Assembly: GCA_013306675.1 (NCBI GenBank)
Contig: JABLUY010000093.1
Coordinates: 1-64,000, forward strand
DNA from: Thraustochytrium sp. TN22
Lineage: Eukaryota > Sar > Bigyra > Thraustochytrida > Thraustochytriidae
Direction: 5' to 3'
DNA length: 64,000 bases
Shown: in pieces, positions 1-64,000 of the stretch
Layout of the letters: each line of letters begins with the position of its first letter
How positions within the stretch are numbered: position 1 is the stretch's first letter
Notes under the pieces: generated by a model
What the model saw: the letters and a program-made list of their open reading frames with translations, nothing else
What the model was told of the DNA's origin: nothing
The model's database searches: none
Translations under genes and position numbers: made by a program

Positions 1-430
1 TGCGACTTATGGCTTCCTCACTGCACTTGAGCGCGATGCACGGCGTTGGCCACAGGGAGGCGCGCAGCCAGTGTTCGACGAGTGGCTGGGCTTGCGCGTG
101 GGCAAGGTGGCCGCTTGCGTCGGCGATGGCGTGCTGCAGCTGTTTGACGGCGCCGATGTCGAGCCGCGGCTGCAGGATGTCGGGCTCGACGCCGCGATTC
201 TCATAATCGGCGCCGGAGATGAAGCGCAGCGAGGGGAGCGCGAATTCGGCGCTGTCGACGAGGTAGGCGAAGCTCGACTAGCCAGCGACGCCGGCCCAGG
301 TGCGCGTGCCGACGATGACGCCCAGCTGGAGCTGACTGAATGCCTGCGCAAAGAGCTCTGCGTCCGAGGCGGTGCCCTATTGTCGAGCAGCACGTAGAAA
401 CGGTGCGTAAAGCCTACGTCGCTCGGAAAG
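1..430 (-). pseudogene. Broken tricorn-like S41 peptidase, C-terminal fragment
   Basis: Read on the minus strand, this piece gives PSDVGFTHRFYVLLDNRA near 430-375. It then changes frame to read DAELFAQAFSQLQLG and VIVGTRTWAGV, meets a TAG near 280, and continues with ENRGVEPDILQPRLDIG and an amphipathic tail to the window edge. The RTWGGV-like motif, the following aromatic segment and the xxRGVEPDI motif, in that order, are those of the catalytic C-terminal domain of tricorn-type and tail-specific S41 serine proteases. One frameshift near 371-376 and one in-frame stop near 280 break it, with no GT-AG intron able to bridge either. No intact upstream domain is visible to the right. It may continue beyond base 1. 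Family call by motif only; the fragment looks like a decayed gene of bacterial type. Confidence 0.55.
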
Positions 431-1044
431 TGCACGGCGCGACCGACCTCGGGCTGGACGGCGCCCTCCTGACAGGCCCGTTCTCCGAAGTTGTTTCGCG
501 GCCAGACGCAACCACTGGCGACCCGGAGGGATCGGGCGCCGCTGGCGCCGGTTCTCCTGCGACTCGGCGGGCCGCAGCACAGCCTGGCCCTGATGCTTCG
601 CTGCACGTTCTACCCTCCGGCCCACAGCCCGGCATCTCCGGGTCGCCCCGCGTTGGGCCAACGTCAAACGCGTCGTTTCCTTGTCCAGAACTCGGTCTTT
701 TACGAGGAACCCCAATCTGGAACCCAAGATGGAGGACTCGGATGAGGTCTCTGCCACCAGCAACCTGTCCACCAATGAAGCACACCGCCGAGCTCGGCTC
801 GTGATACCCACGCAAGCTGTCTTGAAGACGCAAACGTCCAAGGTCCCTTTGACGAGACAGGGAAACAGCAGACGGCAAAAAGCAGACAAGCACCCCGAGT
901 CCCCGCTGTAAGTATCTTTCTCGTAAACGCAAATTCGAGCCGATGGCCTGCTTTTTTTTTTTTTTTCCGGAAAGCCATTGCTCACTTCTCCTTACCGCGA
1001 TACTGCTCAACCTTGCTTTGCTGTACTGCGCAGTCAAGCGCCGC
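431..1044. other. Intergenic, no supported gene
   Basis: No frame with convincing protein character was found on either strand. The stretch holds a run of 15 T at 952-966 and a GTAAGT at 908 that looks like a splice donor, without a plausible downstream exon. Confidence 0.5.
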
Positions 1045-2100
1045 TCACTTCTCCATCCCGGCACCGCCTACCGTGTCCGCAGACACCGGCACCGCCACCT
1101 GCGCAAGGTCGGCGACAGGCGTCGACGGGAAGGCGTCTGGGTCGATCGACACCGTGGTGTTCACCACGTACTTGGTGTCCAGCACCTTCGACAACAGCAG
1201 CCTGCGAAAGGGCCACGAGAGCAGCAGGAGTGTGCTCAGCAGATAGGCCGTCTCGCTAAAGTACCACGGGGCGCCGTCCTTGTCAAGGATGAACTTGCTT
1301 GGCGAGAAGCCGGGGCGCTCAACACGTTTGGAAAAGAGGTAGTGAGTGTCCATTCGCTTGTACCGCTCGATGAAGCTCAGCTCCTGCTCCCGTGCGGAGT
1401 GTGCCGTCGCAGGGCTATCAAACGAAATCTTGTTCTGGAGACGCACACGGATGCCGATGCGGTTGGTCCCGTCCAGATCCGCGAGCTGCGGAGGTGCACC
1501 GCTTGCGTCGCGCCATGCAGCGAACTGCACGTACTCTGTCGTTCTGAACGTCGTCACACGTTCCGTGTAGGTCTCCGTTTGCCATTTGCCATCGATGTCG
1601 CGCGTCGTGCTCCTCCTGGTCTCGTCATGGTAGCAGCTAATGTCCAGCACGATACGAGCCTCCGTGCTACGGAGCGCCGCAAAATATGCAAGCTCCCCCT
1701 GCTCTCCTGTCTTGACGAGATTCACCAAAAACCACATCATGCTTGCCGTGTTGCACATGGGCGCCACAATCGACTCGGCATAGTACAGCAGAACAGCGAC
1801 CCAGAACACGATGAAAGAGATCTGCGGAGCGCCCATCCCATGCTGCCAGTAGACTTTGATGGGCGAGAACGGCGCTCCGAGGTCATCCTGGTTGAAGTAG
1901 AGTGCCGTGAAGCCCGCGACGACCACGAAGAGGTTCAGCACCAGGCACAGACGTTCCGGGGATCCCTTTTCGTACTCGCTCGCCTTGCCGCTCTCCGAGA
2001 AGACGGCCATGGGCACGTCATCCTTGAGCTCCTCCGCGTTCACCGCCACCGCCACGTGCCCGAGCGCCGCTGTCTTCTCTGTCCAGTCGGAGTCCGCCAT
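1045..2100 (-). CDS. TMEM151-like multi-pass membrane protein, copy 1
   Basis: A predicted protein of 351 residues. Segments typical of the eukaryotic TMEM151 family are visible: two hydrophobic spans (about 48-65 and 87-105), then a soluble core with CYHDETRRSTT, the VTTFRTTEYVQFAAWRDASG segment and a final PWYFSETAYLL...LLLSWPFRRLL span near residues 290-310. The family's molecular role is not established; it is an integral membrane protein. I start at the ATG at 2098-2100 (MADSDWTEK). With this start the protein has exactly the same length as its tandem neighbour at 3574-4629, and the acidic DVPMAVxSE motif lies within two residues of the same place in both. The frame stays open further upstream to about 2448, but that part is Arg/Ser/Ala-rich and has no counterpart in the neighbour. 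The two genes are a local duplication. Confidence 0.8.
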   Translation of the reverse strand: MADSDWTEKTAALGHVAVAVNAEELKDDVPMAVFSESGKASEYEKGSPERLCLVLNLFVVVAGFTALYFNQDDLGAPFSPIKVYWQHGMGAPQISFIVFWVAVLLYYAESIVAPMCNTASMMWFLVNLVKTGEQGELAYFAALRSTEARIVLDISCYHDETRRSTTRDIDGKWQTETYTERVTTFRTTEYVQFAAWRDASGAPPQLADLDGTNRIGIRVRLQNKISFDSPATAHSAREQELSFIERYKRMDTHYLFSKRVERPGFSPSKFILDKDGAPWYFSETAYLLSTLLLLSWPFRRLLLSKVLDTKYVVNTTVSIDPDAFPSTPVADLAQVAVPVSADTVGGAGMEK

Positions 2101-3573
2101 GTCGCCGATGGACGCAAGGCGCAGTCGCCCCGCGTGCCCGCAGCAGCCGCACGCGCGAGCGCTCGCGCGTGCGTGCGTGAGCGACGCCGGCGCCGGCGCC
2201 CCGCCGCGGGACGCTGCCGCTGCTGGTGCGACCGTCACGCGACTGACTGCGGAGGGTGCAGACGGCCAGTGACTGCGAAAGAGGTTTGCTTGGCGGCGGC
2301 TTGCACCGCCGGCGGTCCGCGATTGGGTTACGCAACTTGCCATGCTTGAAGTGACTGCAGTCACACTGGCCAGAGAGGTGGCAGTGCACACCGAGTAGCG
2401 CCTACTAGGCCTAGTACGCTTTATGACTCGTGAGCGCATCTTGATCATGATGGCGTCTGCCCCCTCTTTTAGTTTTTTCCTCTGTCTCAGTCTCAGTCAC
2501 GTCTAGAGGGCTCGGCCTAGGCCCTCGTTTTGGGAGGGCAGTGAACGGAGTTCCACTCGCGAAGTGCGGACTCGGACGGCTACCCAACTTGAACCTTTGA
2601 TGGGCGCCACCCAGAGTGCCAGAGTGCCACGTGCTACCTGCAAGCCTGGTCCGGGGTGCGTCTGGTTTGCCCCAGTTCCCCGCTCAGCGACTGGCCGAAC
2701 GAGGTAGATTCAAGTCTCGCCTTGTCTCAGACAGACACGCGACGAGGGTCGGGTCATCGTTCTAAAGTACATGAACGACGCGGTATGGGTCGGGCGGCTG
2801 CATGGTGCAGTGGGTGCGCAACGACTTTGACGGCGTGGCGCAGAACGACGACTCTAAGTTAAGTGGTGGAGCAGGACAGAGGGCGGTACGGATCCGTGCG
2901 AGGCGAGAAGACCGATGTAGGCAATGGAAACAGGCACTGGCAATTACGCGCGCCGCCAGTAGCACGTGAGCCTGACCGCTGCGAGCTGCCACAAGAAGCG
3001 CTCGCTCGGCGCCAGCCTAACGATCGCCAGCCGAGGCGCCTCGTTTCTCCCCTTCCGCGCGAGCGCCAAGTAGAAGGGCCTGGCCGAGCCGCACGTGAGC
3101 CTTCACAACGCGCCGCAAGCCGCCGCGCAGCTCGGCGCTACTCGCGGGGGTCACTGCGAGCTCGTACGTGGTCACAAGGCGTAAAAATCGCGCTTGCTGA
3201 TGTTGCGCGTCGCGACGCGGCCGATTGGGCCGAAAATCCGCAGTCGTTCCGAGTCAACTTCAAGTTGACTCAACTTCAAGTTGGATCCGAGTCATCCTCT
3301 CTTTGAGGGCTTGTAGGCTCACAGTGTAGTCGCAGTCGCGCCGAGCGCGCGCCCACAGCCCCATTCACGCATCTCCTTCTCTCTAGCAAGAGGAGACTCA
3401 AGTCCGGTTCGGGAGCAATGGCCAAGCAGACCGAGGCTTCTCAGCAGGCAGCAGGCTCGGCTCTGGGCTGCTTGGCTGCTTGCAGAGCAACATACAGCGA
3501 GGAATTTCTTTGTGGGGGATTCCGAGAGCCTTGCTGCCATCGTCACACTCTTGCTTGGTATGTCTCGAGGCTG
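2101..3573. other. Intergenic between the TMEM151-like copies
   Basis: The upstream region of copy 1 and the downstream region of copy 2. Frames here are low-complexity Arg/Ala/Pro-rich and not supported as genes. It contains the paired palindromes at 3253-3283 listed separately. Confidence 0.5.
3253..3283. repeat. Two adjacent short palindromes (paired dyads)
   Basis: GTCAACTT-C-AAGTTGAC (3253-3269) is a perfect 8-bp inverted repeat around one base. It is followed at once by CAACTT-C-AAGTTG (3271-3283), a second copy with 6-bp arms. Such paired dyads look like transcription-factor half-sites or a small cruciform. The function is not known. Confidence 0.75.
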
Positions 3574-4629
3574 TCATGTCTTCTTGGCCCAGCCGCCCTC
3601 AGTTTTCGCAACCATGGGCGTCATGTCCGCAGCCTCGGCGACGGGCGTCATGGGGAAGGCGCTCGGGTCGATCGATACCTCAGTGTTGACGAGAAAGGTG
3701 GAATCCAACACCTGCGACCGCACCAACATGCGGAAAGGCCACGTGCACAGCGCCAGCGTGCAGACCAAGTACACCGCGGCGTTGAAGTAGCACGGCGCGC
3801 GATCCCAGTCTAGAATGAATTTGCTCGGCGAGAAGCCCCTGCGCTCCACAACCACGTGGAAGTCGTGGTGCCTGTCGCGGTTCTTGTAGCGGTCGACAAA
3901 GTCGCGCTGCTGCCGCTTGGATTCCTGCGCTGTTGCAGCGCTGTCGAAGGAAATCTTGTTGCGCAGATGCACGCGGATGCCAACACGGCCAGTCCCGTCC
4001 AGGTCCGCGAGACACGGGGCCGGCCCACTTGCGTCGCGCCATGCTGCAAAATGCACGTACTCGTTGGTGCGGAAGGTGTTGACACGCACCGTCTTGGTCA
4101 CCGTACGCTTCTTGCCGTGGTTGCCGCGCACCGACTCCTTTCTCGTCTCGTAATGGTAGCACTGGATGTACATGCGGATGCGGGCCTCTGTCTGGCGCAG
4201 CGTCGCAAAGTACTGTAGCTCGCCCGCCTCGTGCGTCTTGACGCGGTGCATCAAGAACCACAGCGTGCTCTCCGGGTTGCACGAGGCCAGCACCAGCGAC
4301 TCCAGGTAGTACAGCAGCGCAGCGCCACAAAACACCATGAAGGACACCTGCGGCACGCCGAAGCCGCGCTTCCAGTACTCGTCCGAAAAGGGCGACCCAA
4401 GGTCCTCCACGTCCCCGACCGCCAGGTGCAGCACCACCGCCACGCAGCCCGCGCCCACCGCCACGAGCGTCAGCACGAGCGACAGGCATTCCTGCGACGC
4501 CGTTCTGTATTCGCTCGCGCCGCCCTCCTCCGAGTACACGGCCATGGGCACGTCCTCGTCGACGTCGTCCTTTCCCATGGCCGTGGCCAGGACGGCGGAG
4601 GCCTCCTCATCACGCTTGGCGAACTGCAT
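3574..4629 (-). CDS. TMEM151-like multi-pass membrane protein, copy 2
   Basis: A predicted protein of 351 residues, paralogous to copy 1 over its whole length: EDVPMAVYSEEGGASEY near residue 26, two N-terminal hydrophobic spans, FGVPQVSFMVF, CYHYETRKESV, VNTFRTNEYVHFAAWRDASG, the DLDGTGRVGIRV segment, GFSPSKFILDWD, and a final LALCTWPFRMLV span. These are TMEM151-family features. The ATG at 4627-4629 (MQFAKRDEE) gives equal length to copy 1; an internal ATG (MGKDDVDED) 17 codons on is the alternative. The frame is open upstream to 4806, but that stretch lacks conservation with copy 1. Both copies lie head to tail on the minus strand with about 1.5 kb between them. Confidence 0.8.
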   Translation of the reverse strand: MQFAKRDEEASAVLATAMGKDDVDEDVPMAVYSEEGGASEYRTASQECLSLVLTLVAVGAGCVAVVLHLAVGDVEDLGSPFSDEYWKRGFGVPQVSFMVFCGAALLYYLESLVLASCNPESTLWFLMHRVKTHEAGELQYFATLRQTEARIRMYIQCYHYETRKESVRGNHGKKRTVTKTVRVNTFRTNEYVHFAAWRDASGPAPCLADLDGTGRVGIRVHLRNKISFDSAATAQESKRQQRDFVDRYKNRDRHHDFHVVVERRGFSPSKFILDWDRAPCYFNAAVYLVCTLALCTWPFRMLVRSQVLDSTFLVNTEVSIDPSAFPMTPVAEAADMTPMVAKTEGGWAKKT

Positions 4630-5283
4630 CGCGGCGCGCAGCACGGGGCCCAGAGCCCGGAGTCCGGAGCGCGGAGGGCCTGGCAGGCCTCCGGCAGCGC
4701 GCTGCTGCGGCTGAGGCTTGCCGGCGCTCTTGCACTGCGGTGCAGTTGAGTGCAGCGCAGTGCTCGCTCCGACGCGCGTAGGCGCAGCGCACCGAGTGAC
4801 CTTCACTGACGAGCGTGGCGCTGCCAGCGCGTGAGCCGCACACGCGCGGCGTCCGAGTCACCCAGTGGTCCCAGCAACATGATCATGATGACCGTACCAC
4901 GGTGACGGGGACCGGCGTGGCTCCCACTGGCACTGCCAGTGCAGCGCAGTGGTACTGGCACTGCAAGGTCATCGTGAGACACTGCCTCAGCACGGTTGGG
5001 CGAGGTTGGCTGCTCGGAGCGACTCAGCAGCAAAATGTGCTTCGGACAACAATGTGTGCGCGAAGAGCCCACCTCAAGGCGACTCGGCCCATGAGCCGAG
5101 CCAACAACTTGAACGAGAGGAGGAAAACCATATTCTCCTCAGTTTCTGCGGTTTCTGCTCTCCACACTTTGCGTTCCGCCATTTGCTCTCCGCCATTTGC
5201 GCTCCGCCGTTCGCGCTCCTCACTCATCTCAGGCTCACTAACACTGCAGTCAGCCTTGGCCGTGTCTTTGCTTTTAGCTTGGG
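4630..5283. other. Intergenic with short tandem repeat
   Basis: No gene is supported. At about 5169-5220 a 14-15 bp unit of the type CTCCGCCATTTGCG is repeated about three times with changes. It separates copy 2 of the TMEM151-like pair from the 3' end of the FAAL/Pls gene. Confidence 0.5.
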
Positions 5284-8200
5284 TTATACGTTCGGGCCGT
5301 CCTCGTGAGCGAGATCGCTCTTCTCGACGTGGGCAACGCGTTGCTGGCCGAAGGCTCGCGAGTAGACCGTGGAGCCCGAAGGCACGTCGCTCGAGGAGAG
5401 GCAGACGGCGCCCGGGCGAAGGTACGCGCCAGCACCAACGCGGGAGGGTCCCATCTCGAAGACGCCATTCGTGAACTGGTGCGCCATGAGCGCAGCGCCC
5501 GCGTCAACAATGGCACCGGACTCGACGGTGAGGAGCTGGTGCTCGCTGATGGCCGATGAGAACAGCAAGGCGTCCATGGCCACGCGGCCGCCCAGAAATC
5601 GCGCGAGTAGGTTGTACATGGGCGTGCCGTGCAGGACGGGCCGGAGGACGTTCTCAAACCAGCGCGTGTACTCCTGGTACGTGCAGTAGAAGCTGAGCCA
5701 GCAGGGCAAGGCGCGGTGCTCGTGCGAGGAGCCCAGGATGACGAGCGAAACGAGCTTGTGCGCCACGACGAAGCCGAGAAGAGCGAGCCAGAAGCTCGCG
5801 GCCAGCATGATAATGGCCACGTTGCGGTTCAGGCTGTCCACGTCGAAAAGAACGAAGCGAGCGAACTCATACGCGGGAACCAGCGAGAAGACGATGAGAG
5901 CGATGATGATCACGCGCAACACAAGCGCCAAAGCTTCGTCCAAGAGCGTCCAGCCAGTTGCCGAGGTCCCAACGCCGCGCGCGAGCGGAAAGGTACCACC
6001 GCGGAACTTGCGGTGACCCGCGAGCAGCGTCTCTCCGGGTGCGAGTGTCGATAGGCTGCCCAGACTGGAACCGTCCTGCATGGCAGAGCCACTGCTGAGC
6101 AAGGCGAAGAAGCCTGCCTCGCAGTTTGACCCCAGGGTGATGCGGTCGCGGTAGCCACCACTCTCGGGCTCGCAAACGACGAGACTAATCATCGTTTCAG
6201 TCCCGATGTGCACCATGTCCGCGGTAGAGGGTCGCAACCATTGCGCAAAGGATACGAAGCTCCGCGAGCCAATGCTTGCGCCCATTCCACGCGCGTACCA
6301 GAGCACTGAGCGCGTCTCGTCCCAGAGCTGCACCCAGGTCGTCCACACAACCTTGTACGTGAAATCTGCCGCCCACAGGGCGACCGACGCGAGGATCGAG
6401 GCAGATGCGACCGGTCCCGGGCGCAGCCGGCCTACGAGGACCCACTTGAGCGCCACCGCCACAAGGGACATGACGAAGGAGGTCACCAGGTACGAGGAGG
6501 CCCAGAAGATGAGGTCCGCATAACGGAAGTGGCGCGGCCACCCGCAGGCGTCCCAGATGAGTACGTTGACGACGCTCGCGTTGAAGTAGACAATGAGCAA
6601 GGAGATCATGAAGACGCCCTTGGCCACAAGATCGATCATCGGGCGCAACGCGGTAGCACGGCTTGGTCGTGCAGCTCCATCCGCATGGGAAGCGCCCTCG
6701 CGCACGACCTGAAGCGGTGCAATCAGCACGTGGCGGCCCACCGTCGCGCCTGGGGAGACCACGGCACCAGCGCCCAGCGTGCTGTGCGCCCCAAACCGCA
6801 CGGTGCGGAAGCGAAGCACGCGATCTGCAGCGTCAAATGAACGACACACCAGCTCGCCCTTGACATGCGCATGAGCGCCCACCGACACAAGGTCGAGGTC
6901 GCGCAGGTGCGTCTCGAGCCTAGCAGAGAGCGCCACGCGACCGCCCAGGAGCAGGTAGACGAGGTTTAGAATGGGCGTGTCGAGAATCCAGCGGCCCACG
7001 GCGGTCTCCCACATGTGCGTGAGGCGGTCGACCAGCCACCAGCGCAGGTATGGCAGGGAGTTGATCTCGACTTCGCGCGGGGTCCAGCGGCCCATGACGG
7101 CCCACTTGGTCAGCACCAAGAGCGCCGTGAAGCTCGCGATCCAAATGGGAATGACGAAGGCGACGAGGATGCCGAACATCGTGACCGAGTCGGTGACGCG
7201 ATACCACGTCCACGGTTCGCCCAGCTCGCTCTCGTAGCGAACCCAGTGTCCAAAGTGATAGGCCGGAAGGATGGCGGCGGCCATCTCGAGAAAGATGAGC
7301 CAGACGCCAAGGAACTGAAGAGTGCCTGCGAGGCGCGCTGACAAGGCCGGGCTCGGGTCGCGACGGAGATCGTCAACTTGGACAAGCTCGGCGCGAAGGG
7401 CCTCTGCGGCCTCAGCCAGCTTGCGCACCGTGGGATGGCTCGCGATGAAGTCCGGATCGAGGCCAAACTCGCCGTCCGCGGCGTCCGCATCAACGAAGAG
7501 CTCAACCTGAGATGTCAGCTCCACCATGGCGAAGGAGCTCAAACCGGCCGCAAAGATATCATCGTCGGGCCCGAGCGAGGGCATAGCCAGGCTGTGCCGT
7601 ACGCTGCGAAGCAGCCACGCAAAGCGCTCCTCGGGCGTCTCCCCAGTGAGCAAACCCTGGCTTGCCTGCTTGCCATCGCCGCCGCCGTGCCAAGGCTCAT
7701 CCCACGTGCCGTGCCAGAAGGCTAGGTCAACAGGCTCGCTCATGCTGCCCGAGAGTACGCGCTCGCAGCGGACGATGATCGACTTCGGACTAGCTTCCAT
7801 CTCCTCGGGTGCATGGCGGCGCGCGAGAGCAAGTGCCGACGCCTCGGCGTGAGGCACGCCAAGGAGTGTGGTGATCCTGTTGAGCGCAAAGTTCATCCTG
7901 GCTGGGTTGAAGAGATCGTCTGCGGCGATGTCCGTGTCGAAGACATGGCTCGGAGTCATGCCAAGGAGAAGGAGAAGCGAGGCGGAGCGCTTGTAGGCGA
8001 GGTCAGCCTGAGAGTCAGCCAAGATGATGCTCGGGACGAATAGGATGGATTGGAGGGCGCGGTCCATCCTCGGGTCTTTTTGCGGCCTCTGATTCTCGAG
8101 AAAGGTGCAGTTCCACGCCAGGTAAGCCTGCACATATAAGAGCGGATCAACCTCGTGCTCAGCGCGGCCGTAGCCGACCTCGCTGAGTGCCGCACCACAA

Positions 8201-10551
8201 ATCGCGGAGGCCGTGGCGCTGGTAGACGAGGGCGTCTCGAAGACCTCCGCAGCGACCGCGACCAGCACATTTAGGTCGAGCACATGCGGCACCAGGGACA
8301 TGTCGAGGTTGCCTTTGCGAACCTCTTGACAAACCGCGCGACCCCCCCAGACGAGCAGGCCAGTCTTCGCGGTACCGAACCACGACAGATGGACCTCGGG
8401 CGAGGAGCAGTGCCGCATGATGCGTTCCAGGAGCTGAGGCATGGCGACGGCGAAGACTGCTAGCTCGCTCACGCGGTCCACGAAGAACTCCACGAGAAGG
8501 AGAAAGCTGAGCGGCCCGCGGAGCTCGGTGGCGCGAGCCGTGGCGGCGCGATGCACTTTGCCATGCGCGGGCAAGAGTGCCGTGACAAAGGTGGCGAGCA
8601 CCGTTCGTGCTTGCAGCGCGTCGCGCACACGTCGGAGCAGCGGCGTCAGACTCACGGGCGCCTCCAGGAAGGAGGCGAGGTCCTCGAGGCCAGGGACGCC
8701 CTCCAAGAAGAGCTCCTGTGCGAGAAGTGTCATCTGCGCTGGGTCCGTGTGCAGGTCGAGCTGTATCGCCGCATCGATCACGTTCCACACTGAACGCAGG
8801 TCCACTTCTGGCGCGGGGACGTCCGATTGGGCAGGGCTCTGCGCCACGATCGCGAGGTCGCCCTGCACGTACGCGTCGCGTGTGCGGCGTCGCTGGATCT
8901 TGCCGCTCGTGGTCTTGGGCACAGTGCGCGGCTTGATGAGCACCACGGCGAGCGGCGCGAAGCCGTGGTCGCTGGTCACCATGGCTCGGATGTCACTCGC
9001 GAGGTCCGTGGCGTCCTTCATCTTGGCGTTGCGCACTTCGGCGACCACGACAACTTCCTCGGAGCCCTCGAGGCTGAAGACCGCGCAGCAGCCTTTGCGG
9101 ATCGCCGCGCTGCAGGCGTCCACACTGGCCTCCACGTCCTGCGGGAAGATGTTGCGCCCACGCACGATGAGCATGTCTTTGATGCGCCCGCACACGAAGA
9201 CCTCTCCCTGGTGGATAAAGCCCATATCGCCCGTGCGCAAGTAGGTGCGTCCGTCCGGGCTGGCGAGCTCCGCATTGAGCTGGTCCGCGGACTCCTGGGG
9301 CCGCCCTAGATAGGTGGCGACCTTAGACGGGCCTGTGACCCAAAGCTCGCCGACGTGGTCGCGAGGCACCGGCTCGCGCGTGTCTGGATGCACCGCGATG
9401 ATGGTAGTGTCAGGGCCCGGTTCCCCGTTGCCCACGAGCGCAAGCGCCTCGTCGTCGTCTTCAGCGGCCACCTCGATGCGCGAGCCGGGAAGACGCGCAT
9501 AGTCGCCACTTAGGCGGAGGACCAGCGGCGGTCGCGGCGGCTGATGCGTCGCCAGTAGCACGACGTTCTCTGCGATGCCATAGAACGGGTCCATGTACTC
9601 CATGCGCACGCCCTGGTCGGCGAAGGCCTCCACGAAGCGCTCGAGCGTCTCCCATCGGACCGGCTCGGCGCCGTTGGAGTAGCGCGTGCAGCTGGCCAAA
9701 TCAAGCTTAGCGCGCTTCGCTGGCGGGATCTTGCGCACGGCTAGCTCGTAAGCGAAGTTCGGCGCGCACGTCATGGTGCCTCCGTACTTTGAGATGGCCT
9801 CCAGCCACACGAGCGGACTGCGCAAGAAGCTCATGGGCGACATGGCCACCATGAGGGCCCCGGCGTTGATGGTCGTAAGAATGGCCCCCACCAAGCCCAT
9901 GTCGTGGTAGAACGGCACCCAGGTCACGCCGACGGTGTCTTCGGTGACCTCCATGGCTCTTTTGATGCTGGCGAGGTTGGCGTTGATGTTGCCATGTGTG
10001 ACGCAGACGCCCTTGGGGTCACCCGTGCTGCCGCTGGAGAACTGCACGAAGGCCAGGGCCTCGTCGGGCGGTCGCGGGGGCGCCGATGCCATTTCTTGCG
10101 CAGGCTTCGCCTTGCGCATGTCGTGCCACATGAGGCCAGTCGGGAACTTGCTCGCGCCGATGACGAGACGTCGGGCTCGCAGGAAGCTCGTATGGGAGAG
10201 CACGTGCTTGAGCTGCGTCACCTCGACAGCCTTGGCCATCTTCGCGAGTCCGGTCTTGGGATTGTTCGGGTCCGGTGGATAGACGGGCACCGCTACAAAG
10301 CCGCCCAGCAGGCAGGCCAGCATGGCCACGACGAAGTCGACGCCCGGGAAGAAGACCAAGAGCACCATGGCGCCATGCGGCACTCCCCAGGCGTGCTGCA
10401 TCGTGTGCACCAGGCCTTGCGCGCTGAGCACCATCTTGGCGCGCGTCAGCACGTCCGTTACCTGGCCCTTGCCATTGAGCCACACGAGCAGCGTCCGCTC
10501 AGGTTTCTCTCGAGCGAGCCGCACAACTTCTTCACCGATCGTTGCGCACAT
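5284..10551 (-). CDS. Fatty-acyl-AMP ligase / carrier / Pls-type terminal domain enzyme
   Basis: A predicted protein of 1755 residues. Residues 1-570 form an adenylation domain of FAAL type: VQFSSGSTGDPKG loop, FYGIAENV, YLRTGDMGF, GRIKDMLIVRGRN, and a late TTSGKIQRRRTR with the A10 lysine. Residues about 580-980 match no family I recognise. A carrier domain follows, with the phosphopantetheine serine in AAGLSSFAMVEL (about Ser1006). From about 1040 to the end, three pairs of membrane spans alternate with three left-handed beta-helix-like soluble blocks, including YLRWWLVDRL and two LLGGRVA/FLGGRVA motifs. This is the terminal architecture of epsilon-poly-lysine synthetase (Pls) and related PosA-type proteins. 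No condensation or thioesterase domain is seen. The inferred activity is to adenylate a fatty or other carboxylic acid, load it on the carrier, and transfer it to an amine at a membrane. I chose the ATG at 10549-10551 (MCATIGEEVV) because family similarity begins there, although the frame is open to 10881. Bacterial-like architecture suggests old lateral transfer. Confidence 0.82.
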   Translation of the reverse strand: MCATIGEEVVRLAREKPERTLLVWLNGKGQVTDVLTRAKMVLSAQGLVHTMQHAWGVPHGAMVLLVFFPGVDFVVAMLACLLGGFVAVPVYPPDPNNPKTGLAKMAKAVEVTQLKHVLSHTSFLRARRLVIGASKFPTGLMWHDMRKAKPAQEMASAPPRPPDEALAFVQFSSGSTGDPKGVCVTHGNINANLASIKRAMEVTEDTVGVTWVPFYHDMGLVGAILTTINAGALMVAMSPMSFLRSPLVWLEAISKYGGTMTCAPNFAYELAVRKIPPAKRAKLDLASCTRYSNGAEPVRWETLERFVEAFADQGVRMEYMDPFYGIAENVVLLATHQPPRPPLVLRLSGDYARLPGSRIEVAAEDDDEALALVGNGEPGPDTTIIAVHPDTREPVPRDHVGELWVTGPSKVATYLGRPQESADQLNAELASPDGRTYLRTGDMGFIHQGEVFVCGRIKDMLIVRGRNIFPQDVEASVDACSAAIRKGCCAVFSLEGSEEVVVVAEVRNAKMKDATDLASDIRAMVTSDHGFAPLAVVLIKPRTVPKTTSGKIQRRRTRDAYVQGDLAIVAQSPAQSDVPAPEVDLRSVWNVIDAAIQLDLHTDPAQMTLLAQELFLEGVPGLEDLASFLEAPVSLTPLLRRVRDALQARTVLATFVTALLPAHGKVHRAATARATELRGPLSFLLLVEFFVDRVSELAVFAVAMPQLLERIMRHCSSPEVHLSWFGTAKTGLLVWGGRAVCQEVRKGNLDMSLVPHVLDLNVLVAVAAEVFETPSSTSATASAICGAALSEVGYGRAEHEVDPLLYVQAYLAWNCTFLENQRPQKDPRMDRALQSILFVPSIILADSQADLAYKRSASLLLLLGMTPSHVFDTDIAADDLFNPARMNFALNRITTLLGVPHAEASALALARRHAPEEMEASPKSIIVRCERVLSGSMSEPVDLAFWHGTWDEPWHGGGDGKQASQGLLTGETPEERFAWLLRSVRHSLAMPSLGPDDDIFAAGLSSFAMVELTSQVELFVDADAADGEFGLDPDFIASHPTVRKLAEAAEALRAELVQVDDLRRDPSPALSARLAGTLQFLGVWLIFLEMAAAILPAYHFGHWVRYESELGEPWTWYRVTDSVTMFGILVAFVIPIWIASFTALLVLTKWAVMGRWTPREVEINSLPYLRWWLVDRLTHMWETAVGRWILDTPILNLVYLLLGGRVALSARLETHLRDLDLVSVGAHAHVKGELVCRSFDAADRVLRFRTVRFGAHSTLGAGAVVSPGATVGRHVLIAPLQVVREGASHADGAARPSRATALRPMIDLVAKGVFMISLLIVYFNASVVNVLIWDACGWPRHFRYADLIFWASSYLVTSFVMSLVAVALKWVLVGRLRPGPVASASILASVALWAADFTYKVVWTTWVQLWDETRSVLWYARGMGASIGSRSFVSFAQWLRPSTADMVHIGTETMISLVVCEPESGGYRDRITLGSNCEAGFFALLSSGSAMQDGSSLGSLSTLAPGETLLAGHRKFRGGTFPLARGVGTSATGWTLLDEALALVLRVIIIALIVFSLVPAYEFARFVLFDVDSLNRNVAIIMLAASFWLALLGFVVAHKLVSLVILGSSHEHRALPCWLSFYCTYQEYTRWFENVLRPVLHGTPMYNLLARFLGGRVAMDALLFSSAISEHQLLTVESGAIVDAGAALMAHQFTNGVFEMGPSRVGAGAYLRPGAVCLSSSDVPSGSTVYSRAFGQQRVAHVEKSDLAHEDGPNV

Positions 10552-11500
10552 CAGCACTGCACAGCGCACCTGTCGGTGAGTGGCGGCCACTGCACTGCCA
10601 GGACCCGGATTAAAGTTCTGCCGTCCCGATAGGAGCAGCCAGACGCGTGACGTGGCCCAGAGCTCGGGCTTTACAGTGCCAGTGCCCGCTTGCCACTGCG
10701 TCCACCGCAGACAAACCGTTGCACTCGCGGCTCCAAATTTCGGCCAACATCGCCCGAGTACCCCTTCGAGGTGCCCCAGTCGCCGACTCGACTCACCGAC
10801 GGCGGTGGCCAGAATGCAGTGCGGCGGCGAGGCCACTACACTGTGACTACAGCTGTGACCCAGACTTTGCCACTGCCTCATCAGCCACTGAAATCATATT
10901 TCAATTCAAAGCATCGCGCCCGCGTGCTTGGCCACCCTTGTCAGTAACTAGGCTAATGTTACCATTGTAATCGAATCACTGACTACCACAGGCAGTGACA
11001 GGCGGCTGAGGCGGCTGAGCAAGTCCGAATCGTGCCGCCTCTGACTCGCGACGCCGCGCGATGCCGCGCGATGCCGCGCGACCTTGGCCAGCCTGCTTGA
11101 GGTGCACTCCAGCACTGATGATGACGGCGGGCGCGAGCTCATGCCCAATCGATGTGTGCTTTGCAGTCCGAGTCGTGGAAATGCGTATTTCATCCTGGGT
11201 GTGCGCGGCCCGGCCTGCACTCACCGGCGTTGGCCGGCGTTGCATGCTTATGGAACATGCTGTAGCCGTCCGCAGCGGCGGATTCATGACATTGCACTTA
11301 CAATGAACAAGCGAAGCGCGGGGCTCTTCTACAAAGGGCTCATCTTCGGAGTGCAGGCCGTCTGCGGTGAGCATGGCAACGAGAGAAAAAAGATCAAAGA
11401 TGTCTACATGGCACACCGGATCGTGGTGGGGGGAAAGAGAGCGCTCATTGTGTCATCAGAGGACTTGCCTTGCGGCTGCTTGCCTCGAGGCTTTCTCGCT
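10552..11500. other. Intergenic, no supported gene
   Basis: The upstream region of the FAAL/Pls gene and the downstream region of the Cys-rich gene. A 10-bp unit GCGCGATGCC is repeated about three times at 11048-11084. No convincing coding frame. Confidence 0.5.
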
Positions 11501-12433
11501 TTAGAAGAAGGACTTGCACTTGGCGTCGCTGGTGCCGAAGCAGGCCATGCGCGTGCAGACCAAGGCGGCGCCCTCGGTGCTGCGCACGCAGGTGTTGCAG
11601 CCATCAAACCACTCGCGGCAGTTGTCGGGCGGGGCAGCGGCCTGAGTAGCCTCGTCCTGGACCTCGGTCTTGGCCTCAACGGCAATGGCCTCGGGCTCCG
11701 GCTCGTCGACGTCGCCGCCACGGACGCGGTCGCGAATGACAAGGACCGGCTCGGCGTCCTCGTCGAAGAACTCCTTGCACGTAGCCGAGGCCACCACGCC
11801 GCGGCACATCTTGCGCGTGCAGGCAAGCGGGGCGCCCGGGACGCCGCGGTGGCACATGTTGCAGCCCGAGAACCAGGACTTGCAGTTGTCGGGGGCGTCC
11901 ATGTTCTCCTTGGCGGGGCTGCCCATGTGAATCATGGGCTTCACGGAGGAGGAGGAGGAGGAGGAGGAGGAGGAGGAGGAGGAATCCTTGCTGGCGGTGG
12001 AGTCCTCGTCAAAGTGCTCCTGGCAGTAGGGCACCTTGCGCACCTCGCAGGCCATCTCCGTGCAGGCCAGCTCGTCGGTGGCCTGGGCGCGCGAGCACGT
12101 GTTGCAGCCGTCGAACCAGACCTTGCACGTCGCGTCCGGCGCCATCATGCCGCCGATATGCGGCTTGACGATGTGCGGGCGCTTGCCGTTGCCGATGTCG
12201 TCGTACAGGTGCACCTCGGCCTGCTCATGCAGGTCCTGGCGGCCGCGGCTGCACTCGAAGCCGAAGACGGCGCCGTACAGCAGCACCACGGCGGCCAGCG
12301 CCGCCACGACCTTGGCCGCGACCTTGGCGCCGCGCCGGGCGGGCGAGCGCGCCGCCAGCAGCACGGGCTCGGCCTCGGCGGCCTCGCGGTCCTTGCGCTC
12401 GTCGCGCAGCACCTCGTACCCGAGCGGGATCAT
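11501..12433 (-). CDS. Type II membrane protein with three Cys-rich repeats
   Basis: A predicted protein of 310 residues of unknown function. A short charged N-terminus (MIPLGYEVLRDERKDREA) is followed by one hydrophobic span (KVAAKVVAALAAVVLLYGAV, about residues 38-57), so the bulk is probably lumenal or extracellular. Three repeats share the pattern C-x3-WF-[DS]-GCN-[TM]-C-x(9-11)-C-T-x2-x-C-x(7-8)-C-x2-[HF]F: ATCKVWFDGCNTCSR, DNCKSWFSGCNMCHR and DNCREWFDGCNTCVR. Six regularly placed cysteines per repeat suggest disulfide-bonded modules. The linkers are acidic, and one carries a run of about 13 serines coded by a GGA/TCC repeat at 11945-11983. The start is the ATG at 12431-12433. The gene diverges from the UVSSA-like gene across a GC-rich 417-bp gap. 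I do not recognise a named family. Confidence 0.7.
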   Translation of the reverse strand: MIPLGYEVLRDERKDREAAEAEPVLLAARSPARRGAKVAAKVVAALAAVVLLYGAVFGFECSRGRQDLHEQAEVHLYDDIGNGKRPHIVKPHIGGMMAPDATCKVWFDGCNTCSRAQATDELACTEMACEVRKVPYCQEHFDEDSTASKDSSSSSSSSSSSSSVKPMIHMGSPAKENMDAPDNCKSWFSGCNMCHRGVPGAPLACTRKMCRGVVASATCKEFFDEDAEPVLVIRDRVRGGDVDEPEPEAIAVEAKTEVQDEATQAAAPPDNCREWFDGCNTCVRSTEGAALVCTRMACFGTSDAKCKSFF

Positions 12434-12850
12434 CTTCCTCCGCTCCACCGTGGACGCCGAGACGATCGCGCGCGCGCGCGCGGGGCGGGGGCCGGCGGGG
12501 GCGCGCGGGCGCGCGAGCGGGCGGGCGGGCGGGCGGGCGAGCGGGCGCGGGCGAGGCGGCGCGGCGCGGGGCGGCGCGGGGCGGGCGAGCGGAGCTCGAT
12601 TGGCTTTGTTTCGAACGCGGCTCTGCCTCGTGCCGCGCCGGACGCGCCTGCTTGCGCGGGTGGGGGAACCGGAGCGAACGGGCCGAACGGGCGTGCGAGG
12701 ATATCCTCGGGTCGGGCGAAGGCGGCGCCGCGCGAAGGGTTGCGCAGGCCGCGGCGCGCGTTGCGCGGCGCTGCGTTGCGCTGCGCGGAGCGGAAGGGAC
12801 GGGGAGAGAATCAAAGCGCGAAAGCCAAGCGGAAAGGCCAAGGCCAAGGC
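12434..12850. promoter_or_regulatory. GC-rich divergent promoter region
   Basis: The gap lies between two genes that point away from each other, so it probably drives both. It is very GC-rich, with a (CG)n run near 12470-12482 and (GGGC)n near 12522-12545. No TATA-like box was recognised. The role is inferred from the layout. Confidence 0.4.
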
Positions 12851-14488
12851 ATGCCGCTGTCGGCGGCCGGGTTCGAGCGGCTGAAGAAGGCGGTGCGCAA
12901 GGCGACCAAGGCCGGCGCCGTGGGCGTGGACTCGGTGGAGGGCCTCGCGCTGGAGCACGAGGCGCTGCGCGACGTGCTGGTGCTGGTGCGCGGCGGCGGC
13001 GCGTCCGCGGCGCGCGTGGCGGCAGAGCTGGTGAGGCGCGTGCTGGAGAGCAGCAATGCGAAGATCCGCGTCAAGGGCCTGCAGCTGGCGGATGAAATCT
13101 TCCTGCGGTCGCGCGCGTTCAGGGCGGCGATCTGCGCCGATGTGCGCGGGTTCCTGCGCTCCGTCATGAGCATCCCGGGGCTCTCCGAGCTGCCGCCCCC
13201 GGAGAAGGCGCAGGTGCTCCTGCACCGCCGCGCGCAAGCCGTCCTGGCGAACTGGCGCAAGCACTTTGCGCAGGAGCAGCCCTCGCTGGCGCTCGCTGTG
13301 CAGTTCGTCAATGCCAAGCTCGGCCGCGTTGGCCGCGCGCTCAGCGTGCGTCACGAGGCCGAGGCCCGACGCCGCCGCGACCGCGAGCGCCGCCTGCGCA
13401 TCGCTCAGTTCGAGACCGTCTCGGACGCCATGAGCCCGGCCGCTGGTGGCCAGCCGCTCCTCGCCATGCAAACCTGCCTCCGTGAGCTCCAGGCCGCGCT
13501 CGAGATCATGGACGCGCGCTTCGCCGCACGCAGCGCCGAGTTTATCCAGGGCTCGGTCGTCGCGACGGTGCACAGTCAGTCCGCGCGGGCCGCCGCCGCC
13601 TCGGCCGCTGCTGCCAACGCCAAGGAAGAGGCGAGCGAGGAGGACTCGGACGACGAGGAGGACGACCTCTTCGATGTGGACTGGTCCAACGTGCGGCCCG
13701 CGGCAGGAGCGTCTGCGGCGGTCCCTGGCGAGACAGCGGCGAGTACGACGGCAGCGATCGAGGAGGACGACGTCGACGATGACATGGAGGAGTGGGCCTC
13801 GCTCCACCTGGATGCCAAGCAGCGCGAGGCGCAGGAGCGGCGACGCGCCCTGGCGGAGGCTGCCATGGCGCGGAGTGCCGCCGCGGCCGCCAAAGCTGAC
13901 GCCGATGCGCCGCGCGCGCCGCAGCTTTCGGACGTCGCGCACGACGAGGACCTGGCGCCCGTGGTGGCGAGCTTCCGGGACGCGCTGCGCGAGGCGCTGC
14001 GCTCATACGTGCCGCGCGTCGAGCGCTGGGTGCAGGTGCTCACGCGCGTGGAGCTGCGCGAGTCCGCTTCGCGCATGCGGCGCGGCGACCTTCTCAAGGA
14101 GGCGCTCGACCTCAAACGCAAGTTCAAGGACGCGCGCGCTCGCGGCGAGGCCTTTGGCATCCACGTGAACCTTGACGACGGGGACGAGGCTGCTGTGACA
14201 GAGGCCACGGACTTTCTGCAGCTTATCGAGAACGACCATCTGGCCACTGACAAGCCTGGCGCTGCTGCGAGCCGGCCCGCGCCGACCGTCGCCGAAGCGC
14301 AGCGCGAGGCGGCTCGTGTGGCCCTGAAGAAGAAGAAGAAGAACAAGGACAAGCGCGCGAGGCCTGAAGCGCCTGTGCGAGAGGAGGCTGGCGAGGCCGC
14401 GGCGACTCGACGTGAGGTTGCTACCAAGGCGGCTCGCGACCCGTTCGCGCGACCGACCAAAGCCGCCAAGAAGAAGGAGAAGAATTAA
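12851..14488 (+). CDS. UVSSA-like transcription-coupled repair scaffold
   Basis: A predicted protein of 545 residues. The N-terminal 160 residues match the VHS/ENTH-like domain of UV-stimulated scaffold protein A: VKGLQLADEIFLRSRAFR, then LPPPEKAQVLLHRRA and VLANWRKHFAQEQPSLALA. A second UVSSA-like block lies at about 375-440: LAPVVASFRDALREALRSY, VERWVQVLTRV and a lysine-rich helix. UVSSA works with stalled RNA polymerase II, CSA/CSB and TFIIH in transcription-coupled repair. An acidic patch with EEDDLFDVDWSN (about residue 270-280) resembles the acidic-aromatic motif that binds the p62 subunit of TFIIH. The cysteine-bearing C-terminal DUF2043 region of animal UVSSA (about 709 residues) is not present; the protein ends in a lysine-rich tail. 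The start is the ATG at 12851; the frame is open upstream but runs through promoter-like low-complexity sequence. Confidence 0.72.
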   Translation: MPLSAAGFERLKKAVRKATKAGAVGVDSVEGLALEHEALRDVLVLVRGGGASAARVAAELVRRVLESSNAKIRVKGLQLADEIFLRSRAFRAAICADVRGFLRSVMSIPGLSELPPPEKAQVLLHRRAQAVLANWRKHFAQEQPSLALAVQFVNAKLGRVGRALSVRHEAEARRRRDRERRLRIAQFETVSDAMSPAAGGQPLLAMQTCLRELQAALEIMDARFAARSAEFIQGSVVATVHSQSARAAAASAAAANAKEEASEEDSDDEEDDLFDVDWSNVRPAAGASAAVPGETAASTTAAIEEDDVDDDMEEWASLHLDAKQREAQERRRALAEAAMARSAAAAAKADADAPRAPQLSDVAHDEDLAPVVASFRDALREALRSYVPRVERWVQVLTRVELRESASRMRRGDLLKEALDLKRKFKDARARGEAFGIHVNLDDGDEAAVTEATDFLQLIENDHLATDKPGAAASRPAPTVAEAQREAARVALKKKKKNKDKRARPEAPVREEAGEAAATRREVATKAARDPFARPTKAAKKKEKN

Positions 14489-14667
14489 GTGGTACCACCT
14501 GTAAATTAGTAGGAGGAGGGCGAAGAGACCACGAAGCTGCGGCGGTCACGGTGGTAATGACGAAAATGATGGCGTTGAGGCATCGTGAGCGCCTCACAAT
14601 CTAAAACTATCCTGTACTATACGACTCTCCGACACCAGAGTAGGCAAATTAAAAAAGGAGTGCGACG

Positions 14668-16086
14668 TCAGTTGCCGCCGTCCACGAGGCCCTGTACGCC
14701 ATCCACGAGGCACTGCACCCCGCCCCAGCACCCGAGGGCGACGATGGCGGCCAGGAGCACAAGCTTGGGCTTGGACTGCGCCTTGTAGCCGCCATGGAGG
14801 CGCAGGAACATAATGGGCGGCAGAATGAAGGCGATGACGGCCGTAAAGGCGCCGCCGACCGTGGACACCATGGCGAAGTTGCCGTCGGCGGCCCACGCGA
14901 GAATGGCCGTGGCGGTGATGAGGAGCAGACGTGAGAGGCGCTGCGACGCGGTCAAGGCAACGTAGTCCGGGCCGTCGTCCTCATCAGAGCCCGCCTCCGT
15001 GTCGCCGCCCCGGCTGCCGCTGCGCGACGAGGAGGAGACCAGCTTGGATAGCTCGTCGGGCGTGCGCGGCGACTTGGTGTGGCGGTTGATATTGATGACC
15101 TTGAAGCCGAGGCCAGGCATGTAGTCGGGCGCCGCCAGATCGAGCGCCTGCTCGACGAGCTGGTGGACCGGGAAGAAGCTGAGCGGGTAGTTGCAGCACA
15201 GCATGGCGGCCATGAGCGTCTGCACAAAGTAGCCGAGCGTGCTGTGCGAGGCGGTCAGGTTGGTGAAGATGATCTGCTTGGTGTCTTCGCCGAAGCACGC
15301 GTACGAGTAGGCCCCGATGAAGAGGTAGAGGCCGATGGACGCCACGTACGCCGCGTCCACGATGCGCTCGAAGCTGCGGCGGCCCATGGACGAGGCCGTA
15401 CTGTAAATGCCGAGCGATTCGGCCGGCGCCGCCAGCGTGAAGCAGACCACGCCAAAGGCGACCACCAGCCCGTGCACGTCTTTGAGCATCGTCATGTTGG
15501 ACAGGCTGGGAGGCGCGTTGGAGGCGCTAAAGACCACAATGAAGGCAAGGGACGCGAGGAACACCAGGTTGCCGAAGCTCGAGGTGCGCTGCAGGAACGA
15601 GGGGTCCGGAGCCATGGCGAGCGCAACCTGGATGACCGTGAGCACCGCCACCACGATGATGCGCACGATGCCGTAGTGCGGGCCGCCCTTGGGCTCGCCC
15701 AGCGCCAAGTAGCTAACCATGGGCGAGAGCGTGGCGTCGAAGAAGACAAAGTACGTGGTGACCGCGGAGAACTGCGCTGCGAAGATGCAGACCGGGACGA
15801 ACCACGAGTGCTTGCCGAAGGCGGCCTTGCCCACCTGCGTGAAGCCGATGTCTTCGCGCGAGAGCTTGGCCGCCTCGCCAGGGTCCGCCTCCGCTTCGCG
15901 CCGGGTCGTCACGGCGCACCGCACGAGCTGCTTGGTCGTCGCCACGCTGAAGAAGACGACCACCGCTACCACCAGCGTGCCGCCCACCAGGCCTGCCTTG
16001 CGCATGGCGTATGGCAGCGCGAAGGCGCCAGAGCCCACAACGGACTTGAACACCAGCCCGAACTCGGGCGTGCGCAGCATCTCCAT
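14668..16086 (-). CDS. AAAP-family amino-acid permease
   Basis: A predicted protein of 472 residues with about ten to eleven hydrophobic spans. The first span carries VVGSGAFALPYAMRKAGL, the GxGxxxLPYA motif of amino acid/auxin permease (AAAP; SLC32/36/38-like) transporters. Other family features are FGVVCFTLAAPAES, GAYSYACFGEDT and NYPLSFFPVHQLVEQAL. A hydrophilic loop with a Ser/Arg and acidic stretch (about 345-380) separates the last spans. Likely a proton- or sodium-coupled amino-acid carrier of the plasma membrane or an internal membrane; the substrate cannot be told. The first ATG is at 16084-16086 (MEMLRTPEF). The next gene on this strand is a small uncertain frame at 16518-16970. Confidence 0.85.
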   Translation of the reverse strand: MEMLRTPEFGLVFKSVVGSGAFALPYAMRKAGLVGGTLVVAVVVFFSVATTKQLVRCAVTTRREAEADPGEAAKLSREDIGFTQVGKAAFGKHSWFVPVCIFAAQFSAVTTYFVFFDATLSPMVSYLALGEPKGGPHYGIVRIIVVAVLTVIQVALAMAPDPSFLQRTSSFGNLVFLASLAFIVVFSASNAPPSLSNMTMLKDVHGLVVAFGVVCFTLAAPAESLGIYSTASSMGRRSFERIVDAAYVASIGLYLFIGAYSYACFGEDTKQIIFTNLTASHSTLGYFVQTLMAAMLCCNYPLSFFPVHQLVEQALDLAAPDYMPGLGFKVININRHTKSPRTPDELSKLVSSSSRSGSRGGDTEAGSDEDDGPDYVALTASQRLSRLLLITATAILAWAADGNFAMVSTVGGAFTAVIAFILPPIMFLRLHGGYKAQSKPKLVLLAAIVALGCWGGVQCLVDGVQGLVDGGN

Positions 16087-16517
16087 GGTCACAATGGTGA
16101 CAAGCAGCTAGCCGAGCTCCGCGCCGCGCCGAGGCTCGCGTCGCGTCGAGCCGAGGGCTGCGTCGCGCCGCGCCGCGTCGCGCCGCGTCGAGCTGAGCCC
16201 TGGCGCCAACCGTGGTCGCTGGGAAAGGTCTTTGGCTGTGCCGCTGACTTGGAGGCGACGAGAGCCTCGTAGCTCGGCTTTTGAGCATCAGCCTCACCCG
16301 GCTGCCGGCTCATCAAGACAGCTCGAGACAGAGCCTGCAGGTGACTGTGGCACAGTGGCACAGTGGCTTCGCATGCGCCTCTCAAGTCTCAGCACAGCAA
16401 GCTCCGGTTCGAGCTTGCCCTCATTCTTGCCATGGTACCACCATACTACAAAGAGTCACTGGGGGACGCTCAAGAGAGGGCTTGATCTCATTGATCATGG
16501 ATAGACCTAAGAGCTAG
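16087..16517. other. Intergenic with tRNA-promoter-like boxes
   Basis: No gene is supported. TGGCACAGTGG occurs twice in overlap near 16350-16365 and GGTTCGAGCTT lies about 50 bases later, resembling pol III A and B boxes. A 7-bp inverted repeat CAAGCTC/GAGCTTG surrounds the latter. A GCTA tetranucleotide run sits at 16511-16528. Confidence 0.35.
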
Positions 16518-16970
16518 CTAGCTAGCTACGCTGGAGCGAAGTCGTTGCCGCCTGCGACGCGAGGCTTCCTGCCGGCGCCGTTTGCGTCGACTGTACATGC
16601 GCATCAGGTGCGTCGCGAGGAAAATAGAGAGCGCCTGGGCCTGCGCGAGCACGCCAACGAACCCTTTAGCTAGCTCGCCTTCGAAGCGGAGCCACATCAT
16701 CAGTACCTTTGATAGATCTTGAGTACAGAGTAGAGCCGCGCACTTCTTGCGCAGTTCCATTTGATAGCGGACCATAATGAGGCTGAGAGCCTGGAGCGCT
16801 TGCGCCACAACCTTGAGATGCGCTTCGACGGCAGTCATGTAGACAAGAAGCACCTCTCTCTCATTCTCTTCGTCCTCTTCGTCTATGCGCTCAAGCTCCT
16901 CCTCCCACCTGAGCATGAAATCCTCCTCCTGGAGGTCCTCCTCCATCTCGTTCATGAGGAACATCATCAT
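16518..16970 (-). CDS. Small acidic-to-basic helical protein, uncertain
   Basis: A predicted protein of 150 residues from the ATG at 16968-16970. It is not recognised. The first third is rich in Glu and Asp (MNEMEEDLQEEDFMLRWEEE), the middle is Leu/Val/Ala-rich and likely helical (ALQALSLIMVRYQMELRKK; FVGVLAQAQALSIFLATHLM), and the end is very basic (SRRKRRRQEASRRRRQRL). Unlike most unsupported frames in this window it has a balanced protein-like composition, and its DNA is less GC-rich than the neighbours. It could be a real small gene, an exon, or chance. Confidence 0.33.
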   Translation of the reverse strand: MMMFLMNEMEEDLQEEDFMLRWEEELERIDEEDEENEREVLLVYMTAVEAHLKVVAQALQALSLIMVRYQMELRKKCAALLCTQDLSKVLMMWLRFEGELAKGFVGVLAQAQALSIFLATHLMRMYSRRKRRRQEASRRRRQRLRSSVAS

Positions 16971-18097
16971 GTCAGCAACTTCCCCCCCGTTGCAGAGCAC
17001 AAGCCTCCTCGCCTTCCATTGTGCCAGCCGGCAGCTCGGACACGTGCGGCCGAGGCGTGGGCCGCTGCGGCGCCCGGCGCGTCCTGCCGGGCCAGGTCGC
17101 CGGCGCTGCGCGCTCGCCTCTGGCTCGCTGTGCTCGACGCCTTGCGCCGTGGCGCGCTGTGCCAGATCGCTTTGCGCCTCTGCTGCACGCGAGCTGCGAG
17201 CACCAGGACAGGCCAGAGACCCGGACCGTGACTTCCGACTCCTAGGGACCTGGATCTAGGGCATGATGGTCGTTAGCCCGTACTTTCCTACACCGCAGGC
17301 CCTGGGTTTGAGGCGGGAAGGGCACCACGCGTCCCGGGACAGGAGCCCAACCTGGCCCTCAAACATGAGGCATCGAGTCGGGGCCCCTCAGTTACTGTGG
17401 TCTCGCGTAGCTGTGGCTTCTTTCGCATTTTAAGGCAGCTCTAGCCTAGTAGCGTCGCTTGGTCGCTAAACAGTAAGTAAGCGTAGCTTGGCTTCGGTCG
17501 AGTCCGGCGTGCCTTTCTGGGGCCACTAGCCTAGCCTAGCTAACGTTAGCTAGAGCCAGGCTAGCCTCACTGACGAAGCTCCAGAGAGACTGATCCTGTT
17601 AAAACTCCTGCGCTCCCGCACGGGACCTCACTGGCAAATCAACGACGCAATCAGCTGCCTCTGGGGCCCTCTCATAAACTGGGCAGCAAGCAAGCAGTGC
17701 ATCGTCCCGCCGTGGCAGCGTCAGTGCCCGCGACGCGATGCTCTCCCTGCGACGCGCGTGGGCTCGGCGGCCTCGTCGTCGCCCCTCGCTCGACTCCGCC
17801 GCCGAGCCTCCGCTCTCGGTCCTGCATCGCTGAGATGGACGATGATCGCGCAGCTCAGGCTCGCGCTGTGACGCAGCGGCGCGGCGCGTGGCCTGAAGTC
17901 CGGCGGACGGGCTGGGCAAAATGAAAGGCGGGGCGGGCGGGCGCCGGAGGGCGGCAACCCTGGATTGGGTGGCCGCGCGCGTTGACTGGCCAGGCAGGCC
18001 GAGCTGAGCGAGCGAAGGAGGCCGGGCGCGCGCGGCGGCAGACAGAGCGAGCGGGCGGGGCGCGGCGGCGGAGCGGGCGGGCGCTGGCGGCGGCAGG
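16971..18097. other. Intergenic upstream of eIF3e
   Basis: No gene is supported. It includes a CTAG-rich patch (17527-17565, repeated GCTAGCCT/TAGCTA words) and, close to the eIF3e start, a purine-rich GC segment likely to be 5' UTR and promoter. Confidence 0.4.
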
Positions 18098-19549
18098 ATG
18101 GGCGAGGATGCGGGCGCGGGCGGCGGGGCCGAGGACCCGCGCGTGACGTACGACCTGACGGCGAAGCTGGCGGGGAACATGGACCTGCACATGCTCTTCC
18201 CCATCATCGTGTGGCTGCAGGAGCAGGACTTCTACAACAAGACGGAGCTGGTGGAGGCGACGCTGCAGTATCTGAGCGCGACGCGCATGTCGGACTACTA
18301 CCTGGAGGTGGCCGAGGAGAACCCGGACGCGAGGGCGGATGCCGCCGAGGACATGAAGGCCAAGCACGACGAGACCGTGGTGCTCCTGGAGGACCTCGAG
18401 GGCGCGTGCGGCGAGCTGCTGCGCGTGCTGCGCGACGAGGAGCAGCTGCAGGAGCTGGTGTCCAACGGCAACCTCAACCTGCAGTACCTGAGCGACGAGA
18501 TGGGCGTGACCGAGGACATGGTGGAGGCCTTTTACACGTACGGAAAGTGCCTCTACGAGGTAGGCAATTACCAGGGCTCGGTGTACGTGCTCTCGTACTT
18601 CCGTGAGCTGGCCAGCGAGCACGAGCTGGCCGCCAAGGCGCTGTGGGGCAAGCTGTGCGGCGAGATCCTGACGCTGAGCACGCGCGAGAGCGTTGTGACG
18701 GCGCTCAAGGACCTGCTGGCGCTCCAGGCGCACATCGACTCGTCCGCCGACACGCAGGGCGCGATGGGCGCGCAGGACATGTCCGCCACGCAGCACCTCG
18801 AGCTGCTGGCCTTTCGCTCCTGGCTGCTCACCTGGAGCCTCTTCATCTTTTTCAAGAACCCGGTCGACGCCGACGAGGAGGACACCCCGGACGTGGGCAA
18901 CGAGTACCCGCCGGCCGAGGACATGCCCGAGTACCTGCTGCTGCAGTGCCTTGAGTTCTTCATGGGCCAGAAGCACCTCAACGCCATGCAGACCAACTGC
19001 CCCTGGCTCCTGCGCTACGTCTGCGTCGCCTTGGTCTGCACCGCCAAGAAGAGCCGAAAATACAAGGGCTGGCTGATTAACGTTGTGCAGCAGGAGGCGT
19101 ACGAGTTCAGCGACCCTATTACCCGGTTCATCACCGCCCTGTACATCGAGTATGACTTCGAGAAGGCCAACGCCTGCCTCAAGGAGGCCCGCCCCGTGCT
19201 CGAGAGCGACTTCTTCCTCCACTCCTACGCGCAGCAGTTCATCGAGGCGGCCCGCCTCGCCATCATCGAGTCTGTCTGCCGCATCCACACCAAGCTCGAT
19301 ACTCAGACCCTCGCTGACTCCATCGGCCTCGACCAGGCCACCGACACCGAGCAGTGGATCGTCAACCTCATCCGCGACATCAAGCTCGACGCCAAGCTCG
19401 ACTCGGAGCAGCACTGCGTTGTCATGACCTCCCACGTCCCGGAGATCCACCAGATGGTCATTGACAAGACCAAGGAGCTCGCCTACCGCACCTTCCAGCT
19501 CACCAACGAGGTCCAGCAGCTCGCCAACCAGAAGCAGCAGCAGCAGTAG
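18098..19549 (+). CDS. EIF3E: Eukaryotic translation initiation factor 3 subunit E
   Basis: A predicted protein of 483 residues, close to the usual length of about 445. It starts at the ATG at 18098 with a short Gly/Asp-rich lead, then the eIF3e N-terminal domain: YDLTAKLAGNMDLHMLFPII, FYNKTELVEATLQYLS, then YLSDEMGVTEDMVEAFYTYG. The PCI domain follows in the C-terminal half (about 300-440): TNCPWLLRYVCVALVC, ITRFITALYIEYDFEKANAC, ADSIGLDQATDTEQWIVNLI and IRDIKLDAKLDSEQHCVVM. The protein is a subunit of the eIF3 complex, which recruits the 43S pre-initiation complex to mRNA. A Gln-rich end (KQQQQQ) is present. It is a single exon and a reliable housekeeping call. Confidence 0.96.
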   Translation: MGEDAGAGGGAEDPRVTYDLTAKLAGNMDLHMLFPIIVWLQEQDFYNKTELVEATLQYLSATRMSDYYLEVAEENPDARADAAEDMKAKHDETVVLLEDLEGACGELLRVLRDEEQLQELVSNGNLNLQYLSDEMGVTEDMVEAFYTYGKCLYEVGNYQGSVYVLSYFRELASEHELAAKALWGKLCGEILTLSTRESVVTALKDLLALQAHIDSSADTQGAMGAQDMSATQHLELLAFRSWLLTWSLFIFFKNPVDADEEDTPDVGNEYPPAEDMPEYLLLQCLEFFMGQKHLNAMQTNCPWLLRYVCVALVCTAKKSRKYKGWLINVVQQEAYEFSDPITRFITALYIEYDFEKANACLKEARPVLESDFFLHSYAQQFIEAARLAIIESVCRIHTKLDTQTLADSIGLDQATDTEQWIVNLIRDIKLDAKLDSEQHCVVMTSHVPEIHQMVIDKTKELAYRTFQLTNEVQQLANQKQQQQ

Positions 19550-19919
19550 GCGTGCACGCCGCTACACCTCGCCGAGCTCCCTAACCTCGCTGTCGCTCTG
19601 GCCGGAGCCCCGTGGCCTGTCTGCGCGCCGCTGAGCCAGAGCCTCCTCTCCCTTTTCCTCTTTTCTCTCTCTCTTTCCTCTCTTTCCCTTCTCTGCTGGA
19701 GGAAACCTACCTTACCCCGATTCATTCAACCTTGGACCAACCAACCAGCCTCGTGATGTGGTGATGACGAGGGGCGCGCATGCAGAGTCGGACGGCCAGC
19801 AACAACGAGAGCTCTCCGACTGCCGCTACTCGCAAATCCCACCCACCCACACCCATTCCTTTTACGGCTAACCTGATGTGACAACGCTTCCTGTTTTGCG
19901 CAGACTTAGAGAGATCACA

Positions 19920-19953
<34 letters not shown>

Positions 19954-20026
19954 GCAGAGAGACACGGCCCAAAGCGCTTGGCTTGCTCGCTCCCCACGGC
20001 GATAATGATATACTAGCCACCACTCC
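19550..20026. other. Intergenic, pyrimidine-rich and GA microsatellite
   Basis: The 3' flank of eIF3e. It has a CT-rich stretch at 19645-19690 and a (GA)n microsatellite at 19922-19953. No coding frame is supported. Confidence 0.5.
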
Positions 20027-20752
20027 ACAGCCTCTCCCTTTTTTCAACAACATCAATCATCATTTTGCCTTTTGACCCGTTCTAGCTTTTCGGTCCTCGC
20101 ACTGCACTGCAGTAGGCGGGAGAAGAAAACATGCTGCGCATGGTCGTCAGCAATGGCTGGCTCAAAACACAGCCTCTCCCCTGTTTTACAACAACATCAA
20201 ACATCATTTTGCCTTTTGACCGTTCTCGCTTTTCGGTCCTCGCACTGCACTGTAGTAGTAGGCGGGAGAAGAAAACGTGCTGCGCATGGTCGTCAGCAAT
20301 GGCTGGCTCAAAACACAGCCTCTCCCCTGTTTACAACAACATCAAACATCATTTTGCCTTTGGACCCGTTCTCGCTTTTCGGTCCTCGCACTGCACTGTA
20401 GTAGGCGGGAGAAGAAAGCATGCTGCGCATCGTCGTCAGCAATGGCTGGCTCAAAACACAGCCTCTCCCCTGCTTTACAACAACATCAAACATCATTTTG
20501 CCTCTTGACCCGTTCTCGCTTTTCGGTCCTCGCACTGCAGTGTAGTAGTAGGCGGGAGAAGAAAGCATGCTGCGCATGGTCGTCAGCAATGGCTGGCTCA
20601 AAACACAGGCTCTCCCCTGTTTTACAACAACATCAAACATCATTTTGCCTTTTGACGACCTTTTGACCCGTTCTCGCTTTTCGGTCCTCGCACTGCAGTG
20701 TAGTAGTAGGCGGGAGAAGAAAACGTGCTGCGCATGGTCGTCAGCAATGGCT
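20027..20752. repeat. Minisatellite, about five units of 143-158 bp
   Basis: The word CGGTCCTCGCACTGCA begins at 20091, 20234, 20380, 20524 and 20682, so unit spacing is 143, 146, 144 and 158 bp. Each unit also holds a GGCGGGAGAAGAAA word, a GGTCGTCAGCAATGGCTGG word and CAACATCAAACATCATTTTG. The first unit is the most diverged; the last interval is longer because of an 11-bp internal duplication (TTTTGACGACC near 20650-20665). The array ends 50 bp before the stop codon of the kinesin gene, so it probably lies in that gene's 3' UTR. Confidence 0.92.
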
Positions 20753-20802
20753 AGCCCTACAACATTGGCATGCCATGCCATGGACACAGTGTCATCGTCG
20801 TG

Positions 20803-22914
20803 TCAGCCCCGCCCGTGCAAGGAAGCCAAGTGCACGCAGTCTTTCGTCACCTGCTCCAATGCCAAGACCAACCTGCCGCGATCCAGCTCAAACGCCTGGA
20901 CAAGGCGCCGGATCAATTGCTCCTCACGCAGCTTGGCGACCTGGGCGTCTCGCTGGCGAGCCTGCCGCTCCGCGTCCACTTGTGCGCGCAGATGGGCCAC
21001 CTGCGCGCGCAGCACAGCGTTGTCAGACTGTACGTCCATGAGCTGCGCCTCGGCTTCCCACACGCGGTCCTGCACCTCCGCCTCGCGGTCCTTGGCGAGG
21101 CGCAGCTTGCGCGCAAAGGACTTCTCGATGTTGGCAATTTCCGACAGGACGTGCGCGCTTTCGGTGAATTCCTCTCGCAGCTTGGCCTTCTCCTCGTCCT
21201 GAATGGCGCGCCGCAGCTCCGCGTCGCCGTCCAAAATCAGCTTTTGCGCCTCCAGCTCCGCCTTTTGCTCCAACTGCTCCTCCTGGTTGCACCGCAGACG
21301 CTCCTTCATGTCCTTGATTTGCGCGCGCTGCTCCATGAGCCGGTCACGATTCGCCTCGATCGCCGCGAAGAGCTCCGCCACGCGCGCCTCATCGCGCTCC
21401 GCCTCTGGCACGGCCTCGGCCGCCTTGTAGTCAGCCATGTCGCGCTCCAACGCCGACTTGGTGTCGCCATAATCCGCCTTGGTCTGCTTGAGCGCCCGCC
21501 CCACGTTCACCTTCTCCACCTCCAGCTCGTGTAGCCGCTTCATAAGCGCCTTCTTCTCGTCCTTGACGTTTTGCATGATGTCACGCACCACGTTCTCGTT
21601 TTTGAGCGTCTTGTTGCGCTCCTCCTCAAAGGCTGCCGACAGCTTCTGCACCTCATCCCACTGCCGCTTCTTGGTCTCCTCCAGCATCGCGATCTTGTCG
21701 CGCATCTCGCGCATCTGCGCCTCCTCCTCCTCGTCGTTTTGCCGCGGGCTCAGCAGCTCACCGCCCGCCAGCAGCGCCTCCGGGTTGATCGCGCGGCTCT
21801 GCTCCAGCGCGGCCATCTGCGCCCGGAGGCGCTCCACCTCCTCGCGCAGCTCGCGAATCATACGCTGGCTCACATCTTCATTGCGCACCGTCTTGTTCTG
21901 GATCTTGCTTGCGCGCGAGGCGTACTGCAGTGTCGAGAGCGTCTCCGGGTAGTTGTTGTCCGCCGGGCTGATGGCCGCCACCATCACAGTGCGAGCGTTG
22001 CCGCCGAGAGCCTGCTGCAGCACGCGAGTCAGTTTTGAGTTGCGGTATGGGATGTGGCCCTTGGCGCCTTCCGCCAGCATGTTGATCACCTGGCCCAATG
22101 TCGACAGGCTCAGGTTGATCGCCGCGCCCTCCTTGAGCCGCGATCCCTCGGCGCCAGTCTTGTCCGCGCGCTCCGACCCAGCCAGATCCACCAGATTGAT
22201 GTTCGCGTTCAAAGTGGTCTCGCGCGTCATTTTGCCGTCCCCAGACTCCACCTCCTCCACCTTGCGCTGCTTGATGGTCACCACGAAGCAGCAGTGCGAG
22301 CGCGACGAGCGCTCATTCATCTGCGTCGCGGCCACCTGCTTGACTGCGTTGCCCTGCTCCAGCAGCTTCGCGATGCCCGCTGCGTCCTGTACCACCAGCT
22401 CCGCCAGATGTTCCACGTAAATGCCGAGCTTCGGGTGCTCTCGCACCTTGAGCTGCTTATCGCTCGGGTTCAAGAGGTCGCGGATCACCTCGTTGTAGAT
22501 CTCGAGGTACGACGCGGTCACCAGCGATTCGCCGCCGTCCTTCTCGCACTTGGCCGACAGCATGTCGAAGATCTCCTGGTTCAGCATCGGTACGATGCCA
22601 ATGTCATCGCCGCTGCCCTGCATTGTGTGCGTCTTGCCCGACCCGGTCTGCCCGTAGGCGAAGATGACGCCATTGAAGCCGTCGATCGCCGCCGACACGA
22701 TCGGCCTCGCCAGCTCCTCGTAGACCTGCCGCTGCGGCGTGTCATACCAGTACGAGTGGTCGAACGAGAACACCTTTTCCTTGCCGTCATCGTCCCAGAT
22801 CTTCGTCTGTTTGCCCTCCATCGACACGCATTCTTTGCACCCGAGACCTTTCTCGCGCCCATTCAGGGGCCGAGCGCGCACCGCCACGCGGACGTTCACG
22901 TCGTTCGACGACAT
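20803..22914 (-). CDS. Kinesin-3-like motor protein
   Basis: A predicted protein of 703 residues. An N-terminal motor domain (about 6-350) has all nucleotide motifs: GQTGSGKT P-loop (88-95), NERSSRSH switch I, DLAGSERADKTG switch II, and HIPYRNSKLTRVLQQALGG in the microtubule-binding region. FSFDHSYW and LKVREHPKLGIYVEHL are typical of kinesin-3 (Unc104/KIF1) motors. The rest is largely coiled coil (about 355-700), rich in Glu, Arg, Lys and Gln. No FHA or PH domain is visible, so it is shorter than classic kinesin-3 proteins. The ATG is at 22912-22914. It moves along microtubules; cargo is unknown. Confidence 0.9.
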   Translation of the reverse strand: MSSNDVNVRVAVRARPLNGREKGLGCKECVSMEGKQTKIWDDDGKEKVFSFDHSYWYDTPQRQVYEELARPIVSAAIDGFNGVIFAYGQTGSGKTHTMQGSGDDIGIVPMLNQEIFDMLSAKCEKDGGESLVTASYLEIYNEVIRDLLNPSDKQLKVREHPKLGIYVEHLAELVVQDAAGIAKLLEQGNAVKQVAATQMNERSSRSHCCFVVTIKQRKVEEVESGDGKMTRETTLNANINLVDLAGSERADKTGAEGSRLKEGAAINLSLSTLGQVINMLAEGAKGHIPYRNSKLTRVLQQALGGNARTVMVAAISPADNNYPETLSTLQYASRASKIQNKTVRNEDVSQRMIRELREEVERLRAQMAALEQSRAINPEALLAGGELLSPRQNDEEEEAQMREMRDKIAMLEETKKRQWDEVQKLSAAFEEERNKTLKNENVVRDIMQNVKDEKKALMKRLHELEVEKVNVGRALKQTKADYGDTKSALERDMADYKAAEAVPEAERDEARVAELFAAIEANRDRLMEQRAQIKDMKERLRCNQEEQLEQKAELEAQKLILDGDAELRRAIQDEEKAKLREEFTESAHVLSEIANIEKSFARKLRLAKDREAEVQDRVWEAEAQLMDVQSDNAVLRAQVAHLRAQVDAERQARQRDAQVAKLREEQLIRRLVQAFELDRGRLVLALEQVTKDCVHLASLHGRG

Positions 22915-23525
22915 GGTGTGGCCTTCCTGGCCGCCCGCCGTGCCGCCCGCCGTTCAACGCGCGCACGCGCGCACGCGCGCACGACTGCGCGTGAACTGGC
23001 GGCCTGACTTTGGAGTCCTTCGTGTTGAGCGCGCCGTGCTTGCGCCTTGCCGTCCTCGTCATTGGCACCCTTGGAACCTGAACTCGTAACGGTCAATACG
23101 CGCCCATCCCACTGGCAATCAACCCACTGTTTGGCTGCTGAAAGGCACTGACGCTTTTTATTCTGTAAGGTAGAAAAGGGCCAGGAAGGATGTCACGATC
23201 ACCGCACCACAGAACCTGTCAGCCCAGTAGGCCTAAGCTGACAGTGAGGCATTGATCGTTTGCGCACTTGCAATCAATCTGGATCGAATGGAATGGAGAA
23301 AGGGAAATTGAAGCAAAGCATGGTCAAACAAAACATGGTGAACTGGGTGCAGAAATCTAGAAACATGAAAAAGGTGTGGCCTGAGCAGTCAGCAGTAAAG
23401 CAAGTAGGCCGTAAGCCTAGCTAGGAAGGCCTGTGATGCATGATGCAAATGGGAGACGCTGGTGTGGTGGTTGGCGCACGGCCCGTCGCAGACACTCGTC
23501 GCAGTTGGTCGCTCGGCGCAGTTGC
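22915..23525. other. Intergenic, no supported gene
   Basis: The upstream flank of the kinesin gene and the downstream flank of the TPR gene. A CGCACG-type repeat lies at 22958-22985. Nothing else was recognised. Confidence 0.5.
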
Positions 23526-26500
23526 TCACTTCTTAACTTTGCGAGACTTGCGAAAGCGCAGAAGCGACCTGCGGCCTCCGCCGGGCTGCAGCGCGGCGCG
23601 AGCGGCGAGGTAAGTATGACTCGACATGCCACCGGCCTCGCCGCTACCGCTCTTGCAAGTGGCAATGAGGTCAATGAGTTCGCCGCGGAGACGCTGACGC
23701 GCCGGGTCATCCCGGACGCGAGCGGCAACGGGCTCGAAGGCAGCAAGCGCCCTGGAGAAGTCGCGCGTCTGCATGAGCGCGCGGCCGCGGGCCACCTGTT
23801 CGTCAATGGTGAGCGGCTCGAACTCCGCCGCGTTATCGAGCAGGGCGACGGCCTTGGTCCAGCTCTCGTCCGCAAACGCGAGTCGCGCGAGCTGCGCGAG
23901 GGCAAAGCGGCGCGCCGCGCAAGAGGTAGCCGGGTCGGCCTCGTCGCCCATCTCCTCGTAGAGCTCCAGCGTCTTCTGCAGGTACTCTCGGAAGACACTC
24001 AGGTCGAGTGCGCGGTGCGAGTGCAGCACAAGCACGCAGGCGCCCGCATAGTGGGACCGCGCGAGCTCGTCGAGGCGGCGCGGGACGGTGAAGACGCGGA
24101 TGGCGTCCCCAATGTAGTGCACAGCGTCCTCGAGGTAGGCATCGCGTTCCTTCTCCGCGATTCTGACTGCCCCGCCGTGCGCGAGCGCCTCGGCGAAGGC
24201 CAGCTGCGCCTCGGCGAGCCGCCACTTGTGCACCTTGCCCTTGTGCTCGCTGGCGAAGAGGAGCAGCTTGCGGAAGTAGATGCAGGCCTGCTCCGCGGCC
24301 TCACCGGGATCAATGGCGGTCTCATCCTCAAGGATGTCACTGCCTGTGCTGGAGCGCATCGACGAGTCCGCGGTCTTGGCGGTGGACGAGTCTTCCGCAC
24401 TGTCTTCGTCGTCCTGGTCGTCCTCGTGTCCAAGGTGCTCGTCGTCGGAGTCGGTCGCAGCGTCCCCATGCTCGCCGCCCTGCTCGCCGCGCGGCGTGTA
24501 GCTGTTGCCGCGGCCCAGGGCGGCCTTGTGCATCTCCTCCAGGAGAGGGACGAGCTCCTCCAGCGCATCGTGGAGGGTGCCTTGTGCGGGGCTGCCAGCC
24601 TGCTCGGCGTGCGCCACGGCCATCTTGAGGTGCTCGATGGCGCGGGCCTTGTCCCGCTGCCGGGCATCCAAAAAGTAGCGGCCCAGACGCATGCCGGTCG
24701 AGGCGAGCGCGAGGTGGTCGCCGCGAATCTCCTGCACCTGCTTGAGCCCGAGAAGCGCCACCATGACGACGGTGCGGTCGCGCATGGCTTCGCCGGCCAC
24801 GGCCAGACGGTCATAGGCGAGCTCTGCGCTCTCCTCGTCGTTGGCAGCCATGTGCAGCGTGGCAGCCAGGCGCAACGTAGCGAGCGCCGCCTCGAAGCGC
24901 TTGCACTCCAGCAAGGAATATGCCAGGTGCGAGACGGCCGTGCGGTAGAGCGTGGCATCGATGCCGGCCGTGGTAGGGCCGCACGCCAGCTGGACGGCCT
25001 GCACGGCCGGCGCGAGCGCCTCGGCGGCCTGTGCAAAGCGCGAGAGGCGGAAGCGCGCCTCGCCAAGGCGCGCCGCCGCCTCAAAGTAAGTGGCGAGCTC
25101 CTCGTCGGCGTGGCGCCAGATCTCCAGCAAAAGCTCGTGGGCGCGCTCCGCGTAGGGCAGAGCCACCTTGAAGCGGTTCTCCGAGAGCATGAGCGCGGCC
25201 ACGCGCAGCTGCGTGGACGCCAGCTCGAAGCCGCGCGTGCGGCGCGTGTCGATGCGGCCCCAGCGCTGCAGCTCCTGGCGCGAAGGCTCCGGCTCGGCCT
25301 CGAAAGCGTCCAGCGCCGCGAGCAAAAAGGAGAGCCTCGTCTCAAAGTCCCGCGAGGCCTCACCCAGCTGCAGCAGTATCTTGCCGCGAGGCAGGCCCTG
25401 CTTCTGGGCAATGGCCAGCGCATCGCGCAGGTAGCCGAGCGCCTTCTTGTCTTCGCCTGCCGCACCGTGCAGGCGCGCCAGGTCGCCAAGCACGGCGATG
25501 CGAAACGCGTGCGCGTTTGGATCCTTTTGGGAGGCAAGGACCTTGCGCAGGGCGCTGATGGCATCGGCCGGCCGCCCCATCTCCTCGAGAATGAGCGCTG
25601 AGTCGCGGCCCAGCTCCAAGACCACGGTGCTCTTGGACCCATGCAGCTTGGAGTGGATCAGGCCGGCCTCCTTGATCGAGGCGAGCGCCTCCTTGGGCAG
25701 GCCCTGCGCGCGCTGCACCTGCGAGGTGAGCAGGAGCGCATCGGCGCAGTAGGTGCCGTACTGGTCGCGGCGCTTTTGCACAACCTCAAGGCAGAGCCCG
25801 TCCACTTGCGCGCCGCGCTTGCTCTTGGTGTCCTCGGCGATCTGCTCCACGGTCGACCTGAGCGCGCGGCAGGCCGCCTCGTGGGCCGTGCGCAGCACCT
25901 CTCGCATCGCGTCAAAGTCGTCGCTGGCGCGCATGAGCATGCGCGCGTACGCCAGGGCCGCATCGGCGGCCTGGGCCTGGCTGCCGGCCACCTGCAGGTA
26001 CTCGCGGTACAGAGGGTCGGCCTGCTCCGCCTGGTCCTGCGCGTCGTAAATGCGGGCCAGCTCCAGCACAGTCTCCGCGACGCACGGCAGCGTGAGCGCG
26101 CGCGCGGACCGCGTCTGGACCTGTGGCGGAAGCTCCTCAGCCTGCCACGTGCGCCGGATGCGCAGCGCCTCGGTCACGTGCTCCTCGGCGGCCGCCAAGT
26201 CGCCTTGCACGCGCAGGAGCGCGCCCACGGCGAGCTGGCTCTCTGCGACGGCCAGCGAGCCCGGCCCGCAGTGCGTCTTGCGCAGATCGAGGATGTTCAG
26301 GTGGCCGGCCAGCGCGTCCTCGAGGCCCTGCTCGGTGATCATTTGCGCGATCCAGAACTTGGCCGCCAGCACCTCCGGGTGGCCATGATCGAGCGTATGG
26401 CGCATCACGGCCAGGCCCTTCTCGAAGCGGTCGCACGCGGGCGCGAGCCGCGCTTGCATGACGAGGATGCGGCCCACAAGCATGTGCACCTGGCCCATGA

Positions 26501-29045
26501 TGGGGTGGTTCTCCAGGTTGCGCTTGCGCGCGATGCTCGCCGCATCGCGGCACCGCTGCAGGGCGCGCCCGGGCAGCTCCATGCACAGCAGCACGTTAGC
26601 CTTGTTGAGCAGCGTGCGCACCACGGCCGGGTGCAGGTAGCCAAGGTCCTTGACCCGCATGAGCTGCACCTGCTGAAGGCCGTCAAGCGCCTGCTGCAGC
26701 TGGTTCTCCGCAAGATGGACGGTCGCCAGGTTGCTGAGCGCGTCTGCCACAAGCATGCGCGCCAGCGGCGTGTCGGCGCTTGCACCATTGCCGCGCACGA
26801 TCTCCAGCGCCTGCATGCTGGCGGTGAACATGTCGCCGTGGCGGTCCAGCGCGCCCAGGACCTCTGCGAAGACCAGCAGGCTGCGCACCGCCGGTAGGGT
26901 GCGCTTGCCATAGTACTGGCGGCGCCCCACGAGCGCTTGCTCTGCGTGATCGAGGGCGTCCTGGTAGCGGCCGAGGTCCAGGCACAGGCGCGCCAGGTCG
27001 TGGTGCACACGCGCGCGCTGCTTGGCCAGCGTCAGCACAAGGTACTGTTCCTGGCCGTCCTCCTCGTCCTCGCCGGCATAGGCCTCGCCGCGCTGGTTGC
27101 TGCCGCGGCGCTGCGTGCTGCCGCGCTGCTTGCTGCCGCGGCGCTGCGTGCTCCCACGCTGCGTGCTCCCACGCTGCGTGCTGCCGCGCTGCTTGCTGCC
27201 ACGGCGCAGCGTGCTGCCGCTCTGATTGTCTTGCGGGTCCGGGCGTGGCTCGCGCTCGCTGTCGGCAGCCTCCGCGGCGGCGTCGATCTCCGGGTCCGCG
27301 AGGATCTCGAGCGCCTCGCCGAGGAACTCGTAGGCATTCTGCAGCGTGCCTCCCTCCATGAGCATGCACGCGCCGACGCTGAGCATGTCGACCAGCTGCA
27401 TGCGGTCCTGCACGCGATCCACCTTGGCGCGCGCCAGGTCAATGTGGCGCAGGTGGGTGCGCAGCACCCAGTCCTGCATCCAGGTCAGAATGGTGGCCTC
27501 GAGCTTCTCGAAACCCTCCTCGAGCGTCTCGAGGTCGATCTTGAGGTGCTCGGCGCACGCCACGGAGACAGCGGCGCGCGCACGAGACTGGTCCGCGCCG
27601 AAGACCTGCTGCATGAAGCCGTCAAAGTCCGCCGTCAAGAAGCCTACAAAGTGAGCGTACTCGCCCGGAGGCACGATGATCTCGAGGTTGCTGCGGCCGC
27701 CGCGAAGACCTGCCAAGGTGAAGAGCTCGCAGACCAGCTCAATGTCCAGGAGCGCCTCGACATGCTCCTGCCAGCTGGTCACATACACGAGGCACTCGTT
27801 GAAGCGGCGCAGGCCCTCACTAAGCTCAGGGTCCAGCAGCGACGCGCGCCCGCGGACGCGCATCCCGCCGGCAGAGGAGGAGCTGCCCACGCTGTTGACG
27901 CTCTCTCGGTTCTGCCGCCTGCCCTTGTCCGCGTCAACCCCCCCTGTGCCGGCCATGGGGTGCGAGGCATGGAGCGCGTCCACGACGCTCTTGCGCATGA
28001 GCAGCGTGCTCCGGTCCGAGAGCCGCTTCTGCTGCTTCTCGCGTTTCGCCGTGCTCTTGGCGCCGCTCGCGCCCTGGGAGACACTGAACTCAAAATCCTC
28101 CTCGTCCACGGCGTCTGGCGTCTCGGCCTCAACGGCGCCTGCGCCAAGCACGCGGCTCGCCACAGCAGCGACTGTGGCGCTGCGGTTGCTGGCGGCCTCG
28201 ATACGATCGCGGAGCGGGGCTGCAAAGTCCGGCGTGCCGTCTGGGATACCGCGCTCGCTGCGGCCCTCGACGCCGGCGTCCGCAAAGAGCGTCAGCCAGA
28301 CGCGCGCGAACTGCACGTCACGCCCGCGCGACTCCATGTGCGCGCGCAGCGACTTGACGAGCCCGACGAGGCTGGTGCCATATTCGTGGCTCACCACGGA
28401 GCCCTCGTACGGATCGCCTAGGTCGTCGCCGCTGAAGAGGGCGCTCGGGCCGAGCGCGCGCAGCCGGTCGACGCCAGTCACGGAGCCATCGCTCGGATGG
28501 CCCTTCATTACGAACTCGAGCAGGTCCGAGGTCGTCCACATGTCGCGCGGCTTCACGCGCAGCACGCTCGGCGGTACAGACAAGTCGCCGACGCCCGGCA
28601 GGTAGATGGAAGCCAGGTCTTTGTGGCCCACGCCGCCGAGGTACATGACGGTCGTGCCGCCCGACACGTGTGTGCCCAGGTCGCCGCGCACGCGGTAGCT
28701 CTCGTTGAAGCAGTAGAGCTCCACGTCGGGCGCCTCCTCGCCGGCCACCAGCCGGTCCACGTACGCCTCGAGCGCCTGCAGCGAGACGCCGCGGAACATG
28801 CGCTCCTCCTCGCCCAGCAGAGCTTCGCCGCGCAGGCTCACGTACCGGTTGCCCAGCATACGCGCCTTCTCCTGCTTGAGAGCGCCCCTCAGCGTGCTGG
28901 CCATGGGCTTGGCCACGCGCAGGCCGCTCAGGCCGCGCGAGCTCGAGCTCCCACGCCGCTTGCTCTGCGATTTGCGCATCATTACCGCGCTGCTCGACGC
29001 CTTCCTCGACGACGAGCTGCGCGGCGCAGACGTGTGCGACGCCAT
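23526..29045 (-). CDS. Large TPR-repeat scaffold protein
   Basis: A predicted protein of 1839 residues. The N-terminal 300 residues are not recognised: a Ser/Arg-rich lead, then a possible small fold with VELYCFNESYRVRGDLG. From about residue 630 tetratricopeptide-like helical repeats follow, kinesin-light-chain style, for example LARLCLDLGRYQDALDHAEQ, ADALSNLATVHLAENQLQQA and LLNKANVLLCMELPGRALQR. Helical repeats continue to near the end, broken by an acidic Asp/Glu/Ser stretch near residue 1510-1560. A low-complexity block of RGSTQ/RRGSKQ repeats lies at about 605-650. Probably a protein-interaction scaffold; the partner is unknown. I start at the ATG at 29043-29045 (MASHTSAPRS); the frame is open to 29312 but passes through a GC simple repeat. 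Confidence 0.78.
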   Translation of the reverse strand: MASHTSAPRSSSSRKASSSAVMMRKSQSKRRGSSSSRGLSGLRVAKPMASTLRGALKQEKARMLGNRYVSLRGEALLGEEERMFRGVSLQALEAYVDRLVAGEEAPDVELYCFNESYRVRGDLGTHVSGGTTVMYLGGVGHKDLASIYLPGVGDLSVPPSVLRVKPRDMWTTSDLLEFVMKGHPSDGSVTGVDRLRALGPSALFSGDDLGDPYEGSVVSHEYGTSLVGLVKSLRAHMESRGRDVQFARVWLTLFADAGVEGRSERGIPDGTPDFAAPLRDRIEAASNRSATVAAVASRVLGAGAVEAETPDAVDEEDFEFSVSQGASGAKSTAKREKQQKRLSDRSTLLMRKSVVDALHASHPMAGTGGVDADKGRRQNRESVNSVGSSSSAGGMRVRGRASLLDPELSEGLRRFNECLVYVTSWQEHVEALLDIELVCELFTLAGLRGGRSNLEIIVPPGEYAHFVGFLTADFDGFMQQVFGADQSRARAAVSVACAEHLKIDLETLEEGFEKLEATILTWMQDWVLRTHLRHIDLARAKVDRVQDRMQLVDMLSVGACMLMEGGTLQNAYEFLGEALEILADPEIDAAAEAADSEREPRPDPQDNQSGSTLRRGSKQRGSTQRGSTQRGSTQRRGSKQRGSTQRRGSNQRGEAYAGEDEEDGQEQYLVLTLAKQRARVHHDLARLCLDLGRYQDALDHAEQALVGRRQYYGKRTLPAVRSLLVFAEVLGALDRHGDMFTASMQALEIVRGNGASADTPLARMLVADALSNLATVHLAENQLQQALDGLQQVQLMRVKDLGYLHPAVVRTLLNKANVLLCMELPGRALQRCRDAASIARKRNLENHPIMGQVHMLVGRILVMQARLAPACDRFEKGLAVMRHTLDHGHPEVLAAKFWIAQMITEQGLEDALAGHLNILDLRKTHCGPGSLAVAESQLAVGALLRVQGDLAAAEEHVTEALRIRRTWQAEELPPQVQTRSARALTLPCVAETVLELARIYDAQDQAEQADPLYREYLQVAGSQAQAADAALAYARMLMRASDDFDAMREVLRTAHEAACRALRSTVEQIAEDTKSKRGAQVDGLCLEVVQKRRDQYGTYCADALLLTSQVQRAQGLPKEALASIKEAGLIHSKLHGSKSTVVLELGRDSALILEEMGRPADAISALRKVLASQKDPNAHAFRIAVLGDLARLHGAAGEDKKALGYLRDALAIAQKQGLPRGKILLQLGEASRDFETRLSFLLAALDAFEAEPEPSRQELQRWGRIDTRRTRGFELASTQLRVAALMLSENRFKVALPYAERAHELLLEIWRHADEELATYFEAAARLGEARFRLSRFAQAAEALAPAVQAVQLACGPTTAGIDATLYRTAVSHLAYSLLECKRFEAALATLRLAATLHMAANDEESAELAYDRLAVAGEAMRDRTVVMVALLGLKQVQEIRGDHLALASTGMRLGRYFLDARQRDKARAIEHLKMAVAHAEQAGSPAQGTLHDALEELVPLLEEMHKAALGRGNSYTPRGEQGGEHGDAATDSDDEHLGHEDDQDDEDSAEDSSTAKTADSSMRSSTGSDILEDETAIDPGEAAEQACIYFRKLLLFASEHKGKVHKWRLAEAQLAFAEALAHGGAVRIAEKERDAYLEDAVHYIGDAIRVFTVPRRLDELARSHYAGACVLVLHSHRALDLSVFREYLQKTLELYEEMGDEADPATSCAARRFALAQLARLAFADESWTKAVALLDNAAEFEPLTIDEQVARGRALMQTRDFSRALAAFEPVAARVRDDPARQRLRGELIDLIATCKSGSGEAGGMSSHTYLAARAALQPGGGRRSLLRFRKSRKVKK
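27094..27222. repeat. Coding minisatellite (RGSTQ / RRGSKQ units)
   Basis: About eight tandem 15-18 bp units inside the TPR gene code on the minus strand for alternating QRGST, QRRGSK and QRRGSN. The in-frame unit length keeps the gene open. The block is basic and Ser-rich and may be a flexible, phosphorylatable linker. Confidence 0.8.
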
Positions 29046-29997
29046 GCTGCAGCAGCTGCCGGCCTGCTCTGGCCGCGCCGCTCGCCGCTCGCCGCTCGCC
29101 GCTCGCCGCGCGCCGCTCGCCGCGCGCCGCTCGCCGCTCGCTCGAGGCGGCGACTTGCCTCTTTGCCGCCGCCGCCGCCGCCCCCGGCACACGAGCCGTC
29201 GGCCAGCGCCATCCTCCAGGGGCGGCCGGGGGCCATCGATGTCGAGAGCTGAGCCGAGAGCCCCGCAGACCGCGACTGCGGCCGTCGCGTGCGTCGAGAG
29301 CCCGCGACGCACGCGCCGACGGGCACGCCTTCAGAAAAACCTCACAGTCCCACTCCCACGGGCCGCTCGGCTGCGCGCGGGGACTGCCCGCACTGCCGTC
29401 CGGGGATGTCCGGCGCGAGTCGCTGGTTCCCAAACGAGGGCGCCGGCATCGAAGGGCGCGTCGCGCAGGCCGCGCGGGGAGGGGCCACGCGCGCAAGTGC
29501 GCATGGTCCGGACGAATGGAATCGTGCTCGCTGCGCCGCGAGCGATCGCTGGCGGCCGCGCGAGTACCCCCCCGCTTGTAGCTGGGTTTGGCGATGGTTG
29601 AGCTGGCTGGACCGTGCGTCGTGCCTCGCTTTTTGTCCAGGCGACGTGCGACGTGCGACGTGCGATGGGCTCGTGCGCTGCGCGACGCGCGGCGGCGCGA
29701 GCCATGGTGAGTCGCTAGGCGGCGCCGCTGCCAGCGTTGGTCGCGGGCTGCAGGCTCGGCATCCGCTGGCGTGTCGCTTGCAAGTGAGTATACACGTGAC
29801 GCATGTACGTTCGGTAGCTATGCGCAAAAAAACGCACCCCGCTGGACCGAGGTACTCATATTCGTATCGCACAGGTGAAGTCGACATGCGTGGCGTAGTT
29901 TGCGTGGCCTTGCGTGGCCCTGGCGGCGTGTCTTCGACTACAAACGTCGCCGCGAGATCGACGCGCTCGTTGAAGCGCTCGCAATGGCGCAACGTCA
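29046..29997. other. Repeat-rich intergenic upstream of the TPR gene
   Basis: It contains CGCCGCTCG-type units at 29078-29142 and a GACGTGC triplet of 7-8 bp units at 29641-29665. Frames here are low-complexity Arg/Ala/Pro and not supported. Confidence 0.5.
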
Positions 29998-30130
29998 AAG
30001 CTTGGGCGCTTTACACGCCAAGTCGAAGCGTGGGTGCTTTATACACGTCAAGCGAGTTGAAGCGTGGGCGCGTGGGCGCTTTACACGACAAATCGAAGCG
30101 TGAGCGCTGTACACGTCAAGTCGATGCTCG
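29998..30130. repeat. Degenerate tandem repeat, 28-36 bp units
   Basis: About four units of the form AGCGTGGGCGCTTTACACG plus TCAAGTCGA follow one another, at about 29998, 30026, 30060 and 30098, varying in length by small insertions. It runs straight into the duplication at 30131-30360. Confidence 0.7.
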
Positions 30131-30360
30131 GGCGCTCCCCTGTTGTGATTGGTGGCGAAGCGCGGCTGAGGCCGGCTGAGCGCGGCTGAGCAGGCCGCGC
30201 GACGTACGCATGCACGTGTGCGCTCGCGAGGGCGCTTCCCTGTTGTGGTTGGCGAAGCGCGGCGGAGCGCGGCGGAGCGCGGCGGAGCGCGGCGGAGCGC
30301 GGCGGAGCGCGGCGGAGCAGGCCACGCGACGTACGTCACGCATGCACGTGTGCGCTCGCA
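30131..30360. repeat. Direct duplication with decamer expansion
   Basis: Copy A (30131-30230) and copy B (30231-30360) both run from GGCGCTYCCCTGTTGTG to CATGCACGTGTGCGCTCGC. In copy B the middle holds seven 10-bp units (one GGCGAAGCGC, five GGCGGAGCGC, one GGCGGAGCAG, 30251-30320). Copy A holds related but fewer GGCTGAG units. The block lies in the 3' flank of the ETHE1-like gene. Confidence 0.88.
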
Positions 30361-30522
30361 CGATCGTGGCGCTCCATCCCATCAAGATCGGCAATAAAAG
30401 AATGAAACAGGACTTGCTCATAGCAGTGGGGTGTTGGTCAGGGTCGGCTGGCCAGCTCGCTCATGATCGAGGACACGGCGGGCGCAAAGGATGCGGACGC
30501 AGCAGTGTAAAGGCCCGCCTTA

Positions 30523-31254
30523 CTACTGCTTGGACTCCATGGAGGGCGCGACCTCGTGCAGGCCGCAGACAAGGTTAGCCGGGAGGGAGACGTCGATCTT
30601 GGCCGGGTAGGGCAGGCCGAGGTTGTTCATGATGTCGACGAACTCGTCGAGCGGCTTGGTGAGGCGAGGGTTGAACTTCTTCTCCTCGCCGACCGTGCTC
30701 ATGGTGCGACCGCGGTAGTCATGGGCCGGGTAGAGCAGGGTGTCGTCCGGGAGCGAGAAGATCTTCTTGTGCACGTTCTCGTAGAGCGACTTCGCGTTGC
30801 CCTGCTGGAAGTCGGTGCGGCCGCAGCCGCGGATGAGCACGGCGTCGCCCGTGAAGACCATGGTGGTGTCGCCGTCGCGCACGACGAGCGAGTGGCAGCC
30901 GTTGGTGTGGCCCGGCGTGGAGAGAAACTCAATGCGGATGGACTCGCCCACCTCGAGCACGTCGCCCTCGGCCAGGCGGATATCGGCCATGGCCTGCTCG
31001 TTGCCCTCCTCGCCCAGCACGCTGCGCACGTTGGGCAGGTGCTTCTTGATGGCCTTGTTGCCGAAGATGTGGTCGGCGTGCACGTGCGTGTTCACCGCGA
31101 ACTTGAGCTCCAGGTCCAGCTCCTCCAGCACCTGCAGGTCGCGGTCCACCAGCTCCAGCACCGGGTCGATGAGCGCCGCCTCGCGGGTCGCCTCGTCGCC
31201 CAGCACGTACGTGTACGTGCACGACTCGCGGTCGAACAGCTGCCGGAAGATCAT
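30523..31254 (-). CDS. ETHE1: Persulfide dioxygenase, ETHE1-type metallo-beta-lactamase fold
   Basis: A predicted protein of 243 residues. The metal motif THVHADH (His57, His59, Asp61, His62), STPGHT with His116, FTGDAVL with Asp137, and YPAHDY with His178 are all present. Spacing fits ETHE1, where the iron ligands are equivalents of His57, His116 and Asp137. GRTDFQQGNAKSLYENV and KKFNPRLTKPLDEF are also typical. ETHE1 oxidises glutathione persulfide to sulfite in mitochondria, part of sulfide detoxification. The start taken is the ATG at 31252-31254 (MIFRQLFDRES), where similarity begins. The frame is open upstream to 31665 through an Arg/Ala-rich stretch that could hold a targeting signal, but a CTTG microsatellite (31260-31318) lies right before the start and looks like 5' UTR. 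Confidence 0.9.
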   Translation of the reverse strand: MIFRQLFDRESCTYTYVLGDEATREAALIDPVLELVDRDLQVLEELDLELKFAVNTHVHADHIFGNKAIKKHLPNVRSVLGEEGNEQAMADIRLAEGDVLEVGESIRIEFLSTPGHTNGCHSLVVRDGDTTMVFTGDAVLIRGCGRTDFQQGNAKSLYENVHKKIFSLPDDTLLYPAHDYRGRTMSTVGEEKKFNPRLTKPLDEFVDIMNNLGLPYPAKIDVSLPANLVCGLHEVAPSMESKQ

Positions 31255-32600
31255 CTTGCTCTCCTCTTGCTCTCGCTCGTGCGCTGCTTGCTCTTGCTCT
31301 TGCTTGCTTGCTTGCTTGATCAGCTCGTTGCGGTTCTGCTCGAGCGCCGCGCCCGGGGCCGGCCGCGCCGCGCGGTCGGGGCGCGGGGCCGTTCGGACAA
31401 TAGCCTGCTCACGGGGCCTCCCCAACGCGCGCCGTGCCCCCCTCGAGAATCCTCCGGCGCCGCGCGCCGCGCCCGCGAGCAGGGCGCGCTGCGCAACGCA
31501 TTTCGGGCGGGGGTGGCATGGGAATACGCGCGCGCCGCGCCCGGCCCGACTCGCGCGCTGCGCCCGCGAAAGCAGCGCGCGCGTCCCGAAGGGGGGTAGC
31601 GCGCGCGGCGCGGCGGCCTTTTGCTGCGCTTGGCTGTGGCTCGGCGGAGAGAGCGCGGCGAGCAAACTCGGAGAAGTTCTGGACGGAGAGCTCGAGCTCG
31701 TTCGAGAGCTAGCTAGCGCAGCGCCTGTGCAGTGCAGGCGGCGGAGTAACGGCGCGCCGATCGGCAGGCAGGTACGCGGGCGGGGGTTTTACAGAGCGGA
31801 GATTGCGCTGCGGACGAGGACAAAGTCTCCGGCGAGAAGATCCGCCACAAGTCCCGCGCAGCGGCTCGTGACGGAGCTTGCAATCAATCTTGCGAGAGAC
31901 AGACTCCGACGCCGCGGAGGCCGCAGCCGCGGCGTTTTCGAGGCCGAAGGCTTGCAGCTGGCAGCGCAGAGGCAGGAGCCGCGTGCTGTGCCTTGGTGGC
32001 TTCCTGGGACATGGCGCACTCGCGTTGGGGTTAAAGGATTCCGCCACGAGCTGTTGACGCTGTTGACAGAGAGAGAGCGCCGTTGAGCCCGCCTGACTGG
32101 CCAGGCCGGGCTGGCTGGCCATGGCTGCCAGACCAGGCCTGACCAGGAGAGCGAGTGCGACTCGGAACGAAGCGCAGCGGCGCCCGCCGCGCCGCGCCCG
32201 CCACAGAGCTCTTCTCTGGTTGGCTGGGCATGGTGGCTCGTGCGTCCTCACATGCCATGATCAGAGAGAGCTGCCCGTCGCCAACCATGGCAAGCGCTGC
32301 GGCAAGCTTCAAGTCGCTCGTGCTCGCTCCGAGTCAGGCTGGGCCTGTGCACCTGCGAGAACTCGAGAGGTCCGCGCACTCCTGATTGGACCTTTTGTTT
32401 AGGCCGGACCACGCAACGATTGCACACCCGGATGGTGACCTGCGACCATGCGCGCCAGAGGAGGTGCGCGGGGATGGGCAGGGTTAGGTTACGGGAATGG
32501 CGGGAGCGGGTCGGGTGGCCGGCGTGGCGCAGACCCTGATTCAATCGGAGCGCAGAGAGAGAGCTTGACGCAGCGTCCGTCGCCCTCCCCTCTTGCCACG
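31255..32600. promoter_or_regulatory. Divergent intergenic region, ETHE1-like / eL22
   Basis: The gap between two divergent genes probably carries both promoters. It has a CTTG/CTCTTG microsatellite at 31260-31318. No coding frame with protein-like character was found. No individual promoter element is claimed. Confidence 0.35.
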
Positions 32601-33563
32601 ATGTCGGTACGTAGACGACGCAGGCCGCGGCCTCCCCTGCCGGCGTGCTGCCCGTGCTCGCGCAGCGCGCCGCCGGCGAGCTCATGCGGACCGCGCTGGC
32701 CTAGATGACGACCATGATGATGATGGGGGCGGCCCCAGCGGGCGGCTGGTTGGTCCAGGAGGGCCGGCCCCACCCTTGGCGCGCCGCGCCGGGCGGCGAG
32801 GGAAACGTGGAGACTGACGGCGAGATGACGGACGTGCTTTGCGGCTGCGCAGAAGAAGAGCATCAAGTTCGTGCTTGACTGCACCATCCCGGTCAACGAC
32901 AAGGTCCTTGACCTGGCCTCCTTCGTAAGTAGTAATCGCGCGGTGATGACGATGAGGACGGCGCAGGTGGTGGTCGCGGTGGTGGCGGATTAAGACATGG
33001 CGAGGCGCGCCAGCTGTTTCGCCGCCGAGAGAAGCTGCTCTCAAGGCTCTCTGCCACGACCGTGACCGCCACCCAACGCCGTCTCGCGTCGGTGGTGGGT
33101 GCCAGCGGGGGACTTGCTGCAAGGCGCCATTCGATGAGTAGCGAAAGGTCGCACGCTGATTCCTTTTGCGACTCTAGTCGGAGAGGACGGCCGGCGCTTG
33201 AGCTCGAGGTTGGCTGTAAACGCGTCCCTCGCTGTGCAATTCGTTTTTGGTGCACAAGCGCGCGGAGTGTCCTGACTCCTCCGCGACCCCCCAACACAGG
33301 TCAAGTTCCTCCAGGACCGCATTAAGGTCCAGGGCGGCAAGGCCGGCGTGCTCGGCGACAACGTCAAGGTCGAGACCGAGGCTGCCGGCACCAAGATCGC
33401 CGTCACCTCGCAGGTGCCCATGAGCAAGCGCTACCTCAAGTACCTGACCAAGAAGTACCTCAAGAAGCAGTCGCTCCGCGACTACATTCGCATTGTCGCC
33501 TCCGACAAGCAGAGCTTCAAGCTGAGCTACTACCCGGTCGACGCGGGCAACGACGAGGAGTAG
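32601..33563 (+). CDS. RPL22: 60S ribosomal protein eL22 (three exons)
   Basis: Exons are 32601-32606, 32853-32924 and 33300-33563, giving 113 residues. Exon 1 codes only Met-Ser and is followed by the donor GTACGT. Exon 2 ([17 protein letters not shown]...) ends before GTAAGT. Exon 3 ([13 protein letters not shown]) carries the hallmark [15 protein letters not shown] and [10 protein letters not shown] and ends in an acidic DEE tail. The acceptors are GCGCAG and ACACAG, with CTGAC branch-like sites 20-40 bases upstream in both introns. Intron lengths are 246 and 375 bases, and all joints are in phase 0. The result matches eL22 proteins end to end, which supports the tiny first exon. It is a component of the large ribosomal subunit. 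Confidence 0.95.
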
Positions 33564-34194
33564 ATGGCTTATTAGAGGTCTTTGTGAACTCTGTGGACTT
33601 TTTGGTTTGCTTTCCGGGCCTTTCCCCTCCCCTTGATGTCCACGCACGCGCACGCACGCGACGCACGACAAATTTTGGCATTCTGCCGCTCTCTCGCACT
33701 CTCACGCCAACCCCGCGACCTCGGAATTCGCCTGGCCGGCTGGTAGCCTAGTACGAGGCCCCGGGGGGGGGGCGTCTGACGCAGCTCTCAACGGCCGGTG
33801 CTCTGACGGCGCCTGGGTGGGCCCGGAGTATCCTCTTGATTGTTGATCTCACTGACAAGACTGTCACAAGACTTGTGAGCTGGCAGCGCGGTACCAGGTA
33901 GGGTACCCGCTTGTGGTACCGCCTTTTATTATTGTACCACACTCGGCGGCTCGCTTCCGCCTTGCCCGAGCGGACCAAAGGGGCCGCCGTCGCGCATCGC
34001 GCAAAGGGCGTAGGACATAGCGTTCGGTCCGGCCGCGCGCACCACGACGGGCCTGACAAGACAGTGCATGGACTCGGAGCGCGGCAGCAAATCGGATGCC
34101 CCGCGCAGGACCTTCCCCTCGCTGATTGTGATCGTCTTGTTCATCTTCGGCACCGCCGCCGCCGCCGCCGCCGTCGCCGTAGTTGCTTAGCGAA
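33564..34194. promoter_or_regulatory. Intergenic with clustered palindromes, upstream of first OYE
   Basis: Three dyads lie close together: TGACA-AGAC-TGTCA (33853-33866), TCACAAG-A-CTTGTGA (33864-33878), and GCGGTACCA (33888-33896) paired with TGGTACCGC (33914-33922), with the palindrome GGGTACCC (33901-33908) between them. They may be regulatory sites for the OYE gene or an RNA hairpin. A run of ten G lies at 33763-33772 and a GCC repeat just before the start codon. Confidence 0.45.
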
Positions 34195-35370
34195 ATGGCA
34201 GCGAGAGAGCGCGGGCTGCTGGAGCCCGTGGTAATCGGCCAGGGTACGGAGCACGAGCTGCAGCTGCGCAACCGCGTCTTCCTGGCGCCGCTGACCCGCG
34301 CACGGAGCACGGACGACCATGTGCCGCAGACAGACATGATGGCAAGGTACTACGAGGCGCGGTCTGCGGCGGGGCTCATCATCTGCGAGGCGACCGGCAT
34401 CTCGCGCATCGGCATGGGCTGGTTCCAGGCGCCTGGCATTTACACGCCGGAGATGGTGCAGGAGTGGAAGAAGATCGTGGAGCGCATCCATGCCGCCGGC
34501 GGCAAGGCGTATCTGCAGCTGTGGCACATGGGCCGCCAGGGCCACTCGGATGTGCTCGGCTCTCCGCCCGTGAGCTCGAGCGCCGTGCCGCTGACGCAGC
34601 CCGTGACCGGGCGCAACCACGAAAAGAAGGACCCGGAGACGCCGCACGCGCTCACGCTGGACGAGATCGAGCAAACCGTGCAAGATTATGGCCGTGCCGC
34701 GCACAACGCCATGGCGGCCGGCTTCGACGGCGTGGAGGTTCACGCCGCCAACGGCTACCTCATTGACCAGTTCATGCAGGCCGTTTGCAACCAGCGCACG
34801 GACCGCTATGGAGGCTCCATTGACAATCGCCTGCGCTTCCTGCGCGAGGTTGTCGAGGAGGTCATGACCATCGTGCCCAAGGAGCGCGTCAGCGTGCGTC
34901 TGGCGCCCAACGGCTTCGTCGGCGACATGGGCAGCGCTGAGAACCTAGAGCTGTTCTCCGCGGCCGTGCGTCTGCTCGCCGGCCTGCGTGTCGGCATCAT
35001 CCACATCATGGATGGCCTGACCTTTGGCTTCCACGACAAGTGCGAGCCCTTCACCGCCGAGCACGCTCGCGCCATCATTCGCGACGTTCAGACCGCCCAG
35101 GGCATCGCAACCCTGCTCGTCTGCAACGTTGGCTACACGCGCGAGTCCGCCGACAAGCGCCTCGCTGAGGGCGCCAAGGAGGACCCCTTTGTGGACCAGG
35201 CCATCGCCTTTGGCCGTCCCTTCATTGCTAACCCGGACCTCGTGGCGCGATTCCAAAACAACTGGCCGCTCCACGCCGAGGCGCCCTACGACGACTGGTG
35301 GGCCAGCAACCTTGAGGAGGGCTACAACACTTACGAGGCCTACACGCCGGGCTCGCAGGCTGACCTCTGA
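34195..35370 (+). CDS. Old Yellow Enzyme family ene-reductase, copy 1
   Basis: A predicted protein of 391 residues, a FMN-dependent TIM-barrel oxidoreductase. Motifs in order: NRVFLAPLTRAR (FMN-binding Thr), LQLWHMGRQGHSD (Gln and active-site Trp), VEVHAANGYLIDQF (substrate His/Asn pair and proton-donor Tyr, matching His191/Asn194/Tyr196 of yeast OYE1), TDRYGGSIDNRLRF, VSVRLAPNG (FMN Arg) and IAFGRPFIANPDL (FMN phosphate). It reduces activated C=C bonds of enones with NAD(P)H. The ATG is at 34195-34197. It is the first of six paralogs and has a few private features, such as RARSTDDHVP where others have RGRATEEHVP. Confidence 0.93.
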   Translation: MAARERGLLEPVVIGQGTEHELQLRNRVFLAPLTRARSTDDHVPQTDMMARYYEARSAAGLIICEATGISRIGMGWFQAPGIYTPEMVQEWKKIVERIHAAGGKAYLQLWHMGRQGHSDVLGSPPVSSSAVPLTQPVTGRNHEKKDPETPHALTLDEIEQTVQDYGRAAHNAMAAGFDGVEVHAANGYLIDQFMQAVCNQRTDRYGGSIDNRLRFLREVVEEVMTIVPKERVSVRLAPNGFVGDMGSAENLELFSAAVRLLAGLRVGIIHIMDGLTFGFHDKCEPFTAEHARAIIRDVQTAQGIATLLVCNVGYTRESADKRLAEGAKEDPFVDQAIAFGRPFIANPDLVARFQNNWPLHAEAPYDDWWASNLEEGYNTYEAYTPGSQADL

Positions 35371-36008
35371 TGAGATTCTCATTCTGCTGGCTGCCGTGAC
35401 TCGACAGCCAATCTCCGAAGAAACTGTTCACTGTCTCAATTTTAAGATCTCTCTTCAAGTTCGTAGTAACATACGCCCCCGCGTCGCATCTTGCTGCCTG
35501 TTTGCCCGCCTCAGGCTGTTGAAGTTGGCCCGGGCGAACGTTCTGGTGGCTCGCGCGGCGGCGCGCGGCGGCGCACGCCGCCTCCAGGTCCCTCAGGTTC
35601 CTCTCCTCGTGATAGATGCTGATTGATGGCAGGGTGGGGGTACCACGGTTCCAGGGGTACTCGGACTTGTACCAACCATTGCACCAATTGCACCCACCAT
35701 TGTTTGCACCCAAGAGTGGGAGTACTAGGCCTACACAAGCTTACATCTTAGAGCCCCTGCGAGCCCCGACTCGAGCACCCAAACAGGGGACCCACTGGTT
35801 CCTTTTGTAAGGCTGCCAGTGCGGCCGGCAAGAACCGCGGTTGGCGTGTCACGTCCTGAGCCCGCCTTTCCGCCTCAGGCCAGGACCCTGGACGAGCAGA
35901 TCGCCAACGAGGACTTGGAGAAAGCGAGAAGGAACAGGATAGCTCGAGCGTGGACGTTCGCGACGACGCCGTAGCGGCCTTTGCGCCAGGCAGGTTGGAG
36001 GCAGGAGC
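35371..36008. other. Intergenic with an exon-like stretch
   Basis: Mostly without recognisable features. At 35879-35974 a frame reading ARTLDEQIANEDLEKARRNR and onward, ending at TAG, directly follows a pyrimidine-rich CTTTCCGCCTCAG that looks like a splice acceptor. No matching donor or upstream exon could be assigned. Confidence 0.35.
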
Positions 36009-37937
36009 ATGGGCGATGGCGATGCGACGGCTGGTGCTTCATCAGCAGCGGCCAACGTGCGCCAGGGGAAGCAAAATGTGCGCAGCGGGCACGGTGTGCA
36101 AAAGGGCGGCGTGCTGGGCGGCAGCTACGACTACATCGTCGTGGGCGCCGGGTCCGCTGGCTGCGTGGTGGCGTCGCGTCTCAGCGAGGACCCCAACGTG
36201 AGTGTGCTGCTGCTCGAAGCCGGCAAGAACAACCAAGAAATGATGGTGCGGCACCCAGCCGCCACCATGTTCGCGATGCAGAACACGGCGCGCGACTGGA
36301 AGTACAGGACGGTGCCGCAGACCGAGGGCCAGCACGGGCGTATAAGCATCCAGCCACGTGGCAAGATGCTCGGCGGCTGCTCCTCGCTGAACGGCTGCCT
36401 CTGGGTGCGCGGTGACCCACGCAACTTCGACCAGTGGGCAGAGAAGTTCGGCTGTGATAGCTGGAGCTATGCGGACGTCCTGCCGGCCTTCAAGAAGCAG
36501 GAAAGCTTCAAGTCAAGCGGGAAGATGCCGGAGGGGATCATCGACGCAGACTCGCACGGCTACGACGGGCCAGTCATCATCACGGACTTCACCGACCCCG
36601 AACCGAGGTCCGTGACGCGCGAGCTAGGCCTGCAGTTCGTCGAGGCCTGTGGAGAGGTCGGCCTCTTGCGACGCGACTACAACGGCCCGGTGCAGGAGGG
36701 CGTCGGCATGTTTCAGGCCAACGTGTACAAGGGCAAGCGCCAGGACACGGCGACGTGCTACCTGTTCGCCAACAAGGCCATCCAGAGACCCAATCTCACG
36801 GTGGTCACGCACGCGCACGTGCTCAAGGTCATCGTGCAGGATGGCCGTGCCACTGGCGTCCTCGTCAAGACGGGCAAGCACGACGCGGCCACCCTGCGCT
36901 CCGACAGGGTGCCCACGCAGTTCGTCGCGTGCACCAAGGAGGTGGTCCTTTCGGCCGGTGCCTTCAACACGCCGCAACTCCTCATGCTTAGCGGCATTGG
37001 GCCGCGCGAGGAGCTGGAAAAGCACGGCATCCCAGTTCTCGCGGACTTGCCCGTCGGGAAGAATCTCCAGGACCATGTAAGTAGCACTCCAAAGAGCGGC
37101 GCCGTGCTCGCAGGGGGGGGGGGGGACTTTGTCGACGATGCTAACGAATGCCGACGCGCGCAGCTCTCCTGTATCCTCGAGTATACAGTCAAAAAGGGCG
37201 TGTCTCACTTCTCCGGCACGCCAAGGCAAGGCGTGCTTGCACTCTTTGACTACTACGCACGCGGCATCGGACCTTTGACGATGACCTTTAGTCTGGCCAC
37301 AGCGTTTTGGTGCACCGGTGTGCGCCCCGCCCAGGATGGATGCGATGCCCAGAGCATGTTTATCCCCATGGGCCTTAATGTTCCCAGCATGCTGGAAAGC
37401 ATCGGCGTGGATCCCAAGTCGACGCGCTGGGCCGAGGCCTTCAAGACGCCGGAGCGCATAGGCTTCACGCCCACGCTCCTCCGCCCGTACAGCAGGGGCA
37501 CGGTCACGCTTGCGTCCGTTGACCCCTTCGTCGCACCCGTCCTCGATCATCGCTTCCTCTCCGACCCGCGCGACATTGACATTTTGAAGCGCGCCTACAG
37601 AAAGTGCATCGAGATCGCTGCCTCCAAGACCTACGCAGACTGCATCGGCCACCGCGTCATTGACCCCGACATCGACGCGGATCCCGACAGCGACGCGTAC
37701 ATTGAAGAGGAGATTCGTCGCAATGCGAGCACCACCTACCACCCAACGTCCACGGCGCGCATGGGCCGCCTTGACGACCCGGACGTCGTCGTCGATGCCC
37801 GCACGCTGAAAGTCAAGGGCTTCTCCAACCTGCGCGTCGCCGACGCCAGCGTCATGCCCGAGGTGGTCTCTGGCAACACCAATGCGGCCTGCATCATGAT
37901 CGGAGAGCGCTGCGCCGATTTCATCCTCGCTGCGTAG
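36009..37937 (+). CDS. GMC-family FAD oxidoreductase (probably spliced)
   Basis: The open frame codes 642 residues. An FAD-binding Rossmann motif, YIVVGAGSAGCVVASRLSE, lies near residue 41, then GKMLGGCSSLNGCLWVRG and LSAGAFNTPQLLMLSGIGP. The catalytic pair is in TTYHPTSTARMG (His578) and SGNTNAACI (Asn625). This is the choline dehydrogenase / alcohol oxidase type of glucose-methanol-choline enzyme; the substrate is unknown. A near-perfect 87-base intron lies in frame at 37077-37163: donor GTAAGT, branch TGCTAAC, acceptor GCGCAG. Removing it joins GKNLQDH to LSCILEYTVKKG and gives 613 residues, deleting an unusual glycine run coded by about 13 G. It sits between OYE copies 1 and 2 in the same direction. 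The ATG is at 36009. Confidence 0.9.
   Translation: MGDGDATAGASSAAANVRQGKQNVRSGHGVQKGGVLGGSYDYIVVGAGSAGCVVASRLSEDPNVSVLLLEAGKNNQEMMVRHPAATMFAMQNTARDWKYRTVPQTEGQHGRISIQPRGKMLGGCSSLNGCLWVRGDPRNFDQWAEKFGCDSWSYADVLPAFKKQESFKSSGKMPEGIIDADSHGYDGPVIITDFTDPEPRSVTRELGLQFVEACGEVGLLRRDYNGPVQEGVGMFQANVYKGKRQDTATCYLFANKAIQRPNLTVVTHAHVLKVIVQDGRATGVLVKTGKHDAATLRSDRVPTQFVACTKEVVLSAGAFNTPQLLMLSGIGPREELEKHGIPVLADLPVGKNLQDHVSSTPKSGAVLAGGGGDFVDDANECRRAQLSCILEYTVKKGVSHFSGTPRQGVLALFDYYARGIGPLTMTFSLATAFWCTGVRPAQDGCDAQSMFIPMGLNVPSMLESIGVDPKSTRWAEAFKTPERIGFTPTLLRPYSRGTVTLASVDPFVAPVLDHRFLSDPRDIDILKRAYRKCIEIAASKTYADCIGHRVIDPDIDADPDSDAYIEEEIRRNASTTYHPTSTARMGRLDDPDVVVDARTLKVKGFSNLRVADASVMPEVVSGNTNAACIMIGERCADFILAA
37077..37163 (+). 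other. Predicted in-frame intron of the GMC gene
   Basis: GT-AG intron of 87 bases (29 codons, phase 0, no stop). It begins GTAAGT, has GCTAAC 20 bases before the end, and ends GCGCAG. The same signal types occur in the eL22 introns. The joint falls right after the conserved NLQDH motif, where GMC proteins have no Gly-rich insert. Confidence 0.75.
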
Positions 37938-38338
37938 GACTACTTGCGAAGGGCGTTTCCGTGCCCAAGAAGGCAGCGCCCGAGACGCGCACCGCCACTG
38001 CGACTGCTCGCATGGTGCACCGGCGCTCGACGCGGGAGCGCAAGTCGTATGACTCATCTAGTACAGCGATTACAGCGACTGCGTCGCGGCGTCTAGGGAT
38101 CGCAGGCTCAGGCTCGGCTCGGGCTTAGTGCCCACGCGCTAGCTTTTTTAAAATTAATTAAGCTAGCTTTACGAGTAGCAAAGGAAGACTGAGCTGTCAT
38201 CTGTTCTGCATCTTTATCAACTGACCGGCTCGGACAGCCTCTCGGGCGAGCTGCACTTGACTCATCCAAAGACGAGGTCAAATGGCTCGGCCTTTCTCGT
38301 GGGCGTTATCGTCGCGCGGGACAAAGGAGTCGAAGGCC
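37938..38338. other. Intergenic, no supported gene
   Basis: The 3' flank of the GMC gene, with an AT-rich patch at 38140-38165. Nothing else was recognised. Confidence 0.5.
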
Positions 38339-38963
38339 CTACCCTCTCCAGCTTGCTGACCCGTTGTCGTCGACCATGGACATGTACGACAGCGCGAGTG
38401 GCGCCGACCTCAGGCCAAGGTCGATTACCCGATCGGCGTCGCTGCGGCCCGCACCGCCGCCGCACAGCCGCTCCGTCAGGTCCGTGATCTCGCTCACACA
38501 GGCCTTGACGTACTCGCCATCATCTCCAGCGTTTTGCACTCTAGCACCGCCGCGGTCTGCCGCCAGATCAGCTCGCGGAGATCGCGGACCAGTCGCTCGC
38601 GTGAGGCTGTGGTGCCTTGCAGTGCAGCACGTAGATGATCGAGCTACCTCCTCAGATCGAGCTCAGCATCATCGACGCCGCCTCGCTTGCACCGTTCTGC
38701 TCAGCTTTGCACTGCGCGATAAGCTTCTTTAGCCGCTTTATCTCCTTGCTCTCGGCGTTTATCCTCTCGAACAGAATCTGGCACGAGTCGTTGTCGGCAG
38801 CCATGATGTGCATGTCGATGCGGCACTGAGTCTCCATGCCCCCGCCCAGGACGATCTTCACGTTCTCGTTGAGCTGCCACGCCACGAAGTTGATGCCGTA
38901 CCGGGCCACGTTCTTCAGCACATCCAAGGCCCACGGCCGCCAATGTGTATCGGTTTGAATTGC
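38339..38963 (-). pseudogene. Decayed coiled-coil protein gene
   Basis: Three consecutive blocks on the minus strand look like one former protein but lie in different frames. The first (about 38963-38652) reads WALDVLKNVARYGINF, then INAESKEIKRLKKLIAQCK. The second (about 38635-38535) reads LDHLRAALQGTTASRERLV and RDLRELIWRQTAAVLE. The third (about 38540-38339) reads NAGDDGEYVKACVSEITDL, then LGLRSAPLALSYMSMVDDNG and a stop. A stop (near 38635) and frame changes separate them with no room for introns. The composition is charged and helical. The family is not recognised. Confidence 0.5.
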
Positions 38964-39229
38964 GGCCCTTGGTTGTAGGTGTAAGGGATCGTCCAGGCGA
39001 GAGCTGTGATCGTGCCGGACGGTGCGATCGAGCGCAGTAGCACAGTACGGCTGGGACTTTTTCTTGACTGCGAGGGAGTTGCGGCGAGTATTGCGCTCGG
39101 GCGCAGGATGAACTTGGCAGAGCGCTGGAAGTCCACCGCTGCGGTCATGCGGTTCGGCCCTGGCGTGGAAGGCGCTGCGCTGCGTGGCCTAGATGAGATA
39201 CTCAGCGGGGCGGGACGATGGCCCGAATG

Positions 39230-39372
39230 CAGGGCGACGTGCCGGTGATCTGTCTCTAAGAACACCAACGCAGCCTGCGTCGAAATCAGGGAGCATTGCG
39301 CCGCCGCCAACAGCATGGCACTGCCATCCTCCCGGACCCTTCTTCGACTTGATCCTCGCTTCCTCCGACTCG
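39230..39372 (+). pseudogene. GMC oxidoreductase C-terminal remnant
   Basis: At 39252-39310 the plus strand reads SKNTNAACVEIREHCAA, matching the SGNTNAACIMIGERCAD end of the intact GMC protein upstream. At 39344-39366 it reads FFDLILAS, matching that protein's DFILA end, after about 35 unmatched bases. The bases before 39252 align loosely with the DASVMPEVV region but in a shifted frame. It is a short, disrupted duplicate of the local GMC gene. Confidence 0.6.
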
Positions 39373-39975
39373 TGCATCTGTGACCTTCGTGATGTCGACC
39401 ATTCGCCACGTCGGGCATGCAGTAAGTTGCCAGTCATGAGACATACATGAATGCGGCCAGGCCCTGGACCAGTCAGTGGCAGCCAGTATCAACTTATCAA
39501 GCACAATTTTTTAATGGAGCGCGCAGGTTTGCGCCCGATTGCGCCCCGGGCTCGGCACGGTGACGAGACTGGTGCGTCCCATGTGAGGCGCAGGCCGCGC
39601 CAGCCGTCGCCACAGCCAGTGCCGCCAAGGCCGCACTGGCAGCATCAAGGACAGCGAAGCTGAAAGGCGCGCGTCGCCGCTGCCCAGCGGAGGGGCGCCG
39701 CGGGGCGCCGTGCCGCATCATCACCGCTCGGCGACCCCGTCCTGCGACCGCAAACTCCTCGCAGACTCGCAGAGAGTGCAGCTGACGGCGACTTGGCAGG
39801 CGAACGCACCGCAGTCCAACTGGGACGTTGCGTTCGTCAAAGCGTGCGACGGCTCCTTGCTTGAAGCCTAGCTAGCTCGCTGGCCGCGGCGCCAAGCTCC
39901 TGATGCCCCGAGCTGAGGCGGGCGGCGCGGCGCCGAGGCAGCAAATCAAGATCGTGGAGCTGCGCAGGAGACAAG
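39373..39975. other. Intergenic with another coding-like scrap
   Basis: At 39740-39870 the plus strand reads RKLLADSQRVQLTATWQANA and on to DVAFVKACDGSLLEA and a stop, which looks like the end of a former protein. No start, partner exon or family could be assigned. Confidence 0.3.
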
Positions 39976-41202
39976 ATGGGTGACATCACGCTGGACACGG
40001 AGCTGGCGATGAACATGACGGCCAAGGAGCCGGAGAAGCCGCTGTTCTCGCCGCTCAAGCTGGGCGAGGGCACGGAGCACGAGCTGCTGCTGACGAACCG
40101 CGTGTTCATGTCGCCCATGACGCGCGGGCGCGCGACGGAGGCACACGTGCCCACGGAGATCATGGGCGACTACTATGAGCAGCGGTCGAGCGCCGGCCTC
40201 ATCATCACCGAGGCGACCGGCATCTCGCAGGTGGGCCTCGGGTGGTTCTGCGCGCCTGGGATCTGGACGGAGGAGCAGACCGAGGCGTGGAAGCCCATCG
40301 TGAACAAGGCCAAGATTGCTGGCACGCGCTTCTTTCTGCAGCTGTGGCACATGGGTCGCCAGGGCCACTCGGACGTGATGAAGACCACGCCCGTGAGCGC
40401 GAGCGCCAAGCCGCTCACCGCGCCGATCACTGCGAGCAACCACGAGAAGAAGGACCCGGAGACGCCGCACGCACTCACCAAGGAGGAGATCGCCGCTACC
40501 GTGCAGGACTACGTCAAGGCGGCGCGCAACGCCAAGGAGGCCGGCTTCGATGGCATCGAGGTGCACGCCGGCAATGGCTACCTCCTTGACCAGTTCATGC
40601 AGAGCGTCACCAACGACCGCACAGACGAGTACGGCGGCTCCATCGAGAACCGTCTGCGCTTCCTCTTCGAGGTGGTCGACGCTGTCACCGAGGTCTTCCC
40701 CAAGGAGCGCGTTGGCGTGCGCCTCTCGCCCAACGGCAAGTTCGGCGAGATGGGCAGCGAGGACAACTTCGAGACCTTCTCGGAGGCCATCAAGGGCCTC
40801 GCGCAGCGCCGCGTCGCCTTCATCGACCTCATGGATGGTCTCGGCTTCGGCTTCCACGAGAAGTGCGAGCCGGTGACCGCCAAGCTGGCTCGCTCGATCA
40901 TCCGCGAGGCGCAGAAGGAGCAGGGTATCGCCACGCTGCTCGTGTGCAACGCTGGCTACTCGGAGCAGGACGCGCACGAGGTCATCGCCGTCGCTCAGGG
41001 TGAAGGCCCGTACGTGGACAACGCCGTCGCCTTCGGGCGGCCGTGGATCGCCAACCCGGACCTCGTCAAGCGCTTTCGCAACGGCTTGAAGCTCGCTCCT
41101 GAGGCGCCCTACGACACTTGGTGGGGCTCCAGCTCCAAGGAGGGCTACAGCGACTGGCCCACCTACAAGGAGGATGACGTCCCGCAGGATGCCGAGGAGT
41201 GA
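39976..41202 (+). CDS. Old Yellow Enzyme family ene-reductase, copy 2
   Basis: A predicted protein of 408 residues, the longest OYE copy because of an N-terminal lead (MGDITLDTELAMNMTAKEPE) and an acidic tail (EDDVPQDAEE). The motifs are intact: NRVFMSPMTRGRAT, FLQLWHMGRQGHSDVM, IEVHAGNGYLLDQF with the His/Asn pair and Tyr, TDEYGGSIENRLRF, VGVRLSPNG and AFGRPWIANPDLV. HAGN replaces the usual HAAN. It should bind FMN and reduce activated alkenes. The ATG is at 39976. A damaged duplicate of its C-terminal part follows at 41245-41456. Confidence 0.93.
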   Translation: MGDITLDTELAMNMTAKEPEKPLFSPLKLGEGTEHELLLTNRVFMSPMTRGRATEAHVPTEIMGDYYEQRSSAGLIITEATGISQVGLGWFCAPGIWTEEQTEAWKPIVNKAKIAGTRFFLQLWHMGRQGHSDVMKTTPVSASAKPLTAPITASNHEKKDPETPHALTKEEIAATVQDYVKAARNAKEAGFDGIEVHAGNGYLLDQFMQSVTNDRTDEYGGSIENRLRFLFEVVDAVTEVFPKERVGVRLSPNGKFGEMGSEDNFETFSEAIKGLAQRRVAFIDLMDGLGFGFHEKCEPVTAKLARSIIREAQKEQGIATLLVCNAGYSEQDAHEVIAVAQGEGPYVDNAVAFGRPWIANPDLVKRFRNGLKLAPEAPYDTWWGSSSKEGYSDWPTYKEDDVPQDAEE

Positions 41203-42147
41203 TTGATTTGAGGTTCTTGAAAGAAAAAGAAATGCATGCATGTGCACGCTCTCATTCGCGACGCGAGGCGCAAAAAGGACCGCGACCAGGGCATCGTGTG
41301 CCACGCTAGCTGCACGGAGCAGGACGCGCTTGACGTCAAGCTCAAGCGCGCTTGACGTCATCGCCTTTGCGAAGCGCGAGAGCTCAAGCGCGGACAACGC
41401 TGTGGCCTTTGGTCTACGCTTGCGCATCGGTCGGAAGCTCGCGTCTGAGGCCCCTCGCGAGTGCTTGCGCCGGGTGCAACGAGTCCAGCTCGATGGACAT
41501 CACTTCCTATTCCATCGGATCGTGCAGGTACTTGTCAACTTCAGCTCAGCGGCACACGTTCTGCGCCTGTGTCTGGTGCTGGTGGTCGCTCGCTGTCACC
41601 GGTCGACTCCCCCGAGGTGCGTGGTCGAGGTCCCAAGGACCACTCGCTCACGAGCGGATCTTCGGCCCCGCGTGCAAGTCGTCCCGGGCGTCCTGTCAGT
41701 GACGTTTCCGGCGCTCCGCACCTGCAGTGCCTGTCGGTCTGGTGCTAGGGTTGCACCGAGGCGACGTCATCCGACTCGAGGTTCACAGTCACAGTCCGAG
41801 AGATAGATCATCATGACGTGCCGAGCTTCGCCGCGTGGCTCGCTCGGGAGGTCCGAGTCCTCGCGCTCCTTGCTCGCCACGACGCGGGTGGTGAGTCAGG
41901 CCCGCCGCCGAACTTGACCTCCTGCCAGGGGTCTGCTGGACCTGGTTGTGACCCCGGCGCGGCGACTCGGCTGGTACGCGCGGAAAAGCCGAGGCGCAGG
42001 GCTTCGCGACGGCCGCGACCCCGCGCCGCCACAGGCCGCAGGCAGCAGAGTCGAAACGCAGACGCACCAGCCAGCGAGCGAGCGAGCGAGCGAGCGAGCG
42101 AGCAGGCGAGCGCAGGACTGTCAGGACCCGGCTCCACGGCAGGCGGG
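41203..42147. other. Intergenic holding an OYE remnant
   Basis: Apart from the pseudogene fragment at 41245-41456, no gene is supported. A (GCGA)n microsatellite lies at 42072-42103, about 45 bp before the next start codon. The frame of copy 3 is open through this part but has no family similarity there. Confidence 0.5.
41245..41456 (+). pseudogene. OYE C-terminal fragment, copy 2-like
   Basis: The bases align in order with the C-terminal third of OYE copy 2: ARS-x-SRREAQK against LARSIIREAQK, CGCGAGGCGCA shared exactly, TCGTGTGCCACGCTAGCTGC against TCGTGTGCAACGCTGGCTAC, GGAGCAGGACGCGC shared exactly, then GACAACGCTGTGGCCTT and GAAGCTCGCGTCTGAGGCCC. Several small insertions and deletions put the pieces in different frames. 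It is a partial tandem duplicate that has decayed. Confidence 0.8.
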
Positions 42148-43284
42148 ATGGAACTGGTGAAGGCGACGACGCTGGGCAAGGGCTCCGAGCACGAGCTGGA
42201 GGTGGCGAACCGCGTGTTCATGGCGCCGCTGACGCGCGGAAGGGCCACGGAGGAGCACGTGCCGACGGAGAAGATGGGCAAGTACTACGCGGACCGCGCC
42301 GGCGCCGGGCTCATCATCTCGGAGGCGACGGGGATCTCGCAGACCGGGCTGGGCTGGTTCCAGGCGCCCGGGATCTGGAGCGATGAGCAGGTGGAGGCGT
42401 GGAAGCCCGTCGTGGACAAGGTGCACGCGGAGGGCGGCCGCATCTTCGTGCAGCTCTGGCACATGGGCCGCCAAGGCCACTCGGACGTCATGAAGACCAC
42501 GCCCGTGGCGCCCAGCAACATCCCGCTGTCGTACCCGATCACGGCGCGCAACCACGAAAAGAAGGACCCCGAGCAGCTGCACGAGCTCACCGAGGAGGAG
42601 ATCGCCGCCACAGTCAAGGACTACGGCATTGCGGCGCGCAATGCCAAGGAGGCCGGCTTCGACGGCGTCGAGCTCCACGCCGCCAACGGCTACCTCATCG
42701 ACCTCTTTTTGCAGAGCGCCACCAACAAGCGCACCGACGGCTATGGCGGCTCCGTCGAGAAGCGCGTGCGCTTCCTCAGTGAGGTCGTCGAGGAGCTGCT
42801 CTCGGTGTGGCCCAAGGAGCGCATCGGCGTGCGCGTTTCGCCCAACGGCAAGTTCGCCGACATGGGCAGCGAGGACAACATCGAGACCTTTACGGCGGCC
42901 ATTAAGCTACTCGCTGGCGAGCGCCTTGCCTACATCCACCTCATGGACGGCCTCGGCTGGGGCTTCCATGAGAAGTGCGACCCCTTCACGGCCAAGATGG
43001 GCCGCGACCTCATTCGCGAGGTCCAGGCCGACGAGGGCGTTGCCACCGCGCTCGTGTGCAACGCCGGCTACACCAAGGAGGACGCCGAGGAACAGGTCCT
43101 CGATGCGCAGAAGGAGTCGCCCTACGTGGACCAGATCATCGCCTTCGGCCGCCTCTTTATCTCGAATCCCGACCTCGTCGCCCGCTTCGAGCACGACTGG
43201 GAGCTCGCCCCAATCGCACCCTACGAGGACTGGTGGGGTTCCGACTCCGAGGAGGGCTACAACTCGTTCCCGAAGCACGAGTGA
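42148..43284 (+). CDS. Old Yellow Enzyme family ene-reductase, copy 3
   Basis: A predicted protein of 378 residues. Intact motifs: NRVFMAPLTRGRATEEHVP, FVQLWHMGRQGHSDVM with Trp104, VELHAANGYLIDLF with His177, Asn180 and Tyr182, TDGYGGSVEKRVRF, IGVRVSPNG and AFGRLFISNPDLV. GRLF replaces the GRPF of the other copies. The C-terminus ends EEGYNSFPKHE. It starts at the ATG at 42148 (MELVKATTLGKG), which aligns with the starts of the other copies. Most similar by eye to copy 4. Confidence 0.93.
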   Translation: MELVKATTLGKGSEHELEVANRVFMAPLTRGRATEEHVPTEKMGKYYADRAGAGLIISEATGISQTGLGWFQAPGIWSDEQVEAWKPVVDKVHAEGGRIFVQLWHMGRQGHSDVMKTTPVAPSNIPLSYPITARNHEKKDPEQLHELTEEEIAATVKDYGIAARNAKEAGFDGVELHAANGYLIDLFLQSATNKRTDGYGGSVEKRVRFLSEVVEELLSVWPKERIGVRVSPNGKFADMGSEDNIETFTAAIKLLAGERLAYIHLMDGLGWGFHEKCDPFTAKMGRDLIREVQADEGVATALVCNAGYTKEDAEEQVLDAQKESPYVDQIIAFGRLFISNPDLVARFEHDWELAPIAPYEDWWGSDSEEGYNSFPKHE

Positions 43285-43732
43285 GAGAGGGCGGAGGTAG
43301 TCTGGCGAGTGAAGCCCTTTTTTGCGCGAGAAAGATGTGCCATGATAGATTAGAGATTGCATTTGATCGCCCAATCTTTAGCCTACTCCGCTCGGTTTCC
43401 TTGTGAATAAGTTTGCGCGCCAGCAGCGCTCAGGCGCGCCAGCTGCGCCTTCGCCAATGTCTGTCCGATGCTTCCAGCTCCCAGCCAGGCTTTGGGGAGG
43501 TCCCTTGCCGCGGCCGCCGCTGCCGCCGCCGCCGGCTTCTGCACCAGTCTCTCTGTCCGCTGCTGGCGCGTGCACGCTCGGCACGTGCACAGATCGAACT
43601 CTCACAGATCTACATTGCACTCGCCTCGGGTCGCCTTGCGCTCGCAGCGCAGCGCAGAGCAGCGCGCCGCAGCACATCGCAGCACATCGCGTCGCATCGC
43701 ACCGGATTGCCGAGGCGAGGCGCTCGACCGCC
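43285..43732. other. Intergenic, no supported gene
   Basis: The 3' flank of copy 3 and the 5' flank of copy 4. It includes a GCC/GCCGCC-rich patch near 43510-43535 and a GCAGCGCAGAGCAGCGC-like stretch near 43650-43675. Nothing else was recognised. Confidence 0.5.
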
Positions 43733-44887
43733 ATGGAGCTGCTGCAGGAGGCCGCGCTGGGCAAGGACTCGGCGCACGAGCTGGTGCTGCCCAATCGCGT
43801 GATGATGGCGCCCATGACGCGCGGACGCGCCACGGAAGAGCACGTGCCCACGGAGAAGATGGGGCAGTACTACGCGGACCGCGCTAGCGCCGGCCTCATC
43901 ATCGCAGAGGCGACAGGCATCTCACAGGCCGGCCTGGGCTGGTTCCGCGCGCCCGGGATCTGGAGTGAGGAGCAGGTCGAAGCGTGGAAACTCGTGGTGG
44001 ATGAGACGCATGCAGCGGGCGGCCGCATCTTCTTGCAGCTTTGGCACATGGGCCGCCAAGGGCATTCCGACGTCCTAAAGACCACGCCGGTCAGCGCAAG
44101 TGCCAAACCGCTTTCCTACCCCATCACGGCGCGCAACCACGAAAAGAAGGAGCCGGAGACGCCACACGCACTCACCATCGAGGAGATCGCTGCGACCGTC
44201 GCGGACTACGGCATCGCAGCGCGCAACGCCAAGAATGCCGGCTTTGACGGCGTCGAGATTCACGCCGCAAACGGCTACCTCATCGACCAGTTCGCGCAGA
44301 GCGCATCCAACGAGCGCACCGACGAGTACGGCGGCTCTATCGAAAACCGCCTGCGCTTCATGCGCGAGGTTGTGCAGGAGGTGCTCGCTGTCTGGCCCAA
44401 GGAGCGCGTCGGTGTGCGCGTCTCTCCCAATGGCAAGTTCGCCGACATGGGCGCCGAGGACAACGTGGAGACATTTTCCGAGGCCATCCGCTACCTCGCT
44501 GGCGAGGGCGTCGCCTTCGTCCATCTCATCGACGGCCTGTCCTGGGGCTTTCACAAAAAGTGCGACCCCTTCACCGCCGAAATGGCGCGCGCCATCATCC
44601 GTGAGGTCCAGGCAGACAGCAACGACGACAGCGTCGCCACCGACACCGCGCTCGTCTGCAATGCAGGCTACACGAGGGAGTCCGCTGAGGAGCAGATCCG
44701 CGCAGCACAGGAGGAGTCTCCCTATGTTGAGCAGTTCATCGCCTTCGGCCGTCCCTTCATGTCCAACCCCGACCTCGTTGAGCGCTTTGAGAACGACTGG
44801 GAGCTAGCCCCAGCTGCGCCATACAACGACTGGTATGGTACCGACACTGCGGAGGGTTACAACTCTTTTCCCAAGCACGAGTCTTAA
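43733..44887 (+). CDS. Old Yellow Enzyme family ene-reductase, copy 4
   Basis: A predicted protein of 384 residues. Intact motifs: NRVMMAPMTRGRATEEHVP, FLQLWHMGRQGHSDVL, VEIHAANGYLIDQF, TDEYGGSIENRLRF, VGVRVSPNG and AFGRPFMSNPDLV, ending EGYNSFPKHES. It has a short insert, QADSNDDSVATDTAL, between the last barrel strands compared with its sisters. The ATG at 43733 (MELLQEAALGKD) aligns with copy 3. The frame is open upstream to 43403, but that stretch is low-complexity. Confidence 0.93.
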   Translation: MELLQEAALGKDSAHELVLPNRVMMAPMTRGRATEEHVPTEKMGQYYADRASAGLIIAEATGISQAGLGWFRAPGIWSEEQVEAWKLVVDETHAAGGRIFLQLWHMGRQGHSDVLKTTPVSASAKPLSYPITARNHEKKEPETPHALTIEEIAATVADYGIAARNAKNAGFDGVEIHAANGYLIDQFAQSASNERTDEYGGSIENRLRFMREVVQEVLAVWPKERVGVRVSPNGKFADMGAEDNVETFSEAIRYLAGEGVAFVHLIDGLSWGFHKKCDPFTAEMARAIIREVQADSNDDSVATDTALVCNAGYTRESAEEQIRAAQEESPYVEQFIAFGRPFMSNPDLVERFENDWELAPAAPYNDWYGTDTAEGYNSFPKHES

Positions 44888-45694
44888 TTTGGCCTTGGCC
44901 AGCCCGAGAAAACGCCAGGGCCCTGGCTGCCCGTCACGTCGAGTAAAAGGTATGATGTTCTGGTCAGATCTGCAGCAGGGGGGCTACCATCTGCGCGACT
45001 TGTTCGTGGCCTTCTTGGGGACCGCCATTCACCCCGTTCGCCGCCTTGGCATCTTTCCGTGTCACATGTCATGGCCGACTTGGCCACGCACGGCGCTGTC
45101 GCGCAAGATGGTCCGGCGAAGCGGTGCCTCCGTCTTGAGGTCATCGCCAAACCTGAAGGCCTGCTGCGGCCATGACGAAAATCGCAGCCCATGACGCCGC
45201 GGCTGGCGGGTTTCCCAAGGAGCCCTCCCACACCATCGCCTTCCGAGTCGCGGCCACGGTCAACGCGACGCGGGCACTTCGTTCGGCCGACACTGGCATC
45301 GGGGCAAGTTGCCAGCATGCCCGAGTGCCCCGCCATTGAACACACTGCTCAAGCTGTGATGCTGCCCACTGGCAGGCACGCACGCAAGCAGGTGAGGCTG
45401 GGACGGCCCTGGCTGGCCGCCAGGGCCTCGTCCGACAGCAAGAGGTTCCAGCCGTCTATCCCTGGCACAATGCACGTGATAGTTGGGACATGTGAGGTTA
45501 CCCAGACTCGAAGCTTCACTCTTCGCTCGGGCTCGGGCTTTCGGGGGAGACCTCGGGTCCACGCGTCGGAAACGGGCGTGCCAAAGCCGAGCAGGCCGGG
45601 GTCGGGACCGCGTGGCCGCTTCAGTGGCAGACAGACCCCAATCTCTCCCGCGAAATTCGTAAGCAACAGCCCGACTTGAAGAGAGGCAAAGAGA
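44888..45694. other. Intergenic with a small coding-like frame
   Basis: A frame of 55 codons at 45172-45339 starts MTKIAAHDAAAGGFPKEPSH and continues AFRVAATVNATRALRSADTG with protein-like codon use, but no family is recognised. A GRPW word near 45400 faintly recalls the OYE phosphate-binding loop, too short to claim. Confidence 0.35.
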
Positions 45695-46867
45695 ATGGCA
45701 CAGAGGACGAGCCTTTTGTCGGAAGTGGTGCTCGGCCAGGGCAGCAAGCATGAGCTGAGATTGGCCAATAGGGTTGCCATGGCGCCCATGACGCGTGGCA
45801 GGGCCACCGAGGAGCATGTGCCTACGGATATGATGGGCCAGTACTACGCGGACCGCGCGAACGCTGGGCTCATCATCTCGGAGGGAACCGGCATCGAACA
45901 GGGCGGCCTTGGCTGGTTCCGGGCCCCCGGCATCTGGAGCGAGGAGCAGGTCGAGGCGTGGAAGCCCATCGTGAAGAAGACGCATGAGGCCGGCGGCGCC
46001 TTCTTCCTGCAGCTCTGGCATATGGGCCGCCAGGGCCACTCGGACGGCTTCAAGGCCCAACCCGTCGCGCCGAGTCCCATCCCGCTCAGCGGCCAGGTCA
46101 CAGCGACGCACGGCGAGAAGAAGGACGCCGAGACGCCGCACGAGCTGACCACGGACGAAATCGCCGGCATTGTCGAGGCTTACGGCACCGCGGCACGCAA
46201 CGCGATCGTCGCCGGCTTTGACGGCGTCGAGGTGCACGGCGCCAACGGCTACCTGATCGACGTCTTCATCCAGTCCAAGACCAACCAGCGCACGGACGCG
46301 TACGGAGGATCGATCGAGAACCGCCTCCGCTTCCTTCGCGAAGCCGTGGATGAGGTCCTCAAGAATGTACCCAAGGAGCGCGTCGGCGTGCGCCTTTCAC
46401 CAAATGGCACCTTTGGCGAGATGGGCAGTGAGGATAACGTCGAGACCTTTAGCGAGGCCATTAGGCTCCTCGCCGGCAAGCGCATTGGCTTCATCCACTT
46501 GATGGACGGCCTTGGCTTCGGTTTCCACGAGAAATGTGACCCTTTCACCGCCAAAATGGCTCGCGATCTTATCCGTGAGGTGCAGGCCGAGGCCAGCGTC
46601 GCCACCGCGCTCATCGCCAACGTTGGATACACGCAGGAAACCGCGGAGGACCAGATCCGCGATGCCGAGGCCGAGTCGCCCAAGGTCGAGCAGCTCGTCG
46701 CCTTCGGCAGGCCCTTTATCTCCAACCCGGACCTTGTCGACCGCTTTCGCCATGGCTGGGAGCTCTCCCCGGACGCAAGCCCTGCCACGTGGTGGACTCG
46801 GGGATCTGAGGGCGCGGAGGGTTACAACACCTTTCCGATGCATGACGACATTGACGAGAGCGAATAA
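45695..46867 (+). CDS. Old Yellow Enzyme family ene-reductase, copy 5
   Basis: A predicted protein of 390 residues. Intact motifs: NRVAMAPMTRGRATEEHVP, FLQLWHMGRQGHSDGF, VEVHGANGYLIDVF with the His/Asn pair and Tyr, TDAYGGSIENRLRF, VGVRLSPNG and AFGRPFISNPDLV. The substrate loop differs from the other copies: TATHGEKKDAETPHEL instead of TARNHEKKDPETPHAL. The end is also private (TWWTRGSEGAEGYNTF, acidic tail). The ATG is at 45695. Expected to bind FMN and reduce activated alkenes. Confidence 0.93.
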   Translation: MAQRTSLLSEVVLGQGSKHELRLANRVAMAPMTRGRATEEHVPTDMMGQYYADRANAGLIISEGTGIEQGGLGWFRAPGIWSEEQVEAWKPIVKKTHEAGGAFFLQLWHMGRQGHSDGFKAQPVAPSPIPLSGQVTATHGEKKDAETPHELTTDEIAGIVEAYGTAARNAIVAGFDGVEVHGANGYLIDVFIQSKTNQRTDAYGGSIENRLRFLREAVDEVLKNVPKERVGVRLSPNGTFGEMGSEDNVETFSEAIRLLAGKRIGFIHLMDGLGFGFHEKCDPFTAKMARDLIREVQAEASVATALIANVGYTQETAEDQIRDAEAESPKVEQLVAFGRPFISNPDLVDRFRHGWELSPDASPATWWTRGSEGAEGYNTFPMHDDIDESE

Positions 46868-47139
46868 ACGTAACAGAATGGCCACGAGATTCCTATCTTT
46901 CGGAAATCATGAATTTTTCATCATCACCCGCGCCGCGCCGCCGCCGCGCCGCCGCGCTCGGAGTCCGGGTCAGAGTCCGAGTCATCCGCGAAAAGCAAGC
47001 CATGAAGCTTGGAAGCTTCGCCAGGCTACCGGCCGCGGCCCCACTGTCACCACTCGCAGTCATGTGTCTTCACAGCAGCCAGGGCGGGCAGGCAGACTGC
47101 TAACTAAGCTTATTGCGAAGGCGCGAAGGTGCACGCACG

Positions 47140-48279
47140 ATGGCATCTTCAGGCTCCCCGAAGCTGCTCATGGAAGTTGAGCTCGGTCAGGGCTCGGAGC
47201 ATAAGCTCAAGCTAGCGAACCGGGTCGTCATGGCGCCCATGACACGGGGCAGGGCCGGCAAAGACCACGTGCCGTCCGACATCATGGCTAAATATTACGC
47301 AGATCGCGCCGGCGCCGGGCTCATCATTACAGAAGCCACCGGCATCGCGCAGAGCGGCCTGGGGTGGTTCCGTGCCCCCGGCATCTGGGACCAGCACCAG
47401 GTCGACGCGTGGCGGCTCGTGGTGGAGCGCACGCACCGAGCGGGCGCGCCCATCTATCTGCAAGTCTGCCACATGGGCCGCCAGGGCCATGCGGGCATTT
47501 TAAAGACCTCGCCGGTCGCGCCAACCTCCCTTCCGCTCGGCGACGAGACGGATGCGCCGCGGGAGCTCAAACTTGGCGAGATCCCTTCCATCGTCAAGGC
47601 CTTTGGTGCCGCGGCCCGCAACGCGCTGGCCGCGGGCTTCGACGGCGTCGAGATCAACGCCGCGAACGGCTTCCTCATCGACCAATTCACGCAGAGCACC
47701 TCCAACAAGCGCACGGACGCCTATGGCGGCTCCGTCGAGAAGCGCCTGCGCTTCCTTCGGGAGGTCGTCGAAGAGGTGCTCACCGTGGTTCCAAAGGAGC
47801 GCGTCGGTGTGCGCGTGTCGCCGAATGGTGTCCAAGGCGAGATGGGCAGCCAAGACAACGTGAAAACCTTTACGGAGGCGATCATGCTCCTCGCCAGCCT
47901 GCGCATTGGCTACATTCACCTCCTCGATGGCCTCGCCTGGGGCTTCCATGCCTTGTGTGAGCCGTTCACAGCCAAAATGGCTCGAGACCTCATCCGCAAG
48001 GTGCAGGCCACCCAGGGCATCGCCACAGTACTCGTGTGCAACGCGGGCTACACGCAGGTGTCCGCAGAGAACCAGATCGAGGCAGCCGCGTCGGAACATC
48101 CGCGTGTAGAACAGGTGATTGCCTTCGGGCGCCCCTTCCTCTCTAATCCAGACCTCGTGGACCGCTTTCGCAACGGTTGGGAGCTAGCACCCGTCCCGCA
48201 TCCTTCGGTGTGGACGGCCGCAAGTCGCGACAATCCTGAGCAGGGGTACAACAGCTTCCCCAAGGCGAGGCGAGCATGA
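47140..48279 (+). CDS. Old Yellow Enzyme homolog with altered active site, copy 6
   Basis: A predicted protein of 379 residues, clearly an OYE: NRVVMAPMTRGRAGKDHVP, TDAYGGSVEKRLRF, VGVRVSPNG and AFGRPFLSNPDLV are kept, so FMN binding is probable. Three active-site residues are changed. The Trp of LQLWHMGR is Cys110 (LQVCHMGR), the substrate-binding His is Asn173, and the proton-donor Tyr is Phe178 (INAANGFLIDQF). The loop between them is about ten residues shorter and lacks the NHEKKDPE segment. The frame is intact and the rest is conserved, so selection appears to maintain it. It may use other substrates, act without a Tyr proton donor, or be non-catalytic. The ATG is at 47140-47142 (MASSGSPKLL). 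Confidence 0.9.
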   Translation: MASSGSPKLLMEVELGQGSEHKLKLANRVVMAPMTRGRAGKDHVPSDIMAKYYADRAGAGLIITEATGIAQSGLGWFRAPGIWDQHQVDAWRLVVERTHRAGAPIYLQVCHMGRQGHAGILKTSPVAPTSLPLGDETDAPRELKLGEIPSIVKAFGAAARNALAAGFDGVEINAANGFLIDQFTQSTSNKRTDAYGGSVEKRLRFLREVVEEVLTVVPKERVGVRVSPNGVQGEMGSQDNVKTFTEAIMLLASLRIGYIHLLDGLAWGFHALCEPFTAKMARDLIRKVQATQGIATVLVCNAGYTQVSAENQIEAAASEHPRVEQVIAFGRPFLSNPDLVDRFRNGWELAPVPHPSVWTAASRDNPEQGYNSFPKARRA

Positions 48280-48525
48280 GTCCAGGCGAAGGCGGCACGC
48301 ATTGACAAGGACACGCACGTTCGAGCTCATGGCTTACGCCATCAACCAAGCTCTTAATAACTGTAAGGCCCAGCTAGCTAGCTAGCTGTAGCCAGTCGGA
48401 GCTCAAACTTGTAGCTGAAGAGCTTGTTTGTCGTTTACCTTTCTCTCTTTCTCTCTTGGACCTACACATCAATCACTACTCACGCACGCACCTTGCGCTT
48501 GTCGTCGTTGTTGCGCGCTCGCAAT
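48280..48525. other. Convergent 3' flanks
   Basis: The gap between the ends of OYE copy 6 and the HECT gene. A GCTA tetranucleotide run lies at about 48372-48388. No gene. Confidence 0.5.
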
Positions 48526-51500
48526 CTACATGTCGTCATCGTCGTCGTCGTCATCAAGGCGGCTGTGACCCGAGGCCTGGATATCTGCGGCGTTGCGAGC
48601 CACAGTGGTCTCGTCCATGTCGATGGCGATACAATGGGTTACGGCGTAGAGCAGCTTCTCGGCGCAGGTCTCCTTGCTAGTGTACATGGGTAAGTCGAGC
48701 GAGAAGAAGCAGGTGTGAGCGGTCGGGAGCATCTTGTCGGCGGTGAGGGGCCCGCGCACGGAGAGCTTGGAGATCTTGTGCTTGCGGTCCCAGTCCTGCG
48801 AGGACGAAGGCAAGCGAGAGCGGCCCCAGACAAAGCGCAGGTAGCGCTGGCGGTCCTCCTGCGAAAAGTCCTGGAGGACCTGCCAGAACAGCTGAATGGA
48901 TGGCGTAGTCTCGGTGATGCCATCACCGTAAATGGTGTTGGCCTTGAGGATGTCAATGTCGACCTCGGGAGGCCCGCACACCGTGAGCTCCAGCTCCTCC
49001 GCGGTGAAGATGCTCAGCAGGTTGCGCGGGACCTGCGTGGCCAGGCCACGCGCGATGGCTGCACAGGGCCGGTCCAGCTCGTGCAGGCGCGCGCGCAGGA
49101 GAGCGCGCACGTAGTCGTCGCGACGCTTGAGCGTGACGGGCGTTGCGTTGCCACCCGGTACAAGCTCCACGACGCGCCCGTCTGAGCCCTTCATGGTGAA
49201 CTTGAGGTCGAGTCGCGCCAGCTCCTCCTCGTCACGTACCGACGTCACGGCCTGGACCAGCTTGTAAAAGCCTAGATCGAAAGCGCGCACGTCCTCGAGC
49301 GACACATTGTCGCTGCAGAGCTGCTTCCACACGAACGAGGGCATGTCCAGCACGAAGGGGTTCTTGGTGCGCATCGCGATGCCCATGAGCTTGCCCACGA
49401 ACTCGAACATGCGGAGGCTGATGTGCGTCGTCGCCGAGGCTGCCGGGAGCCACTTGCCGCGACACTCGCCCGCATTTGCCACCTGGTTCGGGCATGGTAC
49501 GAAGAGCGGCAGCGCCGGCGTCAGCAGCTCCTGGCACGCCTGGTTGAAGACGTCGCGGTACGGCCCGCCGTAGTCGTCGGCGCGCTCGCCCGCCAGAATG
49601 GTGTACCAGGCGCGGTGCGAGTTGCGCAGCAGACTGGCGTCCTGTACCGCCGGCGTCGGCGCTAGCAGCGGGTTGCGCTCCGACTTCTCCTCCGACCCGT
49701 TGCCGTGCAGCTGCGAGAAGAGCTGCCCAAAGACCGTGCGCGTGCCCTTGAGGTCGACGCGCCCTGACTTGAGGAACTGCGCCGCCTTGTTACGGTCCAG
49801 CGTCACCGTCGGGACCTTGTTCTGCTGCATCCAGTGGTCGTCGCCCGAGTGCGAATCCGTCAGCACGCGCTCGAAGAGCGCCTTCTTCACCGAACTCATG
49901 ACCAGGCCGCGCACATTGCGGAGCGCCGCCGCCAGGGCGGACTCGTGTGTCGCACAGCTCAGATCGATAAGCGGCAACACGTGCGCCAGCCGCCGGTTGA
50001 AGTTGCGCAGCACCAAGAAGCGCAGCTGCAGCGTTAGCAGGGGCACGTCTTCGAGCAGCTTGTAGTGCATGAGCTCGTCCTGCGTCGGCTCGAGGTCATT
50101 CGGCGACAGCGTGAGCGGGTCCTCGCCCCGCTTCGAGCACACCGTGTTCACGAGCCGCACCAGCTCGCAATCGTGCTCAAGCGTCAGCGGCGCGAACATG
50201 CGGTGGAAGAGCTCCAGCCGCGCCCGGTTGCGCGGCTCCTCCGCGATGCGCTTCGTCGTCTTGCGCGAGTACAGCGGCGAGATGGTCATCCGGTAGCCCC
50301 ACTCCTTGGTGGTCGGCGACCGCTTTCGTTCCCGCTCCCGCTCGCCGTGCGCGCGCCGCGACGAGGATGAGGACGAGGACGAGGACGAGGACGAGGACTG
50401 CGCGTGTGTCCCAGACCCGCCTGCGCCGGGTCCGGACGACGACGCTCCGTCCTGCTGCCCAGTCCCGCCCGCACTGCCCGCCGCGTCATCGTCGACGCCA
50501 GCCGACGAGATCGTGTACTCTCGCTGGATGATGCGGTTCGAGGCCGACGTCTGCTGCAGCGCTGCAACCGCGGCGGCGGCCGTGGCGGACGCGCCATCCT
50601 CGTCGCCGTCCATAAAGCCCTCCGCCTCATCCACCTGGTCCAGGTCCAGCCGCGCGTTCACGTGGTGCAACCAGCCCTCCTCCTCCGCGAGGACCTCCTC
50701 GGCCGCCTCGGCAGCGCGCCGCTCGGCATCCTGCTTGCTCTCCTCCGCCATGCGGTCTGAGTGCGTAATGAGGTACTCCGCAGCGCGGTTCAGGTCCTGG
50801 TTTGACGCGTTTAGCGCCTGCACGCACCATTCCACCGGGTACCCGAGGGCGGAGAGCACCTGCGCCATTTCATTCAGCTGCGACGAAGAAGATGAGCCGC
50901 CGCCAGCGCCTGTGCTGGCCGCAGTTGCGCTTGACCTGCTGCCATGGCCGTCCGTCAAGTCGACGATTTCCTCGACCTCGCCGAGCTCCTCGCCTTCGTT
51001 CGTGCTGCTGTAGTGGCTGCTCAGAGAGGTCATCCTATTGGCAGTTGTCGTCGACGTCGTCGTCGTTGTTGTGGTCGCCGTTGCGCCGCCTTCTCGGCCT
51101 TCGCCACTCCCATCCTGGTCCACCTCGGAAAGCAGGCCGCCTGCGCTCGTCGAGGAGGTCTCCTGGTCCGCATCGGACCACCGCCGCCGCCGCGAGCTGC
51201 GATGCCGCACGAGCGAAACGCGCGACGGGACGCCACCCACCCCGGTAGACATTGCGCTGCCACCCGAGGAGGATGCGCCCGTCCGCGTGCGCGAAGAACC
51301 GCGCCGCGAACGGCGCGACGAGGATGAAGACGAAGACCCCCCACCGCCGTTGCCGCCGTTGCCGCCGCTGCTACTGCTGCCGTTGTTGGTGGTGGTGCGC
51401 GAAGCGATGCGTGCCGTGGCATGCTGCTGCTCGAAGCTGCTGCGCAGCTGGTGCAAAATGGTGGCAGTCTCGTGGTCCATGGGCGTGGAACCAGACAACA

Positions 51501-52901
51501 GGGTGATCTGGTCATCCTTGTTGTAGAACGAAAACGTGGGCACCAGTTCGTTGCCTGGCTGGAGAATCGTGGACGGCAGGGGCAGCCGGTTGAAGGCCAC
51601 GCCCCAGTCCTCGCCGTTCACCGCCAAGGACATGCAGCGCCGCGGGATGTCCACTGTCACGCGAACAACATCGTTCGCCTTGAGCCGCTTGCCAAAGCGA
51701 TGGCGCACCTTGCGGCCGCCGTGCCAGCACGCCATGCAGCCGATCCAGCCCCACCCCTTGTCGTCGCTGCCCAGGTAGTTGGTGACCTTCGCCGACTTCA
51801 TGGCCACCCCGAAGAAGATGTTGGCCGAAGGGCCCGTGCGGTCCACACGCACCTCCCAGCTGTTCACGCCCGACGAGAAGCCCGTCGTGGTGAAGACCGT
51901 CTGCCAGGTCTTGTCTTTCCGTAGTGTTGCCGTCAGGCCACCGTTCGTGATGCGAATCTCCGGCGCCTTGTAGTCCGCTGTCTTGTAAAAGGCCCAGTCC
52001 ATGCGCTGCGGAACGGGGAACTCGTAGTGCATCGTGCACGAAGGCACGTGCACGGAGCTCGACCCAAAGTTGCCCTGCAACGCCTCCACGTGAAGGTTGC
52101 GCCGCACCTGGCGGTTCGGCAGCCGCGCGTCGCACGTCAGCACAAGCGTCTTGCCAAAGGCAGTCGCGCAACGGCGATCAAAGCGCACGACGAGCGCCTC
52201 GGCTCCCGGCAGCGTCACCTCGCCCTTGATTCGTTTCGACGAGAACGGGTGCGTGCTCTCCACCATGGCCGTGTTACTCGAGAGCACCAGCTTCAGAAAG
52301 GTGTCCTCGGCCATCAGGAACTCGCTCGGCAGGCGCACGCGGTCGCGGTGCACGAGCGCCTCCATGATGGCAGCCAGCTCCGACAGCTGCTGGAACCAGT
52401 TCTCCTGACTCGTCAGCGGATCATCCTCGGCGTCATCCTGCTGCCCTGCCGCCCGCGCACCCTTCTTGGCGGCGACGTCCGCCCCGCGCGCCGCCTCGGC
52501 ATCCTCCGCGTCTCGCGCCGCGGCCGACTTGGCCACGCTGCTGTCCCGCAGAAAGGTCACGCGAAGCGGGCGCTCCGTCTTGATCATTGACCACATCTTG
52601 TGCCGGTCGTATTCCGAGATGCGTCGGTCCCTGAGCTCCCAGAAGATGTCCCCGGGCTCTACACCAAAGTCCGCCGCAGCGCCGTTCTCCTTGACGTGGT
52701 GCACGAGCAAGATGTCCTTGTTGGACAGAATTTCGATGCCCAGGGAGCCGTCAAACTCCACCGTGAAAAACTTCGGCTTGGTCTCGCCGCTCCGTGCAGC
52801 GACCTCGCCGGCCGCCGCCGCTCCGCCCTCGTCATCGCCCCCCTCCGCGTCGGACTCGTGACCGGCCCCGGGCCGTGCCTCCACGGCCGGATTGCCTTCC
52901 G

Positions 52902-52934
<33 letters not shown>

Positions 52935-54028
52935 TGGTCGCCTTCGTGCCAGCACCCGGCTCGTCCGAAGAGGCGGCGGCCGCCGCAGCCGCCGCGGCGC
53001 TCTCCATCACGTCCAGAGAGTCGTTCCTGCGCTGCGTCAGACTCACCGAGACAAAGACCTCGGCAAGCGCGCACAACAGGCTTGAAAAGAGCGGCATCTC
53101 GTCCATGATACCGTCCTTGGGCTTTTGCGCCTGTCTCTTGTACAGCGACTCCATCTGCACGCGCAGCTCCAGCAGCTCGGTGCCGAGCTTGCCGCGCAGC
53201 GAGTCCGCCGGTGTCCGGCGGATCACCATCGCCAGCATGCGGATCGCCTTGATGCGCACTGTCGGCGTGGCCGTCCGGCTGAAGCGCAGCAGCGCGTGGA
53301 CGAGCTGCGGACTGAAGACGCGCCGCGACCAAGGACCCATGCCGTTCTTCTCGTTCGAGTCGAATTCTGACAGCAGCTGCAGGATCCAGAGCAGCAGCTC
53401 CGACGACCCGTGGTTCGAGTTTGTTGTGGAGGCCAGGCCAAGGTGGTATGGCCGCAGATCCTCCTCCATCTTCACGGTCTGCGAGGGCTTGTGCGCCGAC
53501 GCAGCCGCAGCCGCGGCCGTCGTGGGCGCCGTCGCAGGCGCTAGTGCGCCAGCGGCACCGCCCACGCCAGCCGTCGCATGCGAGGCCATATTGGCCACAG
53601 AAAACTTGGTCGTAAGCTCCAGCCCGTGCAGCATGTGGCTCTTGGTCTCCTCCTCCGTCGAGCTCTTCTTGGATTCCATGCACAGGCGCGCCTCGATCGT
53701 CGCCGCGTCCACGCGAGAGAGCGACATGAGCTTATTTTTCTCCCGCGCGCGCTCGCGGCTCGCCGCCACCGCCGCCGCGCCCGTGACAGGCGCCTCGGCA
53801 CCGCCCGACCCGTCCAAGCGGGCCGCCGCCCCGAGCCGCAGGCCCGACAAGGGCTGGTCCTCCTTGGCCAGCACCGGCACAAAGGTGCGCGAGCTGTTGT
53901 CGATCTCCCAGATCGACACGCCCACCGCACGGGCGCGAGCTGAGCTCGCGCCCGCGCGGCTCCCGCGCCCGAGCACATCGTCAGCAGCGGGGCTGTGGCC
54001 GCTGGTTCCTCCTCCTCCTCCTCCTCCT

Positions 54029-54059
<31 letters not shown>

Positions 54060-57000
54060 TGCTACTGCTGCTGCTGCTGCTGCTGCTTGTGCCGGCGCTG
54101 CGCCGCGAGATGAGGCCGCCGGCTCGCGTTCCGTGCGGGCTCGAGCTTAGCGGCGCGGAGGTCCCGGAACCGCCGTGAATCGAAGAGCGCAGCGAGTGGG
54201 CGCCAGCGCTCGTCGCGTTGCCGCCATCTCGCATCGCGTCGCCCGGCCCGCTACCCTGCTTCGTCTTGTCCGGGCGCCACGACCACAGGCCGTGCTGCAG
54301 CGTCGACAGCTGCACGCAGCTGCGGTGCACGCACCGCAATTGCTGCAGGCCCTCTCGCTTCGGATCCGGCTCCTTGGGTGAGTGGCCCTTGACCGCGACG
54401 CAGCCCAGCGCCACATAGCCCTCCGGAGGCACGGGCTGCCACAGCGAAACCTGCTCGTCATCTTCGGCGTCCGAATTCTGCCAGATCAGCCGGAACCGCG
54501 CCGGCGACACCAGAAGCGGCAGCCCGTTCGCGGTCGTCGTCTTGCCGCCCATGCCGTCATCGTCGCTCACAACCGTCACGGGCGTCGGCCGGTCCATCTC
54601 CACCGCGTTCGTGCCGGGTGTCGCCACGTCGCCAAGGATGCAGAATCCGGAGTCTGCAAACGGCCGCCAGATGCGCACTGTCGGCCCGCGTTCCACCGTA
54701 ACGTCGCGCTTCTCCTTCTTGAGCGGGTCAAGCTGCTCCTCGACACGCGTCTTCTTGTCGTTCCAAATCTCCTGCAGCTGAATCGAAGGGCCAGCCTGAA
54801 GACCACCCGGCAGGAACTGCCACGGCCCGCGCGCCAGCAGCACCAGCTCATGCAGTACATCCTCCGCCAGCGACCGCAGCACTGAGGCCCGCCACAGCTC
54901 TTCGTCTGCGTGCAGGCGCAACGCCTTGGTCATGCGCCGATCCGTGGTGCTCGACGGCGGCGCCTCCATCAGGATCTCGGTTCCTTTGCGCAGCCGGACC
55001 GTCTTTGACTTTTCCTCATCCTCGCCCTCCGCGACGACTACTTCGAACTCCGGGACCGACGCCTCTCGCAGCTTATGACTCGAAGATCCAGTGCTGGCCA
55101 CGGATGCCAGCCGAGGCTGTAACTGTTGTTGTTGTTGTTGTTGCTGCTGCTGCTGCTGCTGCTGTAATACTATCGCTTCGGCGTCCTGCCCCCCAATGGC
55201 ATCAACATAATTGAGCGGGATGAGCCCGACAGCACCGGACTTGATGTCCTTGGCCTTTCCCCAGCCGCTCTTGGTAGCGCCCAAGACAATGACTGTGTCG
55301 TCCTTCTTGATGGACAGGTCGCCCTCCCGCTGCGGCACAAAGTCGTAAAGCACGCGCGCGAGCTGCTGGAACTCCTCCTGGCGCGCCGCTTCAGCATTCC
55401 TGCCCGGCTCGGAGTTCACCGCGCCGCCCTGAGAGCCGCCGGCGGCCGCGCCAGCGCCGGCGTCGACGACGGCGCTAGCACCGGCGTCGACGCTGGCGTC
55501 CGTCTCCGCGCCCGCGTCTGGCTCAGGATCCTCACCACGCAGGCTTACGCGCTGCACGACGCCCTCCCGCACGAATAGCGCCGCGCCCGACTCGTCAAAC
55601 CACCAGATGCGCTGGCCTGACTGCAGCGCCTCCAACGAAGGAGCGAACTGGGGCGCGCCAGGCCCCAGCGACTTGCCGGCATGCCTCCACGCATCCAAAG
55701 CCTCCGGGAGGGAAACCTCTCCAGAGGCCTTGGAACGATGCGGCGCGCTCGCGCGCGCCACCTCCTCGGCAAAGACGAGGAGCAGCTTGCGCCGCAGGAC
55801 CTGGATCGGGTCGCCGCGGTCCACCTCCTGCGAGATGGTTCCGGAGCGAATGTCCTTGCGAATCGAGTCCGGGAAGGCGCGGATGTAGTTCCGCAAAAAG
55901 TTACGGCCCGATCCGTCCATCGCCAGCAGCTTCTCCTGCATGTCCTCAATGAGGTGGCTGTCAGACCCGGTCGGCGGCGGCAGCGCTACGTTCAGGCCGG
56001 CCCCGGACGCCTCACTCTGCACCATGAGGGAGTTCTCCAGAATGGAGACGGTCGCCTGGCGTGCATGGGACACGAAGAGCTGGCGTGCCGTCTCCCAGAG
56101 CTCCGCATTCACCTGGCGCGCGCCGCACCCAAGCGGCGGGAGGCTCAGCCGGTTCGAGTTGCGGCTTTTCCGCGGATCCGACAGCGCGCGGGCATCCGGG
56201 GCGTCCTGGCGCGCCTCGGCGCTCCCGCCACCCGCGCCGCCCGCGGCGGCCCCCGCGCCGCCTGTGCCACCACCGTCGCCGCCGCCGCCAGTCGGTGCGC
56301 CCACGCCGGTCGAGACGGCGATAGGGGCCGCGGTGCTCTTGTAGATCTCGTACGTGCGGTTGTGGGCATCCTGGTCGTCCTCCGCGAGGTTGATGGCGAG
56401 CATATCGGTGCTGGAAAGCGTGTCGCCATCGTCCTTGCAGCATTCGTTGATGATGCGCGTCGAACTGAGGTCCTCCTCCGACACGTCCTCGTTCTCCAAC
56501 AGCCAGTGGATGGCGTCCGAGAGCGAGCTCGTGGTACAGATGGCGTGCGCACAGATCTTGCGCGAGTAACCCAGGGCAGTGAGCATACGCGCCTCGGCCA
56601 CGGTGCGCGCGATGAGAGCCTGCTCGTTGGCCCGCAGCCAGTTGCGCGCGCGCGGCAGCTGATGATCGGTCGCCTCAAGAGCGCGAACGCACCACGCCTT
56701 GGGCAGCTTGAGGTCGTCGCTGAGGCGCTCTGCGAGCTCCAACGGGTCCGGAAGTGGAATGCCAGCGTCCTTTTCGAAGCCGCCCAAGGCCTCCACCTCG
56801 GCGGGCGAGAGCACGTATGAGCGGAGCTGCAGGCGCGCGATGTCCACGGCAGGCGCATCCTTGGCTTGGTCCATGTCGCGGAAGAGGCAAAACGAAGAAT
56901 CGAGCGCCCACCGGTCGTCCTCCAAAATAAGGATCTGCTGACGCGGGCCCTGGTGCTGAAGGACCACCTGACGCGTGCCGTTTACGTAAAAGCAAATCTC

Positions 57001-60000
57001 GCCCTGCGTCAGGTTCGCCGTCATCACCAGACGGGTCCAGGTGTCCGGCTTGACGACGCCGGGCGCCGAGTACTCGATGCAGCCCACGGAGCCGTCGTTC
57101 TTGATGTACCAGTCCGCGAGGCTGTCGTTCTTGAGGTTCGTTTGCAGGAGCGCAACGAAGACGGATTCGTCCATGCTGCGCTGTGGCACGCGCACGTCCA
57201 AAATGAGCGAGTACTGGTTCAGATACACGACGCCCTCGGAGCCGTTCCCGCCAAAGGCGTGCTCAAAGTGCAAGTAGCACTCGTTCGGCACGCGCACGCA
57301 GTCGTCGCCGCCCTCCATCTCGACGGGCGCTGCGTTCGCGACCTCGTCCTCGGTGGCCGCAGCACCTGACGCACCGCCGTTGCTGTCGGCATGTGGCGCA
57401 TGTTCCGGGCCGTCCTGCTTCTTGCGCGGCTCGCGAACCATGGTGACGCGAGCGCGCTTCTTCTCCGGCAGGACGCCGCCCTCGAAGGACCAGCTACAGG
57501 CGACCTTGTCAGACTCCGCGTTGGCGAGGAGCTCGGGCGCGCGGATCGACGCGGTGCTCAGGTGCCGCGTCAGCAGGTGCGGAGTCGCCGGGAGGTCCAT
57601 CGCCTTGATGACGGTGTCTTTGACGTCCTCGGTCGGACTCTCCACGCCGACGTCGTCCTCCATGCTTGCCTTGAGGTTGGACAGGCCCTCCGCCACCGTG
57701 AGTACCTCGGGATGCTGCGAAGGCGAGACGCGGGCGAAGCACATGTCGCAGGTGCGTGCGCCGACCGGATTCTTGTAGGAACAGATCTTGCAGGCGTTTG
57801 CAGGCGTCGGCGCGCGGCTGCCGGCGTCGCGGGTGCGCGACTCGGGTGCCTCCAGGTCCGCATCTGAGGCGTAGCCGCGCGGGCTCGCCTCGAGCGAGGC
57901 CGCGCCGGCCTCCTCGTCTTCCTCGGCGTCTAGCATCCGCCGCTGCGCCTGGAGCTGCAGGAAGCGTTGCTGGAGCGCCGGCAGAGGGACGTCGTCAAAG
58001 CGGCCACGCGGCGCGGCCAGCAGCGAGGTGACCGCCTGCAGATGTCCGTTCGAGACGAAGAGCTGCACCATCCTGGGGTTCTCGTGCAGCAGCAGATCTA
58101 CAACCTGGCTCGCGCGCGCCTTGGCAACCTCGTGCAGGCAGGCAGCCCGCACATGATCCAGACCGGACGAGCCGCCAACTGGGGCCACGGTCTGCTGCAC
58201 GAGCGCCACCAGGAGCGCAAGGAGGCGCTCCGGGCGGAGCAGACTCTCCACGGGCACCTCCACCTTGGGCCTGGGGATGAGCTCGCTGTGCTTTTGTACG
58301 GTGATGCGCGAGTGCGTGCCATTCTGGAAGAGCGAGACGCGCGCGATGTTGGGCGAGCCGCCCATGGGTCGGTACCAGTCCAAAAACCCGGTCTGACCGT
58401 CGACCTCGCTGGCCGCGACGCTGACGGGTGCACCATTGTGCAGGACCTCCTCTGAGGCGCCCAGCACCTGGAGCGCGCCCATCATGGTCCACACACGCTC
58501 TCGGTTCTCGCTCAGCACGCTGAGGTCCTCCACGTCCTCCGGCATGCGCGGGATTTGCAGCGCCAGCGCGTGTAGGAGCGCGCGGTTGATGCACATGTTC
58601 CAGCCGTTCTGCTGGCACCGAAGGAGAGCGCGCAGGAGTGCCACGAGCTGCGCCGCGATGGCCATCTCCTGGCCCTGGCCGATGAAGACCAGCAGGCGGC
58701 GCAGCGAATGCGCTGGAGACACGAGCTGGATGGGCATGCACGGGAGCAGAAACGAGAGGACTTCGAATGCCAGCCCGGAGCGCACGGGCGCGTCCGGCGC
58801 AAAGCCGATGGCGAAGAGCGCGTCGATCGCCCAGCGCCGCTGCCGCGTGATGAAGATGCGCGCGGCCACGCGACGCTTGACGACGTCAAGCAGCAGCTGC
58901 AGCACGAAGTTCATATACAGCGGGTGCGAGGCGACGTGCGCGGCGCGAAGCTTGCGAATCCAGCTCGTGACGGCCTCGTCGCGTCGCTCCTCAATTTGCG
59001 TGGCCGCGGGGCGCGCTGCCGAGGACGTCTCCGGCCTCCGGCGCGCCTCGAGCTCAATGGCGCGCTGCGTAGCCCGCATCAGGCGCAGCAGCCAGTCCAG
59101 GACGTACTCAATGGCGTTGTCCGGGACCAGCGTGCCCTCGCGCAGGATGCGCTGCAGCGTGAGCGCGGAGGCGCGAAAGGCACGGGCGTGCCAGTAGGAG
59201 TCAACGCCGGAGCTCGTTGTGAGCGCCAGGCGTACGTGCGCAGGTCCGAAGTCCGCTGCCGCGGCGTCAGCAGCCGTATTGGCCGGCAGGTCGCCCGCCT
59301 TCTGGCGCTGGCCGACCAAGATGCACGTGTGATGGAAGCCGGCCGCCAGGTGGAGCGGACGCTGATCGCGGAGCGAGAGCGAGTACTCGCCGCGGTTGCA
59401 AATTTCCACCGGAAAGGGCAGGTCAACGGTGGTCCCGTTCCCGAGGCCGCCATCCTTGTTGCGGCCCCAGGCGATGATGCGCCCGTATGTCGTGGCCGCC
59501 AGCGAATGGCCGGTGCCACAGGTGACCGCCACAAAGCGGTCGTCGCCGCTGTCCCAGAGCACCGGCACAGGCGCGAAGACTTCGTGATTGTGGCCCAGCC
59601 CCAACTGACCGTACTCGTTGACACCAAAGGCATGCAGGGTCCCCTCGGCGATGACCACTGTGAAGTAGTAGCCGCAGGCGACGGTCTCGCAGTGAAGGCT
59701 GCGCAGCTTGCTGAGACCGTCCTCCACGAGAACGGGCAGCGCCGAGAGCGGCTTGCTCGGGTCGTCAATGCCGAGCTGGCCGTGGTCGTTCCGGCCAAAG
59801 GTATACAGGGAGCCGTCTTCCATGACGACGGCGCTGTGCTCCACGCCGCAGGCCATGCTGGAGGCGCGGCCGATCTCAGCCAGATGGTTGAGTCGCTGCG
59901 GATTGGTCCACATGTTGGCGGTGCTGCCGATGCCGAGCTGTCCGCGCGTGTTGAGGCCAAAGGCGTACAGCGTGCCCTCTGAGGTGAGCACGAGCGAATG

Positions 60001-63000
60001 GCTGTAGCTCGTGGCTGCCAGCGTCACGTGCTTCTCGCGCAGAGCCCCTTCGACGCGGGACGGCACGTAAATCTTCTCGTACTTGTGCCCGAGGCCCAGC
60101 TGGCCGTACTGGTTGTACCCCCAGCCGTACAAATGGCCGCTGGACGTGATGGCAAGCATGTGCTCGCTACCATTGGAGCAGCAGAGCCGCGTCACAAAGG
60201 CCGGGATGGCGATGCGCCGCGGCAGCGCGACACGGGGTGACTCGTCATGCCGCATCAGCGAGCTTGTGGGGATGGCCGGCGGGGGCATGCCGTCGCTGCC
60301 CACCGACGAGCTCAGCGCCGCCGTGCCGACGTTGGTCGGCGCCGCGGAAACAATGCCGCCCGCGGTCGCGAGCGTGGATGAGGCCGTCGCCGTGGAGGCA
60401 ATCGACCCGCTCGCGCTTCGCGCCGCGCTGGGACGGCCAGTCCACGAGGACCCGGTCTGGTGCGGCGCCGGGACGCCGTACGGCTGCGCGGGCGGTGCAT
60501 TGGACCCCTTGCCGCAGGCGCCGTTCTTGTTGTAGCCCCAGACGTAGACCTCGCCGTTCGTGGTGAGCACACCAGTGACCTCATTGCCAGCCACCACTTG
60601 GACTGGGAAGAGGGGCTTGACGACGTCGCTTGTGAGCACGTCCTTGTGTGGCTTGACGTCGCCCGTACCGAGCTCGCCGTAGGAGTTTTGCCCACACACT
60701 AGGAGCTCCGTCTCCTCGCCGAGGCTCGGGTTGAGCGGGCCCGCAAAGGCAAGCTTCGCCTTGTCCTGCGCGTCCTCGTCTTCGTTGGTCTGCTCCGGGT
60801 TGCTGCCCTCGGCGGCGGCGGCGGCAGTACCGGTGGCGTTGGCGGAGCCAGCGGTGCCCGCGTCGCTGCCGCTGATGCCGCGGCGCATAGCGCGACCACT
60901 GGCGCCCAGGAGGCGGTCAGAGCCGGGCCCGGCACCGCTCGCGCTCGCGGTCTGGCGCGTCGAGTGTGCACCCTGTGCCTGCGCCTGCGTGTGCGAGAGG
61001 GAGCGGCGATGCAGGACCTCGGCGCGTGGGGGAAGATCGTCTCCACCGGTCGCGCCGGCGCCGCCGTCGTCGCCGGATATGCTGAGCGCGGCGCTGGACA
61101 GGGAGCTGCGCAGCAAGGCTGGCGGCTTGACGTCCGACTCGATGGAGAAGCGCACCTCGTCGGACTCTACGATGACATGCATGAGCAGGGCCGTGGTCCC
61201 GGCCGAGAGGAGGGAGACGGCCGGGCAGAGTGGGCGCACCTTGGAGCGGAGCTTGACCTTGGAGATGAGGCGCTCGCGGTCCAGAATGAGCTCGGAAGAA
61301 GCGTGGCAGTAAAAGTGGTCCTCGTGGCGGAAGAGCAGGCAAGCGCCGGCGTCCATGTCGACCAGGAAACCTACGCGTTGCACGTGAGAGAGCGTTGCGC
61401 ACAGCATGGACGAGAAGCCGTCCCACTCGCAGTAGTCGAGTGGCACGAGGCCCACAGCGTAGAGCAGCGCGGATTCCGGGCTCGTCTGGCCCGGTGTGCA
61501 GGTGAGCTCAAAGTAATAGCGGCCCGTATACAGGCCATGCGTGAGGCGAATCGTGGCGGCCGTCTGGCACGCGTCGTTGGTGACGTCCGTCGGAAGGTGG
61601 AAGCAGAGCCCATTCTTGGAGAGGCGCAGCCCCGGATGCTTGTGCTCGCGCGACCACTGGATGCCCAGGGACTGCGGTAGGCCGGCTGGCGCCGGGAGCT
61701 GCAGCAAGCTCTGCGCGCTGCGACCAAGCATGGGCTCGGCCACCGGCTGCAGGCCGTCCAGAGTCTCGGCCGCCGCCTCGAGCGAGACAGACTGCAGGAT
61801 CCAGGGCGCCATTTCGAGGTGCGCGAGCTCGCCGGTGGCGACGCAGGCATCGAGGATGGCCGTCGTGAGCGCCGGATTGCGCTCGCCTGTGCTGTTGCGC
61901 GTGCGCAGGAGCAGGCGCACGCCCTCCGAAACGAGCTCGCGCGTCACGGCGGTCACCTTGGCGCGCTTGGCATAGTCAACAAAGGCAAAGATGGCATGGC
62001 GGCGCAGCTCGTCGCTGTGCTCGAGGGAGGCGAAGAGCTTGCAAAAAACCTGCAGGCCCAGCACCTCCTGCTCGAAGGAGTCCTTCTGGTGTTCCAGCAC
62101 CTCGTAATAGCGCTGGAGCTGCTCGGGCGCGTAGTTTTGCGCGAACTGAAAGAGCGAGTGATCGCTCACGAGCTTCATCTGCAGCAAGAAGGCGACGCGC
62201 TCCACGACGTGAGTTCCAAGCATCGCGTAGTCGACGTCCTGCAGCGCCTGCTTGGTCTGGTTGAGCCAGCGCAGCACCTTCATGGCCGTCTGCATGGCGT
62301 CGGTCTTTGCATTCTCCTCGTCGAAAATGGTGATGGCCGCGTAGACGGCACGCAGCGCGGCCCAGACCTGCTCGGCGCCGGGCTTGTTGCGGAACTTCAT
62401 CTTGTTCATCTTGGACACCTTGGCCATGATGTCGTGGTCGGCATCGCGCACCACCGCCTCGAAGCGACCGCGCCGGCGCGCGAGCTCTGCTGACGAGACG
62501 AAGCCGCTGTTGAAGATGCTCAGATTGATGCCGTCCGAGAAGGCCGCGTCCACCCCGTCCTCGTCGTCGACGGCGCCGCCGGCCTCGGCCCCAACGCCCA
62601 GCGCTTGGGCGACCGCGACGTCAGCGCCGGCCGCGCCGGCCGCGGCCGCGGCCGCGGCCGCAGACGCGTTGGCCACCGCGGCCGCCGCGGCGCCCGCGGC
62701 GCCCGCCGCGCCGGCGCCTTCGCCGACGCCCTCGCTGTCAGCAACAGCAGCATCGCCGAGGCCGGCGACGCGGAGGCGGTTGCCGGCGCCGTGGCACTCC
62801 TTGTCGAGGATGAGGAGCAGGAGGGCCCAGGCGAGGTCGGCGAGCCAGGAGCGCACGTGAAAATCGTGCGGCGTGCAGACGCTGTCGACAGCCTGCAAGA
62901 GGTCCATGAGATATGGGAGGCTGGTCTTGATCTCGATGGCCGGGTGGTGCAGGACGACCATGCAGGGCCAGGTGAGCGACATAAGAATGGACTGCGCCAG

Positions 63001-64000
63001 CGATTCCTCACGCGCAGCGGGATCTGCGTGCGCCGCGACCGTCTCCTCGATGATGCGCACGGACGCCTTGGCGAGCGCGGTCGCATAGCGGTTGATGACG
63101 TCCACCTCCACCTTCTCGCAGAGCACGAGCGAGCGCTGCATGGCGCGTAGCAAGTTGAGCACCTCGAGGCGTGAGGTGCCGCGCGAGGCGAGATCGATGA
63201 GGCGCTCGATGAGAATCATGGCCGTACCCTGCTGGTCCTGCGCCAGGAGCTCGGACCAGAATCGCAGCGTGGCGAACTTGGACAGGTACGTCATGTTGGT
63301 AATGGTGGACATGAAGGTGGCGAGCTCCGTGGCGGACGGCGAGAGAAAGGCGAAGCCGTTGCCGATGGCACGAATGGCCTCCTCCTTGACGTCGCCATCC
63401 GGCCCTCGCGCCAGCGTGAACAGGAGCTGCTTCATATCGTGCATGGTGACCTGCTGGTCGTCCTGCACGGGCGACGACACGAAGCAGTGCCTCTGCAGCA
63501 CGCGCAGTGCCGAGATCATGAGCGCGGGATGGTCCGCCAGGCGCTCCAAGAGCGCCAGCAGGATGCGCGCCACCTCGAACTTGGTGGCCGCACCCCCCAG
63601 CGGGAAGCGCTGCAGACTCCAGAGCACGATGGCCACGCCCGCTTCGGTGCCTGGGAGGTATTCGCGCAGCGCGTCGCTCTCGTTGTGCATGCGCGAGCGC
63701 GGCGAGCGCAACCCAAGAGCTCCGCTGCCCGGGGCGCGCGCGTCCACATCGTCCACGAGCACAAAGACGCGGTCGCCGACCGCGAGCACCTGGAGGGCGG
63801 CTTGCGCATGGAGGACAGATTCCTCCAGCAGCGCGCCAGTGGCGCCCGCGGCGGTTTGCTGTGTTCCCGCGTCGTCACCAAGCGCTGTGTGGTCGCCCGA
63901 CTCCACGAGGCAGGTGAAGACCCGGTACTGTGCTTTGCGCCTGCGGCCGGCCGGCGTGCGCGGCACGACTGCGGCGCGGCGGCGACGGGCGGCGTCGGCA
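48526..64000 (-). CDS. Giant HECT E3 ubiquitin ligase, HERC-like (5' partial)
   Basis: One open frame of more than 5150 codons that runs off the right edge, so the start is not seen. Domains in order, with residues counted from the edge: helical repeat-like N-terminus (1-750); SPRY-like (about 790-910); RCC1 repeats (about 1090-1550, for example VWGYNKNGACGKG and WGRNKDGGLGNG); RanBP2-type zinc finger (about 2065, CKICSYKNPVGARTCDMC); LamG/concanavalin-like (about 2240-2350); two UBA-like (about 2430-2500); SH3 (about 2875-2935, ARVLYDFVPQREGDLSI); Vps62-like repeats (about 3100-3250); PDZ-like (about 3745-3820); second SPRY (about 4025-4135); UBA (about 4375-4410); HECT domain at the C-terminus. 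The catalytic Cys lies in PTAHTCFFSLDLP (codon 48709-48711). Poly-Gln, poly-Gly and poly-Ser runs occur between domains. It transfers ubiquitin to unknown substrates. The tail is poly-Asp. Confidence 0.93.
52897..52935. repeat. CTG/CAG repeat coding poly-Gln
   Basis: About 11 Gln codons in a row on the minus strand within the HECT gene, between the poly-Ala stretch and the PDZ-like domain. Confidence 0.85.
54003..54090. repeat. Trinucleotide repeat coding poly-Gly and poly-Ser
   Basis: Adjacent GCC/TCC-type and CTG-type repeats in the HECT gene give about 17 Gly after about 10 Ser on the minus strand. This is a flexible linker after the Vps62-like repeats. Confidence 0.85.
55123..55165. repeat. 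TTG/CTG repeat coding poly-Gln
   Basis: A run of about 14 Gln codons (CAA and CAG) on the minus strand just after the SH3 domain of the HECT protein. Confidence 0.85.

Follow-up and report, generated by a model that had tools for sequence, protein, structure and literature searches.

The locus and its genes

The window, meaning the whole 64,000-nucleotide stretch of DNA analyzed here, carries six old yellow enzyme (OYE) genes, O1 to O6, between 34195 and 48279 (Table 1). Consistent with the original prediction of six full-length paralogs on one strand, each can be read directly as a single intact open frame, and all six lie on the forward strand. The GMC flavoenzyme gene expected between copies 1 and 2 is likewise in place, on the same strand between O1 and O2. 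In a Pfam scan, for which longer, upstream-extended frames of O3, O4, and O6 were used, 6/6 proteins matched PF00724 (Old Yellow Enzyme) with E values of 4.8e-65 to 4.4e-78 and passed the gathering cutoff of 27 bits at 220 to 263 bits. The start of O3 was taken as the ATG preceding the conserved domain; the in-frame upstream extensions of O3 and O4 are dissimilar by eye.

Table 1. Positions of the array genes, the relics among them, and the kinesin gene
Feature	Position	Strand	Description
Kinesin gene	20806-22914	-	
O1	34195-35370	+	OYE ene-reductase, 391 aa, canonical His/Asn/Tyr site
GMC flavoenzyme	36009-37937	+	642 aa, choline-dehydrogenase-like
Possible GMC C-terminus relic	39252-39302	+	17 residues, E 0.003, weak
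O2	39976-41202	+	OYE ene-reductase, 408 aa, canonical site
Degraded relic of O2 C terminus	41227-41467	+	two frames
O3	42148-43284	+	OYE ene-reductase, 378 aa, canonical site
O4	43733-44887	+	OYE ene-reductase, 384 aa, canonical site, O3 sister
Relic matching 52461-52583 of giant downstream gene	45010-45138	+	98/130 columns identical
O5	45695-46867	+	OYE ene-reductase, 390 aa, canonical site, O6 sister
O6	47140-48279	+	noncanonical OYE, 379 aa; Cys110, Asn173, Phe178; 10-residue lid-loop gap

HxxNxY is the catalytic motif of class I ene-reductases, and it is present in all five of O1 to O5, as expected for that class. The best-scoring solved structures for O2 were bacterial ene-reductases; for O3 and O6, the two proteins scanned against NCBIfam, the NemA subfamily model was the top match, with scores under its cutoff. 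With the full ene-reductase active site retained, O1 to O5 probably reduce activated alkenes such as enones, enals, maleimides, and nitro compounds with FMN and NAD(P)H, each copy having its own range. In fold and length, the array proteins resemble the bacterial class I OYEs (N-ethylmaleimide reductase, PETN reductase, NCR, GluER, and CtOYE), which have HxxNxY in common with the five copies. Unlike in those systems, six copies stand in tandem in a eukaryote, and O6 differs at the His, Tyr, and Trp.

Fragments of both enzyme families had also been predicted within the array, and here the OYE part stands while the GMC part is doubtful. The relic between O2 and O3 is a broken O2 C terminus (tblastn E of 5.6e-7), with a core at 41294-41329 in which 32 of 36 bases are identical to O2 (E of 1e-6). 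We call the GMC-like piece weak because it is so short and was found in a search of intergenic DNA only; it was absent from the whole-window search at an E of 0.05. A third relic, between O4 and O5 and absent from the original prediction, aligns with part of the giant downstream gene in DNA (E of 5e-10, and 4e-8 in a second DNA comparison). As protein, it matched that gene over only 14 residues (E of 5.7), and no protein match between the giant gene and the array was better than an E of 0.74. Repeated unequal exchange around the array could have left such relics behind. The giant gene itself (48526-63966, reverse strand) is a single frame of 5146 aa, in which RCC1-like repeats and a HECT-like C terminus can be made out by eye.

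Origin and age of the six copies

Relatives for a tree came from a search of genome contigs, which found 161, of which 80 loci were kept. With 82 bacterial proteins of at least 320 aa (one locus, L070, matched in part and yielded no protein) and the six array proteins, the tree had 88 rows. All six array proteins group in a single clade (100/100 support) against the bacterial OYEs, a test set of bacteria only, such that those of other eukaryotes might branch within the six. Since they stand in one clade against 82 bacterial OYEs, we attribute the array to local tandem duplication, as had been proposed. Within the clade, O5 pairs with O6 (99/94) and O3 with O4 (99/92); O1 joins O3 and O4 with weak support (92/52), and O2 is outermost with the bacteria as the outgroup. 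The long branches are those of O1 and O6, the latter 0.68 compared to 0.25 for O5. O3, O5, and O6 are 40-53% identical to the bacterial relatives with which they were compared. No relative was found in viral contigs, either with O3 as the query (0/4 candidate stretches) or with an alignment of the six proteins (0/12).

The further claim that this expansion was recent did not hold. Protein identity among the six is 53-76%, and fourfold-degenerate sites are 48-68% identical in 15/15 pairs, compared to 40% from composition alone; these low values imply that the duplications are not recent. In 40-codon windows along three of the 15 pairs, none came near identity, and identity in O2-O4 and O5-O6 fell toward the C terminus. 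The array sits among eukaryotic neighbors, including kinesin, eIF3e, UVSSA, and a DIP2-like AMP-binding protein, at a GC content of 58-74% in 2-kb windows; from these genes in single open frames and the GC content, we infer an intron-poor eukaryote, conceivably a thraustochytrid-like stramenopile. We propose that, in such a GC-rich, intron-poor microbial eukaryote, an ancestral class I OYE gene, similar to NemA or PETN reductase, underwent several tandem duplications, none of them recent.

Rows of OYE genes are known elsewhere. In the portions of PMC2784038 available to us, two triplets are described in Pichia stipitis and five genes in Debaryomyces hansenii, and the cluster of Pichia guilliermondii is flanked by putative alcohol dehydrogenase genes; plant OPR genes also occur in tandem clusters, according to a part of PMC2688005. 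These clusters share local duplication with the array, and that of P. guilliermondii has adjoining alcohol oxidoreductases. The array differs in its six copies, in the GMC gene that it encloses, and in a member lacking the Tyr, which the same portions do not mention for the yeast and plant clusters. Because tandem OYEs are in print for yeasts and plants, we regard the array as of a known kind, with O6 making it a variant; O6 is its notable feature. In a literature search whose scope took in few of the subscription journals, no paper paired old yellow enzyme with a thraustochytrid, none combined old yellow enzyme, GMC oxidoreductase, and gene cluster, and no title among the matches listed named a protist OYE array. 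The term OYE is absent from the main text of PMC5635513.

O6, a copy with an altered active site

The active-site loops had been noted to differ between copies, and they do, above all in O6. This protein reads NAANGF at HxxNxY, outside the class I motif, and has undergone three replacements (His to Asn, Tyr to Phe, and Trp to Cys) together with the loss of ten lid residues. It is the sole copy to replace His177, Tyr182, and Trp104 (O3 numbering), which lie in columns at least 90% conserved in the 82 bacterial rows (His in 82/82, Tyr in 82/82, and Trp in 80/82) and which we take to be H191, Y196, and W116 of OYE1. The ten-residue deletion sits between Trp104 and His177. On this mapping, Phe178 of O6 occupies the Tyr196 position of OYE1, the residue change characteristic of psiOYEs and the EasA isomerase.

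A broader bacterial sample gave the same picture. Two more searches, with O6 as the query, took in 294 and 299 genomes from two phyla and had a match in 217 and 218, respectively. In the widened set, 145 of 146 loci yielded 144 distinct OYE-like frames, of which two were short of these columns and 142 were scored. In this set, biased toward near relatives of the queries and drawn from the best matches listed, His was found in all 142, Tyr in 141 (Met in 1), and Trp in 133 (Met in 5, Ala in 3, Val in 1); Asn at the His site or Phe at the Tyr site occurred in 0/142. O6 is not the only copy with unusual residues in conserved columns. At O3 position 93, Lys in O2 stands against His in 82/82 bacterial rows, and all six have Gly at 110, where bacteria have Ser (78/82), and Glu at 323, where bacteria have Asp (82/82). 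For that reason, such replacements are not in themselves proof of a new function.

Could O6 simply be decaying into a pseudogene? Its long branch and lost catalytic residues would fit, and the decayed fragments nearby indicate that genes do die in this array. We consider this very improbable, however, given an intact 379-codon frame, an in-frame loop deletion, a high-confidence predicted fold, and the selection acting on the gene. In a branch codon model (GY-type, F3x4) run on 367 gapless codons with the topology of the 88-row tree, omega was 0.053 on O6 compared to 0.077 for the background, a difference that is not significant (2dlnL of 1.14), while omega = 1 on O6 was rejected (2dlnL of 58.2), values that rest on a single tree, on synonymous sites that have diverged, and on a model without variation among sites. 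The O6 branch is under purifying selection. With O2 or O5 as the foreground, nothing significant was seen (2dlnL of 2.1 and 0.3); with O1, the branch length ran to its bound (t of 20), leaving a nominal 2dlnL of 9.7 uninformative.

AlphaFold2 models of O6 and O5 had a pLDDT of 90.7 and 90.0, respectively. A short strand pair in the lid of the O5 model (135-136 and 142-143) is missing from that of O6. When the O6 model was compared to the PDB with Foldseek, all of the 50 matches listed, of 407, were OYE-family structures (E of at most 0.001). Among them were the laboratory mutants H181N (3p74), Y186F (2abb), and W102F (1vyp) of PETNR and Y187F of NemA (8bpq).

These mutants bear on a second possibility, that every copy, O6 included, is an ordinary detoxifying ene-reductase and that their roles overlap; the changes in O6 would then only tune its substrate range, and the proton would come from solvent. 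Morphinone reductase works without this Tyr. Because of that enzyme, and because the Tyr-to-Phe mutants of PETNR and NemA fold and crystallize (as PETNR H181N also folds), O6 may still be a plain reductase; its predicted fold is consistent with this, as are the Thr, Gln, Asn, and Arg retained at other flavin-site positions, and the OYE proliferation in P. stipitis was read, in the part of PMC2784038 available, as filling new metabolic niches. We think it somewhat unlikely. Three conserved active-site residues and the lid are altered together and in one copy only, and for Y196F in OYE1 an excerpt of PMC13107220 reports a canonical reaction slower by six orders of magnitude.

The reading that we favor, with moderate confidence, is an old tandem array of class I OYEs in which O6 is noncanonical, likely starting hydride chemistry without completing the usual reduction. 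We take O6 to be a noncanonical OYE, probably outside the fungi. Having kept the fold and those flavin-site residues and lost the presumed proton-donating Tyr, substrate-binding His, pocket Trp, and part of the lid, it would most likely begin the reaction and leave it unfinished, much like the EasA isomerase and other fungal psiOYEs. In the portion of PMC4303823 available, EasA with Tyr as the proton donor carries out reduction and with Phe isomerization, and a Phe codon changed to Tyr in one fungal EasA allele gives a reducing enzyme. Redox-neutral substrate isomerization is possible for OYEs (PMC3533789, in part), and Aspergillus psiOYEs were mined as Y196F OYEs, each beside an NRPS (PMC13107220, in part). 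By analogy, then, the role of O6 may be nonreductive.

The likeness to EasA and to psiOYEs such as SubF, as far as the excerpts describe them, lies in a natural Tyr-to-Phe change at the proton-donor position. O6 adds His to Asn and Trp to Cys, positions compared on the O6 side only. Unlike the fungal psiOYEs, it sits in a tandem OYE array, without an NRPS neighbor among the frames scanned: none was recognized by Pfam in 24 window frames, a set that left out the giant gene, at which the window ends. The sole adenylate-forming protein among the 24 is the DIP2-like one (5287-10881, reverse strand; 1865 aa), which has AMP-binding and DIP2-like domains and, below the cutoff, a weak match to a hexapeptide repeat.

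A bolder and distinctly tentative extension would make O6 a naturally evolved nonreductive OYE outside fungi. With an Asn/Phe/Cys site and an open lid, it would isomerize a substrate or form carbon-carbon bonds through a hydride transfer cut short, and its canonical sisters would feed the pathway. The array is in any case an old tandem duplication with an internal control, five canonical copies beside one that lost the site and is still selected, and the sister pair O5 and O6 offers a natural test of an ene-reductase turning into something else. The natural Tyr-to-Phe OYEs in the parts of the cited papers available are all from clusters in fungi; another lineage would broaden the search.

The GMC gene and other neighbors

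Both the N- and C-terminal GMC domains are present in the flavoenzyme (PF00732 at 1e-45 and PF05199 at 1.5e-34), along with the motifs GAGSAG from residue 46, TYHPTSTARMG from 576, and SGNTNAAC from 621; we take the His and Asn of the latter two to be catalytic. Among solved structures, it scored best against a chloramphenicol-inactivating oxidoreductase, choline oxidases, and alcohol oxidases, and its best NCBIfam model is choline dehydrogenase (NF002550), at 413 bits, under the cutoff of 605.

The adjacency of this gene and the OYEs on one strand is what suggests a shared pathway, in which the OYEs would reduce an enone or enal that the GMC enzyme makes by oxidizing an allylic alcohol, perhaps in oxylipin or xenobiotic metabolism. 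The alcohol dehydrogenase genes beside the P. guilliermondii cluster lend such a module some plausibility, as far as the portion of PMC2784038 cited above goes. We nevertheless regard it as unlikely. The choline dehydrogenase model, itself below cutoff, does not point to an alkenol substrate, and GMC homologues were found in 0/146 bacterial OYE loci, many of them short (just 45 of the first 80 reached at least 7 kb). Nor do the upstream regions share a motif other than CG-rich repeats. In the 300-bp regions upstream of the seven genes, k-mer counts compared to shuffles gave no clear common motif: 12 7-mers occurred in at least four of the seven regions, compared to 9.1 in shuffles, with 4 and 0.6 for 8-mers and 1 and 0.04 for 9-mers. 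The excess 8- and 9-mers, considered as a shared promoter element, proved to be CG-rich repeats (CCG and CGCGGCCG types) and were therefore taken as low complexity and not as a regulatory site.

Several other features of the window deserve mention. A metallo-beta-lactamase-fold hydrolase (PF00753; 30526-31665, reverse strand), whose nearest NCBIfam model is hydroxyacylglutathione hydrolase, under its cutoff, is a detoxification-type neighbor of the array. Two neighboring frames on the reverse strand, at 1048-2448 and 3577-4806, have weak TMEM151-like matches below the Pfam cutoff and are about 71% identical in DNA over 735 columns. Just past the 3′ end of the kinesin gene, at 20026-20752, lies a tandem repeat with a 143-bp unit in 4.9 copies (92% matches).
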